Source of the DNA: Pseudoips prasinana
Taxonomy: Eukaryota > Arthropoda > Insecta > Lepidoptera > Nolidae
Assembly: GCA_951640165.1 (NCBI GenBank)
Contig: OX621258.1
Location: 3,309,501-3,373,500 of the forward strand
Reading direction: 5' to 3'
Length of the DNA stretch: 64,000 nt
The notes below the pieces were generated by a model. That model was not told where the DNA came from. It did no database searches and was given only the letters and a program-made list of their open reading frames with translations. How positions within the stretch are numbered: position 1 is the stretch's first letter; each line of letters opens with the position of its first letter. Position numbers and translations under genes: made by a program. Below, piece after piece: positions 1 through 64,000 of the stretch.

Positions 1-174
1 TTTAAGAGCCATATCAAGAGAGCTGTTTTAATTTATTTCAATTGTAGGTATGCCGAAAGCGCTTAAAAGACAGAAATTTGTTAATTTTTGCTACAAGATC
101 CGTAAATTAAACTACTCCAGATAATTATTCAAACTATTGCATGCTATTTAATATAGGTAGATAAAAAAGGTATG

Positions 175-475
175 CTGAGAGGATGAATGAAAGAAAATTG
201 ACTAAAAAAATATAACTGACCTGTGTGGATTAGACAACCGGAAGGGGAAGACCTCGTAGAGCATTCTCTGACCAAATCTTTTTCTAATTGGTGTCCGAAT
301 TGTCACTGGAAAAATATTTAAATCTAAAAGTGTAAATTCGGACACTTTGTACGAATATTTTGTGTCCGAATCGTCACCAAGTCAACGAGGCAAAAGACGT
401 GTGCAAAGATCGTGACAAATGGAAATCCGTTGTCTCTGCCTACCCCTCTGGGAAACATGCGTGAGTCTATGTATA
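175..475 (+). repeat. LINE ORF2 3' fragment (RTE-like), interrupted
   Basis: Broken coding similarity to the same C-terminal LINE piece seen at 51424-51780 and 56303-56535: a GRGRPRR-like stretch, then a [21 protein letters not shown] end. About 100 bases between 285 and 390 do not belong to it. They contain the word TGTCCGAATTGTCAC and a near copy TGTCCGAATCGTCACC, so an insertion is likely. The remainder of 1-906 holds no gene that I can support. Confidence 0.7.
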
Positions 476-906
476 AATGTATTTAATATAGTATCATACA
501 TGTTTTGCCCATTAAAATTAGTCCCACATTACTTAACGCAGGATATTGCCCATATCCCTTAGCCGCCATCTCTTGACCTAATGAAGGGCAACAGAAAAGT
601 AAAAAATGCAGAAGCGACAGCCTGTTGCAGATATTATGCGATGCATTTGTTGCACCTAAAAAGAAAGGACTTCGGCAAATCCCGGCCTGTGATGGACAAA
701 AGTTTATGACTATTTAAAAAAGAAATAATAATATTTAAAATCCCTCCATGCCTTTTATTTCCTTGTACAACATGGGAAAATGATTTCAATTCTTAAAAGT
801 AAATCATTTTATTCCGGCATTAATGTTTCTTAAAGTGTCTTATAGGGTCTGCCTGCTTCGGTCTTTTGAGCCGTTAGGGAAATATTTATTTTTCCAGTCG
901 TGCAGT

Positions 907-1317
907 TACTACTTTCTATATATAAATAGGTTAAGATATTGTGTTTATAACAAACGTGGTAAGTTCACACCTATTCAAAAAAATGACCGCAGCCATAGTT
1001 GCTTTGCACAAAATAAGTGGTCCGAGGTGTGAATAGCAGAGGTAAATCATGATGCGTAGATCCAAAGTTCAAGAAAGCCGGTATCAGTTGGGAAGTCGAA
1101 AACAGAATCCAGAAACACAGCCAAAGGTCGTCGTAAATATACAAGCCACAAGAAAACATTCACGATGCAAGTCAAGCAAGCCTAATCAAACACAAATGTT
1201 AATCAAAATACAATCAGTTCAATATGACAGATCAAAAGGTGTTGCCATTACTATGAAGAATTGATTCCTTCATTGACTTATAAATCAACATACCATACAT
1301 ACTATTTATTGATATTA
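907..1317 (+). repeat. Left arm of a large near-perfect palindrome
   Basis: This 411-bp arm is repeated in reverse at 1400-1810 with only a few mismatches, leaving an 82-bp centre. Both arms contain the same 71-codon open frame, which reflects the duplication and not a demonstrated gene. I recognise no transposon termini or protein in the arm. Confidence 0.9.
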
Positions 1318-1399
1318 CATTGTCATTATCAGAGGCGTTATAATTTCACAGTATTGAAATATGTATTATTTGCATACATAATATTATCCTCAATAGTCA

Positions 1400-1810
1400 T
1401 AATATCAATAAATAGTATGTATGGTATGTTGATTTATAAGTCAATGAAGGAATCAATTCTTCATAGTAATGGCAACACCTTTTGATCTGTCATATTGAAC
1501 TGATTGTATTTTGATTAACATTTGTGTTTGTTTAGGCTTGCTTGACTTGCATCGTGAATGTTTTCTTGTGGCTTGTATATTTACGACGACCTTTGGCTGT
1601 GTTTCTGGATTCTGTTTTCGACTTCCCAACTGATACCGGCTTTCTTGAACTTTGGATCTACGCATCATGATTTACCTCTGCTATTCACACCTCGGACCAC
1701 TTATTTTGTGCAAAGCAACTATGGCTGCGGTAATTTTTTTGAATAGGTGTGAACTTACCACGTTTGTTATAAACACAATATCTTAACCTATTTATATATA
1801 GAAAGTAGTA
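1400..1810 (-). repeat. Right arm of the large palindrome
   Basis: Reverse complement of 907-1317. The match runs from GAAAGTAGTA at the outer edge to the sequence just inside TAATATCAATAAATAG. The very low divergence means either a recent inverted duplication or gene conversion between the arms. Confidence 0.9.
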
Positions 1811-1899
1811 CAAATATTACAAAAAATCGTTCCATGATCTAATACAATATTGAAATCTTGTTGACTTATACGGCTTATAATGCATAAATCCCATGTTTT

Positions 1900-2100
1900 A
1901 CATAATCAATAGGTAAAATAAATCTTATTGTAAATTATTTCCTACAAACCGTGTACCTAAATATCTATACGTCCCTAGAGGTAGGTACATAAATTAATTA
2001 TATATTACTACGAATATGTTCTGACTATTTACAAACGCTTTTTTAAAGTCTACGTGAATAAAAGCCTTTATTCACGTTTACTTACTTATTACTATTTAAA
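1900..2100 (-). repeat. LINE 3'-UTR-like repeat
   Basis: Carries the diagnostic AAAGTCTACGTGAATAAAAGCC word and the block 'gtacctaaatatctat'. The same family occurs at 29140-29290, 54850-55250 (interrupted), 56890-57115 and 59755-59905. It appears to be a 3' end with a poly-A-like tail. 2101-2644 beyond it is very AT-rich and shows no gene. Confidence 0.7.
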
Positions 2101-2644
2101 TTTTTTATTTTAAAATAAATATACAGGGCGATAGAATATTAGTACCCCTTCAAAATGCATATTGTTTTATTTATGTCCATTCCAGGCCATGTTTGTATGG
2201 GCTGGTTGCCGATCTCCTTTAGGCACATAGTTATTGAATGGGAAATTATAATGGACACTTTACATTTAATACTATTTGGCTCTTTTAAATAATAATTTGT
2301 ATCATATAGTAATCTGCATTACTAAACACATTTTAAAACACTACTAAATACATATATTACAATAATATTCTTTATTAAAACCATTTATTTTAAATAAATA
2401 CTTTTTATTATTATTTATTATTATTTTATATATGTACTATATGTGCTTATTATTATAATTCCATTACTTGAAGTAAAATTCAGTAAAAAGTATTACAGCT
2501 ATTCTCGTAATCATTGAAAGATATTAAGTTATATGAAGCGTTACTATAATTATATGAGAAATAGTGGACTTACACTTACTCCACTACAAACAAATATTTA
2601 ATAGGGTTTGAGCATTGGTACCCATTCTGTATAAGTGTTCCAAA

Positions 2645-2946
2645 CGTTGGAAAAAAACCGGCCAAGTGGGAGTCGGACTCGCGCACGAAGGGTTCCATAC
2701 TATTATTTATAAAAACGAGCAAAATATTCACGTTTGTTGTATGGGAGCCCCCTTAAATATTCATTTTATTTTGTGTTTTAGTATTTGTTGTTATAGCGGC
2801 AACAGAAATACATCATCTGTGCAAACTTCGACTGTCTAACTATCCCGGTTCATGAGATACAGCCTGGTGACAGACGGACAGACAGACAGACAGTGAAGTC
2901 TTATTAATAGGGTCCCGTTTTACTCTTTGGGTACGGAAACCTAAAA
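2645..2946 (+). repeat. Interspersed repeat, CCGGCC...GGGTACGGAA family
   Basis: Begins with AAAACCGGCCAAGTGGGAG and ends with TTTGGGTACGGAAACCTAAA, including the internal word CAGACGGACAGACAGACAG. Other copies: 27735-27788 and 31761-32103 (minus), 38147-38424, 57145-57328 and 62766-63034 (plus), 62242-62498 (minus). No coding capacity. I know this sequence type from lepidopteran genomes but cannot name the family with certainty. Confidence 0.85.
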
Positions 2947-3079
2947 ATGAGGCAACAATGTTGAAAATTTTACTACGCTTTCTTGATTTCTATGAATCGG
3001 TATTTCAATTGGTTTACATGACACATTACATTTTTAAATTAGAACACTATCTTATATAACTACCATTGACACTATCTTA

Positions 3080-3310
3080 TATTTATATATCATCATCACC
3101 TCCAAAGGTGTGCTGCTGGAGGGGTTTGCCGTTCTCACCGCTCTGAGCATGCGAATTGGCGACCTTAGGGCTTTATTGGCGACTTAGGTGGTACTTAGTA
3201 TACAGGTGGCACTGCTGCCCGACTACCTAGTGTATCCTTTAGTCGCCTTTTACGACACCCATGGGAAGTTATGAGGTGATCCTGTTATTCTTTTTGAGCC
3301 GGGAAATAAA
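3080..3310. repeat. SINE-like repeat fragment
   Basis: Contains 'agtcgccttttacgacaccc', followed by a block rich in 'gggaagttatgaggtgatcctgttattct'-type words. Related pieces are at 5740-5810 and 59560-59600. Noncoding. Confidence 0.55.
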
Positions 3311-3739
3311 ACTCAATACCAACTAACATAGATATAACAAAATTGCAACTAACGCGAATATGAATCATATCCGAAATAAAATGGAAATAAATATATCATT
3401 GATATTCTTACATAGGAAACCAATACTAAATATTAAGACTAAGTGTAAGATTCTATTAGATTATTCATTGCCTGCAAATATTGCCAAGTGGTCTCATAAT
3501 GAAAACCAGGAATGAAGACTTATCATGTTTTTTTTTCTGGCCATTATCGACCAGATGACTTGTACACGGAGATTGTCAATATACTGTACTTTACTTTATC
3601 CAATGAACAGAGGTTACCATTGTGTCAAAATTGTTCAAACCACCCAGTAGGCTTCTGATATGGCTTATTATCTAATGACTACAACCTGAATCGCAAAGTA
3701 CGGAAACAAAAATGAAACCAATTTGGCAGTCACGTTTTT

Positions 3740-3905
3740 TTAAGTCCTTACTGTTACCAGTGGCACCAATCGAGATTTTGGTGGTTCACATATCACCACT
3801 GGCAACAATTGAGGTTTTAATGATCCGTCTGTCACCACTGAGAACAAGTGGTATTTTTTTTCTCCTTTGTCCCCAGTGGGAATGAAGCCAGTGATGACGA
3901 CTGGG
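3740..3905. repeat. Degenerate short tandem repeat
   Basis: Several imperfect copies of a unit resembling 'caccactggcaacaattgag' follow one another at roughly 55-60 base spacing. A 5S-SINE-like scrap (minus strand, about 3620-3700) precedes it. Nothing coding is seen. Confidence 0.45.
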
Positions 3906-4004
3906 AATAAGGGTTAGTTGTTAGTTAGTTGAGCGATAGGTTTCCGCACTTAGCCTCCTAATTGGGCCATTGTGCGTGATAGTTGTTTGGCTACTCGAAC
4001 CATT

Positions 4005-4165
4005 TTAGTTCCATCCAGAAGTCCAGGAGACCACGAAAGTCTGGCCTGAGGGCCTCCTGCAGTGTCCTCGGATCATTCAGGAACTTTGCCCGTTGGTAAG
4101 CAACACTCTTGCAGTGTAGCAGTACGTGTGCTGGTGTTTCTTCATTTTCAATGCACCCTCTGCAC
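4005..4165 (-). pseudogene. LINE ORF2 C-terminal zinc-knuckle fragment
   Basis: Minus-strand translation gives a CxxC...H...C pattern (residue string LCRGCIENEETPAHVLLHC), followed by a short conserved tail. This is the usual C-terminal cysteine/histidine motif of R1/Jockey-type non-LTR retrotransposon ORF2. No reverse transcriptase is attached, so it is a dead fragment. Confidence 0.6.
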
Positions 4166-4261
4166 AGGGGGCTGTCTGGGAATAAGGGTTAGTTATGGTG
4201 TAACTGATTCTCTCACTGTTAATTTAGAGACCGGTAAGAATAACTGGCTATCGGCGTGAAT

Positions 4262-4510
4262 AATCATCATTATCATATCAGCCGAAAGACATCCACAACT
4301 GGACAAAGGCCTCCCCTAAAGATCTCCACCATTGCCGGTCTTACGCTGTCCGCATCCAGCGATTAATTATGTCCTTCATTTGAGGGGATCAGCCATAATC
4401 GCCACGCTGGGCAAACGGATTGGCGATCGCAGTAAGTAATTGGTACTGAGGAGAACGCTGCTGCCCATTCTTCAGTTACCTCTTACCTCTTTCTAATTTC
4501 ATGATCTATG
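4262..4510 (-). repeat. GATGATGA-tailed LINE/SINE 3' end
   Basis: Starts with 'catcattatcatatcagccgaaagac', the reverse complement of the (TGA)n-tailed 3' end also seen at 23631-23760, 46375-46590 and 55565-55820. It is joined to a piece of the second GATGAT-tailed family (compare 6110-6365). 4511-4940 shows no gene. Confidence 0.7.
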
Positions 4511-4949
4511 TCCAAGGCCTCACAACTCTCACCTTGACATTGACCGCTGGGGTCACTTTAAACTGGATAATTTGTTGTCTTGAATGATGGAATGTCGGGC
4601 CTGTTAATGGTGGGCCTACGGTTTTGAACTAATTTATGACTCCAGGAATTTCTGACTGTACTAGACTTGGCTTTTACTACAATCTCATATTCAGTAACAT
4701 ATTTTCGTATTTTCGGTTTCGTATAACAATTGACGCCACATCTGTAAATAAACTTTCATTAATACTACTAATGGTAATAGAACACAGAGAAATGTTGCTG
4801 CCCATTCTCTGGCAGGAATTTCCTTAGAACGACTTGTGATGGGGTGTGCCATACAGCCAAAGTTAAATTTATTAGTTAACTGAGGTTATAAATGAATAGT
4901 TACACATATATATTCTATATTTAATAAAATATATATACTTATTGATATA

Positions 4950-5352
4950 TTGTGGCATATATGTGGGTCGTCCACCTTGGTAGCTAGAGAAAGCCGCAGG
5001 CTAGCTAGGGTAGGTTCCTCAGCGGCGATGATCGCTTTGGCCCCTTAACGCGCGATCGGTGATCCCGTGCATGTGATCACACCCTCATTTAGGATTTAGT
5101 CTTTTTGCTTTAGTCTTCCATTCTTTCATTTTAATATAGTAGAACTAAATTTCAAAATAATAGATTAGTAACTTGTTATTTATTTAAAGATTTCAGAAAA
5201 TATATGCGATTAAACAAACCGCACGGACGGACTAATTAATTATTTGTTTTTGTAATTTTTATACTATCCACTATGTTTATGTACTGAATTGTGAGCTTGA
5301 CAAGTACAAGTGTATGTTAATACCCAAGTACAGAATAAAATTTCATTTCATA
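4950..5352 (+). repeat. Long interspersed repeat, inverse copy at 53940-54430
   Basis: The block holding 'cggcgatgatcgctttggccccttaacgcg', through to an AATAAA-containing end near 5335, recurs in reverse orientation at 53940-54430. The AATAAA and 'aaatttcatttca' end suggest a LINE 3' UTR. No protein is recognisable. Confidence 0.7.
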
Positions 5353-5459
5353 TCAACAACGTTGATATATACGTTACAAGATTCATGATTACAATGCAAA
5401 CGATTAATTTTATTGTATTTTATGGAATTGCGATCCAAAACTGATTTTTCATTTCTTGC

Positions 5460-6062
5460 GAATCATTGATGTTATCAGCCTAATATCATCCAATGCTGGA
5501 CATAGGCTTCCCCAAAGGTTTCTATAATGTCGCCATTTGGAGGGGCCAGACTCATACAATATGGGTTTATTGAAGGCTAGAGTGAACAGGCATCTTATGG
5601 TCCATCTTCGACCACATCTTCACTTACCATCAGGTGAGATTGTGGTCAAGAGCAAGCTCATTCATCACAAAAAAAAGAAGTCACTGCGCTTGGAATACGA
5701 GTTGGCGGCCGCAGTTAAGTGGTAGCTAATAAATAGGTGGCGCTGCTTAGTCCCTTTTACGGAGTCCACGGGATGGTATGGAGTAGTCCTGTCATTCTTT
5801 CTCTGCCGGAAATATATATCTAGGGACAATGTCACACATCATCCTAGCCCCAAACTAAGCAAAGCTTGTACTATGGGTACCAGGCGACGATATACATACT
5901 TATATACTAGATAGATAAATACTTATATACATGGAAATCATCCATGACTCAGAAACAAATATTCGTGCTCATCACACTAATATTTGCACTTACCGGGATT
6001 CGAACCCAGGACCACCAGCTTCGTAGGCAGGAGCACTATCAACTAGGCTACGGTGACCGTCA
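5460..6062 (-). repeat. Cluster of SINE fragments, including a tRNA-like SINE head
   Basis: 5460-5830 is a patchwork of two GATGAT-tailed families. 5840-6062 (minus) ends in a tRNA-like head: a B-box-like GGTTCGAATCCCGGTAAG reads on the minus strand near 5990-6010, with an A-box-like region near 6045. It is a SINE, not a functional tRNA, because the acceptor arms do not pair. Confidence 0.6.
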
Positions 6063-6109
6063 AATCACATGGCTTAAAATATAAATCGCATATATATATT
6101 TAAGTTAGG

Positions 6110-6366
6110 CGTCTGCTGTGTGGTGACGGCGACAAATATCAGAATCAGAATATCATCACCCCATCTCATCCCGTGGGGGGCGTAGAAGTCGACCCGAGGG
6201 AATATCTACCAGAGGATGGGCAGCAGCTTCCTTCTGAGTACTATGACCATCGTACTGCGATCGCCAACCCGCCTGCCAAGCGTGGCGATTGTGGCATATC
6301 CCCCCAAGACGATTCTTGAGGGAGGCTTGTCCAGCAGTGGACTTATTTAGCTATAATGATGATGAT
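6110..6366 (+). repeat. GATGAT-tailed interspersed repeat
   Basis: Typical full-length copy, 'gtgggggg cgtagaagtcgacccgaggg' through to an (ATGATG)n tail. Other copies: 26805-27050, 28985-29140 (plus), 34590-34740 and 41975-42150 (minus), 39360-39470 (partial). No coding capacity. Confidence 0.8.
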
Positions 6367-6489
6367 GAACCAACTGTCTTTGTCTTTTCAAGAGATCATC
6401 ATTAGGGAAAGCCAAATCAAGTCCGTGTCATTGTAAAGTTTAGCGATTACAATCGCCGTAAGATATCTTATAATACTACTGTCTACTGA

Positions 6490-6730
6490 CTATAATGGCA
6501 TTATCATATCAGCTGAAAGACACCCTCTGCTAGACAACGACCTCCCCCAAAGATCTCCACAATTGCCGCTCTTACCCTACCCGCATCCAGCGGCCTTCAA
6601 CGACCCTCACAAGATCATCGGTCCATCTTGTAGGGGGCCTGCCCACGCTGCGTCTTCCTGTTCGTGCTTTCTGCCCGAGCGGCCGTAGGTTCTACGAGCT
6701 ATGTGACCTGCCCACTGCCACTTCAGCTCT
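6490..6730 (-). repeat. (TGA)n LINE ORF2 3' fragment
   Basis: Minus-strand copy of the LINE C-terminal region whose translation elsewhere reads like KWQWAGHI...GRKVLKW...WTDDLVRVAG. Frame is not maintained. 6731-7470 contains no identifiable gene or repeat; an open frame at 7098-7295 is not supported by anything else. Confidence 0.7.
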
Positions 6731-7782
6731 CAAATTAATACATTTCTTAACCTTACTATCAAAACTTAGCCTCAGTAATGCTCGCTTTTCATTGAAGAAA
6801 ATCGTTATCAGTACCAATTCTGCAGGTCACTGGTGGCGCGCACGCAAGCGGCATAATTTTAATAAAGATAAACATAACTTATCAATTTACTACTACGTTA
6901 TTGTAGTATTATGTTGTTATAATAATAATTGATAAAGTGTGCCGAGTAATAAAACATTAGCTTATCTATTTTATAAAGTACTTATTTATATTTAATGATG
7001 TGTAACATGCAAAGCGTAGGACAATTTGGAAAAGCCCATTACTTCTTTGGAATTTCTGGCAAGTCTTTTGACTTATTAATAAAATAAATAAAAGTACCTA
7101 GCACCTTTTATTAAATTTTTTTGATACGGTGGGGGAATGCCTACGTATGCCACCTGCAAAAAGTGTCTGCGGGTGGGTATGTGAACCCGCACCGACTAAA
7201 CCTAACCTGCCGTGGACTTCTCTTGGTGCGTAACGGGAGGAGCCCCGGGAATACAATTGCTCATACAGCTGAAAAATACAGTTAAAGAATCGCACACGAC
7301 TTCAGGCATCAATAAATGATTCCAGTGAGTTTGTTCGGCAATCAAATGTCGCGTAAGTCAAGTTTGTATACCACGAGGTGTTGAAATAAATCAAAAAAAG
7401 TTTCGTAGTCAATACCAGTTTCTTCAGCACTAACGTTATTTAAATATACTGATTCTGCCCTAATGTTTGTAGAGTGTAAGACTAAACGCCTACAGACATT
7501 ACGCCGACAGACTGTACACCGACAAGAGTTTACTTCGACTGTCCTTTTCGCCGACTGAACACTTCACTCATACTCAGAGAGAAACATTTACCAAGTGTAA
7601 TATAGGACCGATTCGGTTCTGGCACTTCGCCGGCTGCTGCCGCGGCACGCTAGCTTCGTTGTGGTCGCAGTTCTAACCTAATCTAAGAGTTCATACACAT
7701 GAGCGGCAAGTTGCCAGCAGCAGAGGTAACTGTAGCAGATGACACGTGTCGGCGGCAACCGTCGACCTTTAGCGACACTTGC

Positions 7783-7853
7783 AATTGTAATCAGTCGACT
7801 GCAAATAGTTTAAGGCGCACTCTTAAACTATTTGCAGTCGACTGATTACAATT
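7783..7853. repeat. 32-bp perfect hairpin within the foldback
   Basis: The 5' arm 7783-7814 (AATTGTAATCAGTCGACTGC...) is exactly reverse complementary to 7822-7853, with the 7-nt loop gcgcact. Confidence 0.95.
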
Positions 7854-7887
7854 CGCGTCACGAATTTGTAAAATGAGTTCCAGTTAC

Positions 7888-8083
7888 GGTAACAGATTTT
7901 TTTTTTTTTTTTTTATCGGGACTAGTCCCTCCCTCTTACCCACCACTGCAACTCCTGTAAGCCAGGATCAACAGTGGCACACAATGAAATGACACTGAGC
8001 GGTGAAGCTCAGGCATGTCCCGGGGAATCGCTTTAACTGTCATGGATCCCGCAACGAATTTAATCATGTTAAGGTAACAGATT
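7888..8083 (-). mobile_element. Retrotransposed insert with poly-A and target duplication
   Basis: An insert at 7899-8072 is flanked by GGTAACAGATT (7888-7898 and 8073-8083). It begins with a T tract, which is a poly-A tail on the minus strand, and ends with 'gcaacgaatttaatca'. A second copy lies at 37415-37570 and a scrap at 48630-48680. The 11-bp duplication plus poly-A is typical of LINE-driven retrotransposition, here into the centre of the foldback element. Confidence 0.85.
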
Positions 8084-8441
8084 ATGTCACATTTAATTAA
8101 TTTATGAATAATCTGTTACCATTTATGCTATTTTTAACTCTTAAACTATTTGCAATCGACTGATTACGATTCGAACTACAAGTGTCGCTATAGGTCGACG
8201 ACTGGCGCCGACTTGTCGACGGCAGCCACCGACATGACGTGTCGTCGGCGACAGTTACCTCTGCCGCTGGCAACATGCCGCTCATGTGTATGAGTTCTAA
8301 ACCAATAATTATGAATACTGACGGCAAAGTGTTCTGTCGGCGAAATGTACAGTCGAATTAAAGTCTTGTCGGTGTACAGTCTGTCGGCGTAATGTCTGTC
8401 GGCGTTTTGTCGTACAATGCTCTCTTAAATATGTTACATGT

Positions 8442-8460
8442 ATACAATCTATAATACAAG
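8442..8460 (+). mobile_element. 5' scrap of the LINE hosting the Polinton, with its target duplication
   Basis: ATACAATCTAT (8442-8452) recurs at 23761-23771, immediately after the (TGATGA) tail of a LINE 3' end. Between it and the Polinton lie two bases and TACAAG, which match the 5' start of that truncated LINE. Together they show that the LINE inserted first and the Polinton landed inside it. Confidence 0.85.
8455..8460 (+). repeat. Polinton target-site duplication, left
   Basis: TACAAG, identical to 23625-23630. Confidence 0.92.
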
Positions 8461-8880
8461 AGTAGTATATTATTGGGCATTCTATACCACTATCGGCAAG
8501 TTGCTCGGCGAGTGCGCCTCGCTGCCGATAGTGGTATAGAATGCCCAATAATTGATAATCTACTCGCCTCTCCACTCGACCGAGACAGTACATTGTACTG
8601 AGAACTTGATTTGGAACGATAATTCGAGCAAATCGATACTCGACTCGCCACTCAACTCGACCGATACACTCGAACGAGACAGTTCATTTTGTCGCGTACT
8701 GGATGAGCTTTACTCGACCATTGACTAGTAACTTACTCCTTACCACTATATTCCATACGTCTGACCAGTATGCGGCGTTTCGGAGAACGATGAACTGTCA
8801 ACTATCAACTCGACTCTCCGTTTACTTACTGCACTCGACCGATCACTCGAGTTTGTATTCGCTGTTAACAGAATGTCGAG
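8461..8880 (+). repeat. Polinton left terminal inverted repeat
   Basis: The outer ~105 bp match the right end almost exactly. Further in, the left copy is expanded: CTCGACCGA-type units are multiplied, so the left repeat is about 420 bp against about 280 bp on the right. Shared inner landmarks are GCGTACTNGATGAGC and CTCTCCGTTTACTTACT. The pentanucleotide-like CTCGA is enriched. Confidence 0.9.
8469..8552. repeat. Terminal hairpin in left TIR
   Basis: A 30-bp perfect stem (8469-8498 with 8523-8552) closes a 24-nt GC-rich loop, which contains smaller CTCG/CGAG and GCGAG/CTCGC pairings. The overall shape recalls a branched parvovirus-type terminal palindrome. It lies only 8 bp from the element end. 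Confidence 0.95.
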
Positions 8881-8984
8881 CGAGAGTGATGGTGACCGAT
8901 GATTGTAACAAACCAAAGCTTGTGACTAAAGCGTTAACGGGTTGTTACTGTAAATAATAAACAACTGTAACTTAGGTACTTGGT

Positions 8985-10012
8985 TTAATTATCATAAAAT
9001 GTTGGTTTGTCTGGAAACAAAATATCAGCCGCACGCACGAGCTCTTGTAGTTTTCGCCACTGAGGAGAGTCCGCGTCGGTCTGGAACTTGATTCGGACGA
9101 GCGCTTTCTTCCACAGCTCGGCGGAGTCGGTGAGGCGAGCGTCGTCAGCCTTGTACACCTTGCAGTCGATGTAGTACTCTCCGTCGGTGCTCGTTGCTCG
9201 GCGCTCACAGCCGCTGGCTACGCGGTTCACAAAGAATGAAGTTAGGTGATCCGATGAATGTTCTTTGTGTGGGATGTCGCGGTTTTTACTGATGCCGAAT
9301 ATGTCCATGTCAGTGTTGGTTTTTTTACTGAAATAATAACGAAAACTGTTATTAGTTAATGTTTACAACGAGAGATGCAGGGGCAAACAAAAAATAACAA
9401 CGGTGTGTAAGCAGCGCACACAATCGCATAATATTTTATGAACGGCACCACGGATATTTCTGTAGAAAATATTACAAGTAACTAATCAGCGAATGGAATA
9501 CTTATGCAAATTGCACTATTATAATTCAATTAGTGGAAACGTACTACTTTACTATTTTAATTTAATCAGAACTAGGAGATAATAAATTCAAAATATTATT
9601 CACCTGCTACGAGTTACGGTTGTTGTTTGTGACTGCATCTTGCGTTTCCCATTGCTGTCTGCAGACGGATTGCGTCTGGCCTTCACTTTGTGTCCAGTGA
9701 TCGATGCTTGCGAGTAATCACACTCAGAGTCTGACCTGAAATAAAGATAGAGGAAATGTAGTCACACAATTATTATTAATTAATCCAATGGAGTAATGTC
9801 CATTGCGCTGGACATACTATAGGACACAAGTGTTCGGGCAAACACTGGTTCTCTAATATTTAAATGGGATAGCACTGAGACTGAGCTAACTATGTACAGA
9901 TCGGGTGATCTGTGAAGTAACGCGCTCACAAACAAATATATGTAGTTATAAATGACAGGCTAATCACAAGTGTGATCCATGAAAACGAACCGACTATTTT
10001 ATCAGACTTACA
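8985..10012 (-). CDS. Three-exon Polinton cargo gene, unknown function (158 aa)
   Basis: Predicted exons on the minus strand are a leader ending at 10012, then 9735-9604, then 9327-8985. Donor GTAAGT starts at 10011 with acceptor TTTCAG before 9735; donor GTGAAT starts at 9603 with acceptor TTTCAG before 9327. Reading phase is kept across both junctions. The first ATG would be split, with AT closing the leader and G opening exon 2; a TAG lies upstream in that frame. The product starts with an acidic SDSECD-like patch, then a basic KVKARR/GKRK region, then a folded-looking part with YYIDCKVYK, ELWKKAL and ADILFP. I recognise no family. It is visibly richer in G and C than the virion genes and is the only gene with two introns, so capture from a host is plausible. 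Confidence 0.6.
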
Positions 10013-11666
10013 TTATTTTCCGATCAGAAGTTCCACTCGGTTTGATGACTTGGCTGGTGGTGACAGCAGCGGATGGCTATCGACAATGCCGTCACTGATA
10101 TTGTAGGCGACACGGAGTGTTTGTAGACCGATTATACAAGTGCACTTCGTTGCACTTGCAGACTGCGAAAACTTTGTACCGAACAGAAAAACTTGTGGCT
10201 TATAAGTTAAAATCGAATTATAAGTTAGGAATGTTAAATCCACTACAATCAATCCGGTATTGCTTTGTTAAAGTAACTTTTTTTCTATAGTCGTATTATA
10301 CGCGTTGGAAAATTTTATACTGTATCGAATGTCGATGCAGCGAAATAAGCTAGGGCTGACCAAACGATAGCGTGAACGGAATCGCCACAAACCAGATAGA
10401 TTTTATTATTTTAAAGAAGTAAATAAATGTTTCCAAGGTAATTATTTCATCATCTACATTTAGGTTTCGTGTAGAAAAAATGAACTTACTGCCGTCTACC
10501 GCGTACTTCTCTAGATTTCCTAAAATAAATAGATAATATAATTCCTGTAACTACGGTAACGGGCATGACGAAACCATGAACGTTATATGATATCGTCATC
10601 GTCATGTCGTCTATCGACATACTATGATATATTTTAATCGATTAAGTGCATTGTGTGAAATTTGTATATTTGAATGCCTACCAAGTTGTTACCAACCCTA
10701 ACCAAAATAGCTGATTATTGTGATTGCGAAATAAATAATTATGTTTAGCACACGTGTAACAATTAGACAATAACAACTTTTATGATGAAATATTTTTCTG
10801 CTTTGTAGACAAAAAAGAAAACAAAAAAAATCCCTAAAATATTATTTATTACCTCAAAGTCTCTCGGAGCGAGCACCTTTCTAAACTGTTACAGTACAAT
10901 CAAGTTAATTATTATAAATAAATATTTAATTGATCTCACACCAGAAACAACAACAATTTCAGCTACTGGAGCAACTGTGTTCGTTATATCGGGGTGCTGA
11001 AATATACATACATATTTGGATCACGCAAATACATAATCTTATGTATGAACCATTTCATATTGTGCAGGTAATTATCAAATATAACACAACAATAATACGA
11101 TAACTATTTAGAACATTACAATAATTATGACTATTTTTCATTCTAGAATTTACAGCTTTTTACCTAATTCTTCATCGGTACCAATAAACCATTTTTTTTA
11201 GTTTCAGATACATTCTGCCTAAACATAATATTAATTACTGACTTGCCTGTGAAGAATTATTAAATTACTTGAAGTATATCTACATATTTGGACCACGCAG
11301 ATACACGTACTCTTATGTATACATAGTTTCATATTTTGCAGGTAATTATGAAATATATTTTTCTTCCCAGAATATACCATTAATCTCACCTAATCAGATT
11401 ATGTACCTAATGCATCCATTTTTTTTTTTTTTTTTTTTTTTATTATTTCAGATACATCCTGCCTAAACATAATTACCGACTTGCCTGTGAAAAATTACAC
11501 AAGGATCTTGAAATCAGCGTAAAATTGTCCTGACCAAGTTGTACTAATTATATAAAATATTTTGTCTGGTATACCTAAGACGGTGAATATTAGTTGTAAG
11601 TATTATCTAATCCAAATTTATTGAACTAATAATTTCAAGTGTTCTTTGATTTCAAACAATAATATA
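10013..11666. other. Polinton divergent intergenic region
   Basis: Lies between the minus-strand cargo gene and the plus-strand polymerase, so it should hold both promoters and the 5' leader of the cargo gene. It is AT-rich and contains the tandem duplication annotated separately and a T tract at about 11420-11440. I see no supported coding region; the open frame at 10013-10252 has no ATG and probably overlaps leader sequence. Confidence 0.6.
10998..11505 (+). repeat. Tandem duplication of a ~270-bp unit upstream of PolB
   Basis: Copy A starts near 10999 (tatacatacatatttggatcacgc) and copy B near 11275 (tatctacatatttggaccacgc). Both contain 'gcaggtaatta', then about 100 bases later 'tttcagatacat(t/c)ctgcctaaacataat', then 'gacttgcctgtga'. 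The 'AG/GTAATT' and 'TTTCAG/' words would serve as splice donor and acceptor, so duplicated leader exons or alternative leader introns for the polymerase gene are possible. Confidence 0.85.
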
Positions 11667-14600
11667 ATGCCTCACTGCTCTGATTGTAAAGTATTTGTAG
11701 ACAATCGTCGATGGTCTGGTCATTTACGTAGCAATGTACATAAAAACAATAGTTCTAACCCTATGTATGATAATGTTGTAATTATTAATTCTTCTTTTAA
11801 AGAACGAATCAAAAGTTACAAAATCATAGCGACAGGTGAACAAATACATAGTTTTCCTGAGGTGTTTCTCAAAAGTATTAGTACACAAGTCAAACATTTA
11901 ATAGACAATTCAATAGAGAAACACACCTCTGTCAAAATAAATTTTGAACTGTTTGCTTCGTTTCTTATGTATAAAAATGATCAACAAGAAATAAAATCAT
12001 TCCGTACAAACAACATTATTACACATTTTAATTACGATTTTGATTCTATTTATAAACTAACTATTGATTTACTACTAAAAAAAATTGAAGAATTTGAGGA
12101 AAGGGATAGTGGTTGGACTTTTTTATGCAATTCACATTTAGAATTAAATATTAATAAATATCAACCTCTCAGCGGATCTAAATTTTTAACTTTGCCGAAA
12201 TTCATAAAAAGTAAAAGAGCTTGTTTGAATATTCGGAACAATGATGAGTATTGCGTTTTGTGGTGTGTTGTGGCGGCATTGTACCCCACAAATAGACATC
12301 CCGATAGGATTTCGTCTTATCCCCGCTTTCAGGATGTTTTGAATGTTAATAATTTGACATTTCCAATCACATTTTCGGACATAGCTATCTTTGAGAAAAA
12401 TAATCCTTCTGTTAATATATATGTGTATGGTTTAAAAAACGAGAAGACAATTATTGGACCGCTTTATAAAACGTTGAATAATAAGTCTAATAAAAGTATC
12501 CATCTACTGTTTATAGAAAACAATAATAATTCTCATTACTGTCTTATCAAAGATTTATCTCGTTTAGTTAGAAATCAGATGACCAAACATCATGGTAAAC
12601 TATATTTCTGTGAAACTTGTTTATTGTTTTTTCCAACGCTTAGTCAAATTGAATCCCACTTGTGTGGGGGGATCGTCACAGTTTTACCAGAACAAGGTTC
12701 ATTTTTAAAATTTAAAAATTATGATAGGAAACAAAACATTCCATTCGTCATATACGCTGATTTCGAAACGTTACTTGAACCCATTTCCGACGATGATTTC
12801 AACACCGCTAATACGTCATACTCTAAACGCCACGTGCCGGCTGCATTCGCTTACAATGTCGTGTCATCAAATAAAAATGATAGCGTTGAAGGCTATAGAA
12901 GTTATCGCGGCAATGATTGTGTTTCAAAATTTATAAATTTTCTTACTGAGGATGTAAAACAAATACATCAGATTATATCCAAAAGCGAGCCTATGATATT
13001 CACTGATGACAATTCTCTAGAGTTCAAACGTGCCGTTAGGTGTCATATTTGCGACAATTTACTCTTGACCGATAAAGTAAGAGATCATTGTCATATTACA
13101 GGCCTGTATCGAGGTGCAGCACATCGACACTGTAATTTGCAACATAAAGTACCAAAATTTATACCAATATTTTTTCACAATTTATCCGGGTACGATTGTC
13201 ATTTATTTATAAAAAAGTTAGGCGAAATTCCAGGTCCAATTAAAATAATCCCTAAGACTAAAGAAAAATACGTCGCATTCACCAAATTTATTCCTATTGC
13301 TGATAATGAGTTTATTTGTATAAGATTTTTAGATTCATTCAACTTTTTAGGGACAAGTTTAGACAAGCTCGCTAAAACATTGCAGGTGGAAGATTTTGTT
13401 AATCTTCGATTTCATTTTTCTAAAGACAGACAGTTTAATTTATTGACAAGAAAAGGTATATATCCTTATGATTACATGACCAATTGGAAATGTTACGATC
13501 AAAAATCATTGCCGTCTAAGGGTAATTTTTATAATTATTTGACTAACGAAGACATTACAGATGAGGATTATAATCACGCACAGGCTGTTTGGGCTGAATT
13601 CAATATTAATAACCTCGGCGAGTATACGGATCTATACTTAAAAACGGATGTGCTTTTGTTAACAGACATATTTCAAAATTTTCGGAAAACCTGTAAACAA
13701 TATTACAGTCTTGACCCGGCGTTTTACATTACTGCACCTAGTTTATCTTTCGATGCAATGTTGCTAAAAACGGGCGTTCAGTTAGAACTCGTGTCGGACT
13801 TAGCTATCATCAGAATGATACAAAGCGGTATACGCGGCGGTTTGTGCATGTGTTCCCATCGGCATGCTAGAGCCAATCACAAATACATGCCTGAATATAA
13901 TCCATCACAACCTGAGAGTTTCATAGTATATTTAGATTGTAATAATCTTTACGGTTTTAGCATGTGTCAGTATTTACCATACTCTAGTTTCAGATTTTTA
14001 AGTGATAACGAATTAGCAAATTTTAATGTTACCACTATAGAGGATAACGCAAACTGGGGCTTCATATTAGAAGTCGATCTATTGTATCCCGAGCATTTAC
14101 ATAATGACCATAATGACTTACCATTTTGTCCCGAAAAATGTGTACCCCCGGGAGGTAAAACAAAGAAATTAATAGCAAATTTGTATAATAAGTACAACTA
14201 TGTGATTCACTACGTTCATTTAAAAAAATGTTTAGAACATGGTTTAATATTACGTAAAATTCATAGAGCAATTACTTTTAGACAGAGTCCATATTTAAAA
14301 CAGTACATAGAGTTAAATACTCAATTAAGACAGAAAGCAAAAAGTTCCTTCGAACAAGACTTTTTTAAGTTATTAAATAACAGTGTTTTTGGAAAAACAT
14401 TAGAAAATACTGAAAATAGAGTAACCGTACATTTAGTTAATCAATGGTGCGATCAGTCCAATCGAACTAAGAAATTTATATCCGCTGAGAAACTTATAGC
14501 CAACCCCTATTTCCACAGTGCATCTATTTTATCAGAAAATTTAGTTGCAATACAAATGAAACCTGATCAAATTATTTTAGATAAACCTATATACATAGGT

Positions 14601-15185
14601 TTCGCTGTATTAGAACTTTCAAAAGCACACATGTATTACTTTCATTACAATATTGTAAAGCCTTTTTATAAAGATCGAGTGCAGCTATGTTACACAGATA
14701 CCGATTCCTTTGTCTATAAAATATACACCAACGATTTTTACAATGATTTGAAATATAATTTTTTACAATATTTTGACAGCAGTAACTATGAAATCACAAA
14801 TGATTTACAGATACCGCTAAAAAATAAAAAGGTTCCCGGTCTCTTTAAAGATGAAATGGGAGGAAAATATATTACTGATTTTGTTGGTTTGAGATCGAAA
14901 CTTTACTCTATAAGAACCCCTAATAGTATCATTAAAAAAGCAAAAGGAGTAAAATCATGCGTGGTCAGGGATTTAAACTTATCAGACTATGAAACCATTT
15001 TATTTAATGGTGGAGTAATCCGGAGAAAAAATAATATGTTTAAATCAATAAAGCACGAAATATTTACTCGGACTGTCAACAAAGTTGCTTTATCTAGAAA
15101 TGATGACAAACGATCGATATCTGTGGATCAAATATCAACCCGAGCCTGGGGGCATGCATTTATTTTTAAGAATGAATTACTTTGA
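11667..15185 (+). CDS. Protein-primed family B DNA polymerase (pPolB)
   Basis: Replicates the Polinton genome, probably by protein priming at the hairpinned ends. From the ATG at 11667 it is about 1,172 aa, as expected for Polinton PolB. An N-terminal C2H2-like finger starts the protein. Exonuclease motifs follow: Exo I YADFET (~res 360), Exo II NLSGYD (~505), Exo III YLKTDVLLLTD (~655). Polymerase motifs are A LDCNNLYG (~755), B FFKLLNNSVFGK (~900) and C YTDTDS (~1008), then a RSKLYS basic motif near the end. Between Exo I and Exo II is a CHIC...DHCHITG...RHC cluster like the endonuclease VII zinc site. The upstream in-frame TTG at 11646 is not preferred, because ATG follows 21 bases later. 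Two AATAAA signals lie downstream (15236 and 15265). The frame is intact. Confidence 0.96.
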   Translation: MPHCSDCKVFVDNRRWSGHLRSNVHKNNSSNPMYDNVVIINSSFKERIKSYKIIATGEQIHSFPEVFLKSISTQVKHLIDNSIEKHTSVKINFELFASFLMYKNDQQEIKSFRTNNIITHFNYDFDSIYKLTIDLLLKKIEEFEERDSGWTFLCNSHLELNINKYQPLSGSKFLTLPKFIKSKRACLNIRNNDEYCVLWCVVAALYPTNRHPDRISSYPRFQDVLNVNNLTFPITFSDIAIFEKNNPSVNIYVYGLKNEKTIIGPLYKTLNNKSNKSIHLLFIENNNNSHYCLIKDLSRLVRNQMTKHHGKLYFCETCLLFFPTLSQIESHLCGGIVTVLPEQGSFLKFKNYDRKQNIPFVIYADFETLLEPISDDDFNTANTSYSKRHVPAAFAYNVVSSNKNDSVEGYRSYRGNDCVSKFINFLTEDVKQIHQIISKSEPMIFTDDNSLEFKRAVRCHICDNLLLTDKVRDHCHITGLYRGAAHRHCNLQHKVPKFIPIFFHNLSGYDCHLFIKKLGEIPGPIKIIPKTKEKYVAFTKFIPIADNEFICIRFLDSFNFLGTSLDKLAKTLQVEDFVNLRFHFSKDRQFNLLTRKGIYPYDYMTNWKCYDQKSLPSKGNFYNYLTNEDITDEDYNHAQAVWAEFNINNLGEYTDLYLKTDVLLLTDIFQNFRKTCKQYYSLDPAFYITAPSLSFDAMLLKTGVQLELVSDLAIIRMIQSGIRGGLCMCSHRHARANHKYMPEYNPSQPESFIVYLDCNNLYGFSMCQYLPYSSFRFLSDNELANFNVTTIEDNANWGFILEVDLLYPEHLHNDHNDLPFCPEKCVPPGGKTKKLIANLYNKYNYVIHYVHLKKCLEHGLILRKIHRAITFRQSPYLKQYIELNTQLRQKAKSSFEQDFFKLLNNSVFGKTLENTENRVTVHLVNQWCDQSNRTKKFISAEKLIANPYFHSASILSENLVAIQMKPDQIILDKPIYIGFAVLELSKAHMYYFHYNIVKPFYKDRVQLCYTDTDSFVYKIYTNDFYNDLKYNFLQYFDSSNYEITNDLQIPLKNKKVPGLFKDEMGGKYITDFVGLRSKLYSIRTPNSIIKKAKGVKSCVVRDLNLSDYETILFNGGVIRRKNNMFKSIKHEIFTRTVNKVALSRNDDKRSISVDQISTRAWGHAFIFKNELL

Positions 15186-15235
15186 TCATAATTTTAAGTT
15201 AAGTGTTACCTACTCATAGTTTAGTTTTAGGAAAT

Positions 15236-15270
15236 AATAAATGTTAATATTATACAAAAAATGAAATAAA
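15236..15270 (+). terminator. PolB polyadenylation signals
   Basis: AATAAA at 15236-15241 and again at 15265-15270, 50-80 bases past the PolB stop. Confidence 0.6.
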
Positions 15271-15650
15271 GTGTGAATTATTATAATTATTGACTTGTTT
15301 TATTTCTGAAATCCTGTTTATTTCAAAATATCATTACACTTTTAAAATCGGTAAACAAAGTTAACACTGATTGCAGTTATCTCACTATGCACCTAAAATA
15401 CCATGCATCATAAGGTTGATTTTCGAATAACTAACGTTTTACGATTAAGTAACATGCTTACAAGGCGTTGTTTGTCATTGTATAAGTGTTACCTACGTTG
15501 CAGTTCATTGGCCTTAGTCTTGAGACACAAACGCTTAGTTGACAATATTAGTATGACTTGTAATTATTTAGTTATTTTGTCATCATTTACGAAATATTAT
15601 TCGGCGCGAACACCTGTTTAATATTTTTTTAACTTCCATCAAAAGTTATC
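15271..15650. other. Polinton intergenic region
   Basis: AT-rich stretch between PolB and the small spliced gene. It presumably contains the promoter of the latter. A 72-codon open frame at 15403-15621 has no recognisable features and I do not call it. Confidence 0.4.
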
Positions 15651-16244
15651 ATGTCGGTGAGTAAAATATTTTTAATTCGTTTTTTTATGATTGTTTTATA
15701 ATTAGAGATTGTGTTCGCAGCTGTGTTGTGTTGCATTTTTCCAGAGCCTTTTGTCACTAATCTAAAGTAAATCTAGACTTTCTCGATTGAAAACCCAATT
15801 AAAACGCTATACTAGCGGAATAGTGGTATAAATTGTGTTTATATTTTGTTCCAGAATTCTGACACCGAGATTGTATTCAGCCAGTATGCTCAGAATCCTT
15901 ACGAGGGATTCTCCGAGATGTTTCGCAGTGAACCCGGGCAAAGCAAACAAGTCACGAAAGATAAAAAACCAAAACAACGGTGCAGGGAAAAATCGATAAA
16001 GCAAAATCCTACAAAATCCTTCGTTATGAGTCGACTACATCGAAAAGGGATTAAGTTAATAAAAATTTCAGTGGTAGATCTGTGTAACAACAATCCTCAA
16101 ACCATAGACAGTGATAGTGACAGTGAAAACGTTATTATAAACGCTCAATATATTGTTCAAGATCCCATCGACAGTGTTATGGACGAAACTGAGTCTTTAG
16201 TTAAGAAAATATCAAAATCTTTAATAGGTACTGACTTTTATTAA
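15651..16244 (+). CDS. Small two-exon charged protein (131 aa)
   Basis: A first exon of only six coding bases (ATG plus one codon, 15651-15656) ends at the strong donor GTGAGTAAA. The acceptor is TTTGTTCCAG, and exon 2 runs 15855-16244. Without this splice the frame has no ATG. The product is basic in the middle (KDKKPKQRCREK, SRLHRKGIKLIK) and acidic later (SDSDSE), and ends in a helix-like VMDETESLVKKISKSL. I do not recognise it; a regulatory or DNA-associated role would be a guess. AATAAA at 16349-16354 follows. The 197-bp intron is the only one seen in the central part of the element. Confidence 0.7.
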
Positions 16245-16348
16245 CCATTTTTGTAAAGTAGTTAATATTTGTATTTTCATTATGATGTTTTTATTTAATT
16301 TTGTATTAGGTTGTGTTATTTGTGGAGTAGCGTGGGGGTGTTTAACAA

Positions 16349-16383
16349 AATAAAAGCAAATTTACATTATTTTGATTTTTATT
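16349..16383. terminator. Convergent polyadenylation signals
   Basis: AATAAA on the plus strand (16349-16354) and on the minus strand (16378-16383) end the two converging transcription units within about 35 bases. Confidence 0.6.
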
Positions 16384-16436
16384 TAAAAACCTTAAAACCA
16401 ATAATCTAAATACATTACACATATGAGTACATACAT

Positions 16437-16913
16437 TTATACCCATTCTAAATATTTCCTTAAACAAAGCACATTTTTAAGAGCACATTGCTTTAGATGT
16501 TTATTACAATTAAAATTAGATCTTCCTTCACAGTATTTTTTATGCAAAACAGAGAAACTAAGACATTGTTCTGTACCAAGGTCTGATACTTTACAATTCA
16601 CACACAGTTCCTTTATCCAATTCACCTTCTCCAAACCATTTACAATAATTTCCTTATTTTCTAGATATGGAACGATTATACGCCGAAATTCTCTATAGTC
16701 AATATATCCTTCATTCCAATAAATACCTCTATTTCTTTCCAACCATTTAACTTGTCTCTTTTCGTCACTTGTTAAGTATTTAAACAAGTATGGCGGTTTT
16801 ATTAAAAATGTTTGCGTATAATCACGACTTGCAAAAGCTAATTCTTTTATTATAAAATTATTGTTCAGGTCTTTAAACCCTTGAACATCTAAAATAATAG
16901 TATTCGGATTCAT
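16437..16913 (-). CDS. 158-aa Polinton protein, possible RNase H/exonuclease-like fold
   Basis: Last gene of the penton/capsid chain. It starts with ILDVQGF and has FIIKELA shortly after, then KYLTSDEKRQVKWLERN, GIYW and EIIVNGLEKVNWIKEL, then a Cys-rich C-terminus. The first strand with an Asp, together with the late VNGLEKVNWI segment, resembles the layout of DEDD-type 3'-5' exonuclease-like proteins, but I cannot show a full catalytic set, so this is inference. Its ATG lies in an ATGA overlap with the major capsid stop, which suggests translation by reinitiation on the capsid mRNA. The alternative is a structural or Cys-rich accessory protein. Confidence 0.75.
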   Translation of the reverse strand: MNPNTIILDVQGFKDLNNNFIIKELAFASRDYTQTFLIKPPYLFKYLTSDEKRQVKWLERNRGIYWNEGYIDYREFRRIIVPYLENKEIIVNGLEKVNWIKELCVNCKVSDLGTEQCLSFSVLHKKYCEGRSNFNCNKHLKQCALKNVLCLRKYLEWV

Positions 16914-18124
16914 GATATTTTTCTCACAGTATTACTCAATGGCTTGTACTCAATTATGCAGTCGTTCAATATAAGACAGTATGCAGAAGTTTGATCTGGT
17001 ATATCGGAATCACTCTCAATTTCCACTCTTACATCCACAATAGGACCTGTCTTTACATTATCAGCTTGTCTAGAGCAATCTATGACAAATAGCGGCGCCA
17101 AATCTTTGAATTGTTTCTCACTTAATAAGGGTTCCGAGCGACGTCCGTAATAAGACTGTTGAAATCTGATGTATTGCTCGTATAATAAAGCGATTCTGTT
17201 ATTCGCGAAGCTGACATTTAGGTTTTCATACGGGAAGTAAGTTGAGTTTAAGTATACTCTAACGTCACGAACATGACAGTGATCGAACTGGGACATATCA
17301 GAACTTGAATTGTTTTTTCTATTTGTTTGTAGACCTATAATTATGTATCTTGGTTTCTCTATTTGTGAGGAAGTTTTGATAGACCAGGTATGTTTTGTAG
17401 TTTTAGGTAAAGCTGGATATTCGTACAGATCCCAATTTCTGAATATCATCTGGAGTGGTCGATCTTTTTCTAACAGTTTTAGCAAACTTATTTTTTCTTT
17501 GTCGGATACTTTAACATGCGGTACACGCCAGATGATTTTATTTATCTGAACGTCGTCTACAAATTCCCCGGTGTTAAGTTTCACAGCATTCAGATTAGTG
17601 TTACTTCGTAGCAATATCAGTTCGTGCCTACTATTTATCACGACTTTCTTGAAATCTTCTGCAAAACCGATAATGTTACAGAGGGGTATAGAAGCAGAAA
17701 AACTACCCCCATTAATATTTTTTATTCCATCGATATTCCAGCCCCATGCATTGGCTATCTTTGATTCACCTTCACTCATTGATATTAACGATTTCATGGT
17801 GGTAGTTATGCCAGCGTTTTTTATTCTATCAATTTCCACTCCATTCAGCTCATATCTTATATCTTGGAATAAGTAGAGTAGAGCATTATTCGTAAAATTA
17901 ACACTAGTGGCTTTCTCTTTCATATCCTTTTTACTTACGACAACAGTTCCTTCCAAATACAAGGTACTAGCTGAGGGAAGTATATACAAGTCCTGTTGGT
18001 TAATAGGTATGCGGATTTCATCGTTTCTATTGAAACTAGTTACGTAGGGCTTGTAAGAATGAAATTCGATTCCTTCAACAGTGTTGTCATAAGTCGGAGC
18101 AGATAAAACGTCTAAGATATTCAT
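16910..18124 (-). CDS. Major capsid protein, double jelly-roll type
   Basis: This 404-aa protein is predicted to form the trimeric hexon-like capsomer. The call rests on gene order (between the penton homologue and the 158-aa gene), on length, and on resemblance to the Polinton capsid family: an N-terminal NILDVLSAPTYD-like lead, then strand-rich segments with LYLEGTVVVSKKD and IRYELNGVEIDR, and a second half with VRVYLNSTYFPYENLNV. No frameshift or stop is present. Its start overlaps the 49-aa gene's stop (18121-18124) and its stop overlaps the next start (16910-16913), both as ATGA. Confidence 0.85.
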   Translation of the reverse strand: MNILDVLSAPTYDNTVEGIEFHSYKPYVTSFNRNDEIRIPINQQDLYILPSASTLYLEGTVVVSKKDMKEKATSVNFTNNALLYLFQDIRYELNGVEIDRIKNAGITTTMKSLISMSEGESKIANAWGWNIDGIKNINGGSFSASIPLCNIIGFAEDFKKVVINSRHELILLRSNTNLNAVKLNTGEFVDDVQINKIIWRVPHVKVSDKEKISLLKLLEKDRPLQMIFRNWDLYEYPALPKTTKHTWSIKTSSQIEKPRYIIIGLQTNRKNNSSSDMSQFDHCHVRDVRVYLNSTYFPYENLNVSFANNRIALLYEQYIRFQQSYYGRRSEPLLSEKQFKDLAPLFVIDCSRQADNVKTGPIVDVRVEIESDSDIPDQTSAYCLILNDCIIEYKPLSNTVRKIS

Positions 18125-18270
18125 TTTAGCAAACCGATCGCTTTGAGAAATGCCTTGTTTTCTTTAGTTAATTTAATTTTCTTCTTAGAGCGAGCTCTTA
18201 TTTGGTTGAAAGCTTGAGCGGGACTGATATTTTTGATTTGTTGATGCATATATTTATTGTAGTCAATCAT
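18121..18270 (-). CDS. 49-aa basic protein between penton and major capsid
   Basis: Short frame that exactly fills the gap between two capsid genes. Its ATG (18268-18270) overlaps the penton stop and its TGA (18121-18123) overlaps the capsid start, both as ATGA. The middle is strongly basic (RARSKKKIK), followed by a helical LTKENKAFLKAIGLL end. Neither end has slack, so the frame is very unlikely to be chance. The function is unknown. A DNA-condensing or capsid-cementing peptide would fit the charge and the neighbours, but that is speculation. Confidence 0.75.
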   Translation of the reverse strand: MIDYNKYMHQQIKNISPAQAFNQIRARSKKKIKLTKENKAFLKAIGLLK

Positions 18271-18941
18271 TTTTTTCTTCTGAGATGCAAATACAGCTGC
18301 ACTTCTTCACCGCGCAAATTGATTAAGCGGTTATTTATATCTAACAGCCTGATATGTATACAGCTAATGTTGTTTTGGTTAATTGGAAAGTATATCGCGT
18401 TTTTCGGGATTTCTATAATTCTATATCCGGGAGGCACGTTGAGAGCAAATTCGTGGATAATGTGACTGGGTTCTCCGTTTGTGTACGAGCCGCTTACAAT
18501 ATCACATTCGATCCTGATCACTGTTGTAGGTAAAATGTTGACTGGAAAGTGCGATACATGCCATTTATTTGCTTTTAAGATCTGCTTATTAAACCCTAAC
18601 AAATTCCTAAACGTACCTTCTTTATTAAAATTTATGTCTTTTGTACAATATACAGCAGCTTTTAAAGTATTGTTATTGCACTGTAGTTTGATTGATGCAT
18701 CTTTCATTTCAGATTTTAAATAATCATTAATATCTTGCAATTCATAGGTGCCGTCAGGTATTTCAATAACTTCGTTAGAACCATAATAGAACTTATTATT
18801 CGTTTTGTCAATGTTTGGAATAGAATTAAATGTTGCGAAATGCAATAAGGCACACTCATACTGTTCATATAGTTGCAACGTGTTAGGATAGTAAGTAGAT
18901 AAAGTTGACGAGTTTCCAGTTATCGATAATGTGAGTGACAT
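18267..18941 (-). CDS. Penton (minor capsid) protein, single jelly-roll type
   Basis: This 224-aa protein is the expected vertex protein of Polinton virions. It opens with MSLTLSITGNSSTLST and has a YYGSNEVIEIPDGTYELQDI segment that resembles the strand-rich N-terminal part of this family, and ends in a basic RRKK. It is the first gene of a transcription unit: the upstream protease gene ends at 18987 with an AATAAA over its stop, and only 45 bases separate them. Its stop is fused to the next ATG by ATGA (18267-18270). Confidence 0.82.
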   Translation of the reverse strand: MSLTLSITGNSSTLSTYYPNTLQLYEQYECALLHFATFNSIPNIDKTNNKFYYGSNEVIEIPDGTYELQDINDYLKSEMKDASIKLQCNNNTLKAAVYCTKDINFNKEGTFRNLLGFNKQILKANKWHVSHFPVNILPTTVIRIECDIVSGSYTNGEPSHIIHEFALNVPPGYRIIEIPKNAIYFPINQNNISCIHIRLLDINNRLINLRGEEVQLYLHLRRKK

Positions 18942-18983
18942 CTTGCAAATGATTCAAATAAAAGAAAAGCATAAGTTTTATAC

Positions 18984-18991
18984 GTTTTATT
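18984..18991 (-). terminator. Polyadenylation signal overlapping the protease stop
   Basis: On the minus strand AAATAAA spans the protease TAA (18987-18989), so the signal is partly inside the coding frame. It would end the upstream mRNA just before the penton unit. Confidence 0.55.
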
Positions 18992-19361
18992 TCCAAAAAT
19001 TCCTTAGATATTCTAAACATAAGTGTCCACAATTTACAGTGTTGAATTTCTGATATCTTGTATAATTATAAAAAACATTACAATTCTTAAAATATCGCAT
19101 TAATTCCATTGGAGGTTTTAAATCTCCAAAGCTATCAAAATATTCACAATAATTGCATACTTTTACATAAGCTACCCAATGCGTGCCTTCGTTCTTAGAG
19201 TCGGCCAAGTTAACAACACCACATTCAACCCGTTTTGGCGTCCTTGGTAACTGATCCTTCATGTATACTCCTCGAAAGTGAGGGATGTTGCGTGCATACC
19301 TTTGGATGTCTATATTAGTGAGAGGACGATTAGGTAGCTTATTTTTCAGTTTTTTGAAGAC
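18987..19361 (-). CDS. Adenain-like cysteine protease, apparently lacking its own ATG
   Basis: Maturation protease of the Ulp1/adenain class. Counted from the internal ATG at 19262, the catalytic set is THW His28, YFDSFG Asp43, Gln71 and NCGHLC Cys78. The conserved family sequence starts well before that Met: the open frame reaches to 19361, just after an in-frame TAA, and contains the usual LTNIDIQRYA and HFRGVYMKD segments, yet no ATG precedes them. The upstream gene's slippery heptamer would shift ribosomes into exactly this frame (see 19349-19355). Alternatives are a non-AUG start, splicing, or a truncated protease from 19262. About 91 aa from the ATG or about 121 aa past the shift site. 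Confidence 0.85.
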   Translation of the reverse strand, partial: VFKKLKNKLPNRPLTNIDIQRYARNIPHFRGVYMKDQLPRTPKRVECGVVNLADSKNEGTHWVAYVKVCNYCEYFDSFGDLKPPMELMRYFKNCNVFYNYTRYQKFNTVNCGHLCLEYLRNFWK

Positions 19362-20074
19362 TTAATGAATAAACCATTACCATTTTTATGTGACTTAATG
19401 TACAAGCCCTGACCTAACTTTAAAGACTCCATAGCCTTATTATGTCGTTGTGTTTCTCGCAAATTTTGCTGACCTGCTTTGTAATCGTTAACAGTTTTTG
19501 CAATACCAGCCGCACCACCAGCTAAAGTTCCTAAAGCTGATAAACCCGCAAAAATTGGGATTAAAGGTAGAATACCTCCAGTCTTTGGTAAGGGTATCAC
19601 TCGCGGCACTCGAATTTTCTGAATGCATGGGATTATTTTTTTTGCTGCTGAGTAAGCAGCGTTAATTAAAGCTTTACTGTCCTTTGGATTCAGTTTCTTT
19701 ATTTTTGCTTTTATTTTTGACACGAAACTTTTAAACGTTTTAATGCCAGAACCAGATTTCAGTTTGGCTTTCATAACTTTGCTCACTAACCATGAACTAA
19801 GTTTTTCACCTTTCCCAGCATCGCTCGATTTAAGTCTTTGTTTAGCCATATTTAGTAGTTGCAAATCAGCTTTGTGGCGATTGGGTAAGTCTGTATGGTC
19901 TGCATATGCAATGTCGTGATGCATACAAGCTTCGTCTAGCTTATTTACACCTCGGTCACCTCGTAATAAACGTTTCTGCAATTTAGTTCCGGGACCGCAA
20001 TAATTGTAGCCGGGTAAATGAAGTTCGAACGGTAGATTATTAATTAAGGTATTAACAAGTTCACCTCCTTGCAT
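19346..20074 (-). CDS. PLA2-domain minor capsid protein
   Basis: This 242-aa protein is probably packaged and releases the particle from membranes. Near the N-terminus it has a group XII/parvovirus-like phospholipase A2 core: the calcium loop YCGPG (res 25-29), catalytic HD in ACMHHDIAY (His53, Asp54), and a further Asp at 70. A Lys-rich region follows, then a Gly/Ala-rich hydrophobic segment at about res 165-195 that could insert in membranes, then two GLYIK/GLFIK repeats at the C-terminus. PLA2 proteins of this layout are known from adintoviruses and the PLA2 motif from parvovirus VP1. It ends on the candidate frameshift site, so a PLA2-protease fusion is a possible second product. Confidence 0.88.
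   Translation of the reverse strand: MQGGELVNTLINNLPFELHLPGYNYCGPGTKLQKRLLRGDRGVNKLDEACMHHDIAYADHTDLPNRHKADLQLLNMAKQRLKSSDAGKGEKLSSWLVSKVMKAKLKSGSGIKTFKSFVSKIKAKIKKLNPKDSKALINAAYSAAKKIIPCIQKIRVPRVIPLPKTGGILPLIPIFAGLSALGTLAGGAAGIAKTVNDYKAGQQNLRETQRHNKAMESLKLGQGLYIKSHKNGNGLFIKSSKN
19349..19355 (-). promoter_or_regulatory. Candidate -1 ribosomal frameshift site
   Basis: The minus strand reads A_AAA_AAC in the frame of the PLA2 gene, directly followed by its TGA stop (19346-19348). This is a canonical X_XXY_YYZ heptamer of the kind used by several retroviral gag-pro junctions. A -1 slip continues into the protease frame without a stop. I could not find a strong downstream stem or pseudoknot by eye; only a 5-bp pairing (TCCTC with GAGGA) is apparent. 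Confidence 0.65.
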
Positions 20075-20127
20075 TGTCTAATGTGTAATGAGAGAAATGA
20101 TGCAAAAGTAATCGTTATATAATTATT

Positions 20128-21063
20128 TTAATCCACTATTGCAGTTTTCTCGATCCAACTATTTTCTTCGTTGTTTAGACCCAACCATTTCACAAACATT
20201 TTTGATCCTTTTCTTTTTAAAACCCTTTCTATCAAATAAATACCAGGATAGTAAGATTTCTGAAGTTCTTGCTCGTAAAATGTTCCCATTATGGCTTGCT
20301 TTCGCTGATCTTGTATATGATATGTTACTGGTATGGTATGATTAATTTTTTTTATAGTAAATATTTCAGTTGACCAATTAGGTGTATAACCTTTTTCAAA
20401 ATGGTGTTTGTATTTACTGATACGAACAAAGTCACCTACTTTGAACTTAGGTTTTCTACGGACGGTTACATGATTTAAGGCTTTTTTAATATTTTCTTTT
20501 ATAACAGACTCGCAAGATTTATTTACTTCAATTGGTTTAAATTTAATGGTACGATGTTTTGTGTTGTTATATATCTTTAACGTAACCTCTAACGGTATAC
20601 CTAACCACATATAGTTTCCGTTCAGACTAAAATATTTATATATTTTATTTTTAAGAGTTTTAATCAGTCGCTCTACGATCGAAGCTTTTTTAGTAGAAAA
20701 CGTTGAGTAATGGTTAACATTGTAAGTCTTCATAAGCGTTTGAAATGAGTTGTTATAAAATTCTGTTCCCATATCAGTTTGTAAATTAACCGGTTTGCGA
20801 TTGCTGTTAATCAGTATTCGTTTAAATGCATGAGTAACATCAAGTTTATTTTTTGATTTTAATGGCTCTGCCCAAGCGTACTTTGAGAAGCAGTCAATCA
20901 CCACTAAAATGTAATTATGACCTTTATTATATTTTCTTAGATTTTGCATGTCCATCAGATCAGCTTGCCACAAGTCATCGATCCCCTTTAGAATGACAGG
21001 ACGTCTAACGAAATTTCTTCGTGCTGCTTTATGTATTTCATTAACAATTTGCTGTTTTGCCAT
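20128..21063 (-). CDS. Retrovirus-type integrase with C-terminal chromodomain
   Basis: Inserts the element and makes the 6-bp duplication. In 311 aa the rve core has Asp35 (WQADLMD), Asp97 (LQTDMGTEF) and Glu131 (ASIVERLIKTLKNK), with 33 residues between the last two. It is followed by a KFKVGDFVRISKYK segment like the integrase SH3-type domain. A chromodomain-like end (about res 272-311) has YLIERVLKRK, FVKWLG and NSWI. The start ATG shares one base with the upstream stop (TAATG at 21061-21065), which suggests coupled translation. A zinc-binding HHCC domain is not obvious at the N-terminus. Confidence 0.95.
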   Translation of the reverse strand: MAKQQIVNEIHKAARRNFVRRPVILKGIDDLWQADLMDMQNLRKYNKGHNYILVVIDCFSKYAWAEPLKSKNKLDVTHAFKRILINSNRKPVNLQTDMGTEFYNNSFQTLMKTYNVNHYSTFSTKKASIVERLIKTLKNKIYKYFSLNGNYMWLGIPLEVTLKIYNNTKHRTIKFKPIEVNKSCESVIKENIKKALNHVTVRRKPKFKVGDFVRISKYKHHFEKGYTPNWSTEIFTIKKINHTIPVTYHIQDQRKQAIMGTFYEQELQKSYYPGIYLIERVLKRKGSKMFVKWLGLNNEENSWIEKTAIVD

Positions 21064-21497
21064 TACGGAGTTTTTTGTAGTAATTTATCTACCTCTGCTT
21101 GGGTATAAAACTTATCTTCCAAATGAGTTGAAATCTCAGGTATCTTTGCTTTTAAAGTAGCCTGAACTGTGTCCTTTGTGTCTTTTATGATTTGAGAGCG
21201 CAATGAACCAATCATGTTATTAAATTCTTTTAACATATTAGCATTCAATCGATCTACGTAATCCTTGTTCACGGTCAGGTTATTTAATTCTTTTAACATG
21301 TTAGCATTCAATCGATCTACATAATCCTTGTTCACAGCATCGCCTGCTTCTACTGGAGATCGGACTCCTCTTAATCTTGATGTTTTTAAATCAAAATCTC
21401 CGTTTTCTAATTTTAACAATGCGTTCTCATTAAACTCAAATAACTCTGATAAACGCATTCTTTTGTGAATGTAGTGTCCGAATTTGTCTACGTTCAT
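21063..21497 (-). CDS. Coiled-coil, fibre-like protein with a duplicated 21-residue unit
   Basis: 144 aa. A segment with GDFDLKTSRLRGVRSP.EAGDAVNKDYVD resembles the 'DAVNK-YVD' collar seen in many trimeric phage tail-fibre proteins. It is followed by two adjacent near-identical copies of a 21-residue unit (VNKDYVDRLNANMLKE...), that is three heptads each, and then more coiled coil. By analogy this is a trimeric spike or fibre attached to the capsid; homology is not proven. The duplication is visible in DNA as a 63-bp tandem repeat (about 21220-21345). It ends in a TAATG overlap with integrase. Confidence 0.72.
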   Translation of the reverse strand: MNVDKFGHYIHKRMRLSELFEFNENALLKLENGDFDLKTSRLRGVRSPVEAGDAVNKDYVDRLNANMLKELNNLTVNKDYVDRLNANMLKEFNNMIGSLRSQIIKDTKDTVQATLKAKIPEISTHLEDKFYTQAEVDKLLQKTP

Positions 21498-21553
21498 ATT
21501 TAAGGTGTATTGTATCGAGAAGCTGATAATAAAATAAACACATTTTAAAATAT

Positions 21554-22456
21554 TTATTTATTTATAACTTTACTTTCACGCAATTCTTCAATGATAGATA
21601 TAATTTCATTATCTAATCCTGTGTTACCAGCATCTCGAGATGCAATTAGTAATTTTAACCTATCTACCAATTCATTTGGATCGTCCCAATAAACAAAATC
21701 AACATTTTTCTTCCACATTTTTGTAAAGGGTAGTCCTTTTCCTTTCGTTTGGTGGTCCTGAATTGTACTTCGTAGTTGGAATAGAGGCTTAATAATTTGC
21801 AAATATTTTTGTCCTTTATTACTTTTGATTGGTTTACTGGGCTCATAGTCCCGTCGATGTGCGTTTGTGTCAAGTAGCATCGACTTATAATGTTTCATAT
21901 CACTCTCTGTAACCAAGCTTAAATCGACATTCTTTTTCAACAGCAACTGTTTTAAACCAGGCGTATTTCGGTATTTGCGTCCAGCTACGATGATATACTC
22001 ATCACTGATCGTTATACGAGCAGAACCTAACATCAATTTTCCGCCCTCTTTTCTGACACCAAACGGAATATCGGTCAGAGCTTCTGAGGACAGTGACCAG
22101 GATGATGAATCAATACCTTGGTTGTTTTCAACTAATGATTTGTACGAAGAGTCACTTTCGATATCAGATTCATATTCGTCTTCATTGTCGTTATTATCAT
22201 TGGTTCCTTTACTAATTGTGGGTTCTTTTTGCAAAGTTTTATCGATAAACGGAACTTCGGTTTCTTCATTTTCTATATTATGCGGAACACAAGCCTGCTT
22301 ACTGACATTAGCAATTTGGTTGAGTGGTTCTGTTACCGGCTTGAAAACTGATTCCAGTACTTGCTGATTGTTAAGCTCAGCATCTCTCATCTTTCGCACC
22401 TTCTTCTTAACAGCATCTGCAGCCTCAACAATTTGTCTTTTCAGTGATTTTTCCAT
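21554..22456 (-). CDS. 300-aa Polinton protein with conserved C-terminal domain
   Basis: The N-terminus is Lys-rich and helical. The middle is acidic and low in complexity (many D, E, N and S), and the last ~170 residues look folded: DIPFGVRKEGGKLMLG, YRNTPGLKQLLL, GKGLPFTKMW and FVYWDDPNELVDRLKLL. I associate this C-terminal part with proteins found in other insect Polintons but cannot give a function. It sits directly downstream of the ATPase, 83 bases apart. AATAAATAAATA overlaps its TAA, so an mRNA may end here. Confidence 0.78.
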   Translation of the reverse strand: MEKSLKRQIVEAADAVKKKVRKMRDAELNNQQVLESVFKPVTEPLNQIANVSKQACVPHNIENEETEVPFIDKTLQKEPTISKGTNDNNDNEDEYESDIESDSSYKSLVENNQGIDSSSWSLSSEALTDIPFGVRKEGGKLMLGSARITISDEYIIVAGRKYRNTPGLKQLLLKKNVDLSLVTESDMKHYKSMLLDTNAHRRDYEPSKPIKSNKGQKYLQIIKPLFQLRSTIQDHQTKGKGLPFTKMWKKNVDFVYWDDPNELVDRLKLLIASRDAGNTGLDNEIISIIEELRESKVINK

Positions 22457-22539
22457 AGTAACAAAAAGTTCGTGATTGATTAAGCGATGTCTGAAGAATA
22501 ATAATATCGCGAGGGTAACACTCTTAAATATAAATATTT

Positions 22540-23226
22540 TTAATCAAAGACAACAAAAGTGTCAAATTTATTTCTATAACATCCTTTATTTTTGGAGCAA
22601 TCCTTATTAATCACTACATAATTGAAAGGTTCACTCCATATTTTCGAACACATTTCACGAAATTCAATCCATGTCATATCAGTGTTGACATGTTCTTCAT
22701 AAATATGCCGTAAATTAATTTCATCTTGTTTAAAAAGTATGATTAAGTTCGCATTATCTCTTACTAACTGCTTGGGGATTTTACTATATGTTTGGTTCAG
22801 ATAAAAACAATCTATGCATTTGTGTCTTCCCATTGCAAAATAATCACGCATGTTATTTTGATTTTCACAAGCAACATCATCAAAAATAATCACGGAGTTG
22901 GGTTTTGCGTCCTGAACGCTTAGTACTTCCTCATTTCCCTGATATTTCTGGAGGGAAATACCGGGAACCCGTTGCAAAACTCTTTCTAAGAAAATGTACT
23001 TAGGTTGGTGCAGAGTTTTTGAATAAACATAAACATTTTCAAATCTTAATCCATTTTCGTGTATAAGAAGGCCAATTAATAAATTGGTTTTTCCACAATT
23101 AGATGGACCACAAATGATACATCGTACTGAGTTAGGTAATAATTCCCCATGACGAAAACTAGTCTTACAAATATCATCGCAGACTGTATCAACATGCAGC
23201 GATTGCGGTTGTTTTACAAATTTCAT
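22540..23226 (-). CDS. Genome-packaging ATPase, FtsK/HerA type
   Basis: 228 aa, expected to pump the DNA into the capsid. Walker A is CGPSNCGKT (res 39-47) and Walker B is SVIIFDD (res 111-117). A later YLNQTYSKIPKQLVRDNANLII stretch supplies the sensor/arginine-type region usual in Polinton ATPases. It is the first minus-strand gene from the right end, about 120 bases inside the terminal repeat, so its promoter must lie there or in the repeat. The frame is intact. Confidence 0.93.
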   Translation of the reverse strand: MKFVKQPQSLHVDTVCDDICKTSFRHGELLPNSVRCIICGPSNCGKTNLLIGLLIHENGLRFENVYVYSKTLHQPKYIFLERVLQRVPGISLQKYQGNEEVLSVQDAKPNSVIIFDDVACENQNNMRDYFAMGRHKCIDCFYLNQTYSKIPKQLVRDNANLIILFKQDEINLRHIYEEHVNTDMTWIEFREMCSKIWSEPFNYVVINKDCSKNKGCYRNKFDTFVVFD

Positions 23227-23344
23227 GATTACTGTTGGAAATGAACCGATTAAAAATGAGTGAATGTATATAGTACGTTAACATTTATAAACTTACCACA
23301 ACCTCTTTTGCGTTACTGGTCATTGATCGAGTGGATTGTTCATT

Positions 23345-23624
23345 ACTAAGCATTCTGTACCACCCTTCAGAGCGATAGCAAACTCGCATGATCATTGGTT
23401 GTATACAGTTATACACTAGAGAGTAAGTAAACGGAGAGTTGATGGATGATCATCGTTGCTCATCAAGTACGCAGCAAAATGTACTGTCTCGGTCGAGTTT
23501 ATCGGTCGAGTGGAAAGGCGAGTCGATTATCAATTATTGGGCATTCTATACCACTATCGGCAGCGAGGCGCACTCGCCGAGCAACTTGCCGATAGTGGTA
23601 TAGAATGCCCAATAATATACTACT
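23345..23624 (-). repeat. Polinton right terminal inverted repeat
   Basis: Reverse complement of the left end for about 105 bases with very few differences. It then matches the left copy's inner landmarks (23415-23470) without the CTCGACCGA expansions. Confidence 0.9.
23533..23616. repeat. Terminal hairpin in right TIR
   Basis: 30-bp perfect stem (23533-23562 with 23587-23616) and a 24-nt loop that is the exact reverse complement of the left loop. The two ends are therefore in the same orientation relative to the termini. Confidence 0.95.
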
Positions 23625-23630
23625 TACAAG
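23625..23630 (+). repeat. Polinton target-site duplication, right
   Basis: TACAAG, identical to 8455-8460. Confidence 0.92.
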
Positions 23631-23771
23631 GTGAACCGACGATCTTATGCGGGCGCGGGAAGCCGCTGGATGCGGGCAGCGCAGGACCGGCTATTGTGGA
23701 GATCCTTGGGAGAGGCCGTTGTCCAGCAGTGTACGTCTTTCAGCTGATATGATGATGATGATACAATCTAT
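23631..23771 (+). mobile_element. LINE 3' end split by the Polinton, plus its target duplication
   Basis: Continues the LINE whose first bases are at 8453-8460. It has the words 'gctggatgcgggcagcgcaggaccgg' and 'tgtccagcagtgtacgtc' and ends in (TGATGATG), then ATACAATCTAT (23761-23771), which equals 8442-8452. Same family as 46375-46590, 55565-55820 and 61760-62090. Confidence 0.85.
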
Positions 23772-24089
23772 CGCAGTGTAACCACAATTATTCAATAATC
23801 GTTTAATAATAACCTATCCTTGTCAATTCTATCAGTAATGGGGGCATAAAATAACCTGAGCTCTTAAAATTGTCTGACAATATTTTGATAGTAATAATGA
23901 ACACGATATTTAACTAACTTTAACCCAATCTTTTAAATGGAAGATCCTGATATAATTTGAAAGATAATAGCTTAATTCGGGCGGATAATTTCTGTGTTGT
24001 TATTTTATTCTTTGACTATAAATAGCTGTTGCTGAACTTTAGACTTTTGCGGGTAGGTCCACATTTTGCTTTACAAATAACATTCTGTA

Positions 24090-24571
24090 TACAGGGTGTT
24101 TGGAAGGGAGCTGTACATACGCCTAGGGTAGAAACTAGGGATAGTCTGCTACCTACCCCCGCCCATTATATTGACCTTGGCCTCAAGGTTTTTTTTTAAT
24201 TTATTTTTATTTTTTATTTGACTTTTTTGTGATTTTTTGACTAAAACTACCTGTAGCTCTAAATCTATCCATGGGACCGGTCGGCTAATGGTCTTGTTTT
24301 AATCGTTAGAGTCTTAGGGTCCTGCAAAAAATTATTTTACACCAGAAAATTGTGGAGAAGAAAAGTTATGGGGCCTGAAGTACCATAGTAAGGTAAAGAA
24401 ATAATTTTAAGGGCAACTTTCTATGGGGTTTAAAAAAAACTAACAGGGTTGGAGTTCTTCTGATTTTTTTAAAACATCCTCAGTCCATGCCCTTTCTAAC
24501 GATATGCTAAAAGTGTAATTATCACTTTTAGTTTTAAAGTTATTAATTAATTTCCGCAACTAGGGCACTTT
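24090..24571 (+). repeat. Left long inverted repeat of the mariner-type element
   Basis: Matches the reverse complement of 26294-26774 down to TTCCGCAACTNGGGCACTT. Only scattered single differences (for example 'gctctaaat' against 'gctcaaaat') were noticed. Confidence 0.9.
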
Positions 24572-24899
24572 TACCACCACGAGTCGACATTTGTAAGACA
24601 AATGTAATTTCCAGAATTTAAACCAGTTTGGCCTACAGTTGGCAAATTTGTTGTCTCACTCTTACACGAGAGCAACATGTAAGAGACAAAACATGTCATG
24701 TCATGTCTCTTTCGCTCTTGGGTCGACGGGGCCGGGCAGGTAACTCGTTGGGGTCTTTGTTAGTCAGTCGAGATTTACCCATCTTAGCTAACTTACGTAC
24801 TTGCCGTTACGACGCTCCACTGTTTTCGTTAATTTTGTTGAGTTTGTTATTACTTCGTTTTTGTTAAGTTTTGTTATTTGTTACCTTGTTGTTGGCAAA

Positions 24900-26164
24900 A
24901 TGGCTGGATTTACCAGTGAAGAGTACACCGACATGCTGGTGGTGTATGGAATGGCTGATTGCAATGGGCGCGAGGCACGGAGGATTTATCAAGAACGGTA
25001 TCCTAGCCGGCGAGTGCCTAACCACCAAACGTTTGGCTCAACTTATCGGCGTCTGCGAGAAACCGGAAATTTAAATTTCCGGGAACCAGCCGTGAACAGA
25101 TTTCAACCAAATTTGGCTGCGGAAGAACGCATATTGGCTGAATTTGAGGAAGATCCGACCAGAAGCGTAAGAACCGTAGCCCGGACGCTTGGTTTAAGCG
25201 TGTGGAAAGTCTGGTCGGTTCTTCGCGAAAATGGACGTCATCCTTTCCACTACACCCCTGTTCAAGGTAATTTTTTACATAAAGTTTTTGTTTTTAGCTC
25301 TTATGTAATGAACTAGCATGTGAATTTCATAGGCAATTTTTAAATTAACATGAGCATGTGTGTGAGAGAGAGAGAAATGGAAAGACAGAGATAGCAATCA
25401 ATGTTACATAGCTACTAATTCATAAGGAAACCGCTAACGTTGATATTTTTATTGTTTTAGGCTTAGAGGATAACGACTATGCAAGAAGGGTGGAGTTTTG
25501 CCGCCACTTGCTCCATACGGACGTGGAAGATATTAATTTTTTACGGAGTATTCTCTGGACTGACGAGTCCAAGTTTGACAAGGAAGGAATTGTAAATTAC
25601 CACAATCTCCATCACTGGGCACCCAGAGATCAAAACCCGAGAGTCAAGAGGCACAGAGGTTTTCAACGAAGGTTCTCCGTGAACGTATGGGCAGGCGTCA
25701 TCGGTAATCGGTTGATAGGGCCGCACTTTTTGCCAGACAACCTAAACGGGCAAAACTACTTAGATTTCCTCGAAAACGATTTGCCTGATTTAGCGGAAGA
25801 AGTGTTTGACGAAGATCGGCCCATAGTCTTCCAGCACGACGGCTGTCCTGCTCATTGGAGCCTAGCAGTGAGGGAGCTTCTGGACAACTGCTTTCCTAAT
25901 TCTTGGATTGGTCGGGGTGGGCCAATTCCCTGGCCCCCAAGGTCGCCTGACCTTACCCCACTCGACTTCTACGTCTGGGGAAGGGCGAAAGAGTTGGTGT
26001 ACGCAGAAGAAGTACCAACAAGGGAGGTTCTAATTAACAGGATCCACGCCGCATTCGATACAATGCGCGAGGAACTGCTGCTTAGAACGGTGACCGTGGA
26101 GATGAGGAAGAGGTGCCGAGCATGTTTACAGGTCAATGGTCATCAATTTGAACAAAATTTGTAA
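24900..26164 (+). CDS. DDD transposase with one intron
   Basis: Exon 1 is 24900-25266 and exon 2 is 25461-26164; the 194-bp intron has donor G/GTAATT and acceptor TTGTTTTAG, and the frame is kept (356 aa). The N-terminus (MAGFTSEEYTDML...NCNGREARRIYQERYPSRR-like) is the helix-turn-helix type that I associate with the DUF4817 region of many insect transposon proteins. A second HTH follows (SVRTVARTLGLSVWKVW). Catalytic residues are ILWTDES (D1), FQHDGCPAHW (D2) and SPDLTPLDFYVWG (D3), with 41 residues between D2 and D3. No stop or frameshift was seen. It cuts and reinserts the element at TA sites. Confidence 0.92.
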
Positions 26165-26293
26165 TTAATTAAAATTAGTAATTAATTAAAATTTGTAATT
26201 TAATGACATTAGTCATTACCAAATTTTTTGTTTCATTTGCCATCCTTTTACGATCGAACACATTTAATTTTCATTCGTTGAAATTTTTGCTTG

Positions 26294-26774
26294 AAGTGCC
26301 CCAGTTGCGGAAATTAATTAATAACTTTAAAACTAAAAGTGATAATTACACTTTTAGCATATCGTTAGAAAGGGCATGGACTGAGGATGTTTTAAAAAAA
26401 TCAGAAGAACTCCAACCCTGTTAGTTTTTTTTAAACCCCATAGAAAGTTGCCCTTAAAATTATTTCTTTACCTTACTATGGTACTTCAGGCCCCATAACT
26501 TTTCTTCTCCACAATTTTCTGGTGTAAAATAATTTTTTGCAGGACCCTAAGACTCTAACGATTAAAACAAGACCATTAGCCGACCGGTCCCATGGATAGA
26601 TTTTGAGCTACAGGTAGTTTTAGTCAAAAAATCACAAAAAAGTCAAATAAAAAATAAAAATAAATTAAAAAAAAACCTTGAGGCCAAGGTCAATATAATG
26701 GGCGGGGGTAGGTAGCAGACTATCCCTAGTTTCTACCCTAGGCGTATGTACAGCTCCCTTCCAAACACCCTGTA
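26294..26774 (-). repeat. Right long inverted repeat of the mariner-type element
   Basis: Reverse complement of 24090-24571. Confidence 0.9.
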
Positions 26775-26804
26775 TATACATAACAAACGTATTACAAAAT
26801 CTTT

Positions 26805-27050
26805 TCCGTGTGGTCACGGCGACAAATATTAGTATCAGAATATCATCACCCCACATGATCCCGTGGGGGGCGTAGAAGTCGACCCGAGGGAATATCTACT
26901 AGAGGACGGGAAGCAGCTTCCTTCTGAGTACTATGACCATCTTACTGCGATCGCGAAACCGTCTGCCAAGCGTGGCGATTATGGCATATCCCCCAAGATG
27001 ATTCTTGAGGGAGAATTTTCCAGCAGTTGACTTATTCCAACTGATGATGA
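26805..27050 (+). repeat. GATGAT-tailed interspersed repeat
   Basis: Near-complete copy of the 6110-6366 family, ending in GATGATGATG. 27051-27734 downstream holds no recognisable gene or repeat. Confidence 0.75.
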
Positions 27051-27734
27051 TGAAAAGGAAGAACTGACTGACTGATCGATCAAAGCACAACTGAACCCGC
27101 TGAGTCTAGAAACATAATAATTTTCACAAATATTTCTTAAGTGACGTAATATGTGTAATCTGAAATTCAATCCCTAAGGTCGTGAAAACGGGAAGCAAAG
27201 TTTGTATGCAATAACGTGTTTTCTTGGTCTAATCAAATTCTGACAAAAAAAGAATTGCTAAACCATAGATAATACATAATAAGTTCGTTTTAACGTTAGA
27301 TGTCTGATTTCGACTACCACGCAGATGAGGTCTACTAGAACTATAATTTGATAGAGTAAAAGATCTTATCGATATGATATAATCGTTCACATAGAGCTGC
27401 GAGCACTTAAGTCGGCCATATTTCTAAAAACAAAGCAGATGGAGGGCATTTATATCCTCCGGTGTTACCAATGGGACTCGAAATTAATTTAAATGCATCG
27501 TTCGTAGCTTATTTCGTAGCATTTAATTTAATTTTTACTTGACTGAATAGTTTGCGTAACCCTGTAACTTCTAAACTAAGAGAATGATAAAACTAAAAAA
27601 AATATATGATGTACATTACCATGTAAACTAATAACGAAAATTGGTTTGAACGAGATTTAGTAAGTAGTTTATTTTTAATGCGTCATAAATCGATAACCGC
27701 AATTTACCTTTCATTTAATCAATTGAAATACTTG

Positions 27735-27790
27735 CTGCTGCGGAACCCTTCATGGACGAGTCCGACTCGCACTGGGCTGGTTTTTTAAAT
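27735..27790 (-). repeat. Scrap of the CCGGCC-family repeat
   Basis: Only the end with 'gcggaacccttcatggacgagtccgactcgcac' remains. Confidence 0.6.
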
Positions 27791-27951
27791 ACTAAGTTTG
27801 CTATTAGAAATACTTATTATTTTATAGGTATAAGCAGTAGATGACTACAATAAACGCGTTGTTAATCAGTTGTCAGGTTGCCAAAGTCCAGGCTCTGCTT
27901 AGTAGGGAATCAAATGGAAGAGTGTTAGTTTTCCCAAGATACTTATATTTA

Positions 27952-28180
27952 CTTATCGTATGGGCAGTGGTTACCCTAGTGTCAGAGTTGTTAAAGCCGC
28001 CCAGTAGGCCTCTGACATGGCTTAACGACTTTTGTCTAATGGGTACAACCGGGACCGACAGCTTAACGTGCCCTCCAAAGCACGGAGGAACTCAAAAATT
28101 AAACCACTTGGTGGTCACCCATCTATGGACTGACCGCGAGCTTAGTTGCTTGACCTCGCTGATCACTTACGGACCGATGA
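27952..28180 (-). repeat. 5S-rRNA-like SINE
   Basis: Minus strand carries the 5S-type internal promoter core in altered form, followed by 'cgttaagctgtcggtcccggttgta' and the family end near 'actgcccatacgataagta'. It is compared with the clearest copy in the entry at 34785-35050. Confidence 0.65.
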
Positions 28181-28289
28181 GAGTAGTTTCAAAAGCCTGT
28201 CAGTGTTCTATATTAATAATTCTCATTAAACTTCTTATTGATTTTGTTAATTCACATTTACATGATTTGTTGGCAGCATAACGTGAAAT

Positions 28290-28745
28290 TTGTGTGCATG
28301 TCTGTTTGTCCTGAGTCTGGGTGTAATTGTCGATATATATATATATATTTATTTTATATATTCATATATAATATTTATAGGGATGTACTCTCCACTATGG
28401 GAAGTTTCTTTTTATTCTTTCTTTTTTATTTAGTAATATGTTTTGTATGTCTTCTTAACTTGCTTTGTCCTTTATCCAAATTTATAGTGCACCTACTATA
28501 GTTTTGTCTGCATCACCCAAAGATCGACTTGTAGAAAATGCATACGGCATTAAGTCCGCCTCTGTACTTATATGTGCATGAAGATTTAAAATAAAAATAA
28601 ATAAAATAAATATTTAAGTATGTATTTAGAAAAGAAAAGTAGTATCATTATGTAGTACTTATATCAGTTATCTGGTTACCATAGTACAAGTTCTGCTTAG
28701 TTTGGGTTCAGATGACCATGTGTGAATAATTTCCTAGGAATGAAA
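28290..28745 (+). repeat. Interrupted tRNA-derived SINE (type 1) fragment
   Basis: Body words 'gtctgtttgtcctgagtctgggtgtaatt' and 'cagttatctggttaccatagtac' are separated by about 300 bases of AT-rich sequence, so something inserted into it. Confidence 0.5.
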
Positions 28746-28984
28746 AAATAGACAACGTACTCAGGCCAGTAGATCCAAAGAAAACATGTGCATATGGGGT
28801 GTCATTCCCACATCACAAAACATCTGCGAGTATGGCGTGTTACCTTAAAGTATTGGTCTGTTTATCTGGTTTTCTCTCCTGTCCAGTCTCCTGTTCCCTT
28901 CAGGAGTTGTATGAGGCTTCAGCCTTGTCAGCGTTGCCCAATTTTGGCCCGATAAAATGTTATATTGTGTTTCATATGCGGTTG

Positions 28985-29290
28985 ACGGCATAGAAACTCG
29001 CCACCCCATCTATCCAAGGGGCGTAGAACTGGTCCCGAGGGAATATCTACCAGAGAACGGGCAGCAGCGTCTCTCTATCTACTATGATCATCATACTACG
29101 ATCGCAAACCCGTCTGCCAAGTGTGGTGATTACAGCATATAAATAAAAAATAAATAAAATAAAAAAGTTTTTATTCACGTAGACTTTAAAATTGTTTGTA
29201 GTAATATAGTTGTATACATTATTATTTCTAGTAACATAGATATTTAGGTACACACTGTATGAAAACATTTATAAAATTTATTTTATTATA
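28985..29290 (+). repeat. GATGAT-family copy joined to LINE 3'-UTR-like repeat
   Basis: 28985-29140 matches 6110-6300. 29145-29290 matches the 'attcacgtagactttaaa...atagatatttaggtacac' family. Confidence 0.65.
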
Positions 29291-30240
29291 GCAATGATAT
29301 TTAGCTAGCTCGTATCAAGTTATTGTAAAGAGATTATGTTTAATTATCTAGTTTAAGTCTAATATTTTTACTACATATTGTCAATGGTTCTGTCTATATT
29401 AAGGTATTATTATTATGACGGACCTTGTGTTAATAACGACGGTCGTGCTTTAATGTTACCACCGGATCCAATGCGCCCCAACTGAGAAGACCCAGCGAAA
29501 CAAACTCAGTGGGTTCATCTACTACCGGTTTCAACACGACCCAGTTGAGACGGTCCGGCGAAACATACTCAAGCGGGCATGAACACGGGATTTGGTCCAA
29601 TTAGAGTAATTATTTAGTAGGCAAACACAATATATGCTCGATCAGTTGTCTGAATGCTTATTATTTTTTTTATTATATGCCTCTAAATACTAATACAACA
29701 TGAATTACTATTAATAGTACTTAACAAATAGTAGAACACTTAAAATTGATACTAATTCATACAAAAGATAAACAATAATTAAATAAAGAGAACTTTCAGT
29801 ATTGCCACGTGGAATAGCAATGCTTTTCTTTTGACAAACGATAAGGCCATCCCCGTAGTCACGGGACGAGTCAACTAAAAGCTTTGAAACTTCGCTCAAA
29901 GAGCAGCCCGACTGGGGAAGTACCTCCACCTTACGGAAGACATTCCTTAATAATAACATTAATAAGTTTCATGTTGTGTTTCTACGAGTGAGTAAAGTCG
30001 CCAGAGCTCATTGGGGTGGGGGGAAGGGTCAGCAACACTTGTTTGCTGACTCTTAAAGGCCGGCAACGTACCCACGACTCCTCTGGTTGCGAGTGTACAC
30101 TTCCCATCCGGTGACTCAATCGGACCAGGTTCCAACCGTTTCGACCCCAAGCGGCTCGAATGTGTATTTTCCTATTAAATTACCAAGGCTTCAGCCAAAG
30201 CGGTCAGCGTTGACCAATTTTGAACAAATAAAATTCAATT
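29291..30240. other. Unassigned, probably old repeat material
   Basis: Contains a block (about 29450-29590) with two related half-units around 'ccggcgaaacatactcaa', and a block (29990-30170) with many conserved-looking words such as 'aaaggccggcaacgtacccacgac'. Its minus-strand open frame is not convincing as a gene. I cannot name either. Confidence 0.4.
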
Positions 30241-30366
30241 CTTAACATCGACACGATAAAAAAAACACGTCAGAACTATGAGAATAACTGATAGTAGTAA
30301 CTTAAGTAAATAAATCTGCAAAAAGTTTGACAGCCTCTGCCAATGAGTCACTCAACAACTTGGTCA

Positions 30367-30403
30367 TATAAAAGAAATGACTTGCCCTAATCACGAGTTC
30401 AGT
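30367..30403 (+). promoter_or_regulatory. Possible host core promoter (TATA + initiator)
   Basis: TATAAAAG at 30367-30374 and an arthropod-type initiator TCAGTTC at 30399-30405, about 32-34 bases apart. An ATG follows at 30423, with a short 20-codon frame. A strong acceptor (CTGTGTTGCAG at 30528-30538) and a strong donor (GTAAGTAC from 30557) bound a possible 18-19-base micro-exon. Speculative. Confidence 0.3.
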
Positions 30404-30608
30404 TCGATTTACACGATTGCTATGAATGTGTACGTACCTTTATCGTGCAGTGTGGACATGGCCTTAGATTTCCCCAGTGTTTAATGATAAAGTGTTAAAG
30501 CAATTATATTTATTAACGTTGCGTTTCTGTGTTGCAGGAAAGGTGGATATTGAGTGGTAAGTACTTAAAATAAGTTTGTTTAATTTCGCAACTTAATTAT
30601 TATAATAA

Positions 30609-30765
30609 TACAAGTATTTAACTTAACTTAATAACAAATAACCTAAATAAACGTATGAATATACATAACTACCTACCTGCATTAGAAAGAAAAAATAAAT
30701 CTACGAAAAAGTAAATTATATAGGTACATAAATAAATTAAAACTAACTACAGATGGCGCCGTAGT
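30609..30765 (-). repeat. GGCGCCATCTGTAG-type repeat
   Basis: Reverse complement matches 40650-40915 (minus an insertion there), ending at 'ggcgccatctgtagttag'. Noncoding. Confidence 0.7.
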
Positions 30766-31760
30766 ATTCCTCCGAATCGAGGGCATATATATTATTATAT
30801 AAGTTATATGTAATCTTAAATTCGTTTTAATATTCCGGATAGTATTTTTGTATATATTTGGATTAGTAAATATCTAATCTAACGTAAATTATAACTTTCT
30901 AGTTATATCAGTACAAACAAACAAATATTTTCTATTAGTTTGTTTATAATGATAGACGCAAAAACTACTAAACTGTTTGAAATAAATATTTAAATATTTC
31001 ACCAACCTTGTAAAGCTACATTATCAGCAATTAACATGTGACATATTTTATTAAAAAAAAACAAGGAAACTACATATGAACATAACAATAATATAATCCA
31101 AGGTGTCATATACTTCCCTATGAAAGGCATTTTTTGGCGTAAGTAGTTTTCCCAAACAATTGTTAATTACCTAATAGTTTTCGCAGCGTACACCCAATTA
31201 ACATAAAATAATGAACTACATATTTATAGTACTTATCGTTACGTACGACAAAAATCCGTGTCCAACTTTTACCAACTTTTATATAGTTCTCACGGTCAAA
31301 TTTTGGACCTATTATAGGGTGTGCGTAAATATAGCCATGACTGTCATGAAGTCAGCTACAGGACCAAAGGCTTTACGTGTTCTCCGAGGCACGGGGGTGT
31401 GATACCGGGAACACCCAGTCTTCGGGCTATACAGTAAATAGTTTTCACTTTTTAACCCGACTCGGGGTTGGAACCCAGGACCTCATTATTTGTGGTTGAC
31501 CACGCTACCGCTAAACCAACGAGGTGTTCTAATTATTACAGTTAATTCACAATAACTGTTTACGCTAAAATAACCTTATCAACTGCAACGCCGATTGCTA
31601 CAAAAAATGTACCTAATGCACGAAATTGTTATTCAATAAAAATATATTTGTTCAAATAAATTCGCATTTGAGTACTCGATGAGTTGGCATCCCTTGAGAA
31701 TGTTCCGTGGAGGACTGAAACACGTGTTGGGTATCGTACCGACGCATTTAATATGCATTT
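30766..31760. other. AT-rich sequence with a tRNA-like SINE scrap
   Basis: Mostly featureless. 31380-31530 has a minus-strand tRNA-like scrap ('ggttggaacccaggacctc' with 'ctaccgctaaaccaacgaggtg'), the head of the SINE type also at 36184-36240. Confidence 0.45.
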
Positions 31761-32103
31761 TTAGGATTCCGTAGCCAAACGGCAAAAAAGGGACCCTTAT
31801 AGATTCGTCATGTCTGTCTGTCTGTCCGTCCGTATGTCACAGCCACTTTTTTCCGAAACTATAAGAGCTGTACTGTTGAAACTTGGTAAGTAGCTCATTA
31901 GGATGTTCACACAAAAATAGAAAAAGAATAATAATTTTGGAGATTCCCCATATATAGAACTGAAATTTAAAAAAAAAATTCATTGTACCCATACATGTGG
32001 CTATCTATGGATAGGTCTTCAAAAATGATATTGAGGTTCTTAATATCATTTGCTGCGGAACCCTTCATGGGCGAGTCCGACTCGCACTTGGCCGGTTTTT
32101 TTA
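31761..32103 (-). repeat. CCGGCC-family repeat
   Basis: Reverse-complement copy ending in 'ctcgcacttggccggttttttta' and starting with a variant of the 'ttaggattccgtagcc' end. Confidence 0.8.
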
Positions 32104-32395
32104 TATTGTCCTTCGTACATGTGCATATTTGTTGTGGGCGAGAGGGCGGTGCATATTGTATTCCGTCTAGATTAAACTGACAATTAACGTAATTAACACT
32201 ACATATTAATTTTGTATTTTGAATTATATGGATGTCCGCAAAATAACGCCTAAGTCCATTATTCTTATTAACCTTATTAACATCTTAAAACTATGAATAC
32301 CTATGTATATCTTAGTACAAATAAGATACTTTCATCTGATCCCAAACTAAGCACAACATGTTCTATGGCAAGTAGGCAACTGATAAACTTACTTA

Positions 32396-32708
32396 TACTA
32401 GCTGTGCCCCGCGGTTTTACCCGCGTTAAATTTTATACACTATCACAGCCCCTCCCCCGTAGGTGATACCGTGATTATATGTAGCCTATATGTTGACCCG
32501 ACCTCTTAGTAATATTCATGCAAAATTTTAAGTAAATCCATGCATTAGTTTTTGAGTGTAGCCCGGACATACATACAGTCAAACAGACAAAAATTCTAAA
32601 ATCAATATTTTTGGCTTCGATATCCATTGCCGATCACGCCCCAAGTGTCCTTTAAAGAAATATACAATGTACAGTTTTGACTTTCCCACGATTTTATTAT
32701 ATGTATAG
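32396..32708 (+). repeat. CTAGCTGTGCCCCGCGG-family repeat
   Basis: Full-looking copy from 'actagctgtgccccgcgg' to 'ttttattatatgtatagat'. Other copies: 32893-33148 and 38528-39318 (minus), 46588-46790 and 55983-56302 (plus). Noncoding family of unknown class. Confidence 0.8.
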
Positions 32709-33150
32709 ATACTTCTAAATACATACATCATCACAAGGGCCTCCCCCAAAGGTCTCGACAATTGCCGATCTTGCGCTGCCCGCATCCAGCTGCTTCCTGC
32801 GACCCTCACAAAATCGTTGGTCCACCTTCTATGGCACTTGCCCACGCTGCGTCTTCCGGTTCATGGTCGCCACTCGAGAACCAATTATCATCTATACATA
32901 TAATAAAATCGTAGGCAAGTCAAAACTGTAGGTACATAGAATATTTTTTTTTAAGGAGACTTTATCTGTTTTTCTGTATGTATGGCTACTAAACTAAAAA
33001 AGTACTGCATGGATTTACTTCAAATTTTGCATGAATATTACTAAGAGATCGGGTCAACATATAGGCTACATATTATCACGCTATCACCTACGGGGGAGGA
33101 GCTGTGATAATTTATAAAATTTATCACGGGTTAAACCGCATAGCTAGTCA
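32709..33150 (-). repeat. LINE (TGA)n-type 3' scrap followed by an inverted CTAGCTG repeat
   Basis: 32720-32890 is the minus-strand LINE C-terminal piece. 32893-33148 mirrors the previous entry, so two copies of the CTAGCTG family face each other around a LINE scrap. Confidence 0.7.
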
Positions 33151-33396
33151 TATATAAACTAAATTAATAATAGTATTACATCGTAATACGATACATGATA
33201 AAGGCTCAAGAAGTGATCATATCCGAGACAGCCGTGACCTTCCACCTTTCTCCGGAAGATCTTGAAGTACAGCTGACGTGAGTGGGTTTGATCTAGGTAG
33301 TGCCAAGTTGCGTCAGAAGACCTTGACCACAGAGTAATCTAGAATCTATACGACTAGTTCGTATGAGTATTATTAGACATAGGTAATTATAATAAC

Positions 33397-33612
33397 GGGC
33401 CTTTTGGCGTGGTTGGCAAATGCTTTTCACGCTGGAGGGTTCGATTCCCACCCAGGACAGAAATTTGTGTCAATGGACACGTCTGTTTGTTCTGAGTCTG
33501 GGTGTAATTATCTATATAAGTATGTATTTACAAAAGAAAACTAGTAAATGTAGTATATCAGTTATCTGGTTTCCATAGTACGAGCGTGTGTGAATAATGG
33601 CCCAGGATATAA
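33397..33612 (+). repeat. tRNA-derived SINE, type 1
   Basis: Head with an A-box-like 'tggcgtggttggcaaatg' and a B-box 'gggttcgattcccacccagg', then body 'gtctgtttgttctgagtctgggtgtaatt' and 'cagttatctggtttccatagtac'. Related copies: 53695-53925 and 63795-63910 (minus), 37655-37880, 55825-55983 with 56556-56640, and 63545-63745 (plus). Confidence 0.8.
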
Positions 33613-34589
33613 TTATTATTACAAATGATGTATTTATTTTTTACATGTTCGTTTTTATAATAAAATAAATTATTGTTATTAATTATAATAATTAGAGATC
33701 GCACAAAATTTTTCGAAATTCGACCTTTAAGGTTCTATTGTCAAAGACTATACATAGACATTAAATACAAATAATAACGTAATAATGTTAACTAGAATTA
33801 CGATCTGACCTTAGAAATAACTATTTATATAGTGTTGTGTTGCTGTGCCCTAACAGGGTTCATGTTGGAAACAAATATACCTGTAACACCTACGGTACCT
33901 ATTGTAAACCCATGAAAATAGCAATAAATAAATAAATATTAATCTGTTCTCAGTTTTAAAACTCAATTTGTCCTATTTGCCCTGTCATTGTGAAAAGTCT
34001 AATCAGTAAGAAGGGTGTCCATTTGTAAGATATATCGCTTGTTTAACATCCAGTTTCAGTTATTGATCATATCAACCGGTTTATTTTAACGGATTAAACG
34101 ATCACATGGCTGTGATTCTTATAAGGAAAACAGAGTAAAGAATATTTTTTGCTTTTATGCTAATGGTGTCGTCAATCTTCAAGAAATTGTCAAAGTTAAC
34201 TGAACACAGCAATACAAAACTATTAAAAAATATTCTTTTGATACGCTATTTGAACCTAGGGCGACAAATATCTCATCCCCTGGGGGCATAACGGGCATCA
34301 GCCTCTGTTACATACGTAGACCAACATATCTATTGTATCTAGTTTATGTACACCGACAACTGCCCTCTTCTAAATAATCCCTATTATTGTCCATTTTTTG
34401 GTTGTCTGGAAGAGATCACATTATAGTGATAAGACCGCCAATTGTATACTTTTTAATTGCATGCTCCTGTACTGTATGATTTCAATATTGGTGTACAATA
34501 AAGAGTTAATCTATCTATCTATCTATAATCTGCAACCAGTATTTTCGATTACGGATTTTTTCTAATGCAATACAAAAGCCTCCCCCAAG
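33613..34589. other. AT-rich, no gene recognised
   Basis: No supported coding region or named repeat. A short (CTAT)n run is at about 34507-34526. Confidence 0.5.
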
Positions 34590-34784
34590 TATTGTCTGGG
34601 GGTTAATCACCAGGCTTGATGACGGTTTGGCGATCGGAGTAAGATGGTCATAGTACACAGTCCACTTCTACGCCTCCCCTGGGATGAGTTGGGATGATGA
34701 TATTGTGATATTCGCCCCCTCCACCACACAGCAATTTATGCAAAGTACTTAAAGTATAGACTGAGGATATGGTTGCTGCGAATG

Positions 34785-35050
34785 AGGAGGCGCTCATAGC
34801 CAGTAGCTCTCACCGGTCCGTAACCGATTGGCGAGGTTAAGCAACTAGGCTCGCGGTTATTCCATAGATGGGTGACCGCCAAAGTGGTTTAATTAGTGAG
34901 CGTCTCCGTGCTTCGGAGGGCACGTTAAGCTGTCGGTCCCGGTTGTAGCCATTAGGCAACAGTCGTTAAGCCATGTCAGAGGCCTACTGGGTGTCTTGAA
35001 CAACTCTGTCACCAGGGTAACCACTACCCATACGATAAGTAAGTAAGTAA
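34785..35050 (+). repeat. 5S-rRNA-derived SINE, clearest copy
   Basis: The block from 'ccggtccgtaaccgattggcgag' to 'GTTAAGCAAC' ... 'ATGGGTGACCGCC' follows the order and spacing of the 5S rRNA internal promoter (box A through box C). An unrelated body ('cttcggagggcacgttaagctgtcggtcccggttgtag') and the (TAAG)n end 'cgataagtaagtaagtaag' follow. Other copies: 46033-46300 and 57478-57705 (plus), 27952-28180, 41238-41445 and 44545-44775 (minus). Confidence 0.8.
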
Positions 35051-36857
35051 GGATATGGTTTGTAATTTTATCTCAAAAGTATATATGTATAGCATTTTTA
35101 CTACACATATAAACAGAAATACACAAGTACACTATAATTTACTAAATAAACAAGTAACTAACGCAGAATGGATGTTTACTATAAAGAGAAACGTCAATGT
35201 GTCAAGCAAGTCGAGTTATAGTAAACATTTCCATATAAATATTACGAGCAGAGAGGAAAACGTACAGAAATAATACAAGTCGTATTTGTTATTATTTATT
35301 GCACACTAAAACAGTTAGTGTCTTCCTGGGGCTCTACCCGGTAAGTCGCCGAACATCGAATTCTTAAATGGCGTTCAAATAAATAAATGTTAAAAATGAC
35401 TCAATCAACCGTTAAATCGGCTTCGATCGTCCGGAATCGATTGTCAACGTTGAAGCCGATTTAACGATTACAACAATTGAACACATTATGTATTAATAAT
35501 TCCTTGTTGTTTGTTTCTTCTCAATGTTTTTTTTTTCTTAATCATGTTTAGTTTTATGGTAGTAACTATGTAAATATAAGATTTGTACAAACTTTATTTC
35601 AATGTGTGTGTATGTGTTCAATAAAAAAAAAATTCTTCTTCTTCTTCTTAATGGAGCTATGGGGCAAAATCGGTACATTTTTAACTAGTGCTTATTTAAC
35701 TTAAAACAAAAAGATAAATATCGAAATAATTCCACTGATAGACAGACATAATTGCTCCAATTTTTACATAAAGGGCTAATAAATTATCTAAGCCGTACTA
35801 TCAGGTACAATAAATTACAGAATGATATTATTCAGTTATCAGTTAAAAATACATTTTTAAGATAAAATTGATAGCCAATCATTTAAAAATAACGAGCCTT
35901 ATCAATTAAAATTCAACCCGGTGTATCAATATAACAACACGGCCTATCCATTATAACATACGTTATTATCTCATGCATGATAAATAGTACCGAGTAATAT
36001 CCCTGAGGCAAATATACATACGTCAAACCCATTCTTGTTTGAATATTACTCTCTGTTTGATCAGTTGTTTGTGACAGTCCGTGCTAAAGTCACATGATAA
36101 TGTAAGTTCAATAAACTTTAGTCATTCATTCATTAAAGCGTGTCGGAAACTGTCATTGGAACTATTATACCCACCATTATTTGATGCCTCGATGGTTTAG
36201 CGGTAGCGTTTTTAACCGCAGCTTACGAGGTCCTGGGTTGCGAAACCCGAATCATTATCACCATTATATCAGCCGAAAGACGTCCACACAGATGCAGTGC
36301 AAGTGCACAACTTTCAGACTCCATGCTGTTCCTGGATGTTTTGACCGACCAGGGTTTTAAACCCAGCACCTCATTATTTACGATTGATCAATCGCTTTTG
36401 CTATAACTGCTACCGCTAGACACAAGGAAATCATTATATAAGTTATACGTACATATATAAAACTGGTCAAAACTGGAAATACTTTTTACCACATTGAAAA
36501 TAGAATGGTCAAAACTGGAACGAAAATTGGTTTTGACCAAAGGCGCTCCACTTTTCCAAATATTTTTAAATAATGCGCTATCGGCATTAAGATATATATA
36601 TTTTCCATGATCCTTGAGCCAGCTTAAATAACAATAAAAAGAATGATCTATTTTTTTACGTTCCTATAGTCAGATTAAATAGCAATAAAAATAATTGGCA
36701 ATTTTGACCATTTTTGTCAGGTCAACTGCTAGGTCGTATGAATAGTTTTGCTTATAAAAGGCGTTGCACTCTGCAAAGTATAAAAGAATAAATTGCCATA
36801 TCAAATTTAAAATCCATCGTAATTAGAATAAAGAAAAATACTTTATAATTTATATAC
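35051..36857. other. AT-rich, no gene recognised; one inverted repeat
   Basis: CGTTAAATCGGCTTC (35409-35423) pairs perfectly with GAAGCCGATTTAACG (35451-35465). 36184-36240 is a tRNA-like SINE head. 36466-36560 has two variants of 'ggtcaaaactggaa'. The rest is featureless. Confidence 0.5.
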
Positions 36858-36990
36858 AGACGTCAGCACATAAAGCTACCCCAATCTGTCGAATTTCCCC
36901 AATAGAAACTAATCCTGATGCTTTTCTGATAAAGTTGAAACTATAAAAGAAAGACAGATTGGGGTAGTTTGATATGCTGGCGTCTGTACC
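36858..36990. mobile_element. Short MITE with ~35-bp inverted ends
   Basis: ACAGACGTCAGCA...CTACCCCAATCTGTC is mirrored by GACAGATTGGGGTAG...TGCTGGCGTCTGT within about 130 bases. A second, interrupted copy is at 40514-41009. Confidence 0.75.
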
Positions 36991-37414
36991 TCTATTGTAT
37001 ATGTCCGAATAAGCCACAATTTTTCTTTGGAAGATGTTATTTGTGAAATTAACACATTTTGCACAATACAGAAGAAAAAATGACCTACGTTTTTTACGTA
37101 CGTTTTTTTGCTTCTTCTAAAAGCGAGAAGCGGGGAAGCGAGAAAAATACACTTGAGAATTTTTCATTATTTTTATTACTAATCAACGTGGAACATTATT
37201 TGTATCTTGACCGTGTATTATCGCCAAAAAAAATAACACAATATCTTGAACACTTAATAAAACTAATTTTTCTTTGTTATGACAAATAATAAATATCCTG
37301 GGCCAACTACCACACTATCATCTGATCCCAAACTAAACAGAGCTTATACTATGGCAACTAGACAACTGATAAACATACTTTAAATATATTTATAAATGCA
37401 TACATATTATTATT
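36991..37414. other. No gene recognised
   Basis: An open frame at 37059-37289 has no recognisable similarity and no support. 37300-37395 contains a type 1 SINE scrap. Confidence 0.4.
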
Positions 37415-37570
37415 ATTATTTTCGGGACTATTCCCTCCCTCTTAATCACCACCGCAACTCCTGTAAGCCAGGATCAACAGTGGCACACAATGAAATGACA
37501 CTGAGCGGCGAGGCTCAGGTATGTCCCGGAGATTCACTGTCTTGGATCCCGCTACGAATTTAATCAGACA
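37415..37570 (-). repeat. Second copy of the retrotransposed family at 7899-8072
   Basis: Shares 'ccctccctcttaatcaccacc', 'ggatcaacagtggcacacaatg' and 'cgaatttaatca', with an (ATT)n end instead of poly-T. Confidence 0.8.
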
Positions 37571-37654
37571 GAAAAAAGAGGAGTTAGAAAATGAAAAATT
37601 CCATGTGAATCACACTCAGCTACACCAAATAATCTATGCTCATCACACAAAGAT

Positions 37655-37880
37655 GCTTTTCACGCCGCACGTCGTGGGTTCTATTTCCACCCAGGACAGG
37701 TATTTGTGTGCATGAACATGTCTGTATATTCTGAGTCTGGGTGTAATTATCTATAAAACTATGTATTGACAAAAGAAAAAGAGTATATGTAGTATATCAG
37801 TTATATGATTGCCATAGTACAAGCTCTACTTAGTTTGGGATCAGATGGCAGTATGAGAATAATATCCTAAGATATTATTA
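37655..37880 (+). repeat. tRNA-derived SINE, type 1
   Basis: B-box-like 'gtcgtgggttctatttccacccagg' and type 1 body. The region 37890-38146 after it has a fragment related to 54180-54300 ('gcggccgcctgagatgtggccc'). Confidence 0.65.
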
Positions 37881-38146
37881 TTTATTGTTATTATTATTAC
37901 TGTAATACCGTGCAAGTGATCTGACCCCCATTTCGAATTCCATCTTTTTACTTCAGCGGCCGCCTGAGATGTGGCCCATAAGGGTGCCCTCAGGTATTAG
38001 TCGTGTAAATTAAGCTACTGGTTGAGAGCCTTTTGCGCTAGCCAACTGCTCGTTGTTTTCAAGTCAATCAATCGTATCAAGTCGACCTTTTTTTTATATA
38101 CACACAGTGTACAATAATTTAAGGGACGCAGTCTACCCATGTAACA

Positions 38147-38424
38147 GAAAAATACCGGCCAAGTGCGAGTCGGACTCGGGCACGAAGGGTTCCGTACCTA
38201 TAAAAACGATCAATAAATTCACGTTTGTTGTATGGGAGCCCTTTTATTTTTTTTTTATTTTTTAGTATTTCATGTTATAGCGGTAACAGAAATACATATA
38301 CACTGTGAAAATTTCAACCGTCTAACTGTTTATAAGATACAGCCTGGTGACAGACGGACAGACAGACAGCTAATTCTAAGTAATAGGGTCCCGTTTTACC
38401 CTTTGGGTACGGAACCCTAAAAAC
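38147..38424 (+). repeat. CCGGCC-family repeat
   Basis: Full copy from 'aaaaataccggccaagtgcg' to 'gggtacggaaccctaaaaa'. Confidence 0.85.
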
Positions 38425-38527
38425 CAGTCTACAGTCCAGCTTTGGACGTCATTCGGTGGTTGATATGATATGATATGAAATTGTCCACTGTAGTCAAAAT
38501 TTGGCCATGGAGCACTGTTAGTATCTA

Positions 38528-39318
38528 TACATTACATATAATAAAATCGTAGGAAAGTCAAAACTGTACATTAAATATTTTTTAAAGGGATACTTGGGGC
38601 GTGATCTACAGTCGATATCGAAGCAAAAAATATAGCTTTTAGAATTTTTGTCTTTTTATCTGTTTGTCTGTATGTATGTCCGGGCTAAACTAAAAAAGTT
38701 CTGCATGTATTCACTTCAAATTTTTCATGAATATTACTTAGAGGTCGGGTCAACATACATCCTTCTGTAAAAGGAGTGATACTCATAATATAAATACTCG
38801 ATATAAGCATAACTTTGTGTTACATACCACCCGTCTCCACAAAGTAAGTAACTCTTTTATGGGGCAATGTATAAGATTCTATAACAAACTTCCCAGTGAT
38901 ATCCGAGAAATGTCTATGAATAAGTTTAAAAGAATTATAAAAGCCAAATTGTGTAGCAGGGCTTATTACAAAACTTCTGATTATTTAAGTGACAAAACAG
39001 CTTGGGATTGAGTCGCTCTAAATTAACACATTTAAATACAATGTAAATTTATTTAAGAAATATATATTTTTAAAAAAGGATTCCTACTGAGTTTTCTGGC
39101 AGTGTTTCTCAGTAGCTGCCACGTCATGCACTGCACGGTAGGGTAAAAAAAAATTGACGATTCCACACAAATGTAATATTTTAACGGAATAAACGACTTT
39201 TGAATTTTGAATTTTGAATTTCATATAGGCTACATATTATCACGCTATCACATACGGGGGAGTAACCGTGATAATATATAAAATTTAACGCGAGTGAAAC
39301 CGCGGGGCACAGCTAGTA
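38528..39318 (-). repeat. CTAGCTG-family repeat with a nested LINE 3' end
   Basis: The repeat runs 38528-38760 and resumes at 39224-39318. Between them lies a LINE 3' end (38770-39222) whose plus-strand frame (38817-39011) reads like SFMGQCIRFYNKLPSDIRE, the C-terminus of ORF2, and ends in (TTTTGAAT)n. CATA/CATAT on both sides is the likely target duplication. A second copy of this LINE is at 48250-48662. Confidence 0.8.
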
Positions 39319-40513
39319 CAAAAATAATAGTTTAAAAAACTAAAAAAACACGCTTTTATTGGAAATCGACCGCCAGCTACCGTCTGCCTAGCTTGGCGAT
39401 TATGGCGTATCCCCGAATTTTTTGGGAGGCTTTTGTCCAGCTGTGGACGTAATTTGGCTGACATGATTGAGAACCGAGATTAAAAAATGGAAAATAAAAA
39501 CAAAAATTAATGCTTTTTAATTTACTCATTTGTTTTGTTACCTAAAGTGCTCAGTTATCTAATATTAGTTTTTTTTATTTTCCGTTTTTTAGTATCGTTA
39601 ACAAAAAACGTGATTTTTAGTTCTTTTTTTTACTATTCACTTTTGAATAAATTTTCTATAAAAGCGTGTTTTTTTTGTTGTTTTTCGAACTATTATTTTA
39701 TTTATCACAATACACTTGCTTGGCACCAGTACATTACCATTTATAGGGGCACAATAAATCACTAATCCTGATTATCCTGACCAGGATAATAGATATATAG
39801 ACTCACGTCTGTTTCCCAGAGGGGTAGGCAGAGACAACAGACTTCCATTTGTCACGACTCACACCTCTTTCGCTTCGACTAGGATAATCAGGGATAATAA
39901 GGGGTCTAACAGTTTAAATATTGAATTATTATTGGTCCTTGATAATTATGCCTTTAGATTTTATGCGATGTTAACACGCTTTTATGAGCTTCACTTGTAA
40001 CTATGTAGGTATGTAAGAAAATCTTTGAATCTTAATTTGACGCACTAACCGGTCTCCGATTAGGATGAAATTTTGCACACGCTCTGAGTTCTGATGACAA
40101 TACATATGACTAGCTAAGAAACGTCATTACAAATCCAATATGGCGGCCTCCACAAGATGGTGGACTGGCTGTTTGAAATCCACCCCCATGATATGGGTAT
40201 CAAATATAAGGGTTTTTCTGTCAGTAATACGAAATTTTTAGTGCGTACTCTTTTTTAGTTTTTTAAACTATTTTATTGTTTTGAAGGAGGTCAAAAGTTT
40301 CTCACAGTTTCCGTTACATATGTTAAAGCCAATAAAAGCGTTATAAAAATCGACTCGCTTCATAATTCATTCACAATTAGTTATATCATTTTGATAAAAA
40401 ATATAGTTATATTATTACATTTAATCCATTCACTAGTTTTTACTTCGAAAATAAAACAAGGGGTCAAGAACACAGCATGTATAACAAAACTAGTTGCTAC
40501 TATTTTTGTTGTA
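39319..40513. other. Mostly featureless; small SINE and LINE scraps
   Basis: 39360-39470 is a GATGAT-family scrap and 39795-39895 (minus) a scrap of the RTE-like LINE tail ('ggggtaggcagagacaacag'). The open frame 39535-39765 is T-rich and not credible as a gene. Confidence 0.5.
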
Positions 40514-41009
40514 CAGACGCCAGCATGTCTACCGCAATCTGTCAAATTTACCTAATTGAAAGTGAACCTTAAGCTAAATCGCATAGTCTAGTTTAGCAAT
40601 ACAACGTGGTAATGCAGCCAGTCTTCTGGGCACATTTTCTCATGGTCTACGGCGCCATCTGTAGTTAGTTTTAATTTATTTATGTATATAATTTACATTT
40701 TCGTAGATTTAGTTTTTCTTTCTAATGTAGGTAGTTATGTATATTCATAAGTTTATTTAGGTTCTTTGTTATTAAGTTAAGTTGATGATATTTATTTTAT
40801 TATTTATATAATTACATTTTATTTATTTATAAAAACTTAAAGAGATAGATTGCATATTAACAAATAACCAAAACTTACAAGTTACAGTTAAGTTAAATAC
40901 TTGTATTATTTAATGATTTAATTAAAACCTTAAGCTAAAGTGATAAAATGAAAATCTATAAAAGAAACTTGACAGCTTGGGGTAGCTGGATGTGCTGCCG
41001 TCTGTACAT
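40514..41009. mobile_element. MITE carrying two successive nested insertions
   Basis: Outer MITE ends GTACAGACGCCAGCA...(40514) and ...GCTGCCGTCTGTAC (to 41009). CCTTAAGCTAAA occurs at about 40568-40580 and again at 40927-40940, flanking an inserted GGCGCCATCTGTAG-type element. Inside that, about 100 bases (40795-40893) are bounded by TTAAGTT copies and are absent from the related copy at 30609-30765. Confidence 0.7.
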
Positions 41010-41149
41010 GCATAGAACACACATGTAGTAGAAACGATCAACTTGTGTTCCAGCAAACATCTCTGATGCTTTACAGAAGTGGAACAGCTCCTCTGTTAGT
41101 CTGGTCTTGGCCTGTTGGTTATTGACCAGGGTCACTAACCACCAGACCA

Positions 41150-41445
41150 ATAGACCAGTGGAAAATGCATTTAGTGAGCTCTGGCTGAGCAGTCCCGATT
41201 GCTCAGCCAGACAGCTCGTGGGTTCGATCCCCAACTTACTTATCGTATGGGCAGTGGTTTCCATAGCGTCAGAGTTGTTCAAGCTGCCCAGTAGGCCTCT
41301 GTCAGTTTAACGTGCCCTCCGAAGCACGGAGGTGCTCAGATATTATGCCACTTTGGCGGTTACCCATCTATGTATTGACAGCGAGGCTAGTTGCTTAGCC
41401 TCGCCAATCACTTACTTACTTACCGGTACTTGCCGGTGAGAGTAT
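41150..41445 (-). repeat. 5S-like SINE next to a tRNA-like SINE scrap
   Basis: 41205-41235 has 'ctcgtgggttcgatcccc' (B box). 41238-41445 is a minus-strand 5S-SINE copy with 'aactctgacgctatgg' and '...ggtaagtaagtaag' ends. Confidence 0.6.
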
Positions 41446-43079
41446 CTGGCTATCCCCAACTAGGGCAAAACTTTGTGTGATGAGAAAGATTATTTGTTTT
41501 GTGTATAGTTAAGATTTATCTATAATAGTAGTGCGTTAATTTGTCCCAAGACATTTTGCATTTGGTCACAATAACGGTTTCTTGTAAAGTATTACTTGAA
41601 AAGCTTTTCCGCTAGTTTTGTTACACGAAACATGCTTATATAAATCTTACATACACGCGGAGTAAGTACGTTATGTACAACCTTGATCTTTGATCTAACA
41701 GGATATCGCTAATAACAGCCGTATATAGTTTTTATATATTACATTAAACAGTTAACGACAGCCATTCATCCTATAACTATTGTAAAGTTGCCTCGTTAGT
41801 CTAGCCATAGCAGGTCCTGAGTTCAAATCACGGGTCGTGCCAAAAAGTGATTATTGGATTATTCCGTAAAAATAAATTTCTCAGTATCAGCCCGAAGTTT
41901 GGAAGTTGGCGTTAATTCACCCCCGTGCCTCGGAAAGCATGTAAAGCGGTTGGTCCTGTAGCTGACCTCCCAAAAGATGGGAGGATATGCCATAATCGCC
42001 ACGCTTGGCAGACGGGTTGGCAATCGCAGTTTGATGGTCATAGTACACAGAAAAACGGTGCTGCCTGTTCTATGGTTTCACTCGGACGATTTCTACTCCC
42101 CCCACGGGATGAGATGGGGTGATGACATTCTATGCCGTCACCACACAGCAGATAATTTAAATATCATAAACTTATTGTAGGTTTTCGTGTAATCTGTAGT
42201 CGAAGAACTAATTTCTTTTTTTGCAAAAGTTTAATAATAATAATTATTTTATTTAATAATAATAATTTTATTTGCCAAAAAAAGAAGTACAATGAATCTC
42301 GAACAATATTTTTGTTAGAATTTGTATACGTAATTACATATAATGTCCGATTTAATATCGAAACTCCCCGCACTAGGCTAGGCCTGTCCTGCAGGAAGTT
42401 TCTTTTCCCTGTTTAGGACCAGTAGTTTCAGAGAAGAGTTGAGATTCGGGAATGGTGAATTTTTGCGTCACTATTTCAGCCAAAAGACGTCCACTGCTGG
42501 ATATAGGAGTTACCGAATGGGGGTTCAAGTGGTCGCTATGCTCGACGCCGGTTGGAACATTCTTCATCAGATATTCTTATGTCAACCGGGACCGACAGAC
42601 TAACGTCCTGGATTCTGGTAATTCGAGACTTCCGACTAATACTGCGATAATGTCGAAACAGAACAATCGCAGTCCTAATATTTACCACAAACCCGGGTTT
42701 TAAATACTTACATGCTTGAAGATAAAGATAAAAATCATTTATTGTTTACAAATTGTAGGTGTTGTAATCATTGTTAGGTTCCACATGCTTCGCCATATAT
42801 ACGGCATGTAAATTTTTACAAATAAGTAGACAATAAATATATATGTTCAAATTATAGGATAAATAAACTAACGATTAAATATTCAATTATAAAATTAATG
42901 GTTTTTAATTATAAAAATATTATATAACAATATTTGAAATTAAATAGTTATTACAAGATTACAGTTACTAGAAGGTATAAATGACATAAAATACATTATT
43001 ACATTGTTAACATAAAGCTAAGTACTGAATTATAAAATTAATCACTGGAATGTCAAAAAATTATTGTAATTATAAACTA
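41446..43079. other. SINE scraps in otherwise featureless sequence
   Basis: 41790-41850 (tRNA-like head), 41930-42150 (GATGAT family, minus) and 42470-42510 are scraps. Open frames here are short and follow the repeats. No gene is supported. Confidence 0.5.
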
Positions 43080-43187
43080 CATTTTTAAGTCCCATGTTTT
43101 GTATTCTGTAACAGTATAAAAACAATGTTCTAGCAGCCATTTGCGTAATTTTACTCCAAAGGGTTTGATGGGAGTTTCTCTTAAGTT

Positions 43188-44532
43188 CTAAGGCAGTTTG
43201 TTAAAGAGGCTAATACACATAATATGATAAACATTGTTCTTATTTAGTGTAGTTCTACAATAGGGGACAACAAGTTTAGTTGGATCTCTGCTCCTTTGAA
43301 AACGGTCTTCTCTTTTGTCCTTAAAAAAGTTATGATGTTTCTTAATAAAAACCAATACTTCAAAAATATAAATACATATTAGGGGCATAATATTATGTTT
43401 TTTAAATAGGGGCCTGCAAGAGTCAAGCGGACCAGCGTCGTAGATAGCTCGAACGCATATTTTTTGTACGATGAAGGCTTTTTTTATATCTGTAGAATTC
43501 CCCCATATTATTAAACTGTACCTTAGATTTGATTCAATATATCCACTATATGCTGTGCGAGCGGTTCTATCATCTGATACATTACGTAGCTTTCTAAGAG
43601 CATAAACGAAGCGATTATGTCTGTTGCAAACATTATGGATATGAGCATTCCAGTTACAGAAGCTGTCTAGTGTAATACCTAAAAATTTAATTGTGGTTGT
43701 TTCATCAACATATTGTGTCTTCAATCTTTATTTTTATTCTGTAATCTTTGGCTTTGTAGGTTTGAAATTTATTGAATTTGGTTTTCGATATATTTGCACA
43801 GAGTCTATTAGATTGAAGCCATTTTAGGACCGAATGAACTGCTTCGTTTATTTTTAATTCATGCTGTGTCTGGCTTGAATCATTACTACTCGTATTATTA
43901 TCAGGCACTATGACTGATATATCATCGGCAAATAAAACACTTGATACTTGATACTCTATTGTATTGGGTAAATCGTTGATGAAAATAAAAAATAATAGAG
44001 GGCCTAGTTCGCTGCCTTGAGGCACGCCACGAGTATTCATTATATAAGTAGAGCGATACGTAGTGGATTCCAGATTTTCATTCAAGTTTGTTATTTCAAC
44101 ACATTGCTGCCGATTTTCCAAGTAAGTTTTAATCCAATTTAGTGCTACTCCTCTAATGCCATAATTTTTACATTTACTTACTAGGATTTTTGATCTGCGT
44201 AATCAAAGGCCTTGCTCGTGTCAAAAAACACTACAACTACTGGTGATTTTTTTGTCAATATACTCGGTTATATTTTTAATTAGAGTGAATGCCGCAAACG
44301 ATGTTGATTTATTATTTTGAAAACCGTGTTGTTCCTGCCTAATGACTTCATGTTTATTCAGAAAATCCATCAACCTTTTGTAAAACAACTTCTCAAAAAT
44401 TTTGGAAAACATTGGCACAAGTGTCATCGGGTGATAGTTGTTGGGATCTTTTCGATCGCCCTTTTTACGTAATGGCTTTACAATAGAATATTTGAGCTTA
44501 TCGGGGAATATCCCTTTTGTGAAAGAAATCAA
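43188..44532 (-). pseudogene. Decayed Jockey/CR1-like LINE reverse transcriptase
   Basis: Three minus-strand open segments in sequence (44532-44221, 44121-43705, 43724-43188) carry parts of one protein: an N-terminal RT part with IVKPLRKKGDRKDPNNYHP and QHGFQNNKS, then GVPQGSELGPLLF and the catalytic box FADD, then KFLGITLD and the C-terminal helical domain. The breaks between 44121 and 44221 and near 43710 are frameshifts. The 5' end stops against a 5S-like SINE at 44545. Non-autonomous remnant. Confidence 0.88.
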
Positions 44533-44544
44533 AATAATATTTTA

Positions 44545-44775
44545 TTATCGTATGGGTAGTGGTTACCCTAGTGTCTGAATTGTTCAAGCCGCCCAGTAGG
44601 CCTCTAACATGGCTTAACTAGTGTTGTCTCATGACTACAACCGGCTGTGCCCTCCAAAACATGGAGACGCTTAGAAATGAAACCACTTTGGTGGTCACCC
44701 ATCTAGGGACCGACCGCGAGCCTAGTAGCCTAACCTCGCCAATCGCTTACGGACCAGTGAGAAGATCTAGCTATA
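44545..44775 (-). repeat. 5S-rRNA-like SINE
   Basis: Starts 'cgtatgggtagtggttaccctagtgtc' and contains 'ggtggtcacccatctaggga', the reverse of the 5S-like core. 44776-45265 shows nothing recognisable. Confidence 0.7.
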
Positions 44776-45275
44776 AGCACTTATAACTGGATTTAAATAT
44801 CTGGTGTTAAATATATTACAGTTAGAGCAATAAATATAATAAACAAACAAAAAATTAAATTTTTTCTTACAATTTTGTAGGAGTTCGTATATTTTAATTA
44901 AAAGGTAGGGTGTTTCGTCTGTTCCAAAATAAAACAAGATGAACAATTATAATAATTGCTTCAAATAAAGCCTTAATTAAGGGTAAATTGAGGAAAAAGG
45001 TCCTTTTATTTTACCAAAAATAACTAAGCAGTAAGTTAATTTTCTACTCGAAAGCACATACATCAAAAATGTCTAGGGATGAATTACATTTTAAGTATCA
45101 AAAATTATCCAATTAATATCTACCAAATATAATATTCCAGACTGGCGTCTTACTTTAATGCCTATGTTTAAGTTATCTTATCAATAAATAAACCCCAATT
45201 GCAAAGTTATTGAAACCGCCCAGAAGTCGGTTCCGTTAAACCAAACTGCATTACTAAATAAGAGCATATTTTGCA

Positions 45276-45668
45276 TGGCCCCTCGAATTTATAACCACTT
45301 ACCAACCAAACTGCTTGAAACATTAGAGTTTGTCGTGTTCAAGCGTAATCTTAAGAAATGGCTTATTGAAAAGTGCTACTATGCTGTTAACGACTATTTG
45401 ACGGATATATATTTATAATTCATGTTGTTTTAATGTATTTTTTATATTTTTAAGGTATTAGTTATTTTCTTCGTTATTTTCTCTGTAATTCTCTTGACAT
45501 TCATTTTTTAATTGTCACATTTATATTTGGTAATTTTAGGTAAATGTTTGTTTTGCGAGCATTTTTTAAAATATTTGCATGCCTAAAAGCTGATTATGGT
45601 GATACCTACTACCTTTGTAATACCTAATGTAAACCACCCATTTTCGCAAATAAAATATTTGATTTGAT
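45276..45668 (+). pseudogene. LINE ORF2 C-terminus and 3' UTR
   Basis: A 47-codon end (MAPRIYNHLPTKLLE..., then FKRNLKKWLIEKCYY) is the usual last segment of a Jockey/CR1-like ORF2, followed by a UTR and an (ATTTG)n-type tail at 45655-45668. 45669-46032 holds nothing I can name. Confidence 0.65.
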
Positions 45669-46032
45669 TTGAAGTCTTCTGATTTGCCTTATTGACTATT
45701 GTCTAATGACCACAGCCGATTTTGAAATGAGACTACCTAGATTATTAATCCCATTGAACACTCCGAGTGATCAGTGAGGGGTGTGAGGCCTTAACCAAAC
45801 TTAGCCTTACACGGGCCTTAAAACCAGGTAAGCCATTATGATAAAAGTGATAATATTAAAAGTAGGATATAATATCCACTGATAACATAATTTACTACGA
45901 TGATATAGTAACGGATAAGCTGTGTTTGATTATCACAACCACTTATTCTTATCAGAGAATCCTTATCTTTAAGTTGATACCTATTAAGTTGATACTTGTA
46001 TGTTTATTAAGTGTTACATCAATTAATTAAAT

Positions 46033-46300
46033 CTGAGGCGCTCATAGCCAGATGCTCTCACGGGTCCGTAAGCGATCGGCGAGGTTAAGCAACTAGGCTC
46101 GCGGTCAGTCTATAGATGGGTGACCGACAAAGTGGATTAATTTCTGAGTGTCTCCGTGCTTCGGAGGGCACGTTAAGCTGTCGGTCCCGGTTGTTATATT
46201 TAGACAACAGTCGTTAAGCCATGTCAGAGGACTACTGGGTGGCTTGAGCAACTCTGACACTAGGGTTACCACGTTTGTTGTTTGTTTATCGAATGGGTAT
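46033..46300 (+). repeat. 5S-rRNA-derived SINE
   Basis: Includes 'gcgaggttaagcaactaggctcgcggtcag' and 'agatgggtgaccg', with the family tail near 46260-46300. 34785-35050 is the reference copy. Confidence 0.75.
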
Positions 46301-46374
46301 ACGATAAACAAACAAAACAATTAATTAAATACCAATAGTACCTACCTAGCAGTCAAATATATGTTAACACATAG

Positions 46375-46590
46375 CTCGTAGAGCCGACGGCCGCTGAAAC
46401 AGAAAGGTTCTCAAGTGGTGGACGAACCGGAAGACTCAGCGTGGGCAGCCCCCCTACAAGATGGACCAATGAAATTCTGAGGGTCACTGGAAGTCGCTGG
46501 ATGCGGATAGCGCAAGGCCGGCAATTGTGGAGATCTTTGGAGGAGGCCTTTGTCGAGCAGTGGGCGACTTTCGGCTTATAGTCATACTAA
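46375..46590 (+). repeat. (TGA)n LINE ORF2 3' fragment
   Basis: Frame-broken copy with 'cggccgctgaaacagaaaggttctcaagtgg' and 'gtggagatctttggaggaggcc'. Confidence 0.7.
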
Positions 46591-47575
46591 CTGTGCCCCG
46601 CGGTTTTACCCGCGTTAAATTTTATAAATTATGAGAGCTTCTTCCCCGTAGGTGATAAAATGTAGCCTATATGTTGACCCAACCTCTTAGTAATATTCAT
46701 GCAAAATTTGAAGTAAATCCATGCAGTACTTTTTGAGTTTATGCCGGACATACATACAGATAAACAGGCAAATACACAAAAATGTGATGATAATATAGTT
46801 TATTGCACTTCCCCAGTGAAGCTACATAAAGAGTGAGATGGTTGTGGTGTGTATCCATATCTCTGAAAATAATCTATCTCTTATACAACACCACATAATA
46901 AGAGCTCCTCTTAAAGAATGTATACGACACTTATTAAAATAAATAAAACAAATAAAAAACGTTTTATTCACGTAAACTTTTAAAAAGCATTCATTTTAGG
47001 TTTGATAGCTTTAGCAAGAGGAAATAAAAACGTCAAAACTACAACATATTGCTGTTATTTAAATCACATAATATGTAGCCTATATGTTGACCCGATCTCT
47101 TAATAATATTCATGCAAAATTTGTAGTAAATTCATGCAGTACTTTTTGAGTTTAGCCTGGACATACATACAGACAAACAGATAAACAGGCAATCACACAA
47201 AAATTAACAAGTATCCTTTTTAAAAAGTATTCAATGTACAGTTTTGACTTTCTTCTTTCTTTGATTTTATGTATAACTAGCAGCCCGGTACGTGCTTCGC
47301 TACGTATAAGGCATAGTAATAAAAAAAATATTATTAAGTTCATTTATTCAAACAAAAAATTATTTAAAATTACTAAAAGATGTTGATTTTACACGTTTTC
47401 AAGACTATTTTTAAATTTTCTCTACGTACAAACCTTCCCTGGACTTCCATGACTAATTCAAGACCAAAATTACCCAAATCGGTAAAGGCGTTGTTGAGTT
47501 ATAGCATTACAACGAAAAGTGGCATTAATTTTTATATATATAGATTATGTATAATAGAAAACAAATAGAATAGAT
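46588..47575 (+). repeat. CTAGCTG-family pieces and a related CTAGCAG-type repeat
   Basis: 46588-46790 and 47060-47200 are CTAGCTG-type pieces. 47276-47548 is a different family ('ctagcagcccggtacgtgcttcgctacg' to 'tatatatatagatt'), whose inverse copy is at 54942-55188. Confidence 0.6.
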
Positions 47576-48250
47576 AGATTTTGAGACGGAACCAACATCT
47601 CTTTTTATCAGATACAAGCTTATCTTACCAATAGGTATGCATTACCGAGCTCCAGATCCAATCATCTAGTATACGCATCTAAAACGCTTGCCGAAGTAAG
47701 TCACTGTTGTTGAGGAAATGTTACTATAGCATAGAAGAGTTTCTCAAAGATAACCCTGTAGCCTCTAGACATAAAAAGTACCGTCTACAGTAGCGCTTTG
47801 AAATTAAAAGGATGTAGTAATATGTTAATTTTTATTGAATTTTATTAATTATTATTTATTGATTTGGCCACAAATTTTATAATTATTATTTTTAACTATT
47901 TTGACAACTCTTGCAAATTTTACTGTAATTAATTTTTATTGCAATTATTTTAAATATCTAAGGTTTAATCGAGTGTTATTTATTGATAAATGTTGACATT
48001 ATTTTTTAATTATTTTTATTGTAAAATTGTAATTGTGTGATTTATTTATGTGTGTAAATTCAGATACAAATGATTTTGTTTATGAATAAATGACTATGAC
48101 TATGACTAAACCGAATCACGTCCACAAAGGTCTCCCTATGGCTTTCTACAATAGAGTTGTCTATTGGAGGGATATGTCATAATCGCCACGCTTTGGCAAT
48201 TGCAGTATGATGATTATAGTAGAAAGATAGATTGTGCTACCAGTTCAAAG
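47576..48250. other. AT-rich, no gene recognised
   Basis: 48110-48240 is a GATGAT-family scrap. Otherwise nothing. Confidence 0.4.
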
Positions 48251-48662
48251 TTAAAGTCAAAAATTCTTTATTCCGTAAAAATTTTACATTTATGTGGAAT
48301 CGTCATATTTATTTTTACCCTACCGTGCAGTGCATGACGTGGCAGCTACTGAGAAACAATGCCAGAAAACTCAGTAGGAATCCTTTTTTAAAATAAAATA
48401 TACTTAAGTTTAATTACAATCATGTGTGTTGACTCAGAACAACTCAATCCCAAGCACTTTTATCACTTAAATAATCAGAAATATTGTAATATGCCCTGCT
48501 ACACAATTTGGCCTTAATAATTATTTTAAACTTATTCGTAGACAATTCTCTAATATCATTGGGGAGTTTGTTATAGAATCTTATACATTGCCCCATAAAA
48601 GAGTTATTTATTTTGTGGAGACGGGTAGTGGGGAATCGTTTTAACTGTCTTGCATCCCGCAA
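48250..48662 (-). pseudogene. LINE ORF2 C-terminus and 3' end
   Basis: Minus-strand frame 48662-48444 reads like SFMGQCIRFYNKLPNDIREL and ends DYLSDKSAWD. It is the same family as the nested copy at 38770-39222, together with the shared 3' part 48250-48440. Confidence 0.75.
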
Positions 48663-48738
48663 CGAATTTAATCAGAAATTTTCTAATTTCTGATTAAATT
48701 CGTTCTATACATATGTTATTTCTAATTACATATGTATA
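48661..48738. repeat. Two adjacent palindromes
   Basis: CGAATTTAATCAGAAATT pairs with AATTTCTGATTAAATTCG (48661-48700), and CTATACATATGT pairs with ACATATGTATAG (48704-48738). Confidence 0.85.
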
Positions 48739-49244
48739 GTGGATATTATCTTCTACCAACGGCAAGCCTCGTATCAGAAAAGGTTTTATTTATAAACTCG
48801 CACCATATATTAGGTACTTATCAGAGCCTAGTGCTATCAGTACGACTACACTTTTAGTATGACAGCGTGTCACACCCACGAGAAATGTCTTTATAATTAT
48901 CTTCATACCAAAAATCTTTATAATTATCTTCATACCAAATAATAAGCTCCTCGCCGAATTTCGGCCACGGCGGCCAGTCACAACAGAGAATAGCCAACTG
49001 CGCGGGACATAATTATTATAGTGCTCAAGTGTGTGCGCAAACACAGGAGCACTTTCTATTTTCTATTCCATCACTCTCGTGGTTCGATCGGACGCCTAGC
49101 GACACGAGCGGAAAGAGGCCAGGCACAAGACCGACGGCTTTACGTGCTCTCCTAGGCACGGGGGTATAATACCACCAACTCCCAGACTTGGGGCTTACAG
49201 AAAAGTCCCAAAATCACTTTTGACCCGACAGGATTTGAACCCTG
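48739..49244. other. No gene recognised
   Basis: A 27-base direct duplication ('tttataattatcttcataccaaa') is present near 48889-48940. Nothing coding. Confidence 0.45.
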
Positions 49245-49400
49245 GACTAAGCGGCTAAGACAGTCGCCTCGCCGCTTCGTGTCGCGGTTTCGAGTCCCGC
49301 GCCGCACAACTATGTGTGTGACCCATAAATAGTTGTTCTGAGTCTGGATGTAATTTGTGTCCGTCTAGTAAGTAAGTAAGTAAGTAAGTAAGTAACTCTT
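49245..49400 (+). repeat. tRNA-derived SINE, type 2
   Basis: Head 'aagcggctaagacagtcgcctcgcc' with B-box-like 'cggtttcgagtcccgcgcc', and tail (TAAG)n at 49370-49395. Copies: 51128-51387 and 59070-59232 (minus), 56700-56840 (plus). Confidence 0.75.
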
Positions 49401-49566
49401 TATTGTACACCAAAAAATAATACATAAAAAGAACTTTGAGCATGTTAAGATTGTACAAATGGCGGCCTTATCGCTAAGTGCGATCTCTTCCAGGCAACCG
49501 TTGAATGGACCAGGAGTAAAGAAAAGGCATTTGGGTATTTGTTGGCATAATTAGCAGAAAGGATAT

Positions 49567-49620
49567 TTTTTTTTTTTTTTTTTTTTTGTTTTTACCATGG
49601 GTACTTTTAACAATACATAA

Positions 49621-49679
<59 letters not shown>

Positions 49680-49690
49680 TATATATATTT
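49567..49690. repeat. Poly-T and (AT)n microsatellite
   Basis: A T run at 49567-49587 and a long alternating AT run at about 49632-49672. It borders the 3' end of the LINE at 49695-51070, and its minus-strand reading is A-rich, so part may be the LINE tail. Confidence 0.85.
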
Positions 49691-49694
49691 TTTT

Positions 49695-51070
49695 TTAAAT
49701 GTCCAGTGACTGAGCACCTCTCACTGTCTCGATTCGTAAATTTTTCGATGATCTCAATAACCTCGAATGTGTCTCGTGGAGGAACTCAAAACGTTCTTTT
49801 AAGTAAGTCGGAGTAGCTGGGTTGAACAGTATACTATATAGAAGAGAAACAATGTGAGCATTCCGGCGAAGTCGTATAGGTAACCACTTGAGTTTTGCAC
49901 GAAATTCGGAAACATGATCATATTTACGCAAACCAAATTTTAATATGAATCGAATACAGAAATTTTGGAGCCTCTCAAGTTTGTTTAATTGGTCCTCCGT
50001 GATATCGAGATAGCTGGCATCAGCGTAGTCTAAAATCGGTAGGAGAAGGGAATGGGCTAGCGCAATCTTGGTGGTGGTCGGCAAAAAATTACGAAGTCGT
50101 CTAAGTGACCCAGCGGAAGCAAACATTTTTCGACTAACTTCTTTAACCTGTGGGCCCCAGGATAACGTGGTATCGATATGTATACCAAGGTTTTTCACCG
50201 TCTTCGAGAGCGGTATGACTGAACCATTAAAGCGCACCTGTGGTACAAGCGACCAGTCTACCATAGAAATCTTTCTGGAGCTACCAACAACAATGACTTG
50301 CGTTTTAGATGTGTTGATTTGCAGTCCATAAGACCTAGCCCAGCTACTTATTTGACATAAATCGGTATTAATATTATCAATGGCTTCGTGAAGCTCTACA
50401 AGTGGTGCTTTTGAATAAATTTGAAGATCATCTGCGTAAAGGTGGTAGGATGAAATAAGTTGATTGGATATGGAATTTATGAAAATTGCAAAAAGTAACG
50501 GAGATAGAACGCCACCCTGAGGCACACCAACATCTGTATTGCACCACGAAGAGTAGCAGTCATCAATACGTATACGTTGCCGGCGGCCAGACAGGTAATT
50601 ACGAAACCAGTCAATTGCCGTTGGAGATATGTTAATAGAGCAGAGTATACCTATCAAAATATCGTGATCGACGGTGTTAAATGCATTACTGAAATCGAGT
50701 AATGCTAACACCGTCAGATCACCTTCCTCCATGCCTGACCTAATATCCTCCGTAATATGAATCAAAGCGGTCGTGGTACTATGACCAGGACGGAAGCCGG
50801 ATTGGACAGGATTCAGGAGATTATTTTTGCATAAAAAGGAGTTCAATTGGTTATGAATAAGGCGTTCTAGGACTTTGGAGAGGAATGGCAGTATGGAGAT
50901 AGGACGGTACTCGGAAAAGGAACTTGGATTGGATTTTTTTGGTAACGGGGTTATTTGGCCGTCTTTCCATGCTGATGGAAAGGCCCCATGGGATAGGGAA
51001 AAATTAAGGATATGGCATACGACAGGAAGGATTTCATCAAGGATGGGAATGAAAATGTCTAGTATATGTT
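49695..51070 (-). pseudogene. 5'-truncated LINE reverse transcriptase (CR1/Jockey-like), long open frame
   Basis: The minus strand is open from about 51068 to 49695 (roughly 458 codons) with an RT core: PLPKKSN...YRPISILPFLSKVLERL, NPVQSGFRPGHSTT, LLDFSNAFNTVDH, GVPQGGVLSPLLF, catalytic YADD, KTVKNLGIHID, and the C-terminal LERLQNFCIRFI and PTYLKERF segments. Endonuclease and the N-terminal RT part are missing. An ATG-based frame begins at 50846, but the sequence continues open upstream. No stop or shift was found, so truncation on insertion rather than decay is the main damage. Confidence 0.9.
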
Positions 51071-51387
51071 TGTAAAGTACCCCGCGACATAGGGATTAGA
51101 TTCCCTAGTGCGGACGTTGTTTTTTTAAAAAAGGCCGCGTGTGAATAATATCCCAGTATATTATTATTATTATTTTCTTTCTTTTTTTGAAAGACAACAC
51201 CCGCACTAGGGAATCTAATCCCTGTGTCGCGGGGTACTTTAAAAACATATAATAGACGGACACAAATTACATCCAGACTCAGAACAACTATCTATGGGCC
51301 ACACAAATAATTGTTCGGCGCGGGACTCGAACCCGCGACAAGGAGCGGCGAGGCGTCTGTCTTAGCCGCTGCGCCACACGTGCAGTC
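51071..51387 (-). repeat. tRNA-derived SINE, type 2, with an inverted scrap
   Basis: 51128-51387 is a near full-length minus-strand copy: B box 'cgggttcgagtcccgcgcc' and A box 'tggcgcagcgg' read on the minus strand near 51315-51380. 51071-51127 repeats the SINE's 'gtaccccgcgacatagggattag' region in reverse, making a hairpin with it. Confidence 0.85.
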
Positions 51388-51423
51388 TAATATATAACAA
51401 CATACATACATACATACATAGAC

Positions 51424-51780
51424 TCACGCCTGTTTCCCAGAGGGGTAGGCAGAGACAACGGATTTCCATTTATCACGATCTTTGCATACTTCTTTTGCCT
51501 CGATTACTGTCATTATATTCTTCATACATGCTCGCCGGTTTAGGGTACTTCTGACCTGCCCTTTCTTGAGAACATCTCCAATTTGGTCAGAGAATGTTCG
51601 ACGTGGTCTTCCCCTTCCGGTTGTCCCATTCACATAGGCCAGGTATACTTCTTTTGTCAATCTTCTTTCATTCATCCTTTCTAAATGGCCAAACCATCTC
51701 AGCATGCCTTTTTCAATCTTTGTGACTACATCCTCTTTCACACCACATATATAACAACATAGTTTAATAAATCGTTGCAT
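51424..51780 (-). pseudogene. RTE-like LINE ORF2 C-terminal fragment
   Basis: Open frame with [23 protein letters not shown] and [17 protein letters not shown], the end of ORF2 in RTE-type LINEs. No RT core is attached. The same piece is at 56303-56535 (plus) and scraps at 175-475 and 39795-39895. Confidence 0.75.
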
Positions 51781-52428
51781 AAAATACTTTGTGAGAGATG
51801 ATGCCCTATTTACGAAATAATAAATACAGATGTATTTACAAAGACCAAATAAGTATAAGATTAAAATAAACGTTCTATTTTCGTGAGTTATTCCTGAAGT
51901 GTCGTGTAGCTCTAATTATACGTCAACCTACTACTTCCTTACACGTTAGATAATTATAATAAATATCTCGAGGATATTTATCTTAGATAAATATCACTTT
52001 TAGATCAACATTACTGAAAGTGGGTGTAGATATGACAGGTGATAGATAACGCAAGCCAACAATAAATACTGCGTGTTCATATTGTGATCATCAACTGTAG
52101 CCACGTAAGCATGCATACAAATATCTAATCAGATATTTTTTAAGGATTTATTTAAGAAAATTAGCCCACTTGTGAAACGTGTGTATTTCTACATCTAACT
52201 AAAATTGCAGGTGACTATAGAGATATGTGATATAATAAAATATGTGATAGAGGCAGGTGAATATATAGACCTTCAAAACGACCAAGTGGTCGACTTAGAC
52301 CAAGCTGTATTTTGACAAGGTTTATAGAATTGAAGCTTGGCAATACATCTAAAGTAATAAATATTCAAAAGTGAAAGCATTATAGGTATATTTTGTAGTT
52401 TGCGCTTAACATTAGGTGCGTTGTTTAT
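51781..52428. other. No gene recognised
   Basis: AT-rich sequence without supported features. Confidence 0.4.
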
Positions 52429-52689
52429 TTGTTCATGTATTGGGGTCAGGTTTTTATTTCAAATCATACCCGAGTTATATTGTCTTTTATTATTTCGTAT
52501 GTACAGGAACTTTGTTTTTCTTTAACAATACACGTATTTTTAATCTACTTCAAAGAATTTAATAAGAAATATAAAGATGCAATGTTTTTTAAACGTGATA
52601 TCTCCGTTAGTCCTAACATATTTAAAAATAAATTAAAAAAGATTTTGCTGGAAGGGTGCTTTTACTCAGTGGACGAATTTAAATTTTAA
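52429..52689 (+). pseudogene. LINE ORF2 C-terminal fragment
   Basis: Last ~35 codons (FKNKLKKILLEGCFYSVDEF) match the helical end typical of CR1/Jockey ORF2. The rest of the frame is weak. The 3' UTR may run to about 52980. Confidence 0.5.
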
Positions 52690-52980
52690 GGTGACTTTAT
52701 TAATTATTAATTATGTTTCTTCGTATATTTCGTTTTCGTTTATTCATTATTGTATTTTTATTGGTATTAGTATATAATTTCCTTTATTTTTATTTTTTGT
52801 GTCTAGTATGTAAGTTTTGTTAATATTCAAATACGATTGTAAAATTGTTCTCTGAACAAAAATTATTAAAAAATTAATAACGTATTTTAATAATTTTATT
52901 CGATAGGCTTGAAAGCATGTCAGAATGCTCCCATATAAATCATGTTCGATTAGGTCGTAGTAAATCAAAGTTGTATAATT

Positions 52981-53694
52981 TTAAAATCAGTAATTATATT
53001 TAATCGTGACACTTATTACTTGGAACTGAAGGTCAAAGGTCTGGAGACTTGCGTTGTCTACAGCGCTCAATATCTGTACATTTTCAAGACAAATTGTTAC
53101 TAGGCAGATGGTCGTAGGCTTTTAGGTTGGCAGAAAATAAGGGTGTATTTATAGACCCAGTTGCTACCTTTACTGTACGGGTAGCAACAGGGGCTGGGTA
53201 TTTTCGTACCTACGTATCACTTACTAATTAATACATGAACAATGGTAGATCAGATTCTTTTGACGTCATTCAAGAGTATATATATTTAACTTAACGAAGA
53301 GTTAAGTTAAATATATATACGTACGTATGTACGTATGTACCTAGTTTATATTTTTTTCTTGTACAAGGTGTAACATGAGACGTGGATGTAACTTAGGTGC
53401 TTAGTTATAAAATGCGAATATTTTGTGTGAGAGCTCTGAGAAGTATGTGTGGTGTGACTTTGAGGGTTACTCATCATAAGCTCGAAAAATATTTATTTTA
53501 TTCGAATTTCATTTCACCTAAAACTTTTGAATTTTTATTGTTTCGTTTTTTTTTTATTTCACCGAAATTACGTCTGCCTGTATGAGTTGACCTATTATCA
53601 ATTCGTTTTTCTTTTCGTTACTCCTACGTTTCATCGACAAAAAACTTTTCACCGATGTTACACTTAGCCGAAATAAAATAATAATATAATATCC
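52981..53694. other. No gene recognised; one perfect palindrome
   Basis: GTATATATATTTAACTTAAC (53276-53295) pairs with GTTAAGTTAAATATATATAC (53301-53320), followed by GTAC/GTAT repeats. Confidence 0.6.
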
Positions 53695-53925
53695 TGGGAC
53701 ATTATTCACACACGGCCATCTGTTCCCAAACTAAGCAGAGCTTGTACCTACTATCGAAACTAGATAACATTTGTAATGTATACATATACTATTTTTCTTT
53801 TGTAAATAAATACTTATATAGATAATCTACACCCAGACTCAAGACAAACAGACATGTTCATGGACTCAAGTATTTGTCCCGGGTGGGAATCGAGCCCACG
53901 CCACGCCAACAGGCCCCTCACATTT
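53695..53925 (-). repeat. tRNA-derived SINE, type 1
   Basis: Minus-strand copy ending in the tRNA-like head 'gggtgggaatcgagcccac...cgccaac'. Confidence 0.75.
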
Positions 53926-53939
53926 GTTCGAAGTATTAT

Positions 53940-54440
53940 GAAATAATGAAATTTATTCAGCACTTGGTCATTAACATACACTTGTTATTGTCAAGCTCAT
54001 AATGCAGTACATAAACATAGTCGAATACAGTATAAAAATTACAAAAAAGATTAATTAGTCCGTCCGTGCGGTCTGTTTTCTCAGATATATTTCTTAAATC
54101 CTAAAATAAATAACAAGTTAATAATTTATTATTTTGAAATTTGTTGTACTATATTAAAATTAAGGAATTGACGGCAATGAGCATTTGGCTAGCGCAGAAG
54201 GCTGTAGCTTAAATTGAAAAAGACTAATGAGGCAACCCTTTTGGGGTTCGGGCCACAGCTCAGGAGGCCGCTGAAGCAAAAGGACAGAATTCTAAGAGAG
54301 GGTGTGATCACTTGCACGGGATCACCGATGACGCGTTAAGGGGCCAAAGCGATCCTCGCCGCTGAGGAGCCTACCCTAGCTATACCTGCGGCTTTCTCTA
54401 GCTACCTAGGTCGACGACCCGGAGAAGAAAGCCACAAAGA
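53940..54440 (-). repeat. Long interspersed repeat, inverse copy of 4950-5352
   Basis: Shares 'ttaattagtccgtccgtgcgg' and 'ggggccaaagcgatcctcgccgctgaggagcc' with the reverse complement of 4950-5352. 54441-54849 has no recognised content. Confidence 0.7.
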
Positions 54441-54849
54441 AACTCCGGGCTTGCTTTTTTCGTCTTCTTTTGCTTTTTGTTCTTTGATTTTTTTTAAATA
54501 TCTTGTATTTTCTTACATTGTGATGGATGTTTTGTAACATTCATTATACCACTGTTTTTTACTGCATGGTGCATGCCTGCATGTAGGCCCACGCCAGTTA
54601 TCGTCGTAGATGGTTTTAACGCTCACCACCGCAGCTTCAGTTTGCTGCAGCCTCAGCCTTCATACCACCTGCTACTCAGCTCGCGGACCGCCCTACCCCT
54701 CCGCGGCTACACGGCCTTAAATTACACTGTAGGGGTAGGGATAACAAGACTGTGTGAAGTCGGTTTTGCATTCGGGATCAGATGACCGTGTGTGAATAAT
54801 GTCCCAGAATATTATTGTCCCAGGATATTATAACAAAATAAAATAATAA

Positions 54850-55250
54850 AGGTTTTTATTCACGTAGACTTTAAAAAAGCGCTTGTAAATAGTCAGAACA
54901 TGTTTGTAGTAATAGAGTCATTATTTCTAATTACTTATCTATATATATAAAAATCAATGCCACTTTTCGTTGTAATGTTATAACTCAACAACGCCTTTAC
55001 CGATTTGGCTAATTTTGGTCTTGAATTATTCGTGGAAGTCCAGGGAAGGTTTGTACGTAGAGAAAATAAAAAAAAATGTCTTGAAAAAGTGTAAAATCAA
55101 CATCTTTCTATACTCCCATATACAAACAATTTGTACTAATACTTAAAAGCGTAGCGAAGCACGTCCCGGGCCGCTAGTTACAGATATTTAGGTACACGGA
55201 ATGTTAAAACATTTATACAATTTATTTTATAATAGTAGTGATATTTAGCT
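54850..55250 (+). repeat. LINE 3'-UTR-like repeat split by a CTAGCAG-type repeat
   Basis: 54850-54940 and 55188-55250 together make one copy of the 'attcacgtagactttaaaaaagcg' family. 54942-55188 is an inserted inverse copy of 47276-47548. Confidence 0.75.
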
Positions 55251-55564
55251 AGTTAGCTTGTATTTGGTTATTGTAAGGAGATTATGTTTAGGTTTAATTA
55301 TTGAAATTTAAAATATTATTACTTAAACCCATGTGGTACAGAAAGGAAGCCCCTACTCATGTTATCAATATCACGTATCATCTCTCAGCCGTGAACTAAT
55401 ACGTCGTGATACGTGATAACGCTGATAAACGCGCTTTATCTATCTGTAAGCCCTCTGCCAATTAAATAGGATTTCAATATTTATTTAAGGCCTATCATGG
55501 ACTAGAACAGTGACATGGTTTATTTTGTCTTAACTAAATGGGCCTGGCCTTTTTGTCTGTTGCA

Positions 55565-55820
55565 AAACTGAAGTGGCAGTGGGCGGGGCACATAGCTCGT
55601 AGAACCGACGGCCGTTGGGGCAGAAAGGTTCTCAAGTGGTGACCACGAACTGGAAGACGCAGCGTGGGCAGGCCCCCTACAAGATAGACCGATGATTTTG
55701 TGCGGGTCGCTGGAAACTGCTGGATGCGAATAGCGCATGACCGGCAATTGTGGAGAACTTTGGGGGAGGCCTTTGTCCAGCAGTGGACGTTTTCGGCGGA
55801 TATGATGATGATGATGATGA
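55565..55820 (+). repeat. (TGA)n LINE ORF2 3' fragment, best copy
   Basis: Plus-strand translation resembles KWQWAGHIAR.TDGRWG, GRRSVGR and the end before the (TGATGATGATGA) tail at 55800-55820. Frame is broken. Confidence 0.75.
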
Positions 55821-55824
55821 AATG

Positions 55825-56640
55825 GGCCTGTTGGCGTGGTTGGTAAATGATTGCTTTGGAGGTCGGGGGTCCTACCCAGGACGAATACTTGTGTGCATGA
55901 ACAGGTCTGATTGTCCTGGGTCTTGGTGTAATTATCTATATAAGTATGTATTTACAAAAGAAAAGTAGTAGGTATATGTAGTACTAGCTGTGCCCCGCGG
56001 TTTTACCCGCGTTAAATTTTATACAATATCACAGCCCCTCCCCCGTAGGTGATAGCGTGATAATATGTAGCCTATATGTTGACTCGACCTCTTAGTAATA
56101 TTCATGCAAAATTTTAAGTAAATCCATGCAGTACTTTTTGAGTTTAGCCCGGACGGCCCAGACAAACAGACACACAGACAAAAATTCTAAAATCTATATT
56201 TTTGGCTTCGATATCGATTGCAGATCACGCCCCAAGTATCCTTTAAAAAAATATACAATGTACAGTTTAGACTTTCCTACAATTTTATTATATGTATAGA
56301 TATCAAAGAAGTATACCTGGCCTGTGTGAATGGTACAACCGGAAGGGGAAGACCTCGTAGAACATTCTCTGATCAAATTGGAGACGTACTTAGGAAAGGT
56401 CAGGTCAGAAGTACCCTAAACCGGCGAGCATGTATGAAGAATATAATGTCAGTAAACGAAGCGAAAGAGGTGTGCAAGGATCGTGACAAATGGAAGTCCG
56501 TTGTCTCTGCCTACCCCTCTGGGAAACAGGCGTGAGTCTATGTATGTATGTATGTATCAGTTATCTGGTTTCCATAGTATTAGCTCTGCTTAGTTTGGGA
56601 TCAGATGGCCGTGTGTGAATAATGTCCCAGGATATTATGA
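55825..56640 (+). repeat. tRNA-derived SINE (type 1) split by a composite insertion
   Basis: SINE head and body at 55825-55983 continue at 56556-56640 ('cagttatctggtttccatag'). Between them are a CTAGCTG-family copy (55983-56302) and the RTE-like LINE end (56303-56540). Confidence 0.75.
56303..56535 (+). pseudogene. RTE-like LINE ORF2 C-terminal fragment
   Basis: Open frame with [19 protein letters not shown] and [17 protein letters not shown], almost the same as 51424-51640 in reverse. Confidence 0.75.
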
Positions 56641-56699
56641 TTAAATCGGAGAAAACTTTGTAGTTCGAATGTTCTAAGTCTTCGAACTACAGTAACGCT

Positions 56700-57328
56700 G
56701 GCAAGTGTGGCGCAGCGGTTAGGACAGTTACCTCACCACTTCGTGTCATGAGTTCGATTCCCGAGCAGGACAACTATTTGTGTGACCCGCAAATAGTTAT
56801 TCCAAGACTGGATGTACTTTGTGTTTGTACTCGTTGTTTCGAACTCGCGCACGAAGGTTTTCGTACCATTAATATGTAGTAAAAATATTAGACGTAAACT
56901 AGATAATTAAACATAATCTCTTGACAATAACTTGATACGAACTAGCTAAATATCATTACCATTATAAAATAATTTTTATAAATGTTTTCATACAATGTGT
57001 ACCTAAATATCTATGTTACTAGAAATAATAATGTATACAACTATATTACTACAAACATGTTCTGACTATTTACATGGGCTTTTTTAAAGTCTATGTGAAT
57101 AAAAACCTTTTTTATTTATTATCTATAAAATCGAGCCAAAAATGCACGTAGGTTTTTAGTATTTGTTGTTATAGCGGCAACAGAAATACATCATCTGTGA
57201 TAATTTCAACTGTCTAACTATCACGGTTCATGAGATATAGCCTGGTGACAGACGGACAGACAGACATACAGACGCGACAGTCTTAGTAATAGGGTCCCGT
57301 TTTGCCCTTTGGGTACGGAACCCTAAAA
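56700..57328. repeat. Type 2 SINE, LINE 3' UTR (minus) and CCGGCC-family pieces in a row
   Basis: 56700-56840 'tggcgcagcggttaggacag' SINE; 56880-57115 inverse 'gactttaaaaaagc' family; 57145-57328 partial CCGGCC-family copy. Confidence 0.7.
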
Positions 57329-57477
57329 ATGAAATAAGAAAAAATAATGATAACCCCAAAATCAATAAAATGTTGTAACGTCAAGATTCATGGTACTGAT
57401 GCACAAAATGATTTTTAAAAATCCTTTCTCAAGACCCTCCCTTCCCCTTTTTAATATTAACTGTATTAATGAAATAA

Positions 57478-57705
57478 GGTGCTCATAACTTAAGTAACTA
57501 GGTTATGTAAGTAGGCTCGCGGTCAGTCCATAGATGGGTTTCCGCCAAAGTGGTTTAATTTCTGAGGGTCTCCGTGCTTCGGAGGGCACGTTAAGCTGTC
57601 GGTCCCTGTTGTAGTCATTAATGCATCAGTCGTTGAGACAAGTCAGAGGCCTACTGGGCGGCTTGAACAACTCTGACACTAGGGTACGATAAGTAAGTAA
57701 GTAGG
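57478..57705 (+). repeat. 5S-rRNA-derived SINE, slightly decayed
   Basis: Box-A-like part is altered, but 'ggctcgcggtcagtccatagatggg' and the body with 'gaggg cacgttaagctgtcggtcc' are clear. The tail is 'gataagtaagtaag'. Confidence 0.7.
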
Positions 57706-59069
57706 TACTAAAATAGATCAAACTCTATTGTTTAACTTTTATATATGTTATCTGTGCCGTTAAAAGTATTAACGTTCGTTGATCGGCCTTTATCAAATTA
57801 TTATCATTAGTTCTTGACCTCAAATCACATACGGATGCGGTGGTATAGGTTCAATTCCTCGGCAATTGATAACGAATGGCGCGATGGGCGCGGCAGGATG
57901 TGACGTGATAGCGTTACGACACGTCGCGTCATGTCTAAACGTGAAGCGTCTACATAAATATGTCGTACATGCGTGAGGTATGCAAGTTCATAGACTAGTT
58001 ACAAAATGGACACCGCAAATAAAAACCCCCAACATGCTTACGGGCACACCACGTTTTTTAAGCGCGCCGTTGACGCCCGTTTCTAAAACGAGCGTTGGTG
58101 GCGCGTTTTAAAAACGTGGTGGTAAAATCCTAAAGCGCGCTAACGGAGTAGAAAGAATTTCATATATTAGTCGAATATTACGAAATAGGTTTAAGAGTTG
58201 GGAATTAATTCCTCCTTTGTACAATTTTATGTGGATAAAGTATTAAATAAATATTACCTATCTCTGTCACTCCTGCATAAATATATTATGTCACCCTTGC
58301 AGGAGGAGAGAAAGAAGTCACTGTACTAATTTATTCCTGCTTCGCGACCGCACTTTACCTTCACCAGAACAATTCAATCCTTTTGATATCTTCTTAGGCT
58401 ATTAGACACGCCAGCATCACCTAACTAAACCATTTGGCACTTTTCATAAGTATAAGTTTATTATTTGTATGCGAGTATATGATATGCACAGAGTATTTAA
58501 ACCAAAAAAATCGCGAATAGACCAATACTCTTACCAATTACCAAAGGGCTACATAAATAATTGCTCAGTAGGGGGATTACACAGCTGAAAAGTAGACGTA
58601 GAAAGCCTACTGCCTAAACCAATTATTTTTTTAGAGTGTACATACACAATTACGTTTACGTGGTTGTTTTGTTTTCAAAAACAAAATATCAACGTGAACT
58701 TTTTAAAACTATTTGTTTCCTCATAAATCCCAAGATTATTTAAGGGATTTAATCACATACTCATGTATGTCACTTTTCATAAGTATGCCATATTAACCCT
58801 TTGGCATTCACTTTCATATATATACGGCAAAACAAAATGTGCCCAGTATACCACGGTATTATCACAGAGTCGTCACCGTGGCGTGTTGTGTATGTACAAC
58901 ATTGTGTCAATAAATATTGAAATCGGTTCACCAACGCCAGAGAAATCGCTTAACATAATATCTAATATATTTAGATAATAATGACATTTAATGACATTAA
59001 AGATAATAATATTTGAGTCGTCCTTTTTTTATGTCCCCAGTCACAGACCATACACGGACAGCTATATAT
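57706..59069. other. No gene recognised; nested hairpin at 58066-58125
   Basis: CACCACGTTTTTTAAGCGCGCC (58066-58087) mirrors GGCGCGTTTTAAAAACGTGGTGG (to about 58125), with an inner GACGCCCGTTT / AACGAGCGTT pairing. The surroundings are featureless. Confidence 0.6.
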
Positions 59070-59232
59070 ATTTTTTATTTTTAAAAAGAACGCCTGGCTT
59101 AAACAGATTTATCCCTGTCTCGCGGTGTGCTTTATAAACATATAATTGACGGACTCATAGTATATACATCCAGAATTATAAGAACTAGTGGCGAGGCGTC
59201 TGTCTTAACCACTGCGTCACATGTGCAGTCAA
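59070..59232 (-). repeat. tRNA-derived SINE, type 2, decayed
   Basis: Contains 'tccctgtctcgcggtgtgc' and the head 'ggcgaggcgtctgtcttaacc'. Confidence 0.65.
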
Positions 59233-59375
59233 ACTCATTGAATAAGATTTGCACATCATAACGCTGACAGGTATTCACGTGTTACTCTATGACGTCATCT
59301 TATCTAGGCTAATATAATCAGATCAGCATCTCGTGAACTATAAATTATCTACTTCCCGTTAATGCAGTGTGAAGG
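59233..59375 (+). repeat. Direct repeat, copy 1, promoter-like
   Basis: About 140 bases similar to 61635-61770, ending in 'actataaattatctacttcccgttaatgcag' in both. TATAAATT and the conserved flanks look like a duplicated core promoter. Confidence 0.65.
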
Positions 59376-60615
59376 AGTTACCATTTGCCTTGGTAGGGCA
59401 TTGTGAATGGAATGTATTGTTAGTGTTCGATTCTAGATCATTCGGGTTGAAATCGGAATCAGAACTGTTAGTTTTTTTTAAAGACAACACCTGCACTAGG
59501 GCAGTAAATCCCTGTATTGCCATGTGGTGTCCGGCCTAGAAAAAATAACAATAAAAATAACCTCCCCTTACCATCCTGTAGGTATCGTAAAAGCAGTGCC
59601 TCCTGTGTACTAGATACCAGTTATACGCCAACTTGGCAAAACGCGGTTACTAAGGAAAACCCCGCCAAAAGGCAACGCAATTGAACCTTTAGGAGAGGCC
59701 AACGGTGGAGGATATGCTGATGGTCAAAATATATATCGAAAATAACGACATTAAAATAAATAAATAAAAAAGGGATTTTATTCACGTAGACTTTAAAAAA
59801 GCGCTTGTAAATAGTCAGAGCATATTTGTAGTAATATAATTAAGAATACATAACTATTTCTAGTTACATAGATATTTAGGTACACGAATTGTATGAAAAC
59901 TTAAAATTAAAACTTAAAGAATAATGCTCATGGATATATGGGATCCCGTACCATCTTGCATCAAATTCAAACGTTGTTTTTAAGAGACTATACTTATCAT
60001 ACTAACTCCTACAGAAGTTTTTTTTGTAAAGAAAACCCGGGTTTTGGAGTTATTTTAAAAAAACGTAAATAACCTAACCTAAAAAGTAGGTAAGTAGGTA
60101 TATTTTTTCGATGAAACCAATGACGTGTAAGTATAAAACGCAAGTATTACATAATATAGACACCAAAAATTCATTACAGCGTATTTCGCTTATATTAGTA
60201 GTTACACAGACGAACAATCGCGATACAGGGTGCGCGAGTGAAACTCATGGATTTATTCGACAATTATATTACAATGTGAGCGGGTTACTTAACTAATTGT
60301 AATAAACAGTAATAAGGACATAATGTCATTGGACGCTACCGTATGATACCACCAATACCAATTAAAACATTACCATTAGTGAGGCTGAATAAAGCGCTCA
60401 TTGAATCTAGAGAGCATCTTAAACCATAATAACCCTTTGGTAATCTTAAAATACTCTTTATGACAGACACTATTGCTCATGCTCATGCTCGTGTTATCTT
60501 AGTGAAGCGACTAGGTAAGGAAATAGGGGAGGTAAGGAAAAAAAAAATAAACAAATAGTGCCATATTGTTTTTAATAGTGATTCAAAGTCAACAATACTT
60601 ATTAACAACAACAAA
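59376..60615. other. SINE and LINE scraps, no gene
   Basis: 59465-59530 is a type 2 SINE scrap, 59555-59600 a SINE-like scrap, and 59755-59905 the LINE 3'-UTR-like family. An open frame at 60111-60296 lacks support. Confidence 0.5.
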
Positions 60616-60981
60616 TCATTCATCATATTCCTGAAAAAAAACATCTAAAACTGGTGCCGGTGCAGTCACACTATTATACCGTCCCCAGCTCAAATACCAA
60701 ACTACTGTCATCACATGAGCACAGCAGCTCACTATTCGCTTACCGACGAGGCAGCTGCAGCAATAACCTACTATGCTTTCTAATGTGTTGGCCACAGTAT
60801 CAGACGTTTGTTCTATTGAATGTGTATGTAGATTTCTGGCTTTAAAAAATGAACAATTGAAACATTGGTTTGGCCGAACTGTCGGCGTCAGTCTGTTTAC
60901 TCTACGACCCGACATATTTGTACAATGATACACAGAAATAAGTTCACAAAATAACAACAAGTTATTTTTCTCAAAACACAA
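60616..60981 (-). pseudogene. SWIM-like zinc-binding C-terminal fragment
   Basis: 121 codons whose C-terminal half has CCSCLVGKRIVSCCAHVMTVVWYLSWGRY, i.e. C-x-C...C-x-H in the arrangement of SWIM-type zinc domains, followed by a short PAPVLDVFF tail. Such ends occur in transposon-derived and cellular proteins. The rest of the protein is not upstream, so this is a lone exon or a fragment. The more likely internal Met is the one before SGRRVNRL. Confidence 0.5.
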
Positions 60982-61634
60982 TACTATAAAAATCTCAATT
61001 CAATTCAATTCTCAACTGTAAAAACACAGACAAATGTTAGAAAGACAGAAATATGTTTGACGGGGTTTAGGGATGCGATCGATAAATCATAATCATTAGT
61101 AAGAAAATCGATATTGTGTCAATTAGTAATACTAAATCGATTTGGTGTACTGGTTTAATTTTAATTGTTACGTTATTGAACGAAACGAAAGCAATGCTAA
61201 TACATATAATTCGTATAATGTTTTTGAAGCAAACCTTATAGTTATTTATTACAAAAGAAACTATTTGAATAACTGGTTAGTCGATTCATCAAAAATAATT
61301 TCTATTGCATTCACATCTCTATGACCGGTTGTGTGACGAGAATATAAAACAATTTTCATACTTTTAAACTTAAAAATTAAATTCCCTGTTCAAACATCAA
61401 ATCCATGAAGCGTAATGTCCTAAAATAATATGAAAAGAATTACTATACAATTATGATCTTGATGCATGAGACTTCATGGTACCATTTTTGGTCATTCTCT
61501 TTTAATGATAAATATCTAGCTTGTATTGAGTCATTGTCAAAGAGTTTAATTATCGAAATTTATAGTTTTAGCTGTATTTTACTACGAGGTTCAATTGAGT
61601 CTCCCTTTTTGATGTCCATAGAGACTGAACATAC
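60982..61634. other. AT-rich, no gene recognised
   Basis: Short open frames only; none has recognisable motifs. Confidence 0.4.
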
Positions 61635-61770
61635 AGTGGCACATTATGCATCCAAAAAGATTTTCACATCATAATACTGACAGATTATTCTCGTGTTACT
61701 CTGTCACGTCATCATATCGTCATCGATCATCGTCTCGTGTACTATAAATTATCTACTTCCCGTTAATGCA
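61635..61770 (+). repeat. Direct repeat, copy 2, promoter-like
   Basis: Second copy of 59233-59375, same orientation, 2.4 kb away. It shares 'cacatcataat', 'cgtgttactct' and the TATA-containing end. Confidence 0.65.
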
Positions 61771-61774
61771 GAAA

Positions 61775-62090
61775 CGTGGTCACTCATTATGGGGTCCATA
61801 AGAAGGCTCAAGGTTGGTCGGAGTTTCCCTGCGTAATCCAATCTGAACCAGGTGGACCAAAGTAGCAGACATACACTGAAGAATTGCAAAACTGAAGTGG
61901 CAGTGGGCAGGGCACATAACTCGTAGAACTGACGGCCGTTGGGGCAGAAAGGTTCTCGAGTGGTGACCACGAACTACAAGACGTAGCTTGGGCCGTCTAA
62001 AATACGGGCCGATGATCTTGTGAAGGTCGCTGAAAGTCGCTGGATGTGGGTAGCACAAGACCGGCAATTATGAAGATCTTTAGGGAGGCA
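61775..62090 (+). repeat. (TGA)n LINE ORF2 3' fragment, longest copy
   Basis: Broken frame with 'gcaaaactgaagtggcagtgggcagggcacata' and 'ggttctcgagtggtgaccacg'. It joins the promoter-like repeat directly. Confidence 0.75.
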
Positions 62091-62241
62091 TTAATGATAG
62101 CATTATTCGCAAAGCAAAGCATAAATCTATTCACAAAAATGCTGTAACTAGAATTGAATAGTTTTCAATGTGATAATGACAATGGCGGATGACTACATTT
62201 ATGATTTCCAAAAGGTAATTCATAAATATAATCGTCCGTTT

Positions 62242-62498
62242 TTAGGGTTCCGTACCCAAAGGGTAAAACGGGACCCTATTGCTAAGACTTCGCTATCTGT
62301 TTGACAGTCCGTCTGTCAACCGTGATAGTTAGACAGTTGCAATTTTCACAGATGATGTATTTCTGTTGCCGCTATAACAACAAATACTAAAAAACAAATA
62401 TCCAATACAACAAACGTGAATTTTGTTGCTCGTTTTTATAGATAATGGTACGGAACCCTTCGTGCGCGAGTCCGACTCGCACTTCGCCGGTTTTTTTT
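62242..62498 (-). repeat. CCGGCC-family repeat
   Basis: Inverse full copy from 'tttttagggttccgtaccc' to 'ccggtttttttttt'. Confidence 0.85.
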
Positions 62499-62765
62499 TT
62501 CAATTTTGATCTTGCAATCAGCCTCTCAGGCTTAAGCAGATTCGTTCCAAGTGGATAGCGTGTAAGAGGTTTATTCTTTCCACCGAAGATCTACCTCTCT
62601 TTTCTTAATGTTTTAGATCATAGAGTGACTAACTATGTTGACGTTTACATAAAAAGAACACAAAGTCGAATAAATAACATCCAAAGTCTGTTAGAAATAC
62701 ATGTCGCATTGCATCCACTAATCTCGAGCACCCTTGATTGTCTTCTGTTCTGTGGTTACTTGTTA

Positions 62766-63034
62766 AAAAAACCGGCCAGGTGCGAGTCGGACTTGCGCAC
62801 GAAGGGTCCCGTACCATTATCAATAAAAACGAGCAAAAAATTCACGTTTGTTATATGGGAAGCCCCTTAAATATTTAAATTATTTTGTTTTTTTGTCAGA
62901 AATGCATCGTCTGTTAAAATTTCAACTGTCTAACTATCACGGTTCATGAGATACAGCCTGATGACAGACGGACAGACAGCGAAGTCTTAGTAATAGGGTC
63001 CTATTTTACCCTTTGGCTAGGGAACCCTAAAAAT
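62766..63034 (+). repeat. CCGGCC-family repeat
   Basis: Copy in the opposite orientation to the previous one, 270 bases away, so the two can pair as a large inverted repeat. Confidence 0.85.
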
Positions 63035-63544
63035 CATATACTGATGACCTTTTAGACCTGAGGACTACTCTCCAGAGCAAAGTTATCAGTTTAATATTCG
63101 CAAATTAGTCGAATGTACTTAGTATGACGCGCGTCACATGTAGCTTCAGCTAATAGAGGCCACGGGTTCGATAAGGAAACACGGGTTAGCCCGGAAATGA
63201 CGTAAGCACAATTGTTGCGCCATATCTATGAATGGTTTACTATATCGTGCGTGCGTGTGAGTCATTGGAGGCGTGATAGTTTTATCAATGATGCGTGTGA
63301 ACGGCATAAAGATAAATTGTGTGTTTTGGGACTGTCACTTGATTTTGTCACGTAGTATTTTGAAGTAATTGTAATGAATATGGAGAAAATCTCCATATTT
63401 ACCATACTGAGTTTCACTGAGTTTGTTTCGCTTGGTCTTCTCAGTTAAGAGAGAGTCTCAGAAGCAATAGGTTGAACCAAAAAAAAATTGTCTGCTTTCA
63501 TAGTAAAAGAAAGTTAGTAACTCTTTATTATACTCTTAAACGTA
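63035..63544. other. No gene recognised
   Basis: Contains 'ggagaaaatctccatatt' and a short block related to 29490-29520 ('tttgtttcgcttggtcttctcag'). Otherwise nothing. Confidence 0.4.
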
Positions 63545-63910
63545 GTTTGTTGGTAAATGCTTGCCTTTCACTCCGCAGGTCGTGGATTCGATTCCCACCT
63601 AGATATTTATGGGCATGAACATGTTTTTTTTGTCCTGAGTCGGGGTGTAATTTTCTATATAAGTATGTATTTACAAAAGAAAAAAGTAGTACAATATGTA
63701 GTATGTCAGTTATCTGGTTTCCATAGTACGAACTCTGCTCAGTTTAAAATAATAGTTTTTTATAATGCTTAGATAATAGTAAAAATAATACCTTCTTATG
63801 TATATAATTACATCCAGACTCAGGACAGACAACCATCTGTCCTGGGTGGGAATCGAACCCATGACCTGCGGCGTGAACAGCAAGTATTTACCAACTACGC
63901 CAACTAGCTC
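63545..63910. repeat. Two type 1 SINEs facing each other
   Basis: 63545-63745 plus strand (B box 'cgtggattcgattcccacc') and 63795-63910 minus strand (head 'gggtgggaatcgaacccatg...cgccaac'). The last ~90 bases of the window show nothing. Confidence 0.8.
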
Positions 63911-64000
63911 GTCAACATAACCATGTAATCCTCTCAGCAGCTAAGGTTGCCTATCAGAGATCTAGGAATCTTCAAAATGGCAACAACGCATGGAATGGGA

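What the first reader, a model, noticed from the sequence alone, without database searches (positions are those of the whole stretch)
19340..19365. Canonical -1 frameshift heptamer links PLA2 capsid gene to an ATG-less protease
On the minus strand the PLA2 frame reads A_AAA_AAC and then stops at TGA. The -1 frame runs straight into the protease, whose conserved first ~30 residues have no ATG and are preceded by an in-frame TAA. Canonical heptamer, correct frame, adjacent stop and missing start all agree. That predicts a PLA2-protease fusion carried into the particle, much as retroviruses deliver their protease through gag-pro. I do not recall this described for Polintons.
Basis: partly seen in the sequence, partly recalled or inferred. 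Interest (0 to 1): 0.9.

Follow-up and report, generated by a model that had tools for sequence, protein, structure and literature searches.

The report
Conserved ribosomal frameshift makes Polinton protease
In a virus-like element of what looks like an insect genome, the protease gene has no start signal of its own and appears to be made only when ribosomes slip back one letter at the end of a neighbouring capsid-protein gene, a trick best known from retroviruses and kept here in many related elements.

Summary
On the minus strand the PLA2 frame ends TCA AAA AAC TGA (heptamer 19349-19355). The protease lies in the -1 frame, opens only after a TAA at 19362-19364, and has no ATG, GTG or TTG before 19262. 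In the window's own assembly I examined 101 distinct copies in eight families (proteases 52-100% identical to the window's): A_AAA_AAC followed by T is kept at 100, and no -1-frame ATG precedes the conserved protease box. In family C the -1-frame stop abuts the heptamer and the 0-frame stop follows it, so the frame can change only there; that stretch has no ATG, CTG or AG acceptor. All 120 listed database PLA2 homologues end in Lys-Asn (at most two residues follow), always after a residue that can have an A-ending codon; 60 of 63 beetle-type proteins agree. Some relatives fuse both proteins in one frame. Best reading: programmed -1 frameshifting adds the adenain-like protease to a membrane-active minor capsid protein. 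I found no conserved downstream RNA structure. Slippage was not measured, and incorporation into particles is inferred. A 2024 preprint suggested similar Hexon-Adenain fusions; the PLA2 version was not found in ten literature searches.

The parts
19349..19355 (-). Slippery heptamer A_AAA_AAC (0-frame codons AAA AAC)
   Evidence: kept at 100 of 101 distinct copies in the same genome
19346..19348 (-). 0-frame TGA stop of the PLA2 gene, directly 3' of the heptamer
   Evidence: TGA in families A and B, TAA in C-G
19346..20074 (-). PLA2-domain minor capsid-like protein, 242 aa: phospholipase domain, hydrophobic GGILPLIPIFAGLSALG segment, C-terminal G-GLYIK / GLFIK motifs
   Evidence: Pfam PF08398 Phospholip_A2_4, E 3.4e-14; 2414 homologues at E up to 0.001
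18987..19361 (-). -1-frame open frame of the adenain-like cysteine protease (first ATG only at 19262)
   Evidence: profile match to adenovirus proteinase 1avp, E 2e-4; AF2 model of a database relative matches adenovirus proteinases
19362..19364 (-). TAA stop in the -1 frame just upstream; bounds the stretch in which a shift can occur
19263..19337 (-). Protease residues 9-33 (LPNRPLTNIDIQRYARNIPHFRGVY), conserved but before any ATG
   Evidence: alignment; codon-position bias; equivalent helix and most of a strand in the model
8461..23624 (.). Host Polinton/Maverick element between terminal inverted repeats
   Evidence: Inverted repeats 8461-8583 / 23502-23624, 98%; rve integrase, A32-like ATPase, double jelly-roll capsid protein

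Best explanation
The PLA2/minor capsid gene and the protease gene of this Polinton form one translation unit. Most ribosomes stop at the TGA and make the PLA2 protein. A minority slip back one base on A_AAA_AAC (P-site Lys and A-site Asn tRNAs re-pair on AAA AAA) and continue into the -1 frame, making a PLA2-protease fusion; this is the only route I can see to a complete adenain-like protease. Shown by sequence: the frames, the heptamer, the missing start, their conservation in eight families of this genome and, from protein tails, in many other insect-type elements. Inferred: that slippage occurs and at what rate. Also inferred: that the fusion sets a low protease dose and carries the protease into the assembling particle with the membrane-active minor capsid protein, to be freed later by proteolysis, as Gag-Pro does in retroviruses.
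For: (anatomy). AAAAAAC+T in 105 of 107 fetched loci, i.e. 100 of 101 distinct places, in eight families; no -1-frame ATG before the LP box in 107 of 107 (one of them, L050, is out of register through an indel); in family C the -1 stop abuts the heptamer and the 0-frame stop follows, so the heptamer is the only place to change frame. Lys-Asn tail in 120 of 120 listed PLA2 homologues, preceded in 120 of 120 by a residue that can have an A-ending codon; 60 of 63 and 60 of 60 in the beetle-type set; 36 of 37 clusters at 70% identity. Lys-Asn is kept even where the stop lies further on (what follows is a residue whose codon can begin with T, or a stop, in 59 of 60); 5 of 5 PLA2/protease pairs inferred to share a contig, with a protease model reaching across the junction, decode to A AAA AA[C/T] T; third-position bias of the -1 frame before the first ATG; single-frame fusions of the same two parts in relatives; the part before the internal Met forms a confident helix and most of a strand of the adenain fold.
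Against: No downstream structure: MFE z-scores between -1.0 and +1.9 in six families, no alifold structure and no stem of 5 bp or more kept in 5 of 6 families; no H-type pseudoknot in the window's first 90 nt with my simple scanner. Lys-Asn is absent in 3 of 63 beetle-type proteins (named ones among one search's misses: P0331 Diorhabda, P0341 Exocentrus), and at 60% clustering only 9 of 11 clusters have it. Some relatives have a protease Met near the junction (for example P0001, P0018, P0109), so the shift is not the universal route. Of four family C copies only L048 has both frames long and open. No measurement of frameshifting or of a fusion protein was available.
Confidence: 0.88

Rival explanations
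1. Transcriptional slippage: RNA polymerase adds a base in the A run, so that a fraction of mRNAs carry PLA2 and protease in one frame.
For: The run is A6 in families A and B and 7 or more in the others. P0101 is a database contig whose A-rich junction is in one frame while its near-identical sister P0263 is not.
Against: A6 is short for polymerase slippage (recalled). The conserved unit is the tandem-codon pattern with C at position 7 (AAC although AAT is the commoner Asn codon), not run length.
Confidence: 0.06
2. Near-cognate or internal initiation (for example CUG at the junction, an IRES, or leaky scanning) makes a free full-length protease.
For: A CTG follows the heptamer in families A and B; some relatives have a Met near that place.
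Against: The CTG is CTA in families C-G. In the beetle-type set Cys follows KN, which would give CTG, in only 4 of 60; two more have an immediate stop of unknown codon. No near-cognate codon lies between heptamer and LP box in the representatives of families D-F. The PLA2 message has 11 ATGs, its own start included. Initiation does not explain the Lys-Asn tail.
Confidence: 0.03
3. An intron supplies the protease N-terminus by splicing.
For: AG dinucleotides precede the LP box inside the -1 open frame in families A, B, D, E, F and G.
Against: Family C has no AG between the -1 stop and the LP box, nor has H (a decayed copy). Splicing does not explain the heptamer.
Confidence: 0.02
4. The protease starts at the internal ATG (19262) and the heptamer is incidental.
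Against: Residues 9-33 are conserved and show -1-frame codon bias. In P0101 the equivalent part holds the helix 87-97 and the strand 102-107 up to the internal Met, pLDDT about 97.
Confidence: 0.01

Closest known systems
Retroviral gag-pro -1 ribosomal frameshifting (A_AAA_AAC type, for example MMTV gag-pro; recalled)
   Same: Same heptamer class, structural protein upstream, protease in the -1 frame without a start, nearby 0-frame stop.
   Different: A double-stranded DNA Polinton; upstream protein is a minor capsid/PLA2-type protein, not Gag; protease is an adenain-type cysteine enzyme; no conserved 3' pseudoknot found.
Hexon-Adenain ('Hexain') and Penton slippery sites suggested for adintoviruses by KnotInFrame (2024 preprint, PMC11071296; passages read)
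   Same: Suggests a -1 shift joining a virion protein to Adenain in related elements.
   Different: Partner is Hexon, not the PLA2 protein; one sentence in the passages I read, with no conservation analysis there; the term PLA2 does not occur in the main text.
Spodoptera frugiperda Maverick 1 and 2 CAP and PRO (PMC5803895; passages read)
   Same: Same kind of genes; the closest named PLA2 homologue is a S. frugiperda CAP, 86% (P0132).
   Different: CAP and PRO are described as separate ORFs; neither of the two uses of 'frameshift' in the text concerns them.
Adenovirus protease and its cofactor pVIc, from the C terminus of membrane-lytic protein VI (recalled; cofactor complexes 1avp, 1nln appear)
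   Same: Protease functionally tied to the C terminus of a membrane-active minor capsid protein.
   Different: Here the tie would be covalent, by frameshift; the model of a database fusion shows no confident cofactor-like strand.

Membership tests
Programmed -1 ribosomal frameshift site | X_XXY_YYZ heptamer in the 0 frame at the ORF overlap | tested here: met
Programmed -1 ribosomal frameshift site | Downstream ORF open in the -1 frame through the site, without its own start | tested here: met
Programmed -1 ribosomal frameshift site | Site conserved in diverged relatives | tested here: met
   outside this genome only proteins were seen, and they can prove no more than A_AAA_AA[C/T]
Programmed -1 ribosomal frameshift site | 3' stimulatory stem-loop or pseudoknot (usual, not universal; recalled) | tested here: not met
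   complex or long-range structures not tested
Programmed -1 ribosomal frameshift site | Measured frameshifting | not testable with these tools
   Needs a reporter assay or peptides
Polinton/Maverick (Eupolintoviridae-like) element | Terminal inverted repeats, rve integrase, A32-like ATPase, double jelly-roll capsid protein | tested here: met
Polinton/Maverick (Eupolintoviridae-like) element | Protein-primed DNA polymerase B | tested here: inconclusive
   ORF 11646-15185 of 1179 aa has the expected size and place, but Pfam gave only a weak Endonuclease_7 match at E up to 0.01
Adenain (peptidase C5) protease | Catalytic His, Asp/Glu, Gln, Cys (window H61, D76, Q104, C111) | tested here: met
   H61, Q104 and C111 invariant, D76 nearly invariant in 21 sequences; assignment to roles is recalled
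Adenain (peptidase C5) protease | Pfam PF00770 above the curated cut-off | tested here: not met
   15.2 bits against 21.3 for the window protein; 14 of 21 sequences, window included, match at E up to 1. So called adenain-like
Adenain (peptidase C5) protease | Adenain fold | tested here: met
   Foldseek top hits 1nln, 4wx4, 4pie, 4piq, 1avp, E 3e-7 to 3e-6, with the model of relative P0101, not of the window protein itself
Retroviral Gag-Pro | Retroviral Gag and aspartic protease | tested here: not met
   PLA2-type protein and cysteine protease; works alike, not a member

The most novel reading that the evidence does not exclude
A whole lineage of insect Polintons, at least in moths and beetles, makes its maturation protease only as a frameshift extension of its membrane-active minor capsid protein, from a minimal site (heptamer plus nearby stop) without a 3' structure. 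In a DNA virus-like element this converges on retroviral Gag-Pro and links to the adenovirus pattern in which the protease is tied to the tail of its membrane-lytic protein. The tie has been kept while the PLA2 domain was lost (family D) and has become a constitutive fusion in some relatives.
Probability: 0.55. Interest if true: 0.88.

Novelty: new variant of a known kind. Interest (0 to 1): 0.78.

Why it matters
Polintons are widely discussed as virus-like, yet how their protease would reach a particle is open. A conserved gag-pro-like frameshift predicts a set ratio of minor capsid protein to protease, a fusion peptide that can be searched for by mass spectrometry, and thus a direct test of whether these elements build and mature virions. 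It also means that start codons assigned to PRO by gene callers in such elements are often false.

Tried and rejected
Downstream structure: nested folds of 106 nt (z 0.01) and 70 nt in six families (mononucleotide shuffles), alifold and a conserved-stem scan, and a simple H-type pseudoknot scan (mononucleotide shuffles; the window gave no candidate) found nothing conserved. A 7-bp stem predicted in the window alone is not shared.

Cofactor idea: in the AF2 model of database fusion P0101 the two GLYLKK stretches are low confidence (block means 40-52 over residues 41-70), so a tethered pVIc-like strand is not supported.

Scans that found no relatives: viral contigs, genome contigs. One search was an alignment with two loci in the wrong orientation; dropped and not used.

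The neighbouring junction was considered as a second frameshift: ORF 18267-18941 ends A_AAA_AAA TGA in the window, but in families B and C that heptamer is absent, and by my reading of the printed sequence an ATG overlaps the junction instead (of eight stretches given, D, E, F and one C stretch gave no usable ORF). It serves as an internal contrast, not as a second site.

Family H (L108) has a decayed PLA2 frame and carries little weight; families G and H are single copies among those examined.

Literature: ten searches of open-licence PMC only. Besides the two papers cited, I read only the 'frameshift' passages of PMC8097293, PMC10120064, PMC12721341, PMC8363768 and PMC12567637 (in the last also the adintovirus passages); none describes this. 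The other papers were seen as listings. PMC8502044 (adintoviruses) was not held and was not seen. Not in print means not in these searches.

Full report
Anatomy. The window holds a Polinton between terminal inverted repeats 8461-8583 and 23502-23624, with rve integrase, A32-like ATPase, a PLA2-domain protein and a double jelly-roll capsid protein. The eight other minus-strand ORFs that I checked begin with ATG. The protease does not: its frame (18987-19361) opens after TAA at 19362-19364 and first meets a start codon at 19262, residue 34. The PLA2 frame ends TCA AAA AAC TGA, so the heptamer A_AAA_AAC (19349-19355) sits in the right phase to carry ribosomes into the protease frame.

Is it chance? 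In this element Asn is AAC in 82 of 270 codons, Lys is AAA in 234 of 294, and 34% of codons end in A. AAAAAAC occurs 7 times on the minus strand of the 15,164-bp element, so presence alone is weak evidence; position, phase and conservation carry the case.

Conservation in DNA. The window's own assembly (1.13 Gb, 56 contigs, unnamed) has many copies: 150 matches scored of 298 candidates, and 150 of 301 in a second search with another protease. I examined 107 loci, 101 distinct places, the window's own copy among them. They fall into eight families by junction and identity, in distinct places: A 60, B 12, C 4, D 9, E 3, F 11, G 1, H 1 (my tally). AAAAAAC followed by T is present in 105 of 107 loci (100 of 101 places; the one miss, fetched twice, is a decayed A copy). 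No locus shows a -1-frame ATG before the LP box (107 of 107; L050 is out of register through an indel); GTG and TTG were also looked for in the first 70 loci and not found. Protease DNA between families is 53-87% identical over 330 nt (six representatives).

The slip window. In family C the -1-frame stop TAA directly precedes AAA AAA CTA and the 0-frame TAA directly follows AAC, so a ribosome can pass from one frame to the other only on the heptamer. The same stretch has no ATG, CTG or AG; it does have one ATT. Family C is old: of its four copies only L048 has both frames long and open. CTG follows the heptamer only in A and B; in C-G it is CTA. These facts remove a conserved CUG start and, in family C, a splice acceptor that would leave the LP box intact.

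The -1 frame is coding before its first ATG. Across six representatives, residues 9-33 differ at codon positions 1/2/3 in 94/58/211 of 375 pairwise comparisons, much like residues 34-60 (108/74/200 of 405). In the AF2 model of database fusion P0101 the same part forms a helix (87-97) and a strand (102-107, ending at the internal Met) at pLDDT about 97, and the fold matches adenovirus proteinase.

Conservation in proteins elsewhere. Of 2414 PLA2 homologues the best 120 were listed. All 120 have Lys-Asn at the C terminus (115) or one or two residues before it (5), and the residue before Lys-Asn is always one that can have an A-ending codon (120 of 120, against 95 of 120 one position earlier; background 76%). 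A beetle-type set chosen by motif from the 120 listed of 372 (63 proteins; named ones include Exocentrus and Diabrotica) keeps Lys-Asn in 60 of 63, mostly two residues before the stop; a residue whose codon can begin with T, or a stop, follows in 59 of 60. A slightly different motif choice gave 62 of 65, one of them preceded by Asp; the three misses there are P0331 (Diorhabda), P0341 (Exocentrus) and P0353. By identity clusters over both sets, Lys-Asn is present in 163 of 165 (90%), 105 of 107 (80%), 36 of 37 (70%), 9 of 11 (60%) and 4 of 4 (50%). Of 34 PLA2/protease pairs with equal longest-contig length, 5 have protease models that reach across the junction, and all 5 decode to A AAA AA[C/T] T; 22 have a protease called only from the internal Met; 7 begin in between.

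Exceptions and transitions. Some relatives have a Met just before the LP box (P0001, P0007, P0109) and may initiate there. Others are single-frame fusions of the minor capsid C terminus and the protease: P0101, P0241, P0242 (Sitophilus oryzae gene model), P0243, P0245, P0257 and the partial P0287; some of these could be assembly or gene-model products. Family D lacks the PLA2 domain yet keeps the C-terminal part, the heptamer and the protease; its 152-aa ORF is the same length in 6 of 9 copies. So the constant partner is the hydrophobic/GLYLK part, not the lipase.

What is missing. I found no conserved downstream structure. The site may be a weak, minimal one, perhaps helped by the nearby stop; this is inference. 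Particle delivery is inference from the Gag-Pro analogy. That the host is a moth rests only on the closest named homologue, Spodoptera frugiperda CAP.

Prior art. The closest text found is one sentence in PMC11071296 on potential Hexon-Adenain fusions, next to its remark on Penton slippery sites. The Spodoptera Maverick paper treats CAP and PRO as separate. The PLA2-protease shift and its conservation were not found in ten searches (listed under Tried and rejected).

Noticed in passing
18121-18306 (-) and 18267-18941 (-): The next ORF also ends in a slippery-looking A_AAA_AAA TGA, with a small -1-frame ORF starting at an ATG that overlaps the stop; the heptamer is absent in families B and C.
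   Followed up: partly
L042, L043, L045, L052, L053, L056 (family D): A Polinton family in the same genome whose PLA2 gene is a 152-aa ORF without the phospholipase domain, apparently a lineage rather than random decay.
   Followed up: partly
24088-26776 (+): Another element: 483-nt perfectly matching inverted repeats around two ORFs with helix-turn-helix and (below cut-off) DDE_3 transposase matches.
   Followed up: no
G000 (whole assembly): Very high Polinton copy number; 28 listed copies, the window's included, have a protease identical over all 124 residues, suggesting recent amplification.
   Followed up: no
P0101 and P0263: Near-identical beetle-type sequences, one with PLA2 tail and protease in one frame and one with the usual KNFQ end: a natural in-frame variant or an assembly or RNA product.
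   Followed up: no
49695-50846 (-), 43705-44121 (-): Reverse transcriptase (RVT_1) matches of retroelements.
   Followed up: no
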